Source: Psococerastis gibbosa (Eukaryota; Arthropoda; Insecta; Psocodea; Psocidae). From it: a stretch of DNA of 64,000 nucleotides. Shown piece after piece: positions 1 to 64,000 of the stretch (within the stretch, counting starts at the first letter, position 1; every line of letters starts with the position of its first letter). The position numbers were made by a program, and so were the translations under genes. The DNA lies in assembly GCA_963971405.1 (NCBI GenBank), contig OZ020485.1, forward strand, positions 15,190,001-15,254,000, read 5' to 3'. The notes beneath the pieces were generated by a model. It made no database searches. It saw only the letters and a list, made by a program, of their open reading frames with translations, and was not told the DNA's origin.

Positions 1-2
1 CA

Positions 3-809
3 AGTAGTAATGAAGGAAGACTGATCAGCTACAAAAATACTAGTCTGCGTGAAGTACCATTCGACAGCAAAATATCAACCTCACAGTTGCTGTTGTCTAA
101 GGAAAGCCAAGCCAGAGCACAACAGGGTAAGATTGGTATTGATGGCAAAATCCTCGTTGACAGTGAAAGGTCGGCTGGTATATATAACTTTGTAAGGACG
201 CCCTCCCCAATGCCCGGTGTTGCCGAATCACCGCTCATGACGTGGGGAGAGATCGGGGGAACCCCCTTTCGGCTGGATGGCGGCTCCACACCGTCGTTTC
301 ATATTCAACAAGTTCCGAAGCGGGAGAAAATAGCTTTTGCGTTAGCGGATAAGGTGACAGAAAGCCATCGAGATGTAAAAAGGAAGGCCGCTGATGCTGC
401 ACGACCTCCACGTTGTTCCCCATCGCCCGGTCGCAGCAGTATTTTTGGCTCTATGTCACCTGCCGCCCAACGACTTGCAACGAATGCATTCGGCCGACGG
501 CCTCACAGCGGGACACACTCTCCATTCCACACCAGACCTTCACCCTCTACCCCACGATCTCTCATGTCGCCATCCACGCAACGTCTGACTCCAAATCTAT
601 TGAGGAATAAACCGGGTAGTGGAATAATCTCAAACTCAAGAAGTCCATTTGTTACTCACCCCCACGGGTCGGTGAAGTCACAGATAAGTGAGTCTGCAAC
701 GGTGCCGTCTGTGTCAGAAAGTAGTGCAAATTTCACAGATATTACCGACAATCTTCTATCTTTATCAAAGGATCCTCTTGTCAGGCCGCGGGCTGAAGAC
801 TTCTTTTAG
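3..809 (+). CDS. ESS2: ESS2/DGCR14 splicing factor, C-terminal part (5' end outside window)
   Basis: The frame is open from base 3 to the TAG ending at 809, giving 268 residues with no start needed inside the window. Landmarks match the ESS2 (DGCR14/Bis1) family: a KNT motif near the start followed by a QQGKIGIDGK stretch (human QGKVGPDGK), then TPSPMPGVAESPLMTWGEI (human TPSPAPGVNESPMMTWGEV), an SPAAQRL segment, and the family's C-terminal ending ITDNLLSL...DFF. ESS2 is a nuclear protein associated with the spliceosomal C complex. The middle is rich in S, T, P and R and is probably disordered. The N-terminal half lies before base 1. TIPRL follows on the same strand. Identification rests on recalled family sequence and is firm for this C-terminal block. 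Confidence 0.93.
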   Translation, partial: SSNEGRLISYKNTSLREVPFDSKISTSQLLLSKESQARAQQGKIGIDGKILVDSERSAGIYNFVRTPSPMPGVAESPLMTWGEIGGTPFRLDGGSTPSFHIQQVPKREKIAFALADKVTESHRDVKRKAADAARPPRCSPSPGRSSIFGSMSPAAQRLATNAFGRRPHSGTHSPFHTRPSPSTPRSLMSPSTQRLTPNLLRNKPGSGIISNSRSPFVTHPHGSVKSQISESATVPSVSESSANFTDITDNLLSLSKDPLVRPRAEDFF

Positions 810-2015
810 ATGAAGGACACATGCTTCACGATAGTTTTAAAGTAAGACTTATTTAACTTTATTTAGTGGAGTGAAATTAACGCAAGTGCTAGATGTTAAG
901 TATACATTTTTTTCCCGCTGTTTGCCCGTTAAAATGAAACTATTATACAGTGTGCAGTACGCTCAAAATAGTAATTTATTTCCTACCAGTAGCTGCCAGA
1001 TATGATCGTAAAAGAGGCACTTGCATGAGAATGTAGGCTACTTTTCAGGATGTCTCTTCTGCATCAACGCCTACCAACTGTACGATTTTCGCATATTTTT
1101 TCTTTGCGAACCATACGTTATAAAAATCGTATAACTTATGCGTAGGTTACAAAAATTTGGTATATATCCAAGTTGTAGAGGGCTATTTAATACGTAGGTA
1201 TTAGTTTTAGTGTAGCGATTTTTTTTCGTTAAATTGATTGGGGTCAAAAATGTATCAGATAGATGTGTATGGCTTATTTGGAGTAAACGGACATGAAATT
1301 AAGAAGCTTGTACGTTTCTGCCTCAAAAATAGATCACAGTTTCAGGTGCAGTTATCTCAAAAATCTTAAAAATCGCAGTTATCCACTTTGACTTATATGC
1401 GCTTCAATTATTGAATACGTGGAAAAATTATAACACCTAACATTGATAATGCCTTACGGTATAATATAGTCCTCTATACGAAATTAACTAATGTGACTTG
1501 TTGCAATACATCAATAGCTAGATCTAATTGGTGTTCGGGGCAACAGTGAGCGGTTGATAGAATTCAACCTCGTCTCCCGCGGCAAGAAGTAAGTAAACAA
1601 GCATAGCCTTATATTTAAAAAAAAACTCACCCGATTGCAAGACTCGTACTAAATATGATTTAGTCACCTACGCTTGTTACTTAATTGTGTTTGTGTGGCA
1701 AAAGGTCCAACTTTCAGTGTTATGACAAAATTATTTGAGATTTGCTTTACTCCTTAGATACAAGTCTCTTTGGAGCATCTACATAGTGCTGGGGTTGACA
1801 TTTTTAATGTAATTTATTATCTACTTACACTGTGGCAATCGTAAGCATGTATGAGCTGGTCCATTTTAGCTTTTAGCCGTAGGGTTGACATTGAGGACAA
1901 CTACTGTTACTGCGGCCGTAACGCTTTTTCGTGACACAGAAATTCCCGATGCCCCCGTCTATATGGAAGTTTCACTTCAATAATAATAATACCCATTTGC
2001 AATTAATTGTTTCAG
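810..2015. other. Gap between ESS2 and TIPRL, presumed to hold TIPRL exon 1
   Basis: It should contain the ESS2 3' UTR, the TIPRL promoter and the short first coding exon of TIPRL (about 15 codons expected from the family, leaving two bases of a split codon). I could not identify that exon. A short open frame starts with ATG at 1250 but does not resemble the TIPRL N-terminus. Confidence 0.4.
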
Positions 2016-4182
2016 AAAAGGACCATGGCAATTCAAAATAACGAAAAGTCACATTCTCAGCTCGAAATGTACAGGAGAAGGCGGGGGAGAAGAATGTACA
2101 GGTAGCGGCGAAAAATGTCCTTTTTGCGTGTACACTCAGAACCTTCAACTACCCCATCTGCCAGACATGGTGTTTGCATCAAATATTTTCACGGTCAGCC
2201 ACGCTTCAGGCTGCAAATTGGAGTTTAATGCGTTCGATTCACTGACTCGGGTTAGCAACGGAAAGATGACGGTGGAGGTGGCTTGTTCTCAGGAATGGAA
2301 AGAACACAGGTTGGTGTAACATTATTTTTTTGCCGTGAAAATCCATCGGCATTCTAATCGGTGCTTTACCTTCGTCGGTTGGGGTAAACGCGGCTGTCGG
2401 AAATGTTGCTGACCACAGCATCGTGCAGTGATCAAGAGAGAAGATACTCTCTACGCCGCGGCGTTTTTTTCACCCCCTTTCATAACCAATCGATATTAGT
2501 GGCACCCACGTAGTTCTGGACCGGCAAATGAAGATGGGACGCACTTTATATTAGTATATTCCTAGATTTGGTATTTTTTATATTTTTTATTGCGGATTGT
2601 ATAAAACTATAAACCTTTATGCTTCTTCTCTTTCACTGTATTGTTTTTTGAAAGTATTCCGGACGCTATTGCATTAGATTCGATGCAATATAGAGCAATC
2701 TTATACCCACAGGCAAGAAACAGGATACACGGAGAAAGTATTGAAGCCGTTCGACTGGACGTTCAGCACGGATTACAAAGGGTCACTTCCAGGAAACTGG
2801 TTAGTGGAAGCCAGCGAAGCTAGAATCAACGTAGAGAAGCTGCGGAAGAAGGACGCCATCTTGTTTTTTGACGAACTGACTATTTTCGAAGATGAGTTGC
2901 ATGACAACGGGATAGCTCAGCTGTCTGTTAAAGTTGTAAGTTTCGTGCAATGTTCTTTCGATTAATAATTAAGCCAAGTGGTTTTCACAGTCGCGATTTG
3001 CCGACGTCTAACAGAAAGTTTCTTGTCAATGTCTCGATGAATTCGGAAAGTAGCGTGTAATCGTTGCAACTTATGATGATAAACTCCTTTGCCTTGTTTT
3101 GGTTTGGTTTGTATTACCCATAAATAAGTGTTCAAATCTCATGAAATATCAATCATAGAACGATAAAAAAGATCAGGACAAACAGAAAAAAATTTCTGAG
3201 CATTTTGATCTAGGATATTATGTATCTCTAAAACACAGATTGGCCACAATTACTGAATTTGATTTGTACAGAAACCGATTGTCTTGGGTCCCGAGGAAGT
3301 AGTTAAGGAACTGTGGCTAATTGGTGTTAGTCACATGTCAAATATAGAAATAGTATTGCTACTAATTTAGTAGAGATTTTCGACGATCGATATTTCCTGT
3401 GTAATCGACTTTGTACAAAAAACGTGTAGTGCGGGTACTCCGATTTGCACATAAAACTTTACTTTTTCTGACGGTTATTTTATTTCCAGAGGGTGATGCC
3501 AGAAGTATTTTTCATTTTATTGCGGTATTTTCTGAGGGTGGACAATGTTTTGATGAAAATAAACGACACTAGGTTTTATCACGAGTTCAACACAAATTAT
3601 ATACTCAGAGAGTATACGTCACGTGAAGCAAGAATACCCGATTTGAAGGTAGGTAGAAACCAGCTTTTCAAGGCATTTTGAAACTTTCTAAATTAGCTTA
3701 TACGGCCAAATAAAAAATGCGTAACTTGGGTAGTACTTGACTAGCAAGTTTACAATTCATATTCGAGATTCCGTAGCTTTGACTCGGGTCAGCGGGTGGT
3801 TTTCGCCATAAGTTATTAAGATGGCAACCCAACTCAGACAATCATCCATTCCCGAAGTCGTGTGTGTCAAGTGTGCAGAAATTCGGCACCAGCGATTCTG
3901 TTGTCAGCCCTGCTTATTGATTTGTTTTTAATTTTCTTTTATGTTGCTACCCTACAACTTGTTTACATTACCTTTGACATTTCCCTCTACGTTTACCCAC
4001 TATCGGCTATATTCAGCTTATGGTTAAGCGCAATCTATTTTATTTTATTGTTGTTTGGTAGACAAGTCATTATTTATTTATATTTTTAGGTACCACCATC
4101 GTTACTCCTGGATCCTAACGAAATGTCTCAGCGACTGCCGCTCATCAAAGAAGTACATGAAAAGCTTATCCTGCCTTCTTAA
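2016..4182 (+). CDS. TIPRL: TIP41-like protein TIPRL (TOR/PP2A signalling regulator), four exons, exon 1 not found
   Basis: Exons 2016-2309, 2713-2935, 3490-3648 and 4090-4182 join with consistent phases through GT/AG junctions (acceptors at 2015, 2712, 3489, 4089). They encode about 255 residues against 272 in human TIPRL. Diagnostic blocks are [84 protein letters not shown] and [10 protein letters not shown]. The family binds catalytic subunits of PP2A-type phosphatases and modulates TOR signalling in the cytoplasm. A Cys/Gly-rich insertion (about 2065-2120) replaces the usual segment before the LPHLPDM block, and the protein stops just after KLILPS, lacking the human tail. A diverged repeat (3160-3470) fills intron 3. 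The missing first exon probably lies between 900 and 2010. Confidence 0.93.
3160..3470 (+). repeat. Dispersed repeat copy 1 (intron of TIPRL)
   Basis: About 310 bp that realigns, diverged, with 10500-10660 plus 11126-11190. Shared words include ATCAGGACAA, TCTGAGCATT and a block near the end with TCGACTT. Part of it (GAACTGTGGC...ATTGGTG) recurs at 24280-24330 and 10750-10780, so it is a dispersed family. No coding potential was seen. Confidence 0.6.
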
Positions 4183-4990
4183 GCCGCAGAGAATTTCCGC
4201 CGTGAATATTTTTCAAAATATCAAGAATTTGAAGTGGAGATGTAGGGCCGTGTAAATGATTTGTGAACTAACTACACGGTCAAATATCCAATCTGATAAG
4301 AGAATGTTTGGTATCAAACATAGCTAGCTATTACGTTGTCAAAAATTCTGTCAATGATGAGAGACTTAATATTGCATCATGTTTTTTAAATGGATATTTT
4401 TGTTGTTTTTGTAAACTAAGGTTTTGGTAGTGCCATGATAACTTGATTTGAAATAGTATCTTTCTGTGGGTAACACTATAGTTGAGTTTATAGCCCTAAC
4501 TCCGCCAGGTTGGCTTAGTTATAGAACTGAATTAATTTAATTATTTATTTATTGTTTACGTGGCTTCACTGAACGGTTTGACTAGCGAATAGTGCAACTT
4601 CAGAATACATATACCTACTAACTACTTACTAGCCAACGCCCACCCTTGGCATGTCGGCCATTTTGGTGACGCGCTGAAACTCGTCTTCATTTGTTGGTGT
4701 GTGGTCGATCGCCGGCCACAACGCGAGGTGTTCTGTGTCCATCCATCAAAATAAAATGTATAAAACTACCAGTAAAGTTTTTCCGACAAAATTTTTCAAC
4801 TGATTTGCATACTTTATAATAGACTCAAGAGAAGGTGTCATGAAAGTTTTGTAAACATCGGTGATGAGACCCTAACCTATAGTGTTACTTTTTTGTTAAT
4901 CTTAGAATGAATGAGCAATCATATTTTTTTCGAAATGGAGAGATGCATCGTCGAGGAAGCAGACATGGCCACGCAATGTGTCGAAGCAGG
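4183..4990. other. Intergenic, downstream of TIPRL
   Basis: AT-rich, no gene seen. It includes a 42-bp piece matching the 3' part of the tRNA-Glu-derived SINE (4486-4527) found elsewhere in the window. Confidence 0.5.
4486..4527 (+). repeat. Fragment of the tRNA-Glu-derived SINE 3' region
   Basis: The string TAGCCCTAACTCCGCCAGG followed by TTGGCTTAGT matches the distal part of the SINE copies at 12881 and 44741 (reverse complement). The tRNA-like head is absent. Confidence 0.5.
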
Positions 4991-4995
4991 TTTTA

Positions 4996-5264
4996 GGTCT
5001 CACACACGGACAATTCGAACGCCGGTGATTTGCTGAGAAATTTGTCATGGGAGCGAGTGGACAGTTGCAACCCGAGTCTACTTCAGCAGATTTCGGTCGC
5101 TGACCTCACGCATGTGCAAGGGTTTCCCCTTGACACGCCAAGCAAACCAGAAATCTTCTGAAGTGAGTTCAGAAATAGACTGCTTTTTTGCACCAACCCA
5201 TTTACTTCAGGGACTAATTTCCCAGCGCACCTCGCGCGTTGTGATCGTCCGTGTGTACCAGGCC
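4996..5264. mobile_element. Foldback MITE, PIF/Harbinger-like ends
   Basis: Left 4996-5093 and right 5173-5264 are imperfect inverted copies. Terminal match is GGTCT-CACACACGGAC on the left and, reverse-complemented, GGCCTGGTACACACGGAC on the right, continuing past GAAATT into an arm containing TTCAGCAGATTTC. Flanks read TTA on the left and TAA on the right. GGCCT..ACAC ends with 3-bp TWA targets are typical of PIF/Harbinger MITEs; the superfamily is inferred. A related half-element lies at 40780-40905. No transposase. Confidence 0.7.
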
Positions 5265-5289
5265 TAATGGGCGCTACCACTGTCAACCA

Positions 5290-6590
5290 ACTGGCAGTAA
5301 TTCGCAGTTGAACGCAATATTATTTAAGTGAGATAAAATAAATTCTTTACGGTAATCAAACGAGTTTTTTTATTGTAGAAACCAGTTACATTTATTTTGC
5401 ACGAGATTTCTCTTGTCAAATTAAAAAATAACTAGGCTAGAACTTTTTTCCTAGTTCAAACCCGGAACTATTACAGCAATGCTAGGCGTATTGTAACCCC
5501 ATAAGGGCATCGCGCCTATTCAGTAATAATATTTAGTAAAAACCATTTTTGCCTCCGGACATTCTCCAAAGTCAATTGAATTCTGGTCTGGAATATTCCC
5601 CGGACAATGGTAGCCATTGTGCAATAACAACATTTTGTTTTCTCAAAGGCAACAGAAAATTCATAACGCCGTTATGCAGGTGATAATTCTTAAATTTTAT
5701 TTTGTTACATTATGCCAAAAGAATTTATAGTAAGTTACTCACAGTTAAGGCACTAAAGTAAATGTATTCTCAGACTTAAAAGCCTAAACCGTTTCAAAAC
5801 CATTAAAGCAGGGATTCCAAAATTTTTTGGTTGTCTTTTTGACAAAATTAATTAATCCCCCTTTCTGCAACCGCAAAGATAGGAAAATGTTGAAAAAATA
5901 ATTAAAAATAAGGGTTTTTTGAAAACCCTGAATACTTACCCGAATTAATTAACTTAGCTATTGTATAATTTTAAAATCATTTTGTTTATAGTAATAACCT
6001 TTTAGGTGAGAAAACTTGAATTTTCTGGGGAAGCTTGTACTTTTAATTAGTTTGTTTTCTGTCCATTTTCATAATTATGTGGCTGCAGGAATTTTTTCAA
6101 AAAAACTCTTCGTCATTCGATTACAAAATAATTTGAAATTTCTGTCTCAACTAAAGTTGCGAAGACATAATTGATCAGATCTTAGAAATACATCTTAAAA
6201 GCAACAACATGAACTTCAGCCATTCCCCCTATTACACACTCAAATATTGAACAATATTCGATCCAATAAATATGGGTCTAAGAAAAATATTGGACTGTGT
6301 AATATAATATCTAAATTCAGATTCAAATCGCATACTTCATTTAAAGGTTCCAATTAGTTCTTTGATCGAATAAATATTAGTGTGTAATCAAGCTACTCAA
6401 AGAAAGGAAGACATGGAAAAAGGACGGGAGTCGAACGATAGCATACGGTATTTCCGTATACGCCTAAAACAGTCTAAAAAAGAAAATAGCTATTCGCCTG
6501 AGATTAATTATATGGTGAATTACACGTATATTCCGATCAAAACGACTTATAGACTCAAAAGTATTGTAGTTAACAATATGGAAATTAACC
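5290..6590. other. Intergenic, no feature seen
   Basis: AT-rich sequence with no exon, tRNA or repeat that I can support. Confidence 0.5.
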
Positions 6591-6591
6591 A

Positions 6592-6710
6592 AAAGGTACA
6601 GTGGCCTTATTCAACATTTAGCAGGTACATTTTATACAGCAACAACATAACCTTCAGTAAATTCAGAGTAAACTTGCGCAGCTTTGGAAGATCGCGATGG
6701 TATCATTTTT
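6592..6710. repeat. Tandem duplicate of the 3' part of the SLF1 last exon
   Basis: Aligns with 6730-6895 (3' UTR edge and final coding part of SLF1). Paired words are AGGTACAGTGGCCTTATTCA / AGGTACAGTAGCTTTATCC, and GCGCAGCTTTGGAAGATCGC / GCGCAGCTTTGGGAGA...GATCGC. The copy is diverged and lacks about 10-15 bp. An open frame on the + strand across it (6380-6757) is probably not a gene. Confidence 0.7.
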
Positions 6711-6760
6711 ATAAACGCAGTCTCCTTTCAGGTACAGTAGCTTTATCCTCCACTTGACTG

Positions 6761-9700
6761 CTAACTTTTATTCAGCGAAAACAAAACATTCAGTTCTTCG
6801 GCAGCAGTAGTCTCAACCTGTTGAAACTTCAGCAAGTTCATTGTCAACGCGCGCAGCTTTGGGAGATTGGTTTTAAGATCGCGATGGTACCTTGAGTACT
6901 GAATTAAAACGTTCATTTCTGTTTTGCTCGCACCTCCTTTTCCCATCGCTTTCATCTTGTGGTAAACAACCCAGGTACGATGCGTAGCCATGTAGCATTG
7001 AGTAAGGATTGTGCACAGTTTGACGATTAGAGTGAGATTGTCTGTTATAAGATGAAGTCGCTTGCGGCTATGAATAGTTTCCACCAGGTTCTTCTTATAG
7101 TGCATGAGAATACTACGCACTTCCTCATCGGTGCAAAAATCGAGCGCGGTTAAATTGTCATCGGTAATATCTTCAAGGAGAACGGAACCTAAATAGCAGA
7201 AGTAATAAAGAATTATAAACACATAAAATGGTAACATGATTAAAGATAATTCATAAGCTTACTTTGAGAGAAGCATAAGGAATTTTTTTTAAACAAGCTA
7301 TTATGATTGGGACTCGGCCAACATGTTATGTTTATACAATAATATTATTATTTTTTAATAAAAGGTTAATCGCATACAAACAATTTAATGAATTTATCCG
7401 ATTGACCTCTTCAGTCAGTATAGGATAGTACCCGTGTTGAGTTACGACACTTCTCAGATGGCATGGCGTGTAGAGACTCTCACAAGTACAAGCACGCTAC
7501 CACCTGGCCATCGAAGTCGATGCAACGGACAGTGGCATCTGGGACGTCCCTTAAGTCACCTTTTTATTATCCAATAGCATCATGGTTAATTTCTTTGCTT
7601 ACTTTTAATAATTTTTTTTTCTGTTTTTGGGGCCTTTTTGGCAGCGTGGGCTGTGAGCTTTTGGCCAAATAACTGATTCGGCACAGCAAGTTCCATTTCA
7701 TCCAGCATGCGGATGTCCAAATCTCGGTAGGCTACCGTAGTTGTACTCACACAAACTATAGCTCATTAGTAAGTAGTGGATTAAGTCATACTACAAGCGC
7801 AAATCCCTACTTCATCACAAAACTTCTGTGCATTTATTCTTCCGGACAGACTTCGGCCAAGTCTGATGCATTCTTACCTGTAGGATGCTTGACCAGCATC
7901 GCACAAATCACCTTATGACTATTCTAGAAAGCCAAAATCAGAGGTGTCCAATTCGGAGGACCTTTTGCCCACGTATCTACTTTCTTCAGCCCGCTGTTCA
8001 AACCTCAGCCTCGAAGTAATCTGACGCGTCGAGTGCATTCATAAATGTATTTTTACCTGTATGCTTCAGTAGTATCGCAAAAGTCTCCTTATGACTATTC
8101 TGCACAGCTAACATAATGGGTGCGGACATGGGTGTCCAATTCTGGAGACCGTTTGCCAACTGTACAGACCCGAGCCTCGGAGTCCGCAGACGCAGCGAAT
8201 ACTTACATCGACCATAGCGGAGTGAATTCTTCAATATATTCTTACCTGTATGCTTCAGCAGCATCGCACAAATCTCCTTATGACTACTCTGCACAGCCAA
8301 CATCAAGGGAGTCCAATTCTGGGGACCTTTTGCTCGCGTATCCACAGCTCGTTGGACAGATCCCAGCCTTGGAGTGAACGACAGGAGTTCCCTGACGCAG
8401 CCGGTACTTCCGTAGGTCGAGGCCTCATGGAGCGCGGTCCAGCCATCACCGTCCGTCAGATTGACGTCCAACTGCTCGAACGTAAGGAGAGCGGTAACTA
8501 TGGCAACGTTTTCCTTACTGCAGGCCATATGTAATCGCGTGGCACCTGAAAGCATCATACATACGCTATCGACATTCGACGGCTTGTGGAAACACAGCAG
8601 TGCTTCTTATCGGTAATCTTGATTTGTAGCAACCTGACCTGCAGTCCAACCAGTCTGAACACAGTGTACCCAATGTACTGCTATGTCTGATGGTCTCAAT
8701 GACCGTGTACATAATAGATCTTGCCCAGTAACCTGTCAGACATGTCACACTTGTTGGTCTCACGGGATTTGGTAATCGTATGGGGTGGTTATTGAGTTGC
8801 TGTTGAAAGCCTTAGTGTAGTGGATAACGATCTAGACATTGTGCCTCCTATTCACCTCTGTCTAATTAGATAACTATTCATGTGAGAGGCTGATGCAAAG
8901 GGGCTAGGAATCCGCTATAATCATTCAAATCGTAACAAGGTCAAATACGAAGGATATGTAAGTTCCATAGTTGAAGCCATGCCCAAGCAAAAATCGCGCG
9001 AACAACAGAGACTGTGTTATGTGTGAATTAAGAGTTCATCGACATCCTGGGGGTACTAACAAGGAGATGAAGCAGAAAACGTAAACTGGTACATGTCTAT
9101 AGAGGCAACCTACTGTAAACAGGTAATGGACAAGCATACCTGATCTATATTTAGCGTTGACGCTGGTCATTTTCGAATACTTGGCGACTAGCTCAGGATC
9201 TGGAGTAGACTGTCTTTTATTTTGGCGGGCAATTGTATATCCTTGGCCTTTCGCAATTTGAAGTAAGTGTTCCACCACTGTTATCTGTAATTAAATCAGA
9301 AATGATTGGAAAATCATGACCAAGTTTAATCGTTATTGCTAGGTATAGGAAGAAGCATTAAGCTTTCGCCATCAGGTTTCTTGCAGATGATGAGATTTCT
9401 GTGTTTGTGACCAAGAAAAACTTACAGCGGACGGTAGTTCCGGTATACAGTGGAATCCAGTCAAAGTGCCCAAGATATGGCAGCAGCAAAGCAGACGGAA
9501 CCAACATGGTTCGATACCATGTAGATGGTCGACTAGTTGGCAATCACCATAAGTTTGTATACCTGCAACAATAAAAAAGAGTGCAGAGATATACAGTCGC
9601 CAATTCACTAAATTGAGACTTGGCTTTTCAATGATGTGTAACAAAAGTTGTATAACCTTGTTTTGCCTTTCCTTGAGGAAAGGAAAAGTCAACCCGAAAA

Positions 9701-12700
9701 AATTGACTCATAGATTCGAAAAACAATAAAAACCAGGTGACGCCACACAACTGGGATAAAAGATCATTGATGTTTAAGGCTTGTAATATTTTTGATTGCT
9801 TTACGAACTATATTTGATGCGAAATTTGTATGTTCAGAAAACAGTTATTGATTTGATCTCAATAGAATACGATATTATGATATGACAAACAAGGCGGACG
9901 CTGTAAACATATTTATCCACAAGCCCATTTTTTTCGATTTTCAGGTTTTCGAAGTTTTTGAGTCTTTAGATGAAGGGCTGTTTGGATGTGAAACCACAGA
10001 ACAACATAATATATATGTGTGAAACCATGTAGTTCGTGTTGACAGGGCTTTGATAAATTCCTTTAATAAGAAATTAGTCAGTTTTTTTTATTGTTCCTCA
10101 GCAATTTAGAGAAGTGGATATAGTTGGTTTCATAAAAAAAATCTTATTCACATATTAGAAGGCAGTTTCTCATAATATTTTCATATGAGTGTTTTCTTAA
10201 CGGCCGAAAATTCACCTTAAAACTGCTCCGTCTACTGCACATTCTTTATATCATTAAGAGAGTATGGAATTTCTACTTACGTTCGAGCAGTACTAAGGAC
10301 ACAGCGCGGGCGAGATCAAACGAGAATTTTCCAAAGAACGGATACTCCCTTTCTTTAATACGGTCAGCACAGTTTACTAAGTGTGCTATCATCGACAAAA
10401 GCCTCTGAAACATGCATTTAATTATATAAGTAGTATTCAGAGACAATTGGAGAGAGAAGCCTTAAAAGTGTAATTTTATATCAAGTATCACGAGTTGTCA
10501 AAAATATCAGGACAACCAGAAGACATTTTTCTGAGCATTCTGATGTAAGATATATGAATATATGGTATACTTCTTTCTACCACATATTTGCCACATTTAT
10601 TAAGTTTGATTTGAACAAAAAAGGATTGGTGCGGTAGTCCCGGGGAAGGAGTTCCATAATAATAATAATAATGCGTGTATTCAAAAAAACATTACAAATT
10701 TTACTGAACCGGTGTCACAAAGCCAAAAAGGCGCGTTGGGATCACCACAAGAACTGTGGCCACGTGGTGAGGCCACACATCGCAATGTAGAGGAGCATTG
10801 CTGATAATTTAATGGCTATTGTTAAGGCCAACTTCCAGCAGGAATTGGCCTAACATTCAAACTCATATAATATGATTAAATTAGTGAATGTGGCGGGCCT
10901 TAATCCGCCACTGCCTTCTCCACTGACGTAGTGGTTGGGGTTGCACTGGAGTGGGGGACCAATCGGCTCACAGTACTGTAATTGGGGCGTCTGCCCAAGT
11001 AATTGTTAAATATAATGAGACTAGTTTTTGAATCCAACCTGTGTGGTTCCTTCTCTTTAACACCAAGAGCACAACCCTACCCCGTACGCCGAGTACGAGC
11101 GGAAACAGGTATTCAATCAAATTCCTGTGAAAATCGACTTAGTGTAAAAGACGCGTGATGGGGGGTGCTCCAATTTGCTCATAATGAACGCAGTTTTGCA
11201 TTATACAGGTGGAATTTTGATGCTCCCAAATACAATAGGAAAGTAACAACCTCAATATTACTGTAGGATATTTCAGTAAAATGCTCCTTGCGACGACTAA
11301 CTGAATGCAGCGAGAGCGAGGATTGCTGATAACTCCCCAAAATTACTAAGACCATCTCATAGGAATAGCTTTCTACACTGTCAGCGAGGCCCTACCATTT
11401 CATTGCAACGCTCCACGTGACAGTACCAAAAGAAGAGAAGAAAGAAAGTTGACTTTTTCATTATAGACATTGGGCGAAATTTACTTACATTCAGATCTAT
11501 GGAGTCTTTATGATCTCTCCTGAATAGTAGGTTAATTATTTTATTCAACTTTGGGGATATTTGACCTGTAAAGAACAAGTTCAAAATTAGCAACTGAAGT
11601 ACGTATAAAAGACTATATTGAGTCAAGCCGTCTCTTTTCTGAGTAGTCCAGTCAACTGGCCAGTAAACCGGAAGGACGAAGTTCGAGAATAGTAAAGTTG
11701 AATAAAGGCAAAAATTCCCCCCCCCCCCCCCCTGGTCTGTGTTCACCTAACCTTTACTAGTATGGGGCTGCAACCTCATGATGTCATAGCATGGTTGCAG
11801 TCTAAAGCAATGGATTAAAAAAAAGTTAAATAAACGGTAAAATCGTTTCTTAGATTTTTTTATTATTAATTTTCTTATAATATATAATAAAGTAGACGTT
11901 GGAAAACAAAAACAAAACAAAAAGATGGCTCCTAGAAGTCATGCCCCTACTGACACCCGATGGCAGGGAAAGGTTCATACATTAAGACCCGCCCACCCTG
12001 AAGCATTACTGAAAAGTGGTCCAAGGGCCGTGCAAAGAAATATAAAACGAAAAAAATCTATAACTGCGGCAGTTATCTTGAGTGGCAAAATTGACATTGT
12101 AGGTACAACCTTCGAAGTTAACACCGCTACTATGAGTTCATTCAGAACACGGCTCCTCCATAATTTTAGATTTCCTCATAAGCAAAGCAAGGACGTCCTC
12201 AATTTATTTAAGTTACCATCGAACGACAAAACTTACCTATATTCGCCACATCCGGCCATATTAGGCCAGACAGGAGGCATTTGACTTGACTCCCATGGAT
12301 TCCTAATGTCTTCAGTCTCGAATGTAAGTCTTTTTCAAGTACATCACAAATAAATTTAAAACACATTGAACTTCTCTTAAATTGCTTTTGCGCTGGAAGA
12401 TCATCATAGTAACTGAAATTAAAGACATGAAAACACGTTTTATACGCAGTATATATTTATTTTTTGATAAAATAATCTATAAGAGGGTCAGAAATTTTGG
12501 GCTTGCTTTTCGCCAATCCTGTTTCTCACGGTGTAAAATAATTGATCTGTCAAGCCGTTAGCCTAAACTGAGAGACATAGGTGACGAAGCAATATAATCT
12601 GGGCTGATAGGCCATGGTCAATCTGAAAACGTACGTCCTAAAGTTTGGTCAACATCTGCGGTCATCAGAGGTACTATGTAAACTTCTAAGATTGTATCTC

Positions 12701-14144
12701 GAACGCTTAGTAGCTTAGTTAAAGAGATGTGCGCTAATATTTACATATATGCACCTCCTACTCTTCAATCGTACTGTAAATATTAATGCACATCTCTTTA
12801 ACCAAACAGTTGCCACTAAGCCTCCGAGATCCAATTTAAAGAAGTTTCTAATAAATAATGACTTTCGTTCAATTAATAAGCAAACCTTGCGGAGTCAGGG
12901 TTATAGAGCACTCTCACAATCAACCAGGAATGCCCGGGACCACGTGCTTTATGCGCCCTACAAAGCATGTCCAGAATATGCAGCAAATTTGGGACGCAAA
13001 CCAACAACCTTTCGGGTGAAAGACCAATGAAGATGTCAACCGCAGATATTGATTAAACGTTTGGACGTACAGCTGCTTCATCATCTGAATCCGGCCGTGA
13101 AAGCCTTTGTAATTATATTGAAACATTGATTTCTATAATTCGGCACGAGCCCTGCTAAAGGATGCATCTACATAGTAAACAATTAATTAAATAATAATTT
13201 AATTCTCCTTCTGGTCTAAGCAACGGAATTCTTCCCTATGATTATATGAAACGCCTGAACCTAACGAGAGAGAAATGAGGTGTAAACCTTTTAAAGGTAA
13301 CATACACGACGCTTTTCTTATTGATCAGTTCCTCTAGTTTCTTCTTTAAATTGCCGCCAGTTTTGAAAGAAGTATCAATACTATCAGGCTCTTCTTCGGC
13401 AACTGCATCCCACTCAGCTAATTCTGGAAAACATGTTAATTTAGTTAGCGCATCTAATGCAATGCAGTTAATTGGAACCGTCAATCAGTGCGATTAATTA
13501 AAAAAAAAAAAACACAAAAAAACTTACCGGACGCTACACTTGAAGGCAAATTTTCCAGGGCATCCATTATCACCCAAAAAAATGCATCCTTTTCAGTGCC
13601 TTTACTGTTGAGCTGTAAGAAAAATACACTTGTTAGTAACTTAACCACATAGACTCAGTGGGCAGGCCTACGACCACTACAGGCGGCTATTATCTACCAT
13701 TGGCAAATCCTGATTCAAATGACAATGCTTTCAGATTTACAAGAAAACCTAGCGAAGAAAAATAAGTCCTCACAAAAATGTACACCAAAATAATAAAACA
13801 ATATGTCTATAACTACCTAATAGTTTCCATTACAAAAATATGCAGTATACAGATTACAGTACCTGTGCATACCGGTCACACAACAGTCGTTTGTAGTAGA
13901 CTCGCATGGTATCACTTTGTGGCGGGTGAAATGTTATGAGCCGCGCTAGGATTTCCTGCACGCTCGCAAAATCAGTGTTGCCATTATTGTTGAGTAGATA
14001 GTTGATGAGCGCCTGGACAGTGGCCGTATGAGGGTAGCATTTACGGGATATCTCAATGGTTACCGAAGCTAGTGCAATGTCCCAAAGCTCGACGTTCATT
14101 TCGCCAATTGTCAGTTTTTCCCCCAGCATTATCGCTTCTTGACC
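6761..14144 (-). CDS. SLF1: SLF1 (ANKRD32), SMC5-SMC6 complex localisation factor 1, C-terminal two thirds
   Basis: Exons on the minus strand, N to C: 13863-14144, 13528-13612, 13306-13423 (end uncertain), 11489-11565, 10281-10404, 9426-9671, 9140-9284, 8246-8545, 6761-7188. Matches to human SLF1 run in order: ILARLITFHPP..MRVYYKRLL (human ILSALLHLHPP..MSRYYLELF), FGKFSFDLARAVSLVLLE, then ankyrin repeats TRLHMACSKENV and DGWTALHEASTYGSTGCVRELL, then LLKHTGSVLLE (human LLQHGGPVLLQ), and near the end RDLKTNLPKLRALTMNLLK. SLF1 links RAD18/ubiquitin signalling to SMC5/6 recruitment at DNA damage in the nucleus. Phases agree for 14144 to 13528, 11489 to 10281, and 9426 through 6761. They do not agree for 13306 to 11489 or 10281 to 9426, so an exon or boundary is missed there. 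The N-terminal BRCT region was not found. Confidence 0.88.
7360..7525 (-). mobile_element. tRNA-derived SINE (family 1), reverse copy
   Basis: Reverse complement begins TGGCCAGGTGGTAGCGTGCT, a pol III A-box-like head. It continues through GTGTCGTAACTCAACACGGG and GTCAATCGGAT...TTGTTTGTATGCG to an A-rich tail. The same modules occur at 37670-37854 and 40005-40165. It lies in the last intron of SLF1. Confidence 0.75.
7880..7990 (-). pseudogene. SLF1 ankyrin-exon duplicate 2 (decayed)
   Basis: Reverse-strand copy of the 3' third of exon 8246-8545: reads ..GPPNWTPLILAF, a TAG stop, then NSHKVICAMLVKHP, and keeps a GT splice donor (GTAAGAA). It has an in-frame stop and no obvious acceptor, so it is probably an intronic relic. 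Confidence 0.75.
8050..8185 (-). pseudogene. SLF1 ankyrin-exon duplicate 1
   Basis: Reverse strand reads TPRLGSVQ, a short gap, LQNWTP, a 5-residue insertion, IMLAVQNSHKETFAILLKHTG, then a preserved donor (GTAAAAA). It parallels the end of the real ankyrin exon (PRLGSVQ...GPQNWTPLMLAVQSSHKE). The frame is open, so alternative use cannot be excluded, but direct splicing of 8246 to 7188 gives the family sequence and the right phase. Confidence 0.75.
10500..11190 (+). repeat. Dispersed repeat copy 2, interrupted
   Basis: 10500-10660 and 11126-11190 match 3160-3470. Between them lie a short (TAA)n run (10662-10678) and about 440 bp of other repeat-like sequence. It lies inside an SLF1 intron. 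Confidence 0.5.
11925..12284 (+). CDS. Hypothetical single-exon ORF, 119 aa, antisense within an SLF1 intron
   Basis: ATG after an A-rich leader (AAAAAGATGG, a favourable context), basic N-terminal half (QRNIKRKKS), no recognised domain, TGA at 12282. It lies on the strand opposite SLF1 in its largest intron. It could be a decayed retrocopy or a chance ORF. I do not recognise it. Confidence 0.3.
   Translation: MAPRSHAPTDTRWQGKVHTLRPAHPEALLKSGPRAVQRNIKRKKSITAAVILSGKIDIVGTTFEVNTATMSSFRTRLLHNFRFPHKQSKDVLNLFKLPSNDKTYLYSPHPAILGQTGGI
12718..12802. repeat. Near-perfect 27-bp-arm hairpin
   Basis: Left arm GTTAAAGAGATGTGCGCTAA...TTTAC and right arm GTAAA...TTAATGCACATCTCTTTAAC, separated by about 30 bp. 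Probably a small foldback element in an SLF1 intron. Confidence 0.75.
12881..13028 (-). mobile_element. tRNA-Glu-derived SINE (family 2), reverse copy
   Basis: Reverse complement has a CTTTCACCCGAAAGGTTGTT anticodon-arm region typical of tRNA-Glu-like heads, followed by the shared body (GTGGTCCCGGGCATTCCTGG, then TAACCCTGACTCCGCAAGG). Related copies are at 44741, 47243 and 48427. Confidence 0.7.
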
Positions 14145-14798
14145 CTAAAGAAATACAATACGTGAGAAAGATATACCTAGGTAGCCAAAAAAGAAAAAAA
14201 TTGTCTTTATTTTCCATATGGGCGAATTTGGGGCCTTTCGGCTCACTCTTACAATTAACCCCAGTCAAGTTAAACTCTTCCACGCCCAAGGTTCAATCTG
14301 CAAGATTCATTATCGATTTACGAGAGGTACGACCCAGCACTACCGTCAGTGGGACGTCACCGACTATGAGTCAAAAATTTGACCGGCAGTCAACGGATTG
14401 CCCATGCTTTGGCAGCAGACGAAATTGTAGGTCGAACTCAACTGTCCGACAGTTTGCCGGAGACAACACCTACTAGACCAGCTGGCATAAACAGTGGCGG
14501 AGAAAAACTTAAGGACACCAACTTTTTCTTGTAATTTTCTTAATTGCCCTGTATAATGAGATCTGAATGGCATGGTAGTTGGATAGTTGATTACCCTCTA
14601 AGAGCTGTATAGCTCGATACTATTTTAGCTATTGATCGATTCACCTCTTGGCAGATTTGAATTTTTTTCGAAAATGCAAGGGGAGAAAAACATAAGGACG
14701 CGAGCATTTATGGTGATATTTTGAACAAAAAAACAGTGATTTTTAGTTCTTTGTCTTATTTGAATAAGTAGGAGTCTGTTGTTGCTGAATGAAGTAAA

Positions 14799-15783
14799 AT
14801 GTCCAAAGGGAAAAATTGCAAACCTGAGGAGAAGAAGGTGATCCATAAACCTCGGGAATGAGGGCATTCTATAAGAAAGATTGCAGAGATGATTGGAAGG
14901 TCAAGAACAATGGTCGAACAGGCTCTCAAAGCTCCCCGTCCTGTGAAAAAAAGGGGACATCCTCGAAAAACAACGCAGCATTTCGACAATTTGCTGGTCC
15001 ATAAGAGCAAAATGTCACCATTCGGTACCGCCGCCGACCTTAAAAAAGAAACGAATCCACCCATTTGTACTCGAATGGTTCGACAGGGGCTGAGAGATGC
15101 CCAACTTCATGGTCGGTTACCGAGAAAAGTTCTGCTGTTACCAAAAAATAACATTGAGGACCGTTTAAAGCATGCTTCAGAAAGCCTAAATCATGCAAAT
15201 TGGAAAAACATTTTGTTCAGCGATGAAACAATGGTCAACTTCTTCGGTTCCGATGGGAAACAGTGTGTGAGAAGACCTCCCAGTACCGCATTTAATCCCA
15301 AGCATACAATGAAGACCGTAAACTTTGGTGGCGGTAACATTATGGTGTGGGGCTGTTTCTCCTACAACGGCGTAGGCCCGATATTCCATATAAACGAAAT
15401 CATGACGAAAAAGATGTACCGGGAGATTTTGAAAAATGTAACGCTACTTTTTGCGGAAGACGACATGCCAATTTCATGGGTGTTCCAACAGTAGAGAGAC
15501 CCGAAGCATTCACCAAAGATTATAAACCAGTGGTTCGCGGAGAACGATGTGTCTGTCATGCCGTGGCCTGCTTAGTCGCCCGACCTGAACCACATTGATA
15601 ATCTTCGGAGCCACTTAAAAAATCAAACTACCAAAGGCGCTGCATAAAAACAAGGACCTTCTATAGGAGGAGGTGGAGAAGACATGGCACTCGATACCTA
15701 TTTCAATTTGCCGCAAGTTATTCGACTCTATGCAAACTAGGTGCAACACAATCCTGCAAAACAACGGCCATAGCACAAAGTAT
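14799..15783 (+). pseudogene. Tc1 transposase, broken
   Basis: Starts ATG at 14799 (MSKGKNCKPEEK), with a TGA at about 14860. The helix-turn-helix/GRPR-like part (KKRGHPRKTT) follows, then the DDE core: FSDET (first Asp), VMVWGCFSYNG-like block, then WVFQQ followed by TAG where the second catalytic Asp is expected, PKHSPK, a TAG at about 15572, and SPDLNHIDN, where the third acidic position is D rather than the Tc1-usual E. A frameshift precedes the C-terminal block WHSIPISICRKL...HSTKY at 15685-15783. At least three stops and one shift make it inactive. Confidence 0.88.
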
Positions 15784-18700
15784 GATCCTGAATTATTCTC
15801 TAATGAGCTATTATTCCTCCTGAATAATTATTCATTAATAGACGCTGATTCAGCGGAGAATACTATTAATATTGATAATGGATCCTCGTTAGAGGACTCA
15901 TTACTATCAGTTGCTCAACTTCACCCTACTGCACTTCATATTGCTCACATTAATTCACAATCCCTCTTAGCTCATGTTGATTACCTACAAGCCTCCTTTC
16001 TCTCCTGTAAATTTCATATTATAGCGGTCAGTGAAACATGGTTGAAGCCCTCTTTGGACTCTAGCCTGGTTGCTCTCCCCGAATACTCCTTCTTTCGGAA
16101 TGATCGCATTGGGAAGGGTGGTGGTGGCGTTGGGATATTCGTACACGATAGCATTAAAGCCAAAGTCCTCGAATTGTCAAACGGGCAGTATAACGAAAAG
16201 TGTGAATTTATGTTCCTGGAAATAATTTTGAGAAAACAAAAGCTTTTATTTGGTGTTTGCTACAGGCCTGCTTGCGTTGATAGTGCATTCTCAGAGTATG
16301 AATCAGCTCTTCTGGAGCTTTCAACTGCGTATGATCATATTATTGTAACTGGTGACTACAACGCAGACTTGCTAAAAAAGGAGAAACCTGATACAAGGAG
16401 CTTGTTGAGCATATTCGAGTCATGTGGCATACAACCTCTTTCGCTATCTCCCACCCACAACAATGCTCTATTGGACATAATGGTTGTTAGTGATAGTAGG
16501 CGCGCACTGAATCATGGGCAGTTAGTCGCTCCAGGTTTTTCTCACCATGACTTGATTTATCTAAGTTACTCTATTAAGCCCCCTAAACCACCACCAAAGT
16601 TTATCACCTACAGAAGTTTTAAAGATTTCAGTGAAGAGGATTTTATGAGATGCGCGGCACTCCTACCATGGCACGAAATTCAGGTACTATCCAGTGTTAA
16701 TGACAAAATAGACAGGCTGAATTCAATGATAATCTCATTGTATGACAGATTTGCACCAGTAGTCACACGTAGGGTGACACACCCCCCCGCGCCTTGGCTT
16801 ACGCCAGTCATCAAAACTCTAATGAAGGATAGGGATCGAGCATTCTCTCTTTGCAAACGCCACTCTACATTGGAAGCGCGCGCCAGGTACAAAAAACAAA
16901 GAAACAGGGTGTCACAGGCCATCAGGAATGCCAAATTAAAACAAGCTCACTCTCTTTGCGAACTGTCTGGGAAGAAACTTTGGTCAGGTCTTAAAAAGAT
17001 TGGAGTTGGTAAGAAAACAACGAATTCCATTTCACATTTTGATCCAGACAAATTAAATAATCACTATGCATCCGTAGTGCCTATACCTCTTATAAATGAA
17101 GTACACAGTACGGTTGAAAATATTATGTCTCAGCCCAAGCCGACTTGCCCGCCTTTCTGTTTTAAGGCAGTATCCCCTCATGAGGTTCGGAAGGCTACTT
17201 CTTCAATTAAATCTAATGCCGCTGGATTTGACACCATAAACGCAAACATGATTAGCCGCCTAATAGATCACATTTTACCGTCTGTTGTAACCACTTTTAA
17301 CCAATCTCTGGCATCAAGCATCTTTCCCATAACTTGGAAAACCTCTATTGTTCAACCATTGCCGAAGTGTGAGAAACCAGAATCTTTCAACGACTTACGA
17401 CCGATCAGTCTTCTTCCTATCTTGTCAAAAGCTCTAGAAAAAATAGTTCATTCGCAAATGAGTGAGTACCTAAAATTCAACAGCTTGACTGACAACTTCC
17501 AATCTGGTTTTCGTGCAGGTTGCAGTACCACAACAGCGTTATTAAATGTGATGGATGATATAACTATTGCAGCCGATGGCGGGATGGTCACCATTATGAC
17601 ATTACTGGATAAAAGTAAAGCCTTTGACAGCGTTAACCATGATGTTCTACTGGCGCGTCTATCAGCCTTGAATTTTTCGTCGGACGCTATTGCATGGGCA
17701 AAATCATATCTCAGTGGTAGAGTACAGATTGTAAAAATTGGCGAAAAACTATCGGCAGCCTCCCCTATTCGCTCGGGAGTGCCTCAAAGCTCTGTCCTTG
17801 GTCCTCTCCTCTTTTCAATTTATGTGTCAGATTTAGCATCGAGTCTGAAATACTGTAGATACCATTTTTATGCAGATGATCTGCAGCTCTACGCGCATAC
17901 GAATCAGTTCAACTTTGTTGCTACAGCGGATAAAGTCAATAACGATCTAAAGAATGTGGAGGGTTGGTGTGGCAGTAATTTTCTAATGATAAACCCAAAT
18001 AAGTGTCAGTCAATAATCCTTGGCTCCAGAAAGCTTGTGTCCAGAATTATGAAAAGTGCCCCACCTCCGATTATAATAGGTTGTAGAAATATCCCCTACG
18101 AAGAGCAAGCCATTAAAAATCTTGGCCTCTACGTTGACCCGGGTCTTACTTGGCATGATCATACCAAAAGAGTGTGTAAAAAGGTTTTTTACTCCTTACA
18201 CGCCCTGCAGCGCCTGAAATTTTTACTTCCTGTTGCTATAAAGCGAAATCTGATCCAATCATTAATATTTCCTATATTTGACTATGTTGATTTGATTTAC
18301 AGTAGTTGTAATGAAGTCGATGCTAGGCGCCTCCAATATGCGCAGAACTCATGCATGCGGTTCATTTACAATGTGAAACGGCGGGATCACATAACCCCAT
18401 TCTACCGCAGGGCTCAGTGGCTGAAATTAGGTGAAAGAAGAACTTTCCACTCACTATTATTAGTATATAAGGTTTTGAACAGTTGAGCTCCTCCATATTT
18501 ATATGACCGCCTAAAGCCATTGAATTCCCATAGAAATGGACTTGTATTGCGAATACCCCGACATAACACAGCTTTATATGGTAGTTCTTTTTTTGTAAAT
18601 GTCTGCCGCCAGTGGAACTCCCTAGATAAGGAAATTAGATCGCAGCCAAAGATTCGTGGGTTCAAAAGCCAGTTGCTGAAAAAATTACTAGGAACAGAAT

Positions 18701-18930
18701 AGGTTTAGAATAAGAATACTGTCTAGATATTTACTGTATGTGTTTTTTTTTACGTCACGTCACTTTAGAATAAGTTCGTTTTATGCATTGTTAGAATAAG
18801 ATTGTTTACGTTAAGCGTATGTATTTTGTAAATTGTATTGTTTTTGGACGTGGGTTAGGCAGAAAAAGACTTTCTAGTCTTAAGTCTCGCCCCGTAAATA
18901 TAAGACGTTTATTATTATTATTATTATTAT
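15784..18930 (+). mobile_element. LINE (Jockey/CR1-like group), 5'-truncated, inserted in the Tc1 transposase stop codon
   Basis: An ORF continuous with the Tc1 C-terminus runs 15673-18486 and, after one in-frame TGA, on to 18702. Endonuclease motifs: HINSQSL, SETWL, GGGGVGIFV, GVCYRP, GDYNADLL, SHHDLI (15950-16560). RT motifs: AAGFDTINA, LRPISLLPILSKALEKI, QSGFRAGCSTTTAL, LLDKSKAFDSVNHD, SGVPQSSVLGPLLFSIYVSD and the catalytic FYADD (17866-17880). The tail ends WNSLDKEIRSQPK..FKSQLLKKLL, then a 3' (TTA)n tract at 18909-18933. Left junction after AAAGTAT (15783); right junction before TGATG (18934). No recognisable ORF1; the start is probably lost by 5' truncation. Only one stop interrupts the ORF, so insertion was fairly recent. 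Confidence 0.9.
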
Positions 18931-19233
18931 TATTGATGTTTTAGTTGAATTATAGTGTTATTTTCACAATAAAACTCTCTATCCAGTAGAAAATGAACCT
19001 TAAATGCTCGCGTCCATATGTTTTTCTCCACTTGCATTTTTGAAAAACATTGATATCTGCAAAGAGGTGAATTGATAAAGAACCAAATTAGTATCGATCT
19101 ATACAGCTCTTAGAGGGCAACTATCAACTATCCAACTACCATGCCATTCACATCTCATTAGATAAGGCATATATGAAAATTACTTGAAAAAATTTGGTGT
19201 CCTTAAGTTTTTCTCCGCCACTGTACATATACC

Positions 19234-19300
19234 TTACAATCTTATTTGAACTGGTTATCTCCATCACTACATGGTCAAACGCATATTGTAATCGTAATTG
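19234..19300 (-). pseudogene. Partial duplicate of the exon at 19367-19487
   Basis: Reverse strand reads FDHVVMEITSSNK followed by a GTAAGG donor, parallel to FDHVVIEKTRSKRK and GTAAGA in the neighbouring exon. Spacing is about 108 bp. The Tc1 right end sits just downstream of this copy's donor. Confidence 0.7.
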
Positions 19301-19366
19301 CCAGTTGAATTCAATTGTTGCACAGTTGTCCAGAGTGCCTATTATAGTAGCTGGTATATATCTTAC

Positions 19367-19487
19367 CTTCCTTTTTGAACGGGTCTTTTCTATCACCACG
19401 TGGTCAAACGTCCAGTAATCCGTCAAGTAAGACTTTATAGCTTCGTTTACAGCTTCCACAAAAGCAAGAGTACCGACAGAAACTCGT
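19367..19487 (-). CDS. Unassigned internal exon, 40 codons (possibly upstream SLF1)
   Basis: Bounded by TTCTAG (acceptor) and GTAAGA (donor). Encodes RVSVGTLAFVEAVNEA, then IKSYLTDYWTFDHVVIEKTR and SKRK. It exits in phase 0, which fits the entry of the SLF1 exon ending at 14144, and it is on the same strand with only the Tc1/LINE between. I do not recognise the sequence as an SLF1 domain, so membership is inferred from phase and position. Confidence 0.5.
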
Positions 19488-20219
19488 CTAGAATGAAAAT
19501 ATTGTATTAAACTCCAACATATAGGGCCTATACAGTAGGTATAGTTATACTGAATTTGGTAAAGGTCTAGTTTAGCTAGTTTAGTCGAATGAAAATGCTT
19601 TTAATATGGAAGGAAAACATCCCAGTAGCAAGGGAATTCATATTTTAAGCAAGGGTTGTCTTATTTACATGCCTCTGACAATGTTCCTTCCATAAAAATT
19701 TTTATGAGCAATTTGTCTCTATACCTGCCCATGCAAAAATTCTAACTAAATTCGGCTGTAACTCAAAAACTATACTTTTCAGATTTTTAATTCTTTCGGA
19801 AATGAGTTTCTTTAAAGCTAAATCAACGAAATAAAACCAAATTTTGTGATTTTATGAGGGGGTAGCAAAACTGATCCTTTACCCTGAATTTTGTTTTTAG
19901 TTATAACAGGCCTGTTTATGTAGAATTTAAGGTACATAAAATAATAACACAGGGTGAGTCAAGCAATTTTGGACAAAGGTCCAAGACCCAACATGAACAA
20001 ATGAGAAAATGGACCACTAGTGTTACTGCACAGATCGGGCTGTATCGCAAATACAATATATAGGCCTAGGTTGTTGTGTTGTTGCTTGGTAGCCAAAGGC
20101 TAATTTTAATCTCGAATAAATGTCTGCTCCCGCTGTACTACAGCTGAAGTTCTTCGCCTATCTTCTTTTTAAAAGACGTAACTGTTCCACACGCACAAAC
20201 AGCTTGACTCAGTCGGTTG

Positions 20220-22241
20220 TATAGCGCTCATCTATCGGAATTTCGTCCAGCAACGACTGATCAAGTGCATAAAATAGTTAATGGTTTGCATGGAAAAAGT
20301 GAAATTCAGCCTTCATGTGATGTAATAAAGAAATGTTGGGATATCCTTGGTGAGCCAGTCACCAAGATAGTTAATACGTCATTGAGTAATAGCGTGGTTC
20401 CCGATGAGTTGAAGATAGCTGTCATAACTCCGATTCCGAAGGTTGTGGGGTCCATCCTTATGTCTGACTTGAGGCCAATAAATGTTATGCCTACCATGGA
20501 TAAGGTATTGGAGAAAGTGGCAATTGAACAGATATTGGACCATGTTAAAAATCGCAATCTACTATCTATTAATCAATCTGGATTTCGTGCCAAACATTCG
20601 ACTGAATCGGCCATTCAGTTAGTTGTTGAAGACTGGAGGCAGGCGGTTGGCAATGGGAAGAAAGTATTGGCTGTATTTCTGGATCTGAAACGGGCATTCG
20701 AAACCATCGATAGGAAACTTGCTTGGGAAGCTGTGGAAGTTGGGTCTTAGAGGACGTGTTTATAAGGCGCCCATTCCATTGACCGGCTAGGGCTATTTCC
20801 AACAACGGTGACGTGGTAGCAGACATTCAAGACTTAGGTAGCGTTTCCAACGACCTCACATTGCAGATTGCAAATGACATTGACGGAAATGTTTGTTTTT
20901 CTTTTTATAGAAATCTATTAAAATGTTTGTAATTAACATATCCCATAAAGCCATTTTTTAATTTTAGTTTGTGTGTGATTTTACTGTATGATCATTGATC
21001 AATTTTAACTATGGCACAGAGGAAAATAAACATTTCCGTCAATTCTGCAATGCGAGGTCTATGGAGACGCCACCTAAGTCTTGAATGTCTGCTACCACGT
21101 CACCGTTGTTGGAAATAGCCCTAGCCGGTCAATGGAATGGGCACCTAACTGGTTGAACAACTATTTAAGTAATCGGAAGCAAAGGGTAAAAGTAAACGGG
21201 GTCTTATCGTCGGAAATCGGCGTGGAACTAGGTGTTGGGCAAGGAACTTGTTTTGGTCCGTTGCTGTTTGTCCTTCATATTAATGACCTTGGGCAAGTTG
21301 TAAGTAAAGTCAAGTTCCATAAGTTTGCGGATGATACTATATACTATGTAGTTGGAGATGATCTTGATGCCATGGTGGTTGATATGAATAATGACCTCAT
21401 GAATGTTGTCAATTGGATGAAAGCGAACAAATTATGTCTTAATGTGAAGAAGACCAAAGCTATGCTTCTGTCAAAGGATGATGTGATGCTACATTCTAGT
21501 GTTATTGTTGAAGGTGAGAGGATTGAGTTGGTAAAGAAATTCAAATACCTGGGTGTAACCCTTGACTGTCGTCTGAATTTTAAAGATCACTTTGACAATG
21601 TCTTACTCATGATTACGAAAAAGATGTCTCTACTTAAGCGACTACGTTTTGTGTTGAATAGGAATAGTAAAAAAATGGTGTTTGATGCCTTGGTGAAACC
21701 CCATGTTAACTATTGCAGTACTTTGTTCAATTATGCCTCCTCTGAGTCAATAAGAAATATTCAAGTGGCAATTAATGTGGGGCTTAGAAATATATTAAAT
21801 GTTCCATTGTATCGGACGTCTGTTGATTGGATGCTTCGAGAACTTGCAATGTTTACCGTACGTGAACAAGTTTTTATTGATACGATGGTTTTCATTTTTA
21901 AAATTATGAACGGGTTACTACCCGAGTACCTACGCTCAGGAATAACTACATTTGGTGAAATTCACACTTATTCCACTAGAAATGTTGGCGACGGTGTGTT
22001 GGTGCTGCAGACGTCGGAATTTTTAAGGAAGAGCATATTCCAAGACGGTCTATCCAAATATAATTCTCTTCGAAGGGATATCAAATTGGCTTCATCCTTG
22101 TTGAAATTTAAAAAATATTTACAAGAGGATGTGCGAAGTGGTTTACTCGATAAGTGGATGACTTAATAGTGAAAGTAGTTGTTTTTTATTAGCATTCTTG
22201 CTATTTCTCCAAATACTACTACTACTACTACTACTACTATT
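20220..22241 (+). mobile_element. Second LINE fragment (RT domain), split by a composite MITE
   Basis: Before the insertion, 20220-20750: LRPINVMPTMDKVLEKV, INQSGFRAKHSTESAI, FLDLKRAFETID (first catalytic Asp). After it, 21150-22166: NWLNNYLSNRKQRVKV, GVGQGTCFGPLLFVLHINDL, KFADDT (catalytic pair at about 21325), MKANKLCLNVKKTKAM, FKYLGVTLD, VKPHVNYCSTLF. It ends with an (ACT)n tail at 22214-22238. No endonuclease; 5'-truncated. A different family from the LINE at 15784 (RT catalytic FADD versus YADD, different tail). Confidence 0.88.
20766..21145. mobile_element. Composite foldback MITE, copy 1
   Basis: Begins GGCGCCCATTCCATTGACCG and ends with its inverse (GGGCACC), flanked by TAA on both sides. 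Each arm contains GTGGTAGCAGACATTCAAGA and then a second terminus-like motif (GGTAGCGTTTCCAACGACC here, decayed from GGCGGGGTTTCC). The centre holds about 170 bp of AT-rich sequence. It interrupts the RT ORF of the LINE. No coding capacity. Confidence 0.88.
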
Positions 22242-22837
22242 TGCAAAAAGGTGATACAAATCGTTGGGCTGAGTCAGTGCAGAGTGCAGAGCGACTGATG
22301 ATCAATGAAGGCAGGTGACATTTTGTGGAAATCCAAGGCGGATGCTTGGAAAGGTTTGCGGGAGGAATACATTTCAAAGCGTGGTGTGATATTCAAATTT
22401 AATTCAATCAGTCTTGGTTTCCCTGATATTTATTAGTCCTCCTGGGTTCTATGGGCTACTCGTACACATTAAGGCATGATAATTGCAACTTACTGTCCCG
22501 ATATGGCTTGCATTATCAGTAATCATTCATATCTCTAACTTTTACATGGATAATAAATATGGCAGTTATTCTGTTATTAGCCGCCAAATGAGAAATAGTA
22601 AAAGCAAAGAACTTCTAATACAATATAAGTAAAAGTAAAAAGTAAATACTGTACTGTATTTTTTCTAAACATTAAACAAAGCCAAACCAAACCAGCCAAA
22701 CCTTGAAAATCGAGAGTCGACTTCGATATTCAATGGCTGCAGTCTTCAATCAAAGGAAACCTTTTGTGAAATTTTGTTTGTAAATAAGTTTAAAAAAAAA
22801 ATACTTTTTTATCACTATCGGTCAATTTTTTTTAGTA
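22242..22837. other. Gap before COA1-like gene, no feature
   Basis: No exon or repeat that I can support. It should hold the promoter and 5' UTR of the COA1-like gene. Confidence 0.4.
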
Positions 22838-23230
22838 ATGCTGTTTGTAAAATCTAGAACTTTGTATAACATTGCTAGTGGAGGAGCTATTATTGCGATG
22901 AGCCTTAGTGTCTATGCAATCAAAAGACAAGAGAATTTATACAAGGACTCAAAATTCTTCAAAGAGGCAATGACGATAATGGAAAACCATGAAGGAGTCA
23001 AGAAATATTTAGGAACTAATTTATCCGCAAGAGCAGTACAACCGCAGGCCAGCGAAGAACCCTCTCCTTTAGCTGAATTTACAGCCAAAGTCTCAGGTTC
23101 AAAATCTTCAGGGCAAATGTACTTTTGGGCGGAAAGAATTGTGGATGGTGATAACATACGGATTGAAGTGAAGAGAATAGAATTAGAAATGAGTAATGAT
23201 AAAAGTAAACGGTTGCTAGTGAAATCTTAA
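22838..23230 (+). CDS. COA1: COA1/TIM21-domain mitochondrial protein (cytochrome c oxidase assembly factor 1-like)
   Basis: A single exon of 130 residues. A hydrophobic N-terminal segment (about residues 10-28: YNIASGGAIIAMSLSVYAI) is a plausible inner-membrane anchor. The soluble part carries the family signature: KYLGTNLSARAV, a Pro-rich linker, then FTAKVSGSKSSGQMYFWAER (human COA1 has ..IPVSGSKSEGLLYV). COA1 family proteins sit in the mitochondrial inner membrane and act in complex IV/complex I assembly. Human COA1 is 146 residues. AATAAA at 23236-23241 lies directly after the stop. The TIM21 relative is the alternative, but the short length favours COA1. Confidence 0.8.
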   Translation: MLFVKSRTLYNIASGGAIIAMSLSVYAIKRQENLYKDSKFFKEAMTIMENHEGVKKYLGTNLSARAVQPQASEEPSPLAEFTAKVSGSKSSGQMYFWAERIVDGDNIRIEVKRIELEMSNDKSKRLLVKS

Positions 23231-23235
23231 ATTAC

Positions 23236-23241
23236 AATAAA
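23236..23241 (+). terminator. Poly(A) signal of COA1-like gene
   Basis: AATAAA six bases after the TAA stop. Confidence 0.6.
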
Positions 23242-23584
23242 GTTTAATTTACTTACCATATGTTAAGTAAAACACTAGGCCCTTATACATGTTACGGTAC
23301 ATAATGTTACCGGAAGGGGACCTATATGGGCCAAAATTTTGGCTCAACTCGCTATTATAATTTTTTCCCGAACTTCTTCTATATTAATACTATTTAACTA
23401 ATTTTAGTATTGTAAGTACTAAGTAGCTTATGTTCGTTGCGCTCTGTATTGAGAACAGTAATTTATCTGAGTCAACCTAACACTGACAATATTGCTTCCC
23501 TTATCCCCGGAAATTTGACTATTTGTTTAGTTATTCGGACTATTCCATTTTCTAATTTAAACAGGTAATTTCATGTAAATAGCT

Positions 23585-23590
23585 TTTATT
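23585..23590 (-). terminator. Poly(A) signal of NUDT2
   Basis: AATAAA on the minus strand, about 40 bases past the stop codon. Confidence 0.6.
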
Positions 23591-23629
23591 ATATGGTAAA
23601 TAGGTACATTTCTTCATAAAAAACGAAAT

Positions 23630-26220
23630 TTAAGTTTTAGTTATAAACGTATGACAATTTTTTACAACTTGGCCGGTAGTAGGGTAGCCAATAAGTTCCA
23701 CAGCCTTATCACATTCTGCCCAGACGAAATCAGTGTGTTCATGAGACAGTGTAATTTCTTTGTCAGTTTTCAGCTTAGCTAACCAGTATACAACTCTCTT
23801 CATCTTCCCCTCAACTTCATACTGAAACATAAAGCAACACAACCATTGCTTATTTCGTATGTTGAAAAAATCAGCTATAAGCGTTAAAAAATAATGGAAG
23901 TGGCGATAATACTCAATCAATTATTTTAATTAGTACAGAATGATTCCTTTGTAAATATTTACTGTCAATGTTGGCACCCAACGAACTCGGTTCAATGCAA
24001 CGATTTAAAATAGAGTAGATGGCGCTAAGCCATAAGCTAAGTAAGGCTAATAGTGGTGAACCGTAATGTGACGAGAACCTCCAAACTAAATCTCAGTAAC
24101 TATTTTTGACGCTTCATTGTTTACGCTCATCTTACCAGCGTGGTCCAAATAAGATATAAACTGGAGGAGATGGCGCCTAACGATAAGCCACGTGATGGCG
24201 ATAGATGTGAAGGGGGAATATCAAAAGAAGTGTAAAAGGAACGGTTCCAAGATAAAAAATAATAATTGCGATGTCATGACGAAGGGATCACAAAACTGTG
24301 GCCAATTGGTGTGTGACGGCCACATATACATACCAAGCCCGTAGCCAGGATTTTTTCGGGGGGGGGGGGGGGGGGGGGTGGCTGTGCCAACTGAGATCCT
24401 ATCTAGTGTAAAGTTACTCCTTGAGAATTCATCTATCTAGTGTATTCCTTAAAGGTTATGGTGTTACTCGTATATACTATGACAGCATAGGCACATCAAA
24501 AGGCAAATTTTTTGAAGGGTTTAGCTTCGGTGCGAACACAGGTTTATAACATATTGCGGATATGCGGACTAAAATGCGATGATATCATTACGATGGTTTA
24601 GAAAGTATAGAAATAATATTACATTTAACCCGAAGATGGGGCTCGGGGGTCTCCCCCGGGGGAAAAATTTGAAAATATGAACGCAAAATAGTGGGGTTTT
24701 AGGCCTACGCATTTTAATAGCAGTATGGATTTGACAAAGTCTACAAAAGAATGCTTATTCATAAAAATTATAATGCATTTAACCGAAAGAGGGGCGCCCG
24801 GGGGTCTCCCCCGGTGAAAATTTTTGCAAATGTAACTGCAAAACAGTGGGGTTTTACAGCAGGAAAGCTTGCAAAGAGATGCATATTCATATTACTCCAA
24901 ACAGGGGCAAAAGTTTTGAAAAAATAGATGCGAAATAGTGAGGTTTTAAGATTTTAACAGCAGCAAAGTTTATAATTTACTTAGGGAGGCATATTCATGT
25001 TACCGAACGAAGATTAATTTAATTCTCAATTTTTCATTTCGGGGGGGGGGGGGGGGCTGCAGCCCAATAAGCCCCCCCCCCCCTTGGCTACGGCCTTGAT
25101 ACATACTGTATATAGCCACATATGGCATACTGTATATAAAAATGCAGAGACACATTAAGACAAGAGTACGAGCGAAATTTACTGATGTGTTCTAAAAAAC
25201 AGACTAGGGTCCCATTAAAATATAAAATATGGAGTATTCTAAGATTAATGCCACATATTCCCTTCTTCTGCTGAATAAGATTCGAGAAGATGGAAGGATT
25301 TTCTGCAAAGGCGCATATTCCACCAACGTCAATAGTGATATTAAATGTAGTTTTGACGTGGTAGCAGACATTTTTAGTATGTCTTTAATGTCTGCTACCA
25401 CCTCAACACTACATTTAATATCAGTATTGACGTTGGTGGAATAAGCGCCAAACCACACGACAGATTGTGATTAGAAAATGAGAATAAATACGAATAATAG
25501 GGCTCACCAGCATTCTTCTATTTTAACATATGTTTTACCAGTAAGGAACTAAAAGAAACATTATTAATAGATAACGATTTTTCATCCTATAATGTACATA
25601 CTTTAATTTCATCCTTAAAGTCAGATGTTTCAAGATCTTCTGCACCAATACCAGCCTCTTCTTTAGTTTCCCTATATGCAGTTTGCAGTTCCGACTCGCC
25701 ATCGTCTACGTGACCTGAAACGGAAACTTAATAATCCAGTACGGTATGAAGTTAACGGGGGCAGGCCAAAATTAACGGTTAAGGGACGAGATGACATGTT
25801 GTAATTCATTGACCACAGAATAACATATAATAACTAAGACACGGAAGCCGATAGATTTAATTTGTACAATATTAAGGTTTTATTGATATTCAAAGTGCAG
25901 GAAAAGTTAAAGGAGTTGTAGCTACAAAGTGAACTTCAGTACCGGTAGTAAAACATTGATATGCAGTACAGGGTGAAGTGTTCAACGACAAAAAAAAGTT
26001 AAACCACCTGAAGTAAGCAATACAAGGGCTTGTAAAGTTGAAGGCAATATAACCGGTGCTCAGGCCATAGTTTATATTTTATTTGTCTAAAAAATTACAA
26101 ATGCTACAAACCTTTTGGTGGAGTCCAGTGAAATGGTGGATAACTGGCTTTCAGGAGCAGATATTGAATTACACCTCCTATATTCCGATAAATTACAAAA
26201 CCAGCAGCAACTTTACCCAT
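23630..26220 (-). CDS. NUDT2: NUDT2, diadenosine tetraphosphate (Ap4A) hydrolase, complete, three exons
   Basis: Exons 26112-26220 (ATG at 26218-26220), 25602-25714 and 23630-23821, total 414 bases, 137 residues (human 147). Phases agree at both junctions. The N-terminus is MGKVAAGFVIYR, then LLLKAS..FHWTPPKG. The Nudix box follows in exon 2, GHVDDGESELQTAYRETKEE with AGI, matching GX5EX7REUXEEXGU, with the metal-binding glutamates in RETKEE. Exon 3 gives KMKRVVYWLAKL and ITLSHEHTDFVW. The enzyme cleaves Ap4A asymmetrically to AMP and ATP and is cytosolic. Donors are GTTTGT and GTATGT. The gene converges on the COA1-like gene. The hAT-like element and the hairpin at 25310 lie in intron 2. Confidence 0.95.
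24085..24165. repeat. Copy of a repeat also at 27788-27870
   Basis: Shared TAAATCTCAGT and CGCTTCATTGTTTACGCT, followed by CATCTTAC. The two copies flank the 5' two exons of NUDT2 in the same orientation. Confidence 0.6.
24334..25098. mobile_element. hAT-like non-autonomous element with perfect 8-bp TSD
   Basis: Flanked by ATACATAC at 24326-24333 and 25099-25106. Ends are CAAGCCCGTAGCCAGG on the left and the inverse of CAAGGCCGTAGCCAAGG on the right. An 8-bp duplication and a GTAGCCAGG-type end fit hAT. Long G tracts sit just inside the termini (24358-24379, 25041-25057) and a C tract at 25073-25083. Inside, a module with GGGGGTCTCCCCCGG, an A/T linker and AGTGGGGTTTTA recurs about three times (24640, 24792, 24903), the last degenerate. 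No transposase. Confidence 0.85.
25310..25449. mobile_element. Simple hairpin MITE of the variable-arm family
   Basis: A 140-bp near-perfect palindrome. Terminus GGCGCATATTCCACC, a 44-base arm, core TGACGTGGTAGCAGACATT, loop TTTAGTATGTCTT, then the complement back to the end. Flanked by AAA on both sides. Located in NUDT2 intron 2. Confidence 0.85.
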
Positions 26221-27270
26221 TTTGTATTGCTTATTTACATTATTTACAAGTTAAGCATTCGATTTTCGATTCGATCCATCTTATAATATAAGTTTATTTG
26301 TCCTTGAGCCCTTGACGACAAGGCCGACATTTTGTTATTGCCTCTTCTGAGTTCTGCGCCAAAGGAAAAATAGTGGGAAATTTAAAAATGAAGTTAATTT
26401 ATAATATAAATGTAAGAGCAGGCCAGTTTATTACTAATTACATTGTGCCTGCAATAATTGCCGAACGACAATCCTGCTACTAGTCTATGGCGATTATTTT
26501 ATATTGGAAATTCAACGATACAATTATATTCCTGTGGAAAGTGCTGTTCAAAATAATTGTTTCGTTTACATATTAACACCAAGAATTGGTTAATACTATA
26601 GTATGCCCGCTGTAAGACAAACTTTAATACCTATAGAACGGTAAGTTCAGTTCAAATTCTATTGAGTGCATAGCCTAACGAACCTGGACCTACCAATTTG
26701 TATGGTATACTACTAGTACTCCATGCAAGAAACAAATTGTATTTTTATTCTTTGAGCTTGAGCGTCATAATTTCATTACGTAGCCTATGACATTTTTTTT
26801 AATTATAAGGGAGCTTGCTGCTTAAGGCTCAATCGGAGCCCCTCCCCCCTCCCGTGGGACACTAACGCCGCTCGTTTTTTGTATACAAAGTCAAATTAAA
26901 CATTAGATATTTATCGTAGAGTATTTTAGGCAGTAAAAGAAATACTTCCCATTACTAGCACCGATTGCCTTCAATCGTCAGAATTTATTTGTAAAATGAA
27001 CGGTTGGTAAGGACTAAGGCGTCCGGACACCATTGGGCCTTAAGTACATTTTCACCAAAAATAGTACGGCAATCCCTACTAATAAAAATATTTTGAAGGC
27101 TGAGATGAAAACGAGAATAAGATATGTTTCAGTTTTTATTCAATTAAAAATGGTAATATTCACTGTTACAAATGTGGGAGCTACATCTACGCAATCTTTA
27201 AAATGCACGGAAAGCTGCCGTCATCTGGACGAAACTCCTGCTTACCCTAGACTATATAATATTTACTCAT

Positions 27271-27393
27271 TAAAAACGAACAAGTTCAGCTAAATAGAAA
27301 ATATCAGTAAGACTACCAGGATTCAAGTACCAATGTGAGCCTCCATCAAACAATTCAATTATCTGTTGATTTGTAGAAATCACATCTGGCATT
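27271..27393 (-). CDS. Possible terminal exon of an unrecognised gene
   Basis: After an acceptor-like TGCCAG, the minus strand reads an open frame beginning with VISTNQQ, followed by IIELFDGGSHWYLNPGSLTD and then IFYLAELVRF before TAA. The composition is protein-like but I do not recognise the family and have no second exon. Gene identity is open. Confidence 0.3.
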
Positions 27394-27787
27394 TGTATTT
27401 GAAAAGAGAAAAATTTAGACTAAGGGGAAAACTCATTCAGTTTCCAAATGAGCTCAAGTATATTATGGAACATAAAGGTATGACGATCACCTCCTATAGG
27501 TGAATGTGACCGATGCTCAATTTTATAGTAGGCTAAACGGATAGTTAAAAACGGAAGTTACCAATAAAATTTGCACAATAGGCCGTTCGAATTGAGTAGA
27601 ATCAAATGAGTGTAAGGCAGATAGCGAAAATGCGGGGAAATGGCAAAGGAAAGGTGACTGAGTTTGGCGGGTTCGAATACAAGAAAAAAGCAAATGTACA
27701 ATCCAGCAGACAGGGCAGACACGTTTTGCACACTTGATCTGCCAATAAAATAGCTTTATTATGACTGTTATTAGCTTATGACCTCCA

Positions 27788-27870
27788 ACATAAATCTCAG
27801 TCTCTACTCTTTGCCGCTTCATTGTTTACGCTGCAGATGCCCATCTTACAAGCCTGTATAGAGTCCATTC
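27788..27870. repeat. Second copy of the 24085 repeat
   Basis: On the minus strand it begins ATGAAGCGGCAAAGAGTAGA and stays open (27523-27822). The copy at 24085 has a stop in the same frame. It may be a duplicated first exon or simply a repeat. Confidence 0.5.
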
Positions 27871-29670
27871 TCCATTCAAGTTATTGCATCATCGGTCACA
27901 CTGAGGCTGATAGTGATTAGTCACACTGGACCTAAATCGATTATTTTAAAAGTACGCTGCCTAGTTTTGACTCTTGAACTAGGCGTAGCAGTAGATTACC
28001 GTGAGAAAGGACTAAATTGTAGGCCTATATGAAGAGTAGGATGGGGTTGTTTCAGAAAATATTATCGTATTGAATGTTACCTAGATAGGCAGTTACAGTT
28101 CTATATTTAGGTTACATCCAGCCCACGAATATTTAAATGTCAACCAGTCAGAGCACACTTTGGGATTTTCCATAAGACAACAAATTCCGTCGTGGCTGGC
28201 TGGTAAATTACCCGAAAAATTCTCTTTGCAGGAACGAATAGGCCTACCTTATCTCAGATGTAGGTATTCTGGGCGTGGTATATTCGATGAGTAGACTATG
28301 AGTTATAGAGGTTTAACATGCTACGTGTAACAAAAAAACTATGTTACAGTAAGTTAGGCTATCGTACATTAAATTTCGAAGTAGCCTACTCGGCAAGTTT
28401 AAACTATATTGTTAATGGGTTATACCAATGTAAGAAATAGTTCATTTTATGCCCGCTATAGCGTACGAAACAACTCCATAGAGCCTACTGTAGGAGTTGA
28501 AAGAAAGTTTTGGTTATCAGCCTAACAACTTAAACACTGCTCGAGGCAATATGCCCCGAGCTAATTTGTATCCGATCCAAGGATGCGAAAAAATACTGTA
28601 GTGTGCTGTCTTGCGCTATTAAATCAATATTTATACGGTACTTTTATGAGAAGTTCACTAACTACCGGTAATCTAACAAATTGCCTCAAGACGACACTGA
28701 TTCGTTCGCAACCTTAGGTCACAAGTTAAGGACAGAATTAATAGATATAAATACATATACGGCACTAACTTTTCCAGTTACCCTCTTATGTTTCCATCTT
28801 AAGCTTTCAACGTGCAACAAATTCAACAAAATTAGCGTAACTTACTTATAGCCTAATAACAACCTAAATACTGTCGAGTGCGCCGCTCAATTCAACCATA
28901 ATAATATACAGTACAATGATATTACTTTTTTAACATTATTAAATAGCCTATGAATTCTTCTAAAATCACTTTCTCATATACATGTCTCTATAGTTTTAAC
29001 GCAAGCGTCGTCTTTGATACATTTTACCACCTCATAGAGGCCTACTTATGGCCTACATAAATTTGTGGAGTTTATATTTTTCTAGGCTAATTTGACAGTC
29101 AATTTTTTTTAGGACCACAAGCCTGAGATGTGTTTCTATAGTGCTCAATTCCATTTAACTTAGTGTTGGAAGCTACCTACTGAATCAATAAGAGATTTTT
29201 AAACGCATTAAACAGCCCCAACCGATATTATTAGGGTTTGACGTGCTCTGGTAGCAAATTAGATATAACTTCCCGCCAAAAAATATATTGCATATTGCCA
29301 CGTCTTCTATTATCAGCCAAGAACTGAAGAACGGTTGAGGTTAACCCAGAAGAAATTATTGGCGGGAGCGAAAGCTCCGCCGTAACGTATTTTTTTAATA
29401 GCACATAGCAGTATGATTATCGAGGTCTCAATATGATGGTGATTTATACTCCGGTATCGGCTCCTGGGGTAAGTTAGGGGCCGGTTGACTATTTAAGTAA
29501 ACATTACCTTCTACAATACGATAGTTATTAGGTAGGTAACATCAACCAACCAGGCTTATTTGTTTAACCACGAGTATGGAAAACTTTGCTATAAGGAGCA
29601 TAGAAACCCACCTCCTTGCTTGAAGAATACGGCCCTGATTAAGTTTACTACAGTATATATGCAATATAGA
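27871..29670. other. No gene or strong repeat seen
   Basis: AT-rich sequence. I looked for exons with splice sites on both strands and found none worth listing. Confidence 0.4.
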
Positions 29671-29769
29671 TATCATGGTCAGTACCGTATAGAGAACTTC
29701 TCAAATGGAAATCTTGCGTATATAATGGGGAACTTTTCTATATAGAAAATGCAACATGGAGCGGCTTCG

Positions 29770-29912
29770 TTGTGATTGGCGTGGCGCATCCCCATAATTA
29801 TCTTATGGAAAGAGGTGCAGTTTTTAGTTTGTGCGCGTGGCATACCCCTGTTGTAGGAGAACAGCACCATAAGATGATGAGTTGGATATGAGCCACACCA
29901 ATCACAGCAAGG
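29770..29912. repeat. Foldback with about 38-bp arms
   Basis: GTGATTGGCGTGGCGCAT...CTTATGG at 29773 is matched by the inverse of CCATAAGATGATGAG..CCACACCAATCAC at 29868-29908. An open frame on the minus strand (29798-30241) overlaps it and is not recognised. Confidence 0.55.
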
Positions 29913-30309
29913 TGGAGATCCTCCAAGTTAGATTTTATGTTAAGAAAGTTCTCCATTCCAATTTCCAATATGACAGCCTTGATTTTTAATGTTTGGACAA
30001 ACTGACAAGTTAGTGTAAGATGGTCCACTGATTTGTTCGGGTTTGCCCGCTCCGGTCCACAGATTTTCAATATGTTTTTAATGCGGTTCGAACGGGCCAC
30101 AATTCGCGAGTCAAATCCATCACTATGTACCTTTTGTTTTTTAGCTTCTTCAGTGGCTTCACTGCGCAAGACTTCCATTCCGACAACACAAATTTTTAAG
30201 TGCCCTATTAGAAAGGGAATGTGCGATAAATGATCATTCACACAACAATCAAGTAAGGTATATTGTAAAAGAGAAAGTATAAACGATATTTTAATGTCCC
30301 CGTTTACCG

Positions 30310-30440
30310 AATAATGGACTGTGTAAGTGTAATGCGATCAGCAGTCATCTTACTTAATGATAAACGAAAGCTCGCTTCGCATGCGTAGCCTGTTTATCAT
30401 TTTTAAGATGACTGTTGCTCCATTAACACTTGCAGAGTAT
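30310..30440. repeat. Imperfect foldback, arms about 48 bp
   Basis: Inner arms AGCAGTCATCTTACTTAATG/..AAGATGACTGTTGCT and outer GTGTAAGTGTAATG/CATTAACACTTGCAG. Probably a small MITE. Confidence 0.6.
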
Positions 30441-30640
30441 TTTTCTCCTGTGACTTATGTCTCATACTGAAGGTGACCATTTGACCTGGTATTCGATCTC
30501 AGCGTCTTTTTCTAATGCTAAAAATTATTTTTTATTTAGAAAATATCATTTAAGAATTTTTCACATTGTTAGCTTAGGCCATAATTTATAAATAATAGAA
30601 ATTACAATTATTATTTCAGGTCAATGTTTCAAACATTTTC

Positions 30641-30673
30641 CCCGAAGGAGACCCCCGGGCCCCCTGTTTGGGG
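30641..30673 (-). repeat. Fragment of the hAT-like element's GC-rich module
   Basis: Reverse complement of CCCCGAAGGAGACCCCCGGG corresponds to the GGGGGTCTCCC module of the element at 24334. Confidence 0.45.
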
Positions 30674-32129
30674 TGAGTTCTAAGTCATTGTCTGCAAAAT
30701 CTAAATTTTGCTTTTGTCTGAAATTTTCTATTGAAGCATATATAGGCTATCAATTTTATGGGCTAATTGAAGTATGTTTAAAGAGCCTAGAGTTACGCTG
30801 CACTTGAAAGAAAAATACAGTAAGTGTACTGTATATTTTGTGAAAAATAATTCTTGCAGGAAAAATATTTTCCGCCATAAGGAGAAAAACACGGCTGCTA
30901 GGAATAATGCTGACCACAACATACCAAATATAGGGCAGTCGTAAAGAAGGAGGATCCTCTACCAATCCTCAGGTCTTGATCTTCAATGACTGATCGCATC
31001 ACAGCGTTATTTTCTATCATTGTGACAATTAGTAATTTTTACTAAAAATTAGCGTATAGGTCCACGGTTTACATATTCCTAAATATCAATGAAGTTAACG
31101 AGGACATTAACATTGCAAAAGTGGTGAACTGCCAAAATTTATCAATAGATTAGGCCTAATTTATATAATATCGTATTTAAACCATCGCTAGATTTCCTAA
31201 ATTAATTATTGCTTTAAAAGTAGCATAGTTGCGAAAACAATGAAATATTCCTATTCCTGTTAAGGGCATTACTAATCGTCATTTTGTTCATATATGGCTC
31301 GTTTTAATAATTAAAAAAAAGGTTCTTTAAAAATGACCAGCACATCGTAACATTGTAAACTCGTATCTACCGGCAGGCCGTTATTTTTCCACGCATGTCA
31401 AAAGAATTGAGGTTGGTAGATTTTGAATAGATAAAGCATTTCAAGAACCTTTAGAGCAGAAGTCATTGAGATCATTCATAACAGAACTAAATAGTTTTCT
31501 ACTTAAAAATAGGCAATTTAAATTTATCAAGATGCAGCAAGAAGCATTTTTGACCATTTATGAAAAAAGGAACAGTAGCGACATCAAATTATAGGCTACA
31601 GCCAACATTTGGATCCATGGTGTGTTGGATTGGATCATAAATAGAAAGTCAATGGGAATCTATTAAATGGATGACTGAGCTGAAATTTTGGAAATACTTG
31701 TTTAAGCTAAATTTAGATTTTAGATAGGTATGGACAAAACTTGGCTGCTAGATATTTTTATGAGGCCTAAATAGTTTTCATAGAAGCGAAACTTTATTCT
31801 GTATTTTTAGTTTCACATCTATGACAATCTGTATTTTTTTATTTTTTATTATAAAATTTAATCTAACAACGAAGTTTTTGCCCCGATGCCCCGTTCGTTT
31901 TATTGGCTTATATTATGCAGAATATTTCAGCTGAACCGGTAAATTAGCCTATTTGAAATATAAGTTCTCATCTTAATTCAATTTATTTCCGCTTTCGAAC
32001 TAAATAATAATGTCGTATGTTATAATGCAGCAACTCTGTCTGCATTTTTTCGATTCCCCTCTCCAAAAATATCCTTGGCATACCTGCACATGGAGGGACC
32101 ACGTGACAAAGCAAGAGTGCTAGAGGCTA

Positions 32130-32410
32130 TTAAAGAAGAGTGACAGCTGCTACCTCATATAAAAAGTAGAAGAGCTAAATGGGAAGGGCATTTATTAAGA
32201 CAGATAAATCTGGTACACACTATCAATGAGGGCACAGTGGAAGAAACCAATAGAAGAGGGCGGTCGAAGAAGGAATTCATGGATCAACTGATGCAGGACG
32301 CAGGAGCTCGAAGGTACCAAGAGCTGAAGAGGAAGGCGCAGGACCGAGAGAGCTGGATGATGATATGTAGGGACTTGCCTAGTAGTGACCTCAGAAGAAC
32401 CGGCACATAA
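32130..32410 (+). mobile_element. LINE 3'-end fragment A (endonuclease-RT tail type)
   Basis: Frame reads RRARWEGHLLRQINLVHTIN, GTVEETNRRGRSKKEFMDQ, ELKRKAQDRESWMM to TAA near 32410. It is like the C-terminal tail of RTE-like LINEs (WxGHxxR...RGRxxxxW/F.D...A.DRxxW). 5'-truncated. Confidence 0.6.
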
Positions 32411-32469
32411 TCTAGACGTGAAACTACAACCGGTTGAATGCGGCAATGAACACGCTAAAGCTTGCTTAT

Positions 32470-32870
32470 CTATCAAGCAGCCTTAAGCAGGACTTTAGCT
32501 AGTTATGCAATACAAATTTCGGAAGAGTTTTTGAAAACAACATTTGGAGAATCCGAACCAACGAAGAAATCCACCAACTCTTCGGCTCGCCAGACGTCAC
32601 ACAAATACTACGAAGCAGAAGGCTCCAGTGGATGCGACACGTCGTCCGTATGCCAGCAGAAAGAACAGCAAAAGCAGTATGGATCCCAACAGAAGAAGAC
32701 CTTTGGGCCGTCCGAGACGACGCTATGGCGACCAGCTAAAGCAAGATGTGCAGGAAGTTGGCCTTCGGGCCGATGAGTGGCGTGGTCTAGCGAAGGACAG
32801 GATCCGTTGGCGTGGTGTTGTGAATGCGGCCAAAAGTCTCCCAGGGCTGACAGCGCCAACTTAAGTCAAG
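32470..32870 (+). mobile_element. LINE 3'-end fragment B, frameshifted
   Basis: First frame: RIRTNEEIHQLFGSPDVTQI, RSRRLQWMRHVVRMPAERTA. It shifts to NRRRPLGRPRRRYGDQLKQD, VGLRADEWRGLAKDRIRWRG and stops TAA near 32864. This is the same tail logic as fragment A but another family. The frameshift lies at about 32690. Confidence 0.75.
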
Positions 32871-33292
32871 TCTAGTCATGCAATACAATAGTTTCCCAGC
32901 TAGAAGTGATTATTTCCATTCAGATAGCCTAAGTAAACAAAAATTTTAACTTTAATTTGGAACCTTAATTAGGCTCATAATACGGTAAATAATATATAAC
33001 ATAAGCATACACACGCAACTGTTCCTTTTTAAACCATAAAAGACCCCTTCATAACAGATACAATCGCCTAAACAAGTACCGGTTCGGTAATCACTAGGCC
33101 TACATTCCTAAAAATATTTTTATAATCCCAGAGATTAGAGTCCCGCAATCTAAGGTGAAAATTCCTGCAATGGCCTACATTACACGGATGGACATCTCAA
33201 GGAAATCAGTGTGGATATACATAGTTAACCATATAAATCAGTTTCTTTTTCTGAATCTAAACCGGTCCAGTTTGCGGGTTTGGCATCCTCTG

Positions 33293-33508
33293 CTACTTTG
33301 GCTTTTTGTAAGCCGGTTCGCCCTCCTTTTTGTAACCTGAGGTTTTCCCGTCAAGTCCCTCTTTCTTTAGCTCAGTCAGCCCCTGGACTAATATAAGTGC
33401 TGCTTTTTTTCGCATTAGTCCGAGAATATCATTCGTATCCTTAGCGTAGCCATTCAACAATCGTCCCACAAACTTGCCAACACGTATAGGACTTGCAAGT
33501 GTTAGCAC
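33293..33508 (-). CDS. Possible terminal exon, unrecognised basic protein
   Basis: Minus strand, after CTGTCAG acceptor: NVLTLASPIRVGKFVGRLLN, DTNDILGLMRKKAALILVQG, then KKEGLDGKTSGYKKEGEPAY and KKPK stop. Lysine-rich end. A second open stretch upstream (33534-33716, AVGTVCSGNTVLLVGISDL) may be its neighbour exon. No family assigned. Confidence 0.35.
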   Translation of the reverse strand: MLTLASPIRVGKFVGRLLNGYAKDTNDILGLMRKKAALILVQGLTELKKEGLDGKTSGYKKEGEPAYKKPK

Positions 33509-33719
33509 ATTCTGACAGGCTTTTTGGAAGTGTCTATATCATGCATCGGTCTTTGAAGCCATCGAACATATAGCAGTAGGACATACAGGTATATATATAT
33601 ACTGTATATATAGTGTTGAGACTGTTGATTTTCACATGTTGCTGCAAGTCAGAGATTCCAACAAGAAGCACTGTGTTACCGGAACAAACTGTGCCGACGG
33701 CTGACTTATCAATCAATTA

Positions 33720-34915
33720 CAGTTAATGTAGTATAATTATTAATTACACTCAAAAATCCATAAGCCCATTTGGGAAATATTACAGGGAAACCCCATGTTT
33801 AATAATGTTTTAGTCTATGTGGATTTCCAAGCAGATTTCCATACGCGTAATTTGGAATTTCACGGGCAACGAGAATCAACTAAAAATGTTCTCACGAACC
33901 ATTTTTAGCGAGAAGCATATAGTGAAGCTACAATAATAATACCACAGAAAATTTAAGGAGAGTTTGCACAGACTAGGTAAAATTGGTCTAACTATAAGTT
34001 GAAAGATATTTTGTCTAAAAACTTTCACAATGCATTCAATAATTTATAGTATAGTAAATGAACGCAACAGGAAACTTTGAAAATCCAAATGCGGATAGAT
34101 ATGAGACGAGGTTTACAACTCAATTTTTTATATGATATTTTTTAGCTAATATTTTTTTCTTAACAAAACACTGTACGTAATAGATTTTTTAGCATTTTAC
34201 AGTTTAATAATGCATGCTACTTTCACTTAGCAATTAATATTTCTAAGTCTAATTAACGTCATCACAAAATTCATTCATTCACAATTTGAAATTTGATGCG
34301 TTTCAGCATAGCAACTGCTATTGTAAATTCCTTAAAAGGGTATAACCTGGGTAAACAAATTTGATTAAAATCAAAAAATTGGTAACGACTATGCTTTCTA
34401 AAAATAATGTAACAACAATAAAATATATATATTTCATAGTTTACACTCTTATGATACAGTTTTATTTTTTCTTAAGCTAAAACTTTGTAAAGTGTTGGAA
34501 GTTTCCATCGACTACCGGTAGCTAGATTTTTTTTACATGTCCGCCATGTTAGTTTAGGACTAGAAGGCTACATAATTCATAAAGAAACTTAGCGGATAGA
34601 GAAACAGACTGTAAGTCACAAAATGCCGCCTAATGAGAGGGTCGTGAAATCTGGATTGTTTTCCTTTTTGTGGGATGGAAATGACGTCACTCAGAATAGG
34701 TTCACAAAACTACGCTGATTTGACCCATGCGTCACAGCAGAAAACCCCAGTAAGTTGACAGAGGCGTATTGTGCAAGTGTTACGCGAATAATTGTCATCT
34801 TACCAATGATATTTGCATGACGTATGGGCCAAGTCAGAGTATTGTTACTATAGCAAGTGAACGAAGTAACTGACCGCGCACATAATCTAAATGCACATAG
34901 ACCGCTCGCGCAACA
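33720..34915. other. No feature seen
   Basis: AT-rich, several (TA)n stretches, no exon supported. Confidence 0.4.
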
Positions 34916-34921
34916 GTGGAG

Positions 34922-35098
34922 CTAGAGTTCTATGTAGGAGAGATGGGCATTCGCTTCCCGCCATAACTATATTTTTTGAATTTGTGGGGCCACTCGCCAC
35001 GGATCTGATGGCCAGTTATTGAAAAACGCCCCAGGGTTCAAAAAAATATTTTTGGCGCGCACCAATATCCCCTGTTCTGCATACAACTCTAGTAAAGC
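34922..35098. mobile_element. MITE of the TAGGAGAGATGGG family, copy 1
   Basis: Left AGAGTTCTATGTAGGAGAGA and right inverse AGAGTTGTATGCAGAACAGG form imperfect inverted repeats of about 40-50 bp. Related elements at 51935 and 55549. Confidence 0.6.
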
Positions 35099-35459
35099 CA
35101 TTTCGTATTCAGAAAACAACATGGCGGAAAGGCAAACAAATGCAAAAATTTTAATCTCGCCTCCCGGTATACATAAGATATAATTAAGCTATCAACAAAA
35201 CACTGTTTATAATTTACTCAACGCGGTGTCTAAAACCTAATCTTCCTACGCCCCATTAAAAATTATCGATACGCTGTTTGAGCTACGTTTCTTTTTAAAT
35301 TAGCAACTAATTACCATTCAACGGCTATTCAAGCCGTTTAGTATGTGTGGTCTACAAGCCACTCCGACATTGTTATAACAAAGTTCTAGTTCGGTCGTTC
35401 AATGTTCCAATAGTCGCTAGCGAGATGATTAAACAGTAGAATCCGGGTTGATCGACCAC

Positions 35460-35600
35460 GGCTTATCATCCCGGATTCAACTATTTAATCATCTGCCTCG
35501 TGAAAGCCTTTTGCAATTAAATAAGTCACTTGCATTGTTCAAAAATAGGCTACTCATTCATACGCTTCAATATGCCTGGTTATATACAGTATATAAATAA
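35460..35600 (+). mobile_element. Short LINE C-terminus-like fragment
   Basis: Frame reads RIQLFNHLPRESLLQLNKSL, ALFKNRLLIHTLQY before TAA, like the distal tail (NxLPxxL....SxxxFKxxL) of LINE RT proteins. Short, so tentative. Confidence 0.4.
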
Positions 35601-36857
35601 TTTTTTACAGGCGCTTTTAAAAACGCTTCAATCAGCTTAAAACACGAAATCGAAAATTTTGACTATTACAAAGCTTTCTTTACCTATTAAAGTAGTAAGA
35701 GGGAAACAATAATTTAGGGCAATGTGAGAATTTCAAAAATTTTGAAATAACATTGCCTGGACTCAGTATTACATTATATTATAACAATTTTTTTGGCTCT
35801 CTCAAATCGGTTTGCTCCACAGTCCTCTCCTCCTTTATAACCTTTGGTTATTGTTAAAGGTAGGTACCTGCTATAACATTAAAAAAACGGGCTGGAAATT
35901 CATCCAATGCGGAATTAAAGATAATTTTTTTTTTGAACAATGAACGAACGTCACAGTTTCAACAAGTTGTTATAACCCGTCAATGTACTGTCCACTTCCA
36001 AATAGCACTGAGCATGTATCACACTACTTCGCTAGACAAAGAAGGGAACATCACCGAAGAAAATGTCGGAAAAGACTTCTGTTCAGGGCCGGGCCCCACT
36101 CTTAGAAATGTCTCGATATGAAATAACGGACAGCACCGCCGTGTTCCAATGTATAGCGGTACCGTCCAGTATTCCTTACAAAGATATTTCTAAGGGCGGT
36201 GGTGGGCAAGGCCTTTAGACCGAACCATACTTCTCGGACATTATAGGCAAGTTTTTTTTTCAAAAGTGGTGACATCATTATATCAATACATTTAATTTTG
36301 CATGGAAAATGGGCCGAAATTATTCAATTATAGGCCATGATAGTACATTAAGCTGGCAAAACACAGCCACAAAAATGTAAATTTAATCTCACGATAATTA
36401 AGTTTAATTTGTTAACAAAAAGTACCATTTCTTTTCTTCTCGTTGTAGGTTCAGCTGAGATTTGGACGGTACGAACGGTATCATATGGAGGGAGTTATAT
36501 ATAGGGTATATACTTACGATAACTATTCGTGAATATAAAAGAAAGAACACGGAAGAAATGATGGGAATAATGTATGACTTACTTTGTGCATAAATAAATG
36601 AATTGAAGGTTAAGAAAAACCAAGCTAGATTTGTTGTTTTTGAATGTAGGCAGAGGATCGCTTCAATCTTACGGTAAATTCAATTGAAAATGTTAATTGT
36701 GTATACTACATGGGGTCTAACAATTGAAATCATGTGGTCTCAAATCCACACTAGTTTTTGGTCAAGAGAACTTGACGTTTTTGGAAAGTATCCGTTTTTA
36801 TAGACCTATTTCCAACGATTTGTTTGACAAGGCAATAAAATTCAATCATCAGCCTAA

Positions 36858-36986
36858 GGCGGGGTTTCCATTGACCTTGTCTGCGAAAGCTACCGTGATA
36901 GCAGACATTTTTAGACTGTCTTTAATGTCTGCTACCACGTCAATAGCACGGTAGCTTTCGCAAACAAGGTCAATGGAAACCCCGCC
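36858..36986. mobile_element. Simple hairpin MITE of the variable-arm family
   Basis: Terminus GGCGGGGTTTCCATTGACC, variable arm, core (left side damaged: GTGATAGCAGACATT; right side intact AATGTCTGCTACCACGTC). Flanks TAA and TTA. The left arm has lost about 11 bp next to the core. Confidence 0.85.
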
Positions 36987-37572
36987 TTATCGAACTTAAG
37001 AAAGCGCGGGTATGAATCCCATTAGCAGCAACTAGCAAGTCAATGATAAGAACAACCAAAGGCATTTCCGGTAAAATTTTTATGGTAGTGCTGTTGTTTA
37101 TGGCAATCTCAACGTGAAGGTTTATTTTCATAATAAAAACATTTATAGCTAATTAGTATTAAATCGCGCAACTCATCACACATTTTACATGCCATTGGCT
37201 GTAGGAAGCCATACCATTTGTAATTTTATGCACAAAGTTAAATTCATAAAATACATGAAATGCCTCTACTAAAGCATAGCTTTGAATTAATGTCACCACT
37301 TTCGTTTTTAATGGGTAATCGCAGTGTTTGCATAATGCTGAAAACTATTTTACTATCACTAAAAGTACGTTGGTTAATAGTTTAAAGAGGTCGTACTATA
37401 AAATGTTTTAAAGAACACGCGGGTTAACGCTATAAATTACTTTTTTATTAAATAATTAAAGAGAGTTGAAATGAAGTGCACATTTCTGGTGTAAACTCCA
37501 GTCTAGACAATGCCACTAAAGTTAATAGTCATTACAATAAAATCTAAAACTTTCAAGTGACTTTTGTTTATA

Positions 37573-37602
37573 CCACTAAGGTTCCCACCTTAGTGGTTTT
37601 CT
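37573..37602. repeat. 10-bp-arm hairpin
   Basis: ACCACTAAGG, six-base loop, CCTTAGTGGT. Perfect arms; role unknown. Confidence 0.5.
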
Positions 37603-37669
37603 TTAAGATTTTTGGACGGCACCCCTATGCATTGGAACATGGGGGTGCCATGCTACTCCATTAAAGAGA

Positions 37670-37854
37670 CTTCGGTGGCAAGTTGGTAGCGTGCTTGCAC
37701 TTGTGCGAGTCTCAAAACACCTTGGGATCGGAGACGTGTCGTAACTCGATACAAGTACCTATTAAGTTACTTAGTGAGGCGATTGAAGAGGTTAATCGGG
37801 TACATTCATTAAGTTGTTTGTATGCAAATTACCTAAAGTTATTTAAAAAAAAAA
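37670..37854 (+). mobile_element. tRNA-derived SINE (family 1)
   Basis: Head GTGGCAAGTTGGTAGCGTGC, body with GGAGACGTGTCGTAACTC and GATTGAAGAGGTTAATCGGG, and an A tail at 37840-37854. Same family as 7360 and 40005. Confidence 0.75.
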
Positions 37855-38039
37855 AAAAACAGTCAGAATATGGTCAGAATTTTTTACCGTGCTATGGTTA
37901 TGAAGTAAGGCGGCACCCATATGTTACAATGCATAGCGGGGCATCCAAAAATACTAAAGAAAACTATCCAAACGTTGGAGGAATCGGGTCTAAAGCAGGT
38001 GGGGCCGTTCCAGTATTCCTCATCTATTAAATAAATAAG

Positions 38040-40000
38040 TTAAATAACTTAAATAAGTTTATTTTTATTAAGGTACGGCTCCTGGAGAAAATTTAATGTG
38101 ATTTCAATTATTCAATCGAATTAAAATAATAAGCCTGCTTTCGGTAAGTACTCAACCATTTGTAAAACGAAAGCGACAGCAATTTTGAAAAATTAGGCTA
38201 AAAGACTTATTGGGATACAATATAGCCTACATTAAGCCTAAGGAAAAGAATAGCCAAGTTTGGCAAAGGAAATAATATAAACCATGGAGACTGATATGGT
38301 CAATAAAAGAATGGCGTGGTTCGAGCCTTCACCTTCTGTTTTCAGGAGGTTTGAGTCATAAGTTTTGAAACCAATTTTTATTAGCTACCGTTCTGCTGTT
38401 GTTAAAAAAGCTATTAGTTTGTCATTAAACTTATAAGTATTGTCTATACTAGGGGAAATACCAAGAAATGTAACAAGGTAGGCATAAAATGTGCTTAATT
38501 GCTTTTCGTTGTAGTCAGCATTAGGAAAATTGCGATCTGCTTCCGATTTCATTTCCAATTATCACAACAACAAAAAAAAATAAGATTCACATTAGTTTTC
38601 GTTTGTAATCAGGACGGATTTTGAAGCAAGCGTCCACTCCAAATCACCGACTTAGAAGCCAATTTTTATATAGTAGTAATACTAGTATAACGGTTACAAT
38701 TGTGAGGTTCCAAGGAGTAGGCCAATAGTTATTGAAGTTTCAACATCGATGATATTATAGCCTATACAGTATACTTTTGGCGTCCAATCGCCTTAAATGG
38801 AATGAAACAAAAAAGTACGTTAACCAACTTTTCGCTTCATTATAGTCGAGACTATTTTTAATTTTATTCTCAAATACGATTTTTTTTTTAATTCTTTGGA
38901 ACAATAAAGTTCCAATTGAATTATGTAAATGTACAATCATCGCAAAGAATTATTGTCCCAGATTTTTCAGGTACGAAAAAAATCGGTCACTGTTATCATA
39001 AACAAAAACAAACCTGAAAGTTTACCATGTGGATTCCATTGTGTAGGTTAGGACTCAAGACATACGGAAACTCTCACTCTATCATAGTGGTGGGAAACGG
39101 ACCTGCACTGAAAGGCTAAGGCTTAAAAAAATATAATGTGTTTATTGGAACACGGTACACAGTTCGATAGTAATTACGTTTCATGTTGTGGAATCCATTT
39201 TTCGCATTTTCATATCCAAAGGATATGAAACAACGTATTTCAAGAGAAAAATTGTTTTAACAGCTTGAAGCAATATACTGTATATATGTATATCCACCAC
39301 ATTGTGTACTATTTTTAACGCTTATTTATTGCAAAAATCGAAATGTAAACATTCAATGTTGATCACAATAATATTTACTCTATAACCTGGAATTAGAAAC
39401 TAAAAAATATTTTGCCTTTAAGCCTTAAAGTGCAGGTCAATTCCCCATCACAATGGCGGTGTGAGAATACCCGTATGTAAAGAGCCCTATTGTAGCTACC
39501 CGTGAATGCTTAGTCAACACAACAAGAAATAAAAAATGTTAACAACATACCCAAGCAATGCAATGGTATTTGTGCATTTTTCATTGAATAAATCTTGATG
39601 GATGAGTTTCTAAAGATAAAACGGGCTAAACAATAATTATAAGCGATTCCCAATAAATAACAATGAACATTAATCCGACATGCTTGCAATCAGTAATTCT
39701 GCCTCTGCTTATCTGCTTAAATACAGTCTTCTATACAGATGACTTAGAAAGAGGAAATCATGTACAAAAATGACAGCTATGCAATAGGCAGCTTATAGAG
39801 AACAAATAAAATTAACTCGAAAAAAAATGAAATATAATAATCAAGGAATTCGTTGGATCTACTGGGAAAAATCTTCTTGAATGAGACATTTACCAGAAAA
39901 CGTTTTCTCTAATGAGCCACATAAATCATTGGCCCTCAGCACACGGAACCATTGCAAAAAACTGGTTAGTGACTAGTCCGGGTAACTTTCTGGGTAATCG
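38040..40000. other. No feature seen
   Basis: Only a small palindrome (TTCATATCC/GGATATGAA near 39212-39232). No exon supported. Confidence 0.4.
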
Positions 40001-40004
40001 ACTT

Positions 40005-40165
40005 CGATCGATGGCAAGGTGGTAGCGTGCTTGTACTTGTGCTATGCAATCGGAGACGTGTCGTAACTCAACACGGGTACTAACCGACAGAGGCGACTAA
40101 AGAGGTCAATCGGATGCATTCATTAAATTGTTTGTATGCGATTAACCTTTTATAAATTTTAAAAA
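40005..40165 (+). mobile_element. tRNA-derived SINE (family 1)
   Basis: Head TGGCAAGGTGGTAGCGTGCT, GGAGACGTGTCGTAACTCAA, GTCAATCGGATGCATTCATT and an A-rich end at 40158-40168. Confidence 0.75.
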
Positions 40166-40779
40166 AAAATATGTAATGGGACGCCGCACATGGCGCTACT
40201 GATCGCAGACGCGTCTGTAGTGGTCACACAGCAGTTAGTAACCAATTAGCTGGCGACTCGGCATGCCGGGTCGCCTCTTGATTTTAATTTTTCAATTTCC
40301 TGATGAACGATCAAGGCCTCAACCTGTTGTTAGTGGTCTCCATGACAACACTGGAAAAGCTACAGATTGTGGTCCCTAGTGAGTTTGCCTCGGGTGTGAA
40401 GCCGCGTAACAATGACTAATGTGTCATTTAGTGACCCAAGTGACCAACCAGTTCAGGTTAGTTCCAATGGCTCTGTGTGCGGCAAATTGAAGAAAGAGAA
40501 GTAGTTGGTATGTATTGCCTCTCTCAAAGCCACTGAGTGAATCCGAAGCTTCAATGATTAGCGAAAACAACAAAAATTACATTACACAATACAACACAAC
40601 ACTTAACAGCCAAACTGAAAGAATATGTGCGCGTTGGAAATGAAACAATCATGTCAAACCCTGCAATGCGAAAACTTGGATAATTCAACTCGTAAAAGCT
40701 TAGTTTATAAAAAAAGTCAACTCTAATGCCACGTCAAGAAATATACTGCATGAAAATTACTACACGCCGCCAATTCGTT

Positions 40780-40905
40780 GAAAAATTTGTCATGGAAGCA
40801 AATGGGTTGATGCAAAACCACGGAGTCTAATTCAGCAGATTTCCGTCGCTGGCTTTGTCACTGAGCTCACCCAAGTGCAGGATTTTCTACTCGACACTGA
40901 CTGAT
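40780..40905 (+). repeat. Half-element related to the MITE at 4996
   Basis: AAATTTGTCATGG...GTTG....AGTCTA.TTCAGCAGATTTC.GTCGCTG matches 5038-5100 in order. Only one arm plus centre is recognisable. Confidence 0.55.
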
Positions 40906-40950
40906 TTAATTGGCTACCCGGTTTTTTATAAATTCAGTTCCCGCAAGTAA

Positions 40951-41092
40951 GGCGGGGTTTCCACATACATCAATGGTCAATGAGAAATATGAAATTGACG
41001 TTTTAGCAGACATTAAAGACATACTAAAAATGTCTGCTACCACGTCAATTTCATATTTCTCATTGACCATTGACGTATGTGGAAACCCCGCC
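40951..41092. mobile_element. Simple hairpin MITE of the variable-arm family
   Basis: A 142-bp, almost perfect palindrome: GGCGGGGTTTCCACATAC, a 45-base arm (with termini), core (TGACGTTTTAGCAGACATT on one side, intact on the other), complement, CCCCGCC. TAA on both flanks (40948-40950 and 41093-41095). The loop is the reverse complement of the loop at 25310. Confidence 0.9.
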
Positions 41093-41099
41093 TAAATGT

Positions 41100-42420
41100 T
41101 ATTTCAATAGTGATCTATAACATCTTTACGTTCTGCAAATTTAGTCATTTTAAAATGGAGACTACTTTACAGCAATCTGTGTGTCTAAATGTTGCTTAAA
41201 TGTTTAGTTTTTTTATAAACTCAGCTTTACATTTCACTGTCTCAATAGAGTTCAACTACTTTTAGAAAATAAATGGCAAGTTAGGTCCAAATCAAAAATT
41301 TAGCCTATATTGAACCCATTTAGAGGGTAGTTTTGTCCTAACTAAATCCAAATAGGTTCGTTTGCCATCAACACATCAAAAAATTGCTGAACAGGTAGGA
41401 CCAGAATATCGTCTACTAATGGGTATGCCATTTAGCGTAGGCGTGAGACTGAGTCAGGCGTTGTCGCCCATATCACTGTATATCTCAGCGGATAAGTGCC
41501 TCACACACTCATCAGTAGCTTTTATTCAAACAGTCCCTTTACTGAGACTATTTCCTTCACGCATACTGATCACAATTCGTTTCTTTCAACCACAGATAAT
41601 AAAAATATTCCTTTTCGTTAAAGCACTAACAGACCTTACAGTAGTCTAAAAGAATTTTGTGCTTGGTTGCATCTTCTCCGCATTTCAAGCAAGGTATATT
41701 TTCCCGAACAATCACATTTTACACAAACAGTTAAAGGCACTATCGCAATTTATAACAACGCTTCCCTTTCTTGTACTTCGTTAATCCATCGCTGTGTTAG
41801 AACTTTAAAGAGTCTGCCAAATTGTTCTCGGTAGTACAAAATCTCGCATTTGCCTAGGTTTTGCTCCTGAATCCCTAATAAATTAGATACTTAACTTAAA
41901 TTTGAATTCAGGTACTATCGTAACCATGGCAAATTTTGATATTTTGTGCAACAGATTTCGCCAAATATGTGTATTTTAACATAGCTTAGCTTGATTTCCA
42001 TTTAGAAGCATAATCCATAAATTAATTTGAATATGACTCCAAGCACAACTTGGCTCGTTACAATCTCATTATATAAACCCGTAATAAGTACCTACTGTAC
42101 CTTACTAACATCAAACCCATTCCTAGTCTAAAAACCCTGAGAAAATACAACCAAACCACAAATTAAGCACCTTAGAGATTTTTTACCGAGCATAATTTTC
42201 AACATTTCAATTTTTCAACAATACCACCCACTCGATTTTACGGAGGTTCTCGTGAATCTCTAATGCATGGTGAAAAACTGGAATACGATATCCGTTGGAT
42301 TTAAAATACCATAGGAAAAATCGACAGTAGGTGGGAGCCATCCTAAACAAAAGAATGTACAAAAATGTTGAGCATTATATCCGGTAATAATTAACATTTC
42401 GATATTAATTGCGTGCCAGA
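41100..42420. other. Downstream of the NCKX gene, no other feature seen
   Basis: Presumably includes the NCKX 3' UTR. No coding or repeat feature supported. Confidence 0.4.
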
Positions 42421-42421
42421 A

Positions 42422-45400
42422 CTAAAACGGGCACACGACAACTTTGTAGTCAAACATTAGAGATACAGCTACGAACACAAAGTATAGAAGAAACATGGTG
42501 AAGCCGAGGCCCTTGTTCATCTTCCACCTGAAGACTGCAATGGCGGCTACCACAAACACCAACATCATGAACAGAAGAGTTATAGAACACACCATCCCCA
42601 CGCTGCTAACTTGTATAGGCTCGTTGTTGAACAGAGTATACAGAAGCCAAGGCACTGGTAACCTGCAAAAACACAACAATTATACGCTATGAAACTAGAA
42701 CAATTTTCTAAGAAAACACAGCGTGGTAGACAAATAGACTCAAAATAACAGGTTCCAATTGATTCGCATGATCGGACTTTTGCTGCGCAAGGAGGCATGT
42801 GAGAGTTCTCTCTCATTTGTTTTTAGTTTTATTGAACATTTAGCCATGAATGAAGTTAACTATTTATCCATCAAACTTGCAAGCGTTGATAAATTCATTA
42901 AGGATGGCGTATCTACAGGCAGAGACATCACTCAGAGTTGCATGTATGGGTAATGGAGCTTTGGCCCGAGTAATTAGTTTATTGAAAAGCACCGAGCGCG
43001 GTATGCTGCAATGCGGGCAGATCATAAAGAGAAGTTCGAAGCTGCCTGCTTCCTTGTTGCATGGTTGAAATGTGTGCAAGCAGGGCTATTGCCTCTTTTC
43101 AACATGTGATGAATGTAACTCGGGCTAAGGCCACGGCCCGCCCTTTTTCGACAAAGCGATGCCGCCATTCTCCTGGGACCTTTTTCTATTTGTTTCAACC
43201 ATGGTACGCGGGGAGGGTGTTGGGCTATAAGATTTTTAAAATTTCCCCGTCAGGTACTCTGTAAGTTAGTGACTAATTTTGCCTAGAGAATAGGTTGAAT
43301 GCTGGATAATAGGGCAGTTTAACATCGAAAAGTGAACCCATAAACGCGCCTAGTTTGTGGGAAAACTACTCGGTAGATTTTGATGATCATGATGATCGGG
43401 CATGTAGGTTCACAAAAATGATATTTTGGACGTTTTTTTTATATATTTGGGTTAACTCAGTTTTGGGCAAAAAGGGCTAAAAAAACCTTTTCTTAAAAAA
43501 GGCTCCTTTTTTAAAATTCACATTATACATTATTGATTTATTAAACAAAACTTAATTGGTCGCTTGCCCGTTCTGGTTCTGGGGGCAAAAAAAAAAAAAA
43601 AAAAAAACAATATAAAATACTCAATTTTCATTAAGAATAATTTTTCTGCGGAACCTTGCCTACTAACTTAAGATATATTTAAATGTGTTAAATAAATAAA
43701 TGTGTAAACCCCTTCCCATGCAAAGTTTTGGTTTTTCATAAAAAATATTTTTGGACGAAATTATGGATAATTCATGCCCAAATACATTGCATACCCTGCA
43801 ATTATTACTGTGTTATATTATTGTATATTGACTACGCAATCGTCTCATCTTGCTTGAGTATAGGAAAATTCAATGCAATCAAAATTTAACTATAGTACTA
43901 TTGTTTGCGATGGAACTGCTCAATTTATCTATCGTACCTCGGTACCTATAATAATTGATAAATAGGAAAGCATGTACGGGTTCACCTGGACCAGTTATTT
44001 TCAAATCAAATGAGATTCAAGAGCACAGAATACATGGTAGAAATGTTCTAAAATAAGGGAAGATGTAGGCCTTAAAGCCTGTCAGCTACTGCTGAATCTG
44101 AAATCCCAATGGAGAGCCGATTATTATCGTTACAGCAGTAAGCCTTGAGCTCAGCCAAAAAATTTACAGCTACGCGGTAGGCTAAGCCCAGCGAAAATAC
44201 CCGCCCTTACCTTTTCACCCCTTAGTTATCTCGGAATTTTCCACCTCTACGCATTACTCTCCTTTTTCCTCTTGCATGGTTTTTATACTTAAATCCTTAT
44301 GTTTGTGTAGCAATGGTTTCTGGAAATTTCAGTTACAGTACCGGCAGGCCAAGTATGTATCCAATGATTTATTTCAGGGAAGACTTGAAGCCCAAAATGA
44401 TTTATGAGAGCCGTTATTCCGCATATTGCAAGCATATATGGATAATATACGTATAATAAAGCAATAGCGGGAGGGGGGAATATTCCAAGGTGCATACTCT
44501 GGCCCTGTATAGTTATGGCGGCAATCGAAAGTTACAGTAAATCTAAATGAGAAATAAGTGGTTCGGGATCCACTATAATCAGGAAGTCCCCACATTCATA
44601 ACATAGCATGTTCAGCGCTGTTCCAAAGATGAACCCATGCCTCAGCAAAAATCCTGCGAATTAATTGAGAATCCGTTTACACCCTGAAGTGAGTTCTAAC
44701 AAGAAAAAAATGAAATAAAATAATGAATTTTTGTTCTATTACAAAGCCAATCTATCAGAGTTAGGGCTACAATAAAGCCCTCTCCTACATTCAACTAGGA
44801 AAGCCCGGGACTTCCTGCTAAACATTAGTATAGGACTCGAACCAATAATCTTTCGGGTGAAAGTCAGAGTCCGTTCCACTACCCTACATGTCCTGACAAG
44901 GACAAAGAAGAAGAATAGTTACCCAACGGTGACGTCAAAGATGTTACTGCCCACAGAAGAGGAGACGGCCATGTCCCCAAAACCCTTTCTTGCTACTATC
45001 ACACTGGTTATTAGGTCAGGAATGGAAGTTCCGGCGGCGAGAAAAGTCAGTCCCATTACCTGCAAAGTATAGTATACAGTAAATAGTAAAAATTGTTAAA
45101 CTACAGTTTAAATATAAATCTCGTAAGGCTAAAATTTATTCTAAAATGTTGGATGGTTTGTAAAGTCGTGAGATGGAAATGTTTTTGTAGGGGGGAAGTA
45201 TATAATCATGTCACTTCACTTTTTTCCTTGACCAGTAACCCCGGACAAGGTGCATATATTGAGAAAAACAATTTGGTATTAATAAACATTATCACACTCA
45301 AGCTTCCGCTTATAATATATTATATAATAATAATAATATATTATATATATAATATAATAATAATAATATATTTTTTTTTTCCCCAGCCGGTACCCCCAGC

Positions 45401-47756
45401 ACTGGGAGCATTTAATAGAAAGAATACAATACAACATTAAAGAAAATAATCGTTTTTACCGGAATACTACATGTAAGCCCCATAAGGGAGGCTTGTGGCA
45501 GGATTCGCCAAAAGACTACAAACAGTTATTATAGGGAGTACGAACTACATTATTACAAGTGTAAATAAAATAATAATAATACAGTTATATAGTTAGTTAA
45601 AGTTAAATAAGTTAAAGTTACCTTACATTATCCTGTATAAAATAAAAATAAATCAAAATAAATAAAAATAAATAAAAAGAATTAATCGCCATCATTTAAA
45701 CAATTTATCAGCCAGTCCCGTAGATTTCGCTTAACAGCATTCTAGTTATCCAACTCTAGAAGACTGACGGGAATCAAATTAAATACTCGGGGAATTGCCA
45801 CCTTAAGCTCATGATAGCCATACATATTATTATGAGGCAGCTCAATATAATGTTTGTAGGTTGTTCCAGCTCTGCGACTGTACCTAGAAGGATTTATGGT
45901 CTTATATTTTGAGTTAAAATAATTCAACAATAAAATGGCTTGACTATGTAATAATAACAACAATTTCTTTATTTTTCTGAATTTATGTAAATTTTTTCCA
46001 TAATCAGGGCATCCCCAAGCCTAAGGGCGCGTGGGGAAACACCCAACAATGGATATTTACGGTGAAATTTGATTTCGTTCACGTATAAGTTTAGAGAGTA
46101 TATAGTAATAATAATAATAATCACAATTTCTTAATTTTTTTGAATTTATACAAATTTGTTCCATAATCAGGGCTCAGGGCATCCCAAAGCCTAAGGACGC
46201 GTGGGGAAACACCCAACAATGGATATTTACGGTGAAATTTGATTTCGTTCACGTATAAGTTTGGAGAGAGTATATAGTAATAATAATAATAATCACAATT
46301 TCTTCATTTTTTTGAATTTATACAAATTTGTTCGATAATCAGGGCTCAGGGCATCCCAAAGCCTAAGGACGCGTGGGGAAACACCCTCAGGCTGCCCCAT
46401 GATATTATAAATTATATATAATATTAATATACTATATATCAGTGCATATACGTATGGTGTTGAACTAAGAGTCTCACAGGTCTGCCAAATAATATGCATA
46501 CGACACTGCTCCGAGCTACTCTAGTTGAGTGAGGGCTAAGCTACTGTACAATAAGTTGGTTCAGTAGTAGAACCAAACGTGACATTATTTGTTAATTAAT
46601 TATTTACTTACGTTTGGGGGTATCCCAACTGTAGAGCCGGCGAGGTTTGCCCACCACACCATGAAGTACGAGAAAGCGGCTATCCATAATATGCTACCTA
46701 AAAACGTTATGGCGAAAAACTTTTTACCTGAAACACATACAATTTATATCAGCGCTCGTAATGATCTCAAAGGAGAGTTGGATGGTAGATTTTGTAGGTT
46801 AATATGTACCTTAGCGATTAAACTGATATTTCAGGTAGATTCTCAAAATAAATGATTAGGGACCAATGGGCCACTTTAAGTAGGCCTAGGTTCATAAAAA
46901 AACCTTCAGGACATTAATGTTATTACTATTACATGGGAGCGATGGCTAGCCCATATAAAATAGTTTAATTTTCACACTTTTCTCTAGCTTTCTTTTGACG
47001 TTATACAGAAACTGAGTACATCGCAGTTTTACAGCATATTTTCACAACATGGCACTGCCAGGACATCGCCCCCGGGGAAAACCGAAGATGACAGCCCCCA
47101 GACAAGACCTGACAATCCTGGTCGCCAACATGGTCCTTTGAGCCGGAACATGTCGGAGACCAGGATTCTCTTGGACAACACTAAACAGAAAACAGAGAAG
47201 ACGTACTTTAATAAATAAATAAGAACTTTTTATTGTTTCTATTACTAAGCCAACCTAGTGGAGTTACACTTAACTTACACTCAACTAGGAAGGCCCGGAA
47301 CCACCTGCTTTACATGCCCTCCGAAGCATGGCGAGAAAATGTAGCCAGTGTGGGACAACCTATCGGGTGAAAGTCAGAGTCCGTACCACTACGCTACATG
47401 TCTTGACTTGACGTACTTTATCGGTGGCATTGTAGAATCCTCTTATAAATAAATAAATAAATAAATTCTTCTAGGCTGTATAACGGACGTATTGTCGATG
47501 GGTGCGTAGGTAGGGTGTTAAGTATTTCACATGCATGTTTTTATCCCACCCTCATGGATGCGGTACTGACACCCTGCCAACTGCCATCAGCTCAGAAAAC
47601 AATGTGCCTACTATACGTACCTCTAGGAGTTCGTGTATCTGGTAATGTAAGCCACAAAGGGAATAGAATAGGCGCTACTAGGAGATACGTGATACGTTTA
47701 CGGCACGTGTCTGGCCAGGACATGTCCAGAGCTTCCGGGGGCTCCACATCTTCACC
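42422..47756 (-). CDS. SLC24A2-like: K+-dependent Na+/Ca2+ exchanger (SLC24/NCKX), C-terminal four exons
   Basis: Exons N to C: 47621-47756, 46612-46727, 44923-45059, 42422-42662, all phases consistent, 209 residues. Exon 1 of these gives [20 protein letters not shown] and PLWLTLPD (human NCKX2 [19 protein letters not shown]), the end of the cytosolic loop and next TM. The second gives [20 protein letters not shown]. The third is the alpha-2 repeat, [20 protein letters not shown] then [19 protein letters not shown], with the ion-coordinating acidic residues (PD and FD). The last gives PVPWLLYTL, two or three TMs, and [18 protein letters not shown]. The protein exchanges 4 Na+ for 1 Ca2+ plus 1 K+ in the plasma membrane. 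The alpha-1 half is upstream of 47756 and was not found. Closest to the NCKX1/2 subgroup. Confidence 0.93.
44741..44895 (-). mobile_element. tRNA-Glu-derived SINE (family 2), reverse copy
   Basis: Reverse complement: GTAGGGTAGTGGAACGGACT (A box), CTGACTTTCACCCGAAAGAT, GGTTCGAGTCCTATAC (B box), then the shared body. In NCKX intron. Confidence 0.8.
45318..45372. repeat. AT-rich microsatellite
   Basis: Alternating TA and (TAA)n units. Confidence 0.8.
45640..46390 (-). mobile_element. LINE 3' end with a tandemly repeated 162-bp block
   Basis: Minus strand encodes ..[52 protein letters not shown], a [18 protein letters not shown], then a (TTTTATTTA)n tail (45640-45680). Upstream on that strand a block of about 162-170 bp occurs twice plus a partial third (45950-46388), each containing GCGTGGGGAAACACCC and (TAA)n. 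It sits in an NCKX intron. Confidence 0.7.
47243..47412 (-). mobile_element. tRNA-Glu-derived SINE (family 2), reverse copy
   Basis: Reverse complement: TGTAGCGTAGTGGTACGGAC (A box), CTGACTTTCACCCGATAGGT, body with GGTTCCGGGCCTTCCTAG. The B box is partly lost (GTTGTCCCACAC). Confidence 0.75.
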
Positions 47757-47784
47757 CTGCAACAGAGAAAGATAAGATATATAA

Positions 47785-48240
47785 GATAACGTGATAAGAT
47801 AACAGGAGGTACTAGGAGATACGTGATATGTTTACATGACGTGACTGGACAGGATATGCCCAGAGCTTTCAGGGGCTCAGCTTCTTCCCCGTGCAACAGA
47901 GAAAGATAGATAAATAAGATAACAAGATAAGATAATAGGAGGTTCCAGGAGATACGTGATATGTTTACATCACATGGCTGGATAGGATATGTCCTGAGCT
48001 TACAAGGGCTCAGCTTCTTCTGCGTGCAACAGAGAAAGATAAGATATCTAAGATAACGACATAAGATAATAGGAGCACGCGGGCTCCGTGTTTCCCCCTA
48101 CAACAGATAGAGATAAGATCCAAAAGATAACGAGATACAATGATTGGCGCTACAAGGAGATACGTGATACGCTTAAGTCACGTGTCTGGACAGGGCATGA
48201 CTAAAGCTACCGGGGGCAACAGATAGAGGTAATAGATAAG
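47785..48240 (-). repeat. Tandem array of a piece of the NCKX exon plus its acceptor and intron
   Basis: Units of about 130 bp at roughly 47805, 47940, 48070 (short) and 48140 follow the true exon (47621-47756). Each has AGGAGATACGTGATA..TTTA, TGGnCAGGnCATG, a Glu/Pro-coding end and CAACAGAGAAAGATAAGAT from the intron. On the minus strand the first copy still reads GEEAEPLKALGI; the next has a stop. The splice acceptor CAG is changed to CAC in copies 1 and 2. Confidence 0.85.
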
Positions 48241-48426
48241 AAGACCGAGACCAATGTCCCAAAATGAGCAGTGGTCTGGGAAGAGAATCTACCAGTCCTT
48301 AGACCTAACTAAACCCTCATCGGGTTGTTAAGTATTTGTCGTGCATCTTCTTACGAGCCCGAAGGGGGAGCTGCTGCCCGCGGCAAACGCAAGAAGAATG
48401 AAATATGAATGAATGAAATATTACAG

Positions 48427-48612
48427 GTCAGGCAAGTCACATGTAATGCAATAGTAAGACTCAGGCTTTCGCCCGATAGGTTGTTGGTTCGAGTCCCACC
48501 CCTGCTAAATTACTTTGGAGGTGGCTTGTAGAGCAGGCGGCGACCTGAGCCACAACTAGGCGCTAAGCGTAGGAAAGCTCTTTTTATAACCCCTAAGCCC
48601 AAGTTTGGTTTG
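48427..48612 (+). mobile_element. tRNA-Glu-derived SINE (family 2)
   Basis: Forward copy with CAGGCTTTCGCCCGATAGGT, a clear B box GGTTCGAGTCC, and a body with GGCGGCGACCTGAGCC and TTTATAACCCCTAAGCCC. Confidence 0.75.
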
Positions 48613-49345
48613 GCGTTAAAACAAAAAGCCTTAATATATCAAACAATGTAAGTTTATGAACGTTTATACACATTCAGCTAAATAATGTAGTGTTCAAAAA
48701 GTTAGAAACTTTATCGAAAATATCTTTGCTACAGTATGCAAGAACTTGGTTACATAAGGGGGGGGGGGGGATTGGAGTTTGAGTTTGAAACATGTAACGT
48801 TTAAAACTTGACTGAAGTTGAAGGCATAAGGAGGATGAAAAAACTCATTTCCTTCACGTCAAAAACTTAAAGACCTTCAGCATGGCTTCCTACGTCGCTT
48901 TATGTTCAAATCGAAAAAATTCCAATTGCAGAGTTGATGCAGTACCATTGTCAGCGAATGAATTTTATATTGTTCCCCATTTCCAAATGATAAGAGGGCA
49001 ATTTTTTTTTATGCAGCTGTGAATATTTTAGCCACGTCATAATGTTGGATAGTACAGTAATATCATATCAACAATGGGAATTACTCGTAAGACGGCCACA
49101 GAAATATTTTTATGGTAAGAAGAACCCAACCGCTTTCCAGACAACGTTCCAGCGTGCAACCGTTCTCAAGATAGGAAGTTTTTATAGGTTAAGTTGTATC
49201 TTTGATTATTCTTTGTACGCTTGGAACAGAAGAGCATGGCAGGAAATAAACGCACTTTCATTCTCAAGTTGCTTGCTATTTGGTTATATTTTTTGTACAG
49301 GTGTAACTGGTTTGACACGGTACTTGTGCAAAAATAATGTTCTAA

Positions 49346-49740
49346 AGAGCAGATTCCACCGACCGGCTAGGGCTAAATACAAAAACGGTAACGTGGTAGC
49401 AGACATTCAAAACTTAGGCGGGGTTTCCACCGACCTCGCATTGCAGAATGCAAATGACATTGACGGAAATGTTTGTTTTACCCTATGCCATAGTTAAAAT
49501 TGATCAATGATCATAGAGTAAAATCACAAACAAACTTACTAAAATTAAAAAATGGCCTCATGGGATATGTTAATTACAAACATTTTAATAGATTTCTATA
49601 AAAAGAAAAACAAACATTTCCGTCAATGTAATTTGCATTCTGTAATGCGAGGTCGGTGGAGACACCGCCTAAGTCTTGAATGTCTGCTACCACGTCACCG
49701 TTTTTGTATTTAGCCCTAGCCGGTCGGTGGAATTGGCGCC
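49346..49740. mobile_element. Composite foldback MITE, copy 2
   Basis: Right end GGAATTGGCGCC, left end damaged (AGAGCAGATTCCACC). TAA both sides. Outer arm GACCGGCTAGGGCTA, core GTGGTAGCAGACATT, CAAAACTTA, then inner terminus GGCGGGGTTTCCACCGACC and inner arm TCGCATTGCAGAATGCAAAT, with the complement in mirror order. Confidence 0.9.
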
Positions 49741-49792
49741 TAAACTAAGGATTCTAGCAAAGTCACACTGGTAAGGGTTCTCTCTACTATAA

Positions 49793-50160
49793 GGTGCCCA
49801 TTCCACCGACCGGCTAGGGCTATTTACAAAAACAGTGACATGGTAGCAGACATTCAAGACTTAGGCGGGGTTTCCACCGACCTCGCATTGCAGAATTGAC
49901 GGAAATGTTTATTTTCCTCTATGCCATAGTTAAAATTGATCAATGATCATACAGTAAAAAAACAAACAAACTAAAATTAAAAAATGGCGTCATGGGATAT
50001 GTTAAGTACAAACATTTTAATAGATTTCTATAAAAAGAAAAATTCTAATTTCCGTCAATGTCATTTGCATTCTGTAATGCGAGGTCGGGAATGTCTTGAA
50101 TGTCTGCTACCACGTCACCGTTTTTGTAAATAGCCCTAGCCGGTCAATGGAATGGGCGCC
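49793..50160. mobile_element. Composite foldback MITE, copy 3
   Basis: GGTGCCCATTCCACCGACCG to GGAATGGGCGCC, TAA both sides, 52 bp from copy 2. Inner right terminus is shortened (GGTCGGGAATGTC), losing about 18 bp. Confidence 0.9.
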
Positions 50161-50163
50161 TAA

Positions 50164-51640
50164 GGGCTCTTAAAAATGTACTAAATTCTTTTAGGGGGCT
50201 GTACAACTAAAATAAGCCGACCCCAATATTAAAATAAACAATAACTAACACAGCTTAAATCATATCGGATCTCATTTGTAGAGATAATTACGCGACAAAA
50301 ACAAACCAATATTGTCAAGACAAGAAAAAACTGATAAATGCCCAAATTGCGTTGATTATCAAACTTAAACCCCTATTACTATACAGAGCAAATTGCACCC
50401 CAATGGAAATCTATGGGACTTTTCAAAGTCATCATCACGGCAAATGGCCATTAGGGTAAATAATGGATAAAAAACCGACTGCTGGCTTCATAGACATGGA
50501 ATGTCTAGAGTCCTAGTCCCTTGTTATTTTAATGGTTTTTTATGGACGTACGGAAGCTTGGAGTACCCCCTGCCAACGACCCCATCGGTTTTTCGGACAT
50601 TATTGATATTGTTTTAGCATGCATTTTTGGCCATTGGCAAACTGATTCACGTCCTCAATGTCAACCTACACCGACTGCTGGTGGCAATGGACTAGCTAAG
50701 ACATTCTTACTATTGACATTGGAACAGGGGGTAGCTCAACTTAACAAAGTTCAAGTCACAGTTTGAATAATGACTGATCGAAAAGTTTCATGATTATGTG
50801 CGGCATTGAACGTAATGGAATTAAATAGATACAGCCGAAACATCTCCAATGATCATGATGAAGGTTTACTTATATTTGACCCAAAACTACCCCCTCCAAA
50901 AAATGGGCTGGATCCGTCCCTGGCTCCCTGCAGACACAGAAGTAGAAAGCACGGAATCAGGTGTGTGAAAGAGGCTAACTAAAAAAAAGAAGCTTACTCG
51001 AACATGCTTTCCAGTTTATCAACATTAGTAGATGGAGAAAATGAGTAATTTCATGGTAAATAATTTTCCTATGGTTAAATTTCCGATATCTCGGGGGGGG
51101 GGGGGGGGTTGTGGGGTTGTCCACCTGACGACGTCACTGGAGGGGGGATAAATTTTAGGCAGGTGACAGGTCAGACCAACATATTACCACGCAGGACACG
51201 CAATGCATTTGAGCGCGAATTTTCTATCATTTTTCCAAAAAATAAATTTTTACACAAAACCAAATGGTTTTTTGGGAAAGCAACCTGTCCGATTTCTTTA
51301 CTCAATTTAACACCTAAAACATGCCAGAAGGTAGAAATCATCGATTGAAAGGTTTCGCAGAAAAATTATTTTTTAGTCATTTTTCATTCAAATTTAGTTA
51401 TTTTTATTTTTTTACCCCTGAAGCAAACTATCAAGGGGCCAGCGACCCCCCGCATTTTGTCAACAACATACTACTACTACTACTACAACATACTACAATA
51501 TATGTGAATTTAAAAGAAATCGTTGGAGCCGTTTTGAGCAATAATTTTTTTAGATGTTTTTTGAGAATAATACCCCCCAAATTGAGTTGGCCAAAAAAAA
51601 TTGTCCGAGGTATGATTCCTGTAAGCCTACATGCTAAACT
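50164..51640. other. No gene supported
   Basis: Contains a G tract (51093-51108). Open frames present are not convincing. Confidence 0.4.
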
Positions 51641-51680
51641 TCAACAAAATCGACCGAGTAGTTTGCCCGGAAATCGATGA

Positions 51681-51726
51681 ACAGACAGACAGACAGACAG
51701 ACAGACAGAGCGGCAGAGAGACAGAC
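51681..51726. repeat. (AGAC)n microsatellite
   Basis: About ten AGAC units, preceded by the repeat phrase CGACCGAGTAGTTTGCCC that suggests a dispersed element end. Confidence 0.9.
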
Positions 51727-51934
51727 ATTTCGTAAAAACCAAAAACTTATTTGGGTTCCTGGGAGGCTGGGACCTCACAACGTGTAAATCCGTTGAAATC
51801 TCGGAATCGAAAATTTCGACCATCACAAAGCTGTCCTTATACTACGTATAAATTGGAAAGCAATAATGTGATTAAACAGAGATGTGCACGGATAATGAAA
51901 CTTTTAGTTTACGTATCAATATGCTGTAACCTTG

Positions 51935-52095
51935 AGTTCTATATAGCAGAGATGGGGCATTCGCTTCCACCAAAAATAACTAGGGCAACCTGCTACGCCT
52001 TTTCAATGGCTGTTAGTAGGAGACATGACAGGTGACACATGTAATTAGAAAATATTTTTTGGTGGGGAGCGAAGTTCCTATCTCTTCAATATAGA
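51935..52095. mobile_element. MITE of the TAGGAGAGATGGG family, copy 2
   Basis: GAGTTCTATATAGCAGAGAT with CATTCGCTTCCACCAAAAA on the left; inverse of AGAGTTCTATATTGAAGAGA and the ACCAAAAAAT end on the right. Arms about 45 bp. Confidence 0.7.
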
Positions 52096-52529
52096 ACTCT
52101 ACTGTAACAGCGGTAATCGGTAACCATTAGCAACCAACATTCTTGTTGCTCATTACTACAAGCTGGTATTTGGCAACCAAGTCCTTCGAAAGCACCCTAA
52201 GCATTCTACTACCATGGTTCAGTTTGACTCAGCACTTGGTTACCCGAATTAACATTTCTTTTTGCAGCAAGTTCGCAGCTTGCCTTCGGCGAATCGTCAG
52301 CATCATCATCACTCTGGAAAGTTGCCAGGTCACCGAGTCCTCCACTCATTTGCAGACGCTCTCCCCCCTCTGCCCAAAATTGGCGATGTGCCTGTTCCAC
52401 AAGGTTCACACTCTCCCCCCGTTATTCTCACCCTTCGACATTTACACCGTCCAAACCATCGTAACTCAACTTATTTCACACGCTAAAGACACCACTGCCA
52501 CACTTGTAAGACTCCACAGACTCAATAGA

Positions 52530-52650
52530 AGCCGAGTTCCTGCTGGCGGTTACGAATTGGAAACTGACATGCTTCGGCTATGTGACGAGGAACGAAAAAT
52601 ATCGCCTTCCGGATAGTATAATCCAAGGGAAGATGGAAGGACTGAGGATG
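52530..52650 (+). mobile_element. LINE RT tail fragment
   Basis: Frame reads KLTCFGYVTRNEKYRLPDSI, IQGKMEGLRM, like the WFGHVTRxDKYSLxxxIMxGxMEGxR signature after the RT domain of RTE-like LINEs. Only this piece is recognisable. Confidence 0.65.
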
Positions 52651-52659
52651 GCTATTCAG

Positions 52660-53960
52660 CCATCGGAAGCCGAGCCTCCGAGCCTATAGTAGTGATGTGT
52701 TGGAACTGGGGGCAGTTTGTCAAGTGGTCCCCGTCCATCCTCGCTGTCTGGCAGAGGTCTGAGCAAGGGAGCATGGGGGTAATCCAGGCCCGTTACGGTA
52801 GGGAAAAGAGCTGCAGAAGCATGCCGTTCCATATTTCTGGGTATTTTGCCGCCTGTTGTGAGCGCTGCCCACTTTTCCGCGCGTTTTTTTCCTTCTATGT
52901 ACTACAATGTATGTATCAGCCACTTCTGTACCATAGTTCATAAAGTAAATTTGGAGAGATATATGGGTTGGCGGTGAAGCAGCAGCAAGGAGGGATCTAA
53001 GAAGAAGTTGAACTTGTAATCCTACTGTGGGGCGGAAAGTTTGGGGTAAAGTCGCACAACTTGTGGAAACACTTAGCTACCCCCAGGGGTAACAGGGCAA
53101 ACTTAGTTCCAAGTCAAATGCGAAGCTTTGCGCACGATTTGGGCTTCCATTTGTGTACCTATGTCATGTTTATAGCACTGATTTGAGATTTCAGCAGCTC
53201 TGCCTCAGAGCCGGACCTGATCAGACCGGACTTAAGTCTGGACAATTTTAGGCTCCCCCTCCCCTCAAAAATTCTCATAGAACATGTCGTAGGCCAGGAC
53301 ACGTTAAGTAAGTATTCCTCAAAATAAGTTATGGATCAATTAACAAGACAGTTGGTCGACTTGGACACTTGGCATGGTCAAAAATATCGGCTAATGCACA
53401 AATTATTCTTAGAGTTAAAAGGCGCATCTTACAATCCGCTTTTTACCACTATAATTTACAGTGACAATTAGAGTCATACGTTAAGTAGCAAATTTCCAGG
53501 TCGCCTCTTTTCTTTTTAATTTTTTGAGAGGATATGAACGCGACGTTGGCAAGTCCCGTAAATTTTTCAAGTCATAAATTTTGATTACTTGCAAGAAGGC
53601 AAAGCCGGGGATTAATACTCTTAAAAGATGAATTTACCTCCTTCCAGTCTCTTTCTCGTTTTTTTCTTTCTTGAAATTTCCGATGATGCCGAGAGTTAAA
53701 AAAATGGTTCAGGGTCGGAGTCAAGCAGATTCCTTTCGTCGGGTTGAAGAGGGGAGTTGAGATGTCGATAGTTTATGCATCTCACTAATTGCTTCACAAG
53801 CAGCCCTATTATTGGGATTAACACCGCGGTTTATTTTTTATTGCCTCATTGGTAAGGTGTCACGTGGTCGGACTGCTAGTTGCCGCAAGTCAAGAATACC
53901 GATAGGAAGCTATAGCAAATTTAGGATGTTGTGGTCAGCGTTTTTACCCTGCCGGTGAAC
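52660..53960. other. No gene supported
   Basis: Possible LINE 3' sequence to about 52800; nothing else assigned. Confidence 0.4.
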
Positions 53961-53974
53961 GTAAGGTATCCATT

Positions 53975-54085
53975 AGGGTTGGGTGTCCCCAGGGCCGGCG
54001 AAAAAATTACATTTATGTCTAGTTTCGAACCTCAACCCTCCGTTTCATAGTCCAGTTCTCTACCAACTGGACTATTCCGGCCCCA
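53975..54085 (-). mobile_element. tRNA-like SINE head (family 3), reverse copy
   Basis: Reverse complement starts TGGGGCCGGAATAGTCCAGT, then TGGTAGAGAACTGGACTATG, and ends with GAGGTTCGAA (B box). tRNA fold not complete, so a SINE or tRNA relic rather than a tRNA gene. Confidence 0.55.
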
Positions 54086-54149
54086 GGCTATTTCGACAAT
54101 GCGTCCAATGCGTGTGGTTATTGGTCACGCGAAGTCGGCAAGAATATAT

Positions 54150-55320
54150 AGTACATACTTGTATATATTTTTCCAAGCACAGGGGTGTAAAATACAAGAA
54201 GCCCACCACCCTATAAATTCCATCAAAATGCCAAGGCCGCTATAAATCTTTAGGCAAATTCTGCAAAATGCCAAGCCCTATATATCTCTCGCATTTTGAA
54301 TAGAGCATTGTGAGCGCGCAATAATTCGCTTGTCCTCAGCACAATGACTGATAATATTGAAAACGGCTGTAAATTATTACGACTAAAATAGTGCTTAGAA
54401 CTCGAGATAGTTCATATAAATCAATTTTTTTTTAAAACAGAACCCCATGCTGCGGATTTTTTATGTGACGTCCCAACAGTGATTTTATGGTTGTATATTT
54501 TTTAGGAAAAGGTTTTGAAATTGTTGCGCCTTTTCTTAAAATATATTGTATGCTCGCAAGTGCTTTAGAGCTCTCGTAATGGTTGTAGAGCTGTGAATTA
54601 TGAATAGAGGGAGATTTTGAGATTTCCTAAACAATGGGTTGAGATGGACTCTCTAGTATGCAATGCGTCTATCCCCTTTCCTCTCCAACGTTAACCCCCC
54701 CCCCCCCATCCCTAGTCTATTATTACTTCAACCACCATTCCAGTTAGGCTTAACCACAATTCTGACGCCTTCCTAGCCGCCTATCCTATAGGTAGCACAA
54801 TTGAGCCGTTAATAGAGTTTTACAGTTCCATTTCTTCAAAGAAGCTGAGCTTCTGAATAATGCCATATGGTCTCAGAGGCGATGACGCGAAAATCTGTAC
54901 CTCCTCGTGGTGCAGATGAAACCGCGTAATGGCGCGTGGACAGATAGGGGACCTAGTTTGAGCCGGGATAAGCTGAAATTGAAAAACAGGATAAATATTA
55001 TAATAATAATAAATAAATAATGTATATTTCGCACAATACAATTGATTACATAAATAAATACATACAATGGTATCGGCAGAAAACGTCATAATACAATACA
55101 AAAACAAAACGCAAAACTCCAAATAGCCTACCCTCCTAAACAATCATAATAGATTTTAGACCTCCATTTACTTTTCTTTTTCTGTACAGGGCACTCTTTT
55201 TGTTGGGAAACTGGTCCCGAAGGTGGAGGAACTAAATGAAGAGTCAACGGCATAAGGATGAGAAGGCAACGGGAAACCATTGCATTACAATTCCCTAGTA
55301 TAGTCATCATGACTACAATT
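54150..55320. other. No gene supported
   Basis: C tract at 54695-54708; no exon with supported splice sites. Confidence 0.4.
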
Positions 55321-55323
55321 GCC

Positions 55324-55410
55324 ATAACTGAAATTAGAGGATATGGAAAAAACGCCAAGCTTGGCGGGCCAAGCCCAGTTTTTTCCATATCCTCTAATTT
55401 CGGTTATAAC
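55324..55410. repeat. Hairpin with 30-bp arms
   Basis: TTAGAGGATATGGAAAAAAC and GTTTTTTCCATATCCTCTAA, flanked further by AACTGAAA/TTTCGGTT. Loop about 24 bp containing AAGCTTGGCGGGCCAAGC. A related string (AAATCCTCTAATTTCGG) appears at 61477. Confidence 0.8.
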
Positions 55411-55548
55411 GAGGAGGTTACCTCTTCAACCAAAGTTAATTTAATGTCAGTGTTATATATACCATATAATACTGCAATGTATACAATTGCCATGATGAAC
55501 GCCAGTCTTATATAGAAGAGGAATTAGTTAAGGAAGAAGAAGATGCCT

Positions 55549-56217
55549 TATATAGGAGAGATGGGACATTTGCTCTCACCAAGGATTTGTGCCCTCTCTT
55601 GTTCAGCCAATCGGAGCACGCTTCCAAACAAGGGCGTCATTTGAGGTCTCAGTGGGAGAGGGGGGGGGGGAGTCAATATCCCCACCTGCAATTTAAAAAA
55701 AAAAATACCACATTGACCCTGACTAACGAGGAAATCGTTACAGCCTTGTTAAAAAATGTACCAGATTGTCATAAAAAAAATGTAATTCCCTCACAACCAT
55801 GAGAGGTGCTGAGGTCCACACTCTTAATTTGCGAACTTGACCCAATAGTCCTTCTGTCAAAGTCAAAACACCAACCAATCCCAGGCCTGCATTGAAGAAA
55901 CGTATACTATACAAACCCTCAGCTCCATTCAGCAGTCAGGCTCTGTACAATTATTTACTGACTATGGTAAGTCTCTTGGAACCTATCTTGTAGACGCCGA
56001 TGGAAATGTACTTTTGGACGCATAGTATACCCAGATTTCTTCTATGCTCTTGGTTATTGTCATAAAAGATATAAAAGTGACGCCCCTGCTTCCAAAAAAC
56101 AACAACAGGCGTACACTGATTGGTCAAAAGAAGTGTCAATTGGCCAAAGCTCTGATTGGTTGAAGAAAACGAGGTAAGTGGCACCAGAAATTCCAAAAAT
56201 TCTCATCTCTCCTATAT
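55549..56217. mobile_element. Foldback element of the TAGGAGAGATGGG family carrying an ABAT fragment
   Basis: Left TATATAGGAGAGATGGGACA and right inverse AATATAGGAGAGATGAGAAT. Imperfect inner repeats continue (CAGCCAATCGGAGC/CAACCAATCAGAGC, and GGGCGTCA on both arms). The middle contains a 41-codon stretch of a host gene (next entry). Bounds approximate; no transposase. Confidence 0.65.
55885..56075 (+). pseudogene. ABAT: 4-aminobutyrate aminotransferase (ABAT) exon fragment
   Basis: After a CCCAG acceptor the frame reads SSIQQSGSVQLFTDYGKSL, GTYLVDADGNVLLDA, matching ABAT (human ..[20 protein letters not shown]). A TAG follows, then YTQISS still in register with human LYSQISS, then a one-base shift into LGYCHK (human IGYSHP). 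ABAT is the mitochondrial PLP enzyme that degrades GABA. Only this N-terminal part is present, before the PLP-binding region. A donor-like GTACTT after DGN would give exactly 41 codons, but the stop and the frameshift argue for a pseudogene. Confidence 0.75.
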
Positions 56218-56219
56218 TA

Positions 56220-57470
56220 ACAATGTTGTCTAGAAAGACTACAAGACAACAAAGCGTATGGGGCGCAATCGTGTTATTCGAGATACCACACTTCACTATA
56301 TTAGCATAGAAAACTAAAAATTACAAGAACTTTGTATTATTACAATAGTACCATTAAACAAAGGCAAAGAGCACAACTGAACAAAAAGCAGTCCATAAAA
56401 ACTACAAGACAACGGAGCTAGCGCATGGGGCGAACTTGTGATGTTGGAAACTTTTTAAAACTCATTGGGAGCTCAGCATGGAGGATGAAAAAGCTGTAAT
56501 GTCATTTGCTTCTTTCCCACGATCTCAAGATTTTCTTGAATTCGTCTCAGATTTTCATTTAGCAGCGGAGCGGTAATGCGGGATGAAAACTATGCTAACG
56601 AACTCAAGGCAAATTTGTTGAGGTTTTATTGAAACCACCTCAGCATCGAGATTTTTTTTTTCTACGCCTCCAAAATTATTTTCAGAAGGAGAAAATCTAG
56701 CAATAAAGTTACATATCTACGTGATTTTGTCCTAATATTTTTTACTTACTTCTGCTTTCATAATGCCGTGTCTTTAACGTTTTTTATCATGCAATTTCTG
56801 ACTAATGCAATTTTTCGATCAGCATATTTCAAGTAAATCGGACTTTTTGTGCCAAGTCGAATTTCACATTAATTATTCATTGCAGAGCTATCAAAAATAT
56901 CATAAGTTTTGCAAGAAACATTTCAACTTCTATTTAATGTGTCTGTTTCTATTTCGTCACTGATTGTCAAAATCGATTGGTACAAAAAACGATTTGCGTA
57001 TATTGCGTATATGGAAATAGTTTGTTCAAAACTGTTGTGTTAGTGACGTGTCCAGATCAAGTACTAAAATGTAGAGAAGTATTTCTTCTAATGGCTATTT
57101 TTATAGCTCCACAAAAAAAAAGTAGGGAGGATGTCCAATTTGCTACTAATAACTATTGTATTTCCCGCGCAACTCCAAATTCTCCACTTTCCCTCGCTCA
57201 TTCATTTAACCAACAGCATAAAGATTTTCATTTTTTTTACCAGATTTACTTTAAGGAGAAAAAAAGCTGCAGGCTACAAGTCTACGTGCTTTTTCGTCCT
57301 GTAATTTTTAATACCACAGCCCATGAGCTCAGCAGGTTTAATACCATATTTAACTGGTTTAAAATATTCTCTAGAAAAGTTATTCTTTTACGGTGATGCT
57401 ATATGCCAGCTGGGTTGACCAGGCTCCGACCCTGGCCAACAATTCTTTCAGCCCCCCCCCCTCCATTTCA
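56220..57470. other. No gene supported
   Basis: AT-rich; open frame 56977-57396 has no recognised domain. Confidence 0.4.
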
Positions 57471-57479
57471 TTTCAACAT

Positions 57480-57668
57480 CACATTTATATGCGTACATAC
57501 GCACGTGATCAGGATAAAGACCTGTTCTATACACAGCTATTGAGCATTCTGGAAGAAGTACCAGGGCACGATGTAAAAGTTGTGTTAGGAGAACTTAATT
57601 CAAAGATTGGGAAGGAGGAAAACCAAATGTTCCGAAAGGAAATTGTAAGAAATACGACCAAAGTATAA
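57480..57668 (+). mobile_element. LINE endonuclease fragment (RTE-like)
   Basis: Reads YARDQDKDLFYTQLLSILEE, VPGHDVKVVLGELNSKIGKE, like the Y...F[YF]..L...L...P.HD...GDxNAKxG motif of the AP-endonuclease domain (here GELNSKIG). Preceded by a C tract. Confidence 0.6.
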
Positions 57669-58559
57669 GGTGTAGCAAACCCTCTAGGTATACTTTAATT
57701 AACTTGTCAAGAGCTATTTTTTTTATTTCCACTGGCACCCCCCCCCCCTTACGAACCTTGGCGCCCTGGGCAAACGCCCAGTCTGCCGATTTATAGGGCT
57801 TTATAGGGTTGAGCAATACCTACGTTCAACTTGCTCTTTAGCAACAAGTAATTCTGCAAACCTAAGAACATTAATAAAGAACTTGACAACTGCCATTAAA
57901 ATTTTTAGCGATATAATAACTTAACTGTGTATCACAGCATAATTATATATAAACGAGAGTTTCAACTCACGTAATCAGAAGCTTTAGCCACATCGGGAAA
58001 CACATGAAACATGAAATGTATCGAAGCCTGCCAGGGTCGTATAAGTTAACGATATCTGTATAAACTTTATGGGGGGGGGGGCATTAAAGTCTTGATTCAA
58101 TGTCGGCCACTGAGTCTTATCGGAAGAACTTCAGCATAGCATATTTTCTCAACAGAGTTATGGCTGCTTACAAAGCTGCATGTAAAAATTTCATTGCAAT
58201 TCATTATCAATTCTCTTATTGTCAACGTTGGAAGCCCGATTTTACGGCGGATTGTCCATTCAATACCTAGAGTAACGTATTTCTGAAGAAAAACTTCATA
58301 TATTGACGGGGGTATTAGGATTATTTGTGTCACGAAAAAGCGTTACGGCCGCGTGGAGGTTGAACCTGTATCTGCTCTGTTGGTATTCTACACGGTGTGT
58401 AAGTACGTATGTACTTATTGTCAGCATAATTTTGTTTAAATATTTATATTTTGAAATATTTGCTTTTAAATACATTAACATTTTTTTGTTTTTGGTTTCA
58501 GATTGAATTCAGTTTCTTTGTTAGATAAAATAGATAGACTCGAAAGAGACCCGCGCCTT

Positions 58560-58625
58560 AAAAAATAAAATAAAAAAATAAAAATAAAAAAAAATAAAAA
58601 AAATATATATTTAAATAAAAAATGC
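58560..58625. repeat. A-rich (AAAAT)n low-complexity tract
   Basis: Irregular AAAAT/AAATA units. Confidence 0.8.
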
Positions 58626-58703
58626 ATTCAATGTACCTAACCCAACTAAATCATTATTTGCAGTAAACCTGCGAAAAAAAATATAAGTGTGCTGAGAGAC
58701 ATG

Positions 58704-58985
58704 GTTGAAGTGAAACTTCAACGGACAAGTGGAAAACTAGTTGTAACGGACTAGTGGAAAAGCGAATGGCAACGGACAAGTGGAAAAACGAATCGCAAAC
58801 GACAAGTGGCAAAACCAATCGCAACACCATTTCAACTTGAATATTAGGGACAGATTGTTAATGTAATGGCGCAATTTGAAAACCTGCACATAAAAACTTC
58901 AAGTTAAATTTTATTGCGATTCGTTTTGCCACTAGTCCTTGGCTAGTCACTTTTCCACTTGTTCGTTGAAAATTCACTTGAACTA
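58704..58985. mobile_element. Inverted-repeat MITE with internal 27-28 bp tandem units
   Basis: Left AAACTTCAACGGACAAGTGG and right inverse TTTTCAACGAACAAGTGG. The left arm has about four degenerate units of ACGGACAAGTGGAAAAnCGA(A)T(C)GCA; the right arm has about two. Centre AT-rich. Confidence 0.7.
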
Positions 58986-59866
58986 TGGGTCCCAACACTT
59001 GCTTTTAAGCAATAATTGAATAATTAAATTGGTGATAGGCCTATGTTCCTTCTACTTTGATTGCCAGTTTAAGAGGAAATTCTGGCTCAAGTGCAGAACA
59101 AAATGACGGAAACAACAACAACCGAAGTTCCTGCGAATAAAAATTTGCGAGCGGTCAACTAAAATTGGCATATGCTATACAGTCAACAATTTTATTCAAC
59201 TCATGTTTGTCTTTGCAGTGGTTTGCACTACACTGATACGGGATCATATACATTTAATGATACTTTATATGCAAACTAAACGAATGTAACCAGTGAGGCA
59301 GCCAAGTGGACTACTAATATCTATTCATACCTCACTTTACATAGCAAAACCCGGGGAAAGATGAGTAAAATGGAAATTGGAAAATGTAAAAAATGCAAAA
59401 GAGAGCTGAGCGCCCTCCCGCTCCCGCCCAGCAAATTTAATCCCTTCATTAAAACCTTCATCTTGTGTTAAACCAGTTACCATCAACCCTCATGCAACGT
59501 ATTTCGGAATTTTCCGGGAACAAGCTCTAACGGTTTCGCTCTTGGCTATAAAAATAAATAAAAATTGAGATGAAAATACATATGATATGATATGTCACAA
59601 TCAACGAGGAAAGGTACGAGTGAAACCATGTTTTCCCATTTATTTATTAATTAGGATAGGTGTTGTAATAGCTCCTTAGTAAATAGTTGTCTTAGCGTTA
59701 AATTTTGGATGCCTCGAGTTTCTCTATCACAAAGCACTAAATTGATCGATAGGACGATTACATAGTCAAGAATGGGCAGACCAATATAAAGTAATAGTGG
59801 CTACGCTATGTAGGTATTGGGTCATGAATTATCCATAATTTCTGTAAAAAAAACATCGATAATATT

Positions 59867-60343
59867 TACTTCGTATAGTCTTACAATAAAATTAAATTAA
59901 AAACACAACCGGTTTCGGCTCACGCCATCGTCAAGTGCGATTGAAAAAAGGTAAACAAAAGGTATGCAAGCTAAAACAAAATAAAATAAAACTCATTGTC
60001 AGGATAATACACAGCATCGCATAAAGTAAATAATTTAAAATTGAACAATTAAACATTAACCAATGGAAGCGCCAACAAGGGGGAACTACTTAAAAAGGTT
60101 ATGTCATTAAGTAACGTTTTGTTTTTAACCATAGCTTCCCTAATCTCAATGGTTTCTAAATTATCAAGAAGTTTCCCCTTGTTGGCTACATGTAAGATCT
60201 TAAAATTATCGAAATGAGTTTTATTTTATTTTGTTTTAGCTTGCATACCTTTTGTTTACCTTTTTTCAATCGCACTTGACGATGGCGTGAGCCGAAACCG
60301 GTTGTGTTTTTAATTTAATTTTATTGTAAGACTATACGAAGTA
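59867..60343. mobile_element. Foldback MITE, arms about 131 bp
   Basis: Arms TACTTCGTATAGTCTTACAA ... CAACCGGTTTCGGCTCACGC ... AAACTCATT are nearly identical in inverse at 60213-60343. Centre about 215 bp. No coding capacity. The right arm carries TTGACGATGGCGTGAGCCGA, a small hairpin with a GTGA tetraloop. Confidence 0.88.
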
Positions 60344-60718
60344 AATTTTAACAATGAGTGACAGCAAGTTTTACAAAGTTACTAAAGAGACTATTATGTT
60401 TAATCGATAATATGATAAAATAGAACATATCACGCTTAACCGTATGAACTCAGTAGGCTATAGGCCATAGCGGGCAACTGTAGGGGCAAATTTAAAAGGA
60501 ATTGGGACGAAGTTGGTCACTGATTGCAAAAAAGTACGAAAATGAAAAGCACATTTATTAACAATTCAACAGGCAGGGCTGTCAACAGAATCACAGGCGC
60601 AGAAGTTCAGTGTACATGACCATTACTGTCACTGTCACAACTATAAGAGAATAGATGGTATGCCTGAATTGGGTGGTATTCCTAATAGCTTAATTTTGAC
60701 TGTATTCGGCTTATGGCG

Positions 60719-61430
60719 AGAACTGCGGAATGGTTGATTGATGGCTATCTGGGACATCGTCTCAAACCGCTGCACCACAAGTACAGTGTCTGCTAAATCC
60801 TCTACGTATGTACTCTATGACAAGATTAGTCTTGCTAGACATGTTAGCACAGCTACAGACTTAGGTGCCCTTTCCATTGACCGGCTAGGGCTATTTCCAA
60901 CAACGGTGACGTGGTAGCAGACATTCAAGACTTAGGTGGCGTTCCCACCGACCTCGCATTGCAGAATTGACGGAAATGTTTATTTTCCTCTATGCCATAG
61001 TTAAAATTGATCAATGATCATACAGTAAAATCACAAACAAACAAACTAAAATTAAAAAATGGCTTCAGGGGATATGTTAATTACAAACATTTTAATAGAT
61101 TTCTATTTAAAAAAAAAAAAAACATTTCCGTCAATGTCATTTGCAATCTGCAATGCGAGGTCGATGGAAACGCTACATAAGTCTTGAATGTCTGCTACCA
61201 CGTCACCGTTGTTGGAAATAGCCCTAGCCGGTCAATGGAATGGGCGCCTTAGCTACAGTTCACAAACCCATTCGGTTAGACAGTTGTGTTGCGGTGATAA
61301 CATGTCTAGCAATACGAATTTTGTCAACGAGCATAGAAGTAGAGGATTTAGCAGACACTGTGCTTGTGGTCCAGCGGCTTAAGACGATCCCTCAGATAGG
61401 CATCAATCAACCATTCCGTAGTTGTGACCG
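60719..61430. repeat. Inverted pair of a tRNA-like repeat around composite MITE copy 4
   Basis: 60719-60844 is the inverse of 61298-61430: shared TAGAGGATTTAGCAGACACT, CTTGTGG, CAGCGG, GACGAT, CAATCAACCATTCCG. The right copy continues to a B-box-like GGTTCAAATCCCACC (61444). The MITE sits near the centre. Confidence 0.75.
60864..61248. mobile_element. Composite foldback MITE, copy 4
   Basis: GGTGCCCTTTCCATTGACCG to GGAATGGGCGCC, flanked by TTA both sides (60861-60863, 61249-61251). Outer arm, core GTGGTAGCAGACATTCAAGA, inner terminus GGTGGCGTTCCCACCGACC and inner arm, as in copies 1-3. Confidence 0.92.
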
Positions 61431-62440
61431 AGCATAAACAGGTGGTTCAAATCCCACCATGCCCAGATTTTTCTAAATCCTCTAATTTCGGCAATCCTAT
61501 CGTGGTCAAGTAGTACACTAGCTGTATATCAAGTGACTAAAATGAAAATTCACTCCCGAGATAAAGCCACAGCTTCATCCACAATTAATTTCTTGCCTGA
61601 CGCAAGTCCATTAATTCTCGGGGGTAATTCCACAATGGCCGTCGTATTTCTCAAAACCAGAAATTGGGATTCATGTACAGTATATGCGCATTTGTGCGAA
61701 TAGGAATGCCACAGGAGATTCCACACAAAATACCAATTTATTTTCATCTAAAATTACAATTGAATCGCGTCAGAATTACACCTAATGAAACTTAGATTGA
61801 TGATTTCCCAAAGGCCCATTACTCATTTACGGCGGCTACAACCATTCATGGTAAATGTAATTATCCAAGAAATTTCGTTTCTGCTGGCACTGTTTGCACT
61901 ATCCTAGTTGATTATTTTGCTAAAATTAATGTCAATAGAATTTACCGTGAGACGAAGCCATAAATTATTTACCAGGTGCTGCATAGCAAGTAAAAGAAAA
62001 CTTTATCCAGGACTGTAAAAACAGGAAGGGTTTCTTATACTAACGTGACGCATAAATAGGTAGGCAATAAATCACAGCGAATGTAGCCTAAATGTTTTAT
62101 TTATTTGCTTAATTTTTTCAATTGTACAATGCAGTACACCGATTACATTGTAGGCTAGGTACATAATATATTTTAACGAACAGAAAGAAAAATTAAAAAT
62201 TAAACTTATGGTATGAACAGCAAGTAAGATACAAATGTCAAAATGAACGATTCAGTATCGGTTTATACTACCTGCAGATAGATATACTTAATCAGGTGAA
62301 TGAGACTCCGATACAAAATGAATGAGTACAATTTAAAATTTAAAATGCACGGAATAATTTTAACACCCTATTAAAATGGTTTTAAATAATTCCCCGGGTC
62401 AGTTACTCTTTCCGTTCGTGCTATGCCTGCAGCTGTATAA

Positions 62441-62590
62441 ACCCAAGTTATGTTGGCACAATTAATAAATTTATCGATGCACAGCAAGGTTAATCTATTA
62501 AAATAACCCATTTGAAACCCAAGTAATTTTGGCACAATTATTTAATTTATCGATGCACAGCAAGGTTAATCTATTAAAATAACCCATTTA
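62441..62590. repeat. Two tandem copies of a 75-bp unit
   Basis: Each with ACCCAAGT.AT.TTGGCACAA, TTATCGATGCACAGCAAGG and CTATTAAAATAACCCATTT. Last part near identical. Confidence 0.9.
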
Positions 62591-62675
62591 AGACTTCATA
62601 AAAATGTTATCATGAACGAACTTACCTTACTAAATCATCATGGAAATTGTACACTCAAAAAAGACGGAAACTTAC

Positions 62676-62870
62676 CTGTAACATAAAATAAAATCACTAT
62701 TAAAACAGTCTATTACAAAAGCAGGCCCAACTTCTTCCCAATAAGAAAATTTGAAAAAATGGCGCGAAAACTGCCGCATTGCAGACTTATCAGAATTATT
62801 ATTATTGGAGAAGTAAACGGGACGGAAGCCATTGAGATTTGAAGAAGGGTTTATCATCAATGATAATCCA
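62676..62870 (-). CDS. Possible 5' exon of an unknown gene
   Basis: Minus strand, open from 62860, ending TTACAG with a strong donor GTAAGTTTCC. No recognisable protein. It might be a 5' UTR/first exon. The NCKX gene lies downstream on this strand but linkage is not shown. Confidence 0.25.
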
Positions 62871-62879
62871 TCCCCACCC

Positions 62880-64000
62880 GTTTCCCGCCCGTTCTTCTGT
62901 CTTCAACGGCTAAAATAAATTAAAGAACAACACTTGAGACGATGGCTCTTTTCGTCTGCTACCAATAAAAACAACCCTTATGGTGTCTCCCCTACATCTC
63001 TTTTTTGTCTAACACATGGTATTCTTTATAGTTTGTTTAGTTTCTGTAAAGAATTGTTCTAATTCCTTTGACGTTTTCAGAGTCGAGGTTCGGGACTCGA
63101 CAGAAATGTAAATTCTTTCTACCGGGCCAACACTATTAGGTATTAAACCTATTTTAGTAGGTACCCCGCACACCGATGGTTAAGGGAACCTACATTAACA
63201 AAACAAAACAGCAAAATTTATGAAAAATACACGAATTAATTATTATTATTATTATTATTATTACAGGCAGGGAAAAAACGCAAGTCACAGACTACAAACT
63301 TCTCAAAGAAGCAGTTAAAGAATCAGGATCTTATATCAGTCCTCAGCATTCAAAGGCCCCTCTTGCAACGGCGTTGTTAATTTCTATTGCTAGTGGCCAG
63401 TGGGTCGTGGTCGACCTGAAGTGAAACTTATAAATAAATTATAAATAAACGAATAATTAAAAATTCGATAGTTGTTTTGCAGAGCACAACGATAATTTAA
63501 AAAAAAATCCCTTTATAGCGAAAATTTGATCAATTTAATTTTTTTGATTCATAGAAACCTTGCATGTTGAAAGTGAGAAGTGAGCCCATATTTTTTTTTT
63601 CGTTTTTTCGTTTCGCCAACAGCTGTAATTATGCCACGCGATAATTAATACTGATCGGAACCATCTATAGACTGAACAACTTTCGGAGTTAACGAAATAC
63701 TGGAGTGCCACTGAAGATGGCGATTGCAGCAGCTATTAATGAAACTTTGGTCGTTTGCCCTTAGGTCACAATTATGTAAGTGCCTATGCAAAGCGATTTT
63801 TTGAGCGAAAACTGTATATATAATCAACAGGCTTATTAGTATCTTCATACTCTCGATTAAACGCAGTTAGTTACTATACATATCACAATGTACAGATACA
63901 TTTCTTCTCATTTATGACACCTCATTGATGGCTTTACGTTAATTAAATCCTGTGAAATTTGACTTTGAACACACAAAAAACTCACAAAACAAGAAAACAT
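62880..64000. other. No feature seen
   Basis: A (TTA)n run at 63241-63263; otherwise AT-rich sequence without a supportable gene. Confidence 0.4.

Follow-up and report, generated by a model that had tools for sequence, protein, structure and literature searches.

The hairpin elements analysed here belong to a very large transposon family with TAA/TTA target sites, which diversified mostly by an ordinary, gradual route. For type D, the commonest branch in our sample, we favour a different origin: with a probability of roughly 0.6, it arose from an E-type composite when a 24-nt block in the middle of the arm was replaced on both arms, likely by template switching.

Size, target site and mobilisation of the hairpin family

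Within the window, the whole 64,000-nucleotide stretch of Psococerastis gibbosa DNA analysed here, GTGGTAGCAGACATT with up to 3 mismatches was matched 20 times, compared to 1.25 times on average and at most 4 times in 100 shuffles. The three simple hairpins and four composite copies reported in the first-pass annotation were recovered as inverted arms (Table 1), and complementarity in the simple hairpins amounts to 94% (25310-25372/25387-25449), 96% (36855-36900/36944-36989) and 95% (40950-41014/41029-41093). The arm lengths up to TGACG were reproduced as well (A 44, B 44, C 45, D 43). In the composites of the window, another palindrome, whose ends are of the same kind, lies between CAAGACTTA and TAAGTCTTG; the corresponding empty target, the link palindrome without insert and with a gap of 0-14, gave 0 exact matches genome-wide.

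Table 1. Hairpin elements and the interrupted LINE gene in the window.
Feature	Position	Strand
MITE with simple hairpin and type A arm; loop TTTAGTATGTCTTT	25310..25449	.
MITE with simple hairpin and type B arm, flanked by TAA / TTA	36858..36986	.
MITE with simple hairpin and type C arm; GTTTTAGC in one core half	40951..41092	.
Composite MITE, type D2 arm; in LINE reverse-transcriptase gene, TAA on either side	20766..21145	.
Inner palindrome of the preceding composite, bounded by CAAGACTTA and TAAGTCTTG	20837..21074	.
Composite MITE, type D3 arm (AAATACA)	49346..49740	.
Composite MITE with type D1 arm; right end of inner palindrome missing	49793..50160	.
Composite MITE with type D2 arm, flanked by TTA / TTA	60864..61248	.
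Host of insertion: first part of LINE reverse transcriptase, RVT_1 positions 5-89	20217..20750	+
Host of insertion: ORF starting within the MITE, continuing as RVT_1 positions 100-205	21081..22166	+

Throughout the 409-Mb genome, the core half-sites were found 19,281 + 19,407 times (control 26 + 27), exact short-loop hairpins 1,645 times (control 0) and the D block 7,819 + 7,838 times (control 0). Together with a size of about 130-400 bp, which does not fit a transposase, inverted arms and equal 3-bp flanks, this copy number identifies the hairpins as a very large non-autonomous DNA transposon (MITE) family. Equal 3-bp flanks were present in 58 of 95 elements (29.4 expected under independence), and where TAA or TTA stood on both sides (68 elements), the two flanks matched in 47 and differed in 21. 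The target site duplication is thus 3 bp long with the sequence TAA or TTA, and not 7 bp as in the Galileo type. Such a 3-bp TWA duplication suggests an affiliation with PIF/Harbinger, elements that also have a second, Myb-like protein, and the hairpin MITEs are probably moved in trans by a transposase of this type.

The same duplication can be read from the composite that splits the RVT_1 domain of a LINE at positions 89/100, as the LINE frame is rejoined once 380 bp and one TAA are removed. A two-base TA duplication with ends AGGCG was rejected for this insertion, because only 3 bp restore the frame.

A genome search with the DDE_Tnp_4 profile scored 150 matches, and the loci read from three families revealed no transposase partner for the hairpin MITEs. 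All 20 fetched loci (L106-L125) represent one near-identical transposon family, each carrying a hairpin; we rejected it as the autonomous partner since the hairpin is internal and flanked by TTA on both sides while homology extends beyond it, which makes the hairpin a passenger. For the families with proteins of 384 aa and 382 aa, one locus each, no TAA/TTA-flanked hairpin ends were found within about 2 kb. At two positions of the genome, C1:6772214-6774714 and 8306612-8309026, ends of the E type are spaced by about 2.5 kb.

Gradual divergence of arm types A, B and C

The first-pass annotation had described the arm types as mutually unlike blocks of constant length, had suggested that they were replaced as a whole, and had named intermediates or widely varying lengths as arguments against this idea. 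Among 213 sampled arms, intermediates link type A to types C and B, with no step exceeding 3 edits on the way to C or 8 edits on the way to B. Arms A and C are not mutually unlike either, as their edit distance of 13 coincides with the 1% quantile obtained from shuffled blocks. The terminus-to-core distance varies between 25 nt (a single case) and 52 nt, most often being 47-49 nt, and in the 95 elements with both termini recognised the arms are equal in 72 and differ by at least 5 nt in 11, so that arm length is not constant. These 11 include the type B copy at 36858, in which the left arm measures 37 nt and the right one 48 nt, a difference of 11 nt. Since intermediates join types A, B and C, separate arm replacements were rejected as their origin. 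For the most part, the diversity of the arms is of an ordinary kind and consists of point changes, short-motif slippage and one-arm deletions, leading to subfamilies joined by intermediates. This does not apply to D, for which the nearest step to other arms is 11 edits, a distance that shuffled blocks attain as well (the closest one averages 12.7 edits, with a minimum of 5); here, the described unlikeness stands.

The origin of type D composites

Composites also occur with a second arm type, E, around the same interior as D. The inner insert serves as a yardstick inside the same element, which allows an arm-specific jump to be separated from general divergence. Between D and E composites, the outer arms are 53.6% and 51.5% identical and the inner insert 86.8%; the core link reaches 97.4% and 98.4%, a conservation that is partly due to selection, since E composites were chosen by exact core and link and most elements by exact core, with the interior unselected. 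In a tree of the interiors, the 41 sampled D copies form a single clade (support 0.95) with L097 as the first-branching copy and the E composite E_L141 as nearest neighbour (0.86). Comparing these two, 12 of the 24 bases of the mid-arm block (forms TCTCATTGCAGAATGCACTTACGT and GGCTAGGGCTAAATACAAATACGG) have changed, with positions and new bases agreeing between the two arms, within a fully read set of four E composites and one L097-type copy. Elsewhere, we counted 1/19 and 3/19 changes in the outer part, 0/28 in the core link and 10/239 in the interior, and the binomial probability of at least 12 changes in the block at the interior rate is 5e-11. Some of the steps separating E_L141 from L097 may belong to lost lineages. 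The step from E1 to D1 comprises 18 columns with the same change on either arm (1.7 expected by chance) and 0 with a change confined to one arm.

A clustered multi-base change with both arms still matching is the expected product of a template switch, and 12/24 on each arm has this form. Because these 12 positions are altered identically, replacement copied to both arms is supported once and for part of the arm, not for whole arms as a general habit. It probably did happen at the origin of D, with a smaller block than first proposed; the symmetric block change itself is seen, and the hairpin copying suggested by the first-pass annotation may be how it came about. Starting from an E-type composite, a multi-base change would most likely have been taken up by one arm, and replication or repair synthesis would then have switched template inside the hairpin and copied the change onto the other arm. 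With the block thus replaced on both arms and the outer end, core and interior nearly unchanged, the new palindromic copy would have become the founder of the D burst. Template switching is reconstructed here rather than observed in a parent-offspring pair. A one-arm-first route predicts copies with mixed D and E arms, at least briefly; among 45 aligned composites, none had one D and one E arm.

Conversion of the interior would explain the same pattern without any arm-to-arm copying, if a D-arm MITE with the same core had received the interior of an E composite with both breakpoints in the shared core. The 28-nt core link on each side offers homology for this, and for Galileo, where TIRs of three subfamilies are found around a single central region, conversion with two inner breakpoints is discussed (PMC3573991). 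Nevertheless, we saw no D arm outside composites: 34 D-block pairs among the 100 matches listed span 273-354 nt, and a D-arm end followed by three A/T positions matched 216 times, with no TTT, the start of a simple loop, and hence no simple hairpin with D arms among the first 100 listed, inspected by eye. As L097 moreover retains an E-like outer end beside its D block, and the presumed D-arm donor must be extinct or rare, we regard this scenario as rather doubtful. D is most likely to have arisen either by template switching between the arms or through conversion from a relative since lost.

Ordinary divergence, in which fast gradual change of arms kept in pairing by selection (for pairing itself or transposase binding) was followed by loss of the D intermediates, would fit the intermediates joining A, B and C. 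In line with it, the AAATACA group (2 copies including L097) is nearer to E than D1 is, with 30/43 and 28/43 matches to E on the left and right arm compared to 25/43 and 24/43. Also, ungapped D and E blocks share a weak likeness (9-12 of 24, shuffle p 0.01-0.11), which is compatible with a degree of rapid but gradual change. However, the nearest neighbours differ at 12/24 block but only 10/239 interior positions, and a pattern open to both states at four sites returned 87 D-like and 13 E-like sequences, judged by eye, among 100 listed of 1,595 matches; those listed contain no intermediates other than single-letter variants of E. We thus consider a purely gradual origin of D improbable.

Over ten subfamily steps, two of which depend on one decayed D3 copy, 56 changes occurred alike on both arms, 29 on one arm and 4 on both but differently, indicating that changes in the founder lineages of new subfamilies usually affect both arms alike. 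Ongoing homogenisation, with every resident copy repairing its own hairpin, is a very improbable alternative. Arms are closer within than between elements in the A47 class (2.43 vs 6.69; 31/5,000 permutations), which may contain substructure, in D2 (1.55 vs 1.82; 196/5,000) and in all D pooled (0/5,000), a pool of mixed subtypes; no excess appeared in D1 (3,569), A48 (5,000), A48T (1,429), A49 (5,000) and C49 (1,027, each of 5,000). In addition, a fixed arm difference, GTTTTAGC / GTGGTAGC, is common to C elements, recurring from the 40951 copy in four others (L005, L021, L081, L103), and 13 of 30 scorable D elements have A on one arm and G on the other. Arm-to-arm correction in resident copies is therefore little or none.

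Tentatively, hairpin MITEs may found subfamilies in single steps, when in a cycle of transposition and gap repair a new block in one arm is hairpin-copied to the other and ends, core and pairing are kept. If so, the D lineage with its roughly 7,800 D-block matches per strand would go back to one such step and a subsequent burst, which may have come about because small RNAs directed against the old arm missed the new one.

Comparison with known hairpin and transposon systems

Foldback or snap-back MITEs are almost wholly self-complementary, as are the elements described here, and we know of none among them in which a block was symmetrically replaced while the interior stayed constant. Likewise, no title or abstract opening found in the literature describes symmetric replacement of arm blocks in hairpin MITEs. 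The question of how long hairpin arms can change in sequence and yet remain matched concerns hairpin RNAs as well as MITEs. New arms would alter the small RNAs arising from the hairpins, and subfamily trees based on arms or TIRs would be misleading should subfamilies be founded by template switching.

With PIF/Harbinger and Tourist-like MITEs, the family shares the 3-bp TTA/TAA duplication, related MITEs and nested insertions (PMC2213677). The autonomous elements there have TIRs of 14-25 bp (PMC2213677), whereas arms of about 65 nt make up nearly the whole simple element here, and no transposase with hairpin-family ends was found at the loci read.

Galileo of Drosophila mojavensis, a member of the P superfamily, offers a precedent for combining a single interior with different arms: it has long arms, one central region is joined to arms of different subfamilies, and exchange is proposed to found new subfamilies (PMC3573991). 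In contrast to our 24-nt block within a 43-nt arm and 3-bp TAA/TTA duplication, Galileo arms measure hundreds of bp with a 7-bp duplication, and chimeras with two unlike arms exist there, which we did not see between D and E. Template-switch (quasi-palindrome) mutation is described for RNA genes and for yeast (PMC8794818, PMC8604942, PMC3820800), while here it would have acted in the founders of transposon subfamilies; common to both are clustered multi-base changes that make or keep the arms complementary.

MITE family and target duplication

All three simple hairpins and four composites (type D arms around an inner insert) that the first-pass annotation placed lie at its positions in the window, and the core, the shared motif that ends the arms, stands well above chance, with 20 matches in the window against a shuffle mean of 1.25. 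In the 409 Mb genome, from which the window with its LINE and other eukaryote-type genes is drawn, the core has 19,281 and 19,407 matches on the two strands at one mismatch or fewer (26 and 27 with the pattern reversed), and 1,645 exact core pairs enclose a loop of 8-36 nt (control 0). Our sample comprised 109 paired elements from the window, from loci near listed core matches and from loci near listed core pairs; those outside the window all lie within 15 Mb of the start of contig C1, and as the exact core was used to choose most of them, core conservation is partly built in. The terminus was recognised in 213 arms and at both ends of 95 elements.

Coordinates of hairpins, composites and other inverted repeats in the window
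Feature	Positions	Remarks
Simple hairpin, type A	25310-25449	
Simple hairpin, type B	36858-36986	TAA left, TTA right
Simple hairpin, type C	40951-41092	
Composite, type D	20766-21145	within LINE reverse transcriptase
Composite, type D	from 49346	
Composite, type D	from 49793	
Composite, type D	from 60864	
Inverted repeat around the 60864 composite	60721-60857 / 61287-61423	arms 137 nt, 85% complementary
Separate inverted repeat just upstream of the 60864 composite	59854-59997 / 60213-60356	arms 144 nt, 98% complementary

Equal 3-bp flanks, mostly TTA or TAA, border 58 of 95 elements, compared with 29.4 expected if the two sides were independent. One composite splits a LINE reverse transcriptase (RVT_1 5-89 before, 100-205 after), and by our own reading of the sequence the LINE frame is restored on excising 380 bp together with one TAA. 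On account of this flank equality and frame repair, hairpins and composites are MITEs with TWA duplication, as in PIF/Harbinger. TAA or TTA borders 68 elements at both ends, and in 21 of these the flanks do not match (16 TAA..TTA, 5 TTA..TAA), the type B hairpin of the window being an example; mutation alone seems too slow for this, and recombination between copies is one possibility. Since it is flanked by the 137-nt arms, the 60864 composite may occupy another MITE's loop.

DDE_Tnp_4 genes are plentiful in the genome (150 matches scored). The 20 loci fetched of one such transposon (L106-L125) are long copies, 98.5-100% identical to L118 in long alignments, and all 20 carry a hairpin of the MITE family downstream of the transposase domain. 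We rejected this transposon as the partner, the hairpin there being a mere passenger; the MITE has thus spread as a passenger. The family's ends are absent from one locus each of two other DDE_Tnp_4 families, and no autonomous partner was found among these fetched loci. At C1:6772214-6774714 and C1:8306612-8309026, opposed ends of type E, another arm type around the same composite interior, stand about 2.45-2.5 kb apart, and these are possible longer relatives.

Arm types A, B and C

For these types the first-pass annotation had proposed replacement of whole arms at constant length. Exemplars differ by 13 (A-C), 18 (A-B) and 19 edits (B-C), with shuffled blocks averaging 18.1. Sampled arms bridge A and C with no step larger than 3 edits and A and B with none larger than 8, in part via shortened arms, and the two arms of an element differ in length by at least 5 nt in 11 of 95 elements. 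Intermediates thus join the types and arm lengths differ, which by the annotation's own reasoning refutes replacement here, and we accept this.

Four A-type hairpins (L034, L039, L040, L044) have similar flanks, with gttggtccccttt.. on one side and, in three of them, aaaatcatatata.. on the other, and are therefore probably copies of a larger repeat containing the hairpin. Three B-type hairpins in a row at L033:501-1544, about 0.4-0.6 kb apart with similar flanks, are probably a local tandem duplication.

Arm types D and E

D is the commonest arm in the listed matches: its exact block stands 29 nt upstream of 42 of the 72 listed exact plus-strand cores (C1 0.592-4.254 Mb), and genome-wide it has 7,819 and 7,838 matches (control 0). 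Its distance to the nearest other sampled arm, 11 edits, is no better than chance. Type E was found by an exact search for the same core and link, the stretch beside the core, after a non-D arm end. Ten of twelve half-elements from six pairs have the E arm (TCTCATTGCAGAATGCA... or a close variant), the left arms of the remaining two being unrelated or degraded, and four pairs were read whole. Core, link and inner insert are common to D and E composites; the insert is 86.8% identical between them (D-D 91.5%, E-E 90.2%), and the two outer arms 53.6% and 51.5% (D-D 91.0% and 90.8%).

In a tree of the interiors, with the root placed on an E copy by our choice, 41 D copies form a single clade (0.95) next to the E composite E_L141 (0.86); L097 is the first D branch, the other 40 being grouped at 0.93. 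L097 combines the D block with an outer end resembling that of E. In the interior it stands nearer E_L141, at 93.2%, than the D copies, the best of which reaches 89.4%. The arm type of L097 is common, with 2,164 and 2,168 matches at one mismatch or fewer, a count that includes the D3 subtype one letter off; one full copy of it was read. From E_L141 to L097, 12 of 24 block positions are altered on each arm, at identical positions and to identical bases, compared with 1 and 3 positions in the outer 19 nt, none in core and link (28 nt), and 10 of the 239 bases aligned in the interior, which also has 6 gap columns. At the interior rate, at least 12 changes in 24 have a probability of 5e-11, and the four E copies differ among themselves by 0-5 in the block. 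Hence the arm block changed unlike the rest of the element, alike on both sides and with its length kept.

Arm symmetry, mechanism and known systems

Over ten subfamily steps, two of which use a single decayed D3 copy, 56 columns underwent the same change in both arms, 29 changed in a single arm and 4 changed in both but unlike; the step from the E-type arm E1 to subtype D1 gives 18, 0 and 0, with 1.7 alike expected under independence. The arms of a copy are no more similar to each other than to those of other copies in D1 and the arm classes A48, A48T, A49 and C49; an excess is weak in D2 (196/5,000) and clear in A47 (31/5,000), there perhaps from substructure. Fixed arm-to-arm differences are kept in C elements and also in D, where one arm reads A and its partner G in 13 of 30 scorable elements. 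As subfamily steps are mostly alike, yet resident arms are mostly no closer, we infer that symmetry seems to be set at the origin of a founder and not restored in resident copies.

Mutation by template switching is known from imperfect inverted repeats, whose arms it homogenises while producing clustered changes (PMC8604942, PMC8794818). In the MITE family a multi-base change would first arise in one arm and then be carried by the hairpin onto the opposite arm. We tentatively favour this over a Galileo-like conversion of the interior; PMC3573991 describes one central region of Galileo with arms of three subfamilies. Such conversion requires a D-arm element without the composite interior, but none was seen among 100 listed matches, whose 34 D-block pairs all span 273-354 nt. 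There are 216 D-arm ends that continue with three A/T letters; in the 100 of them listed, none starts, by eye, the simple loop with TTT. For the favoured template switching, no donor of the D block was found, nor any D/E hybrid among 45 aligned composites.

The hairpin element type itself is already known, and Galileo provides a case of one interior joined to different arms. Among the open-access papers searched, judged from listing entries, we found none on symmetric block change; what looks new is such a small change, alike on both arms, gauged against the near-constant interior of the same element.
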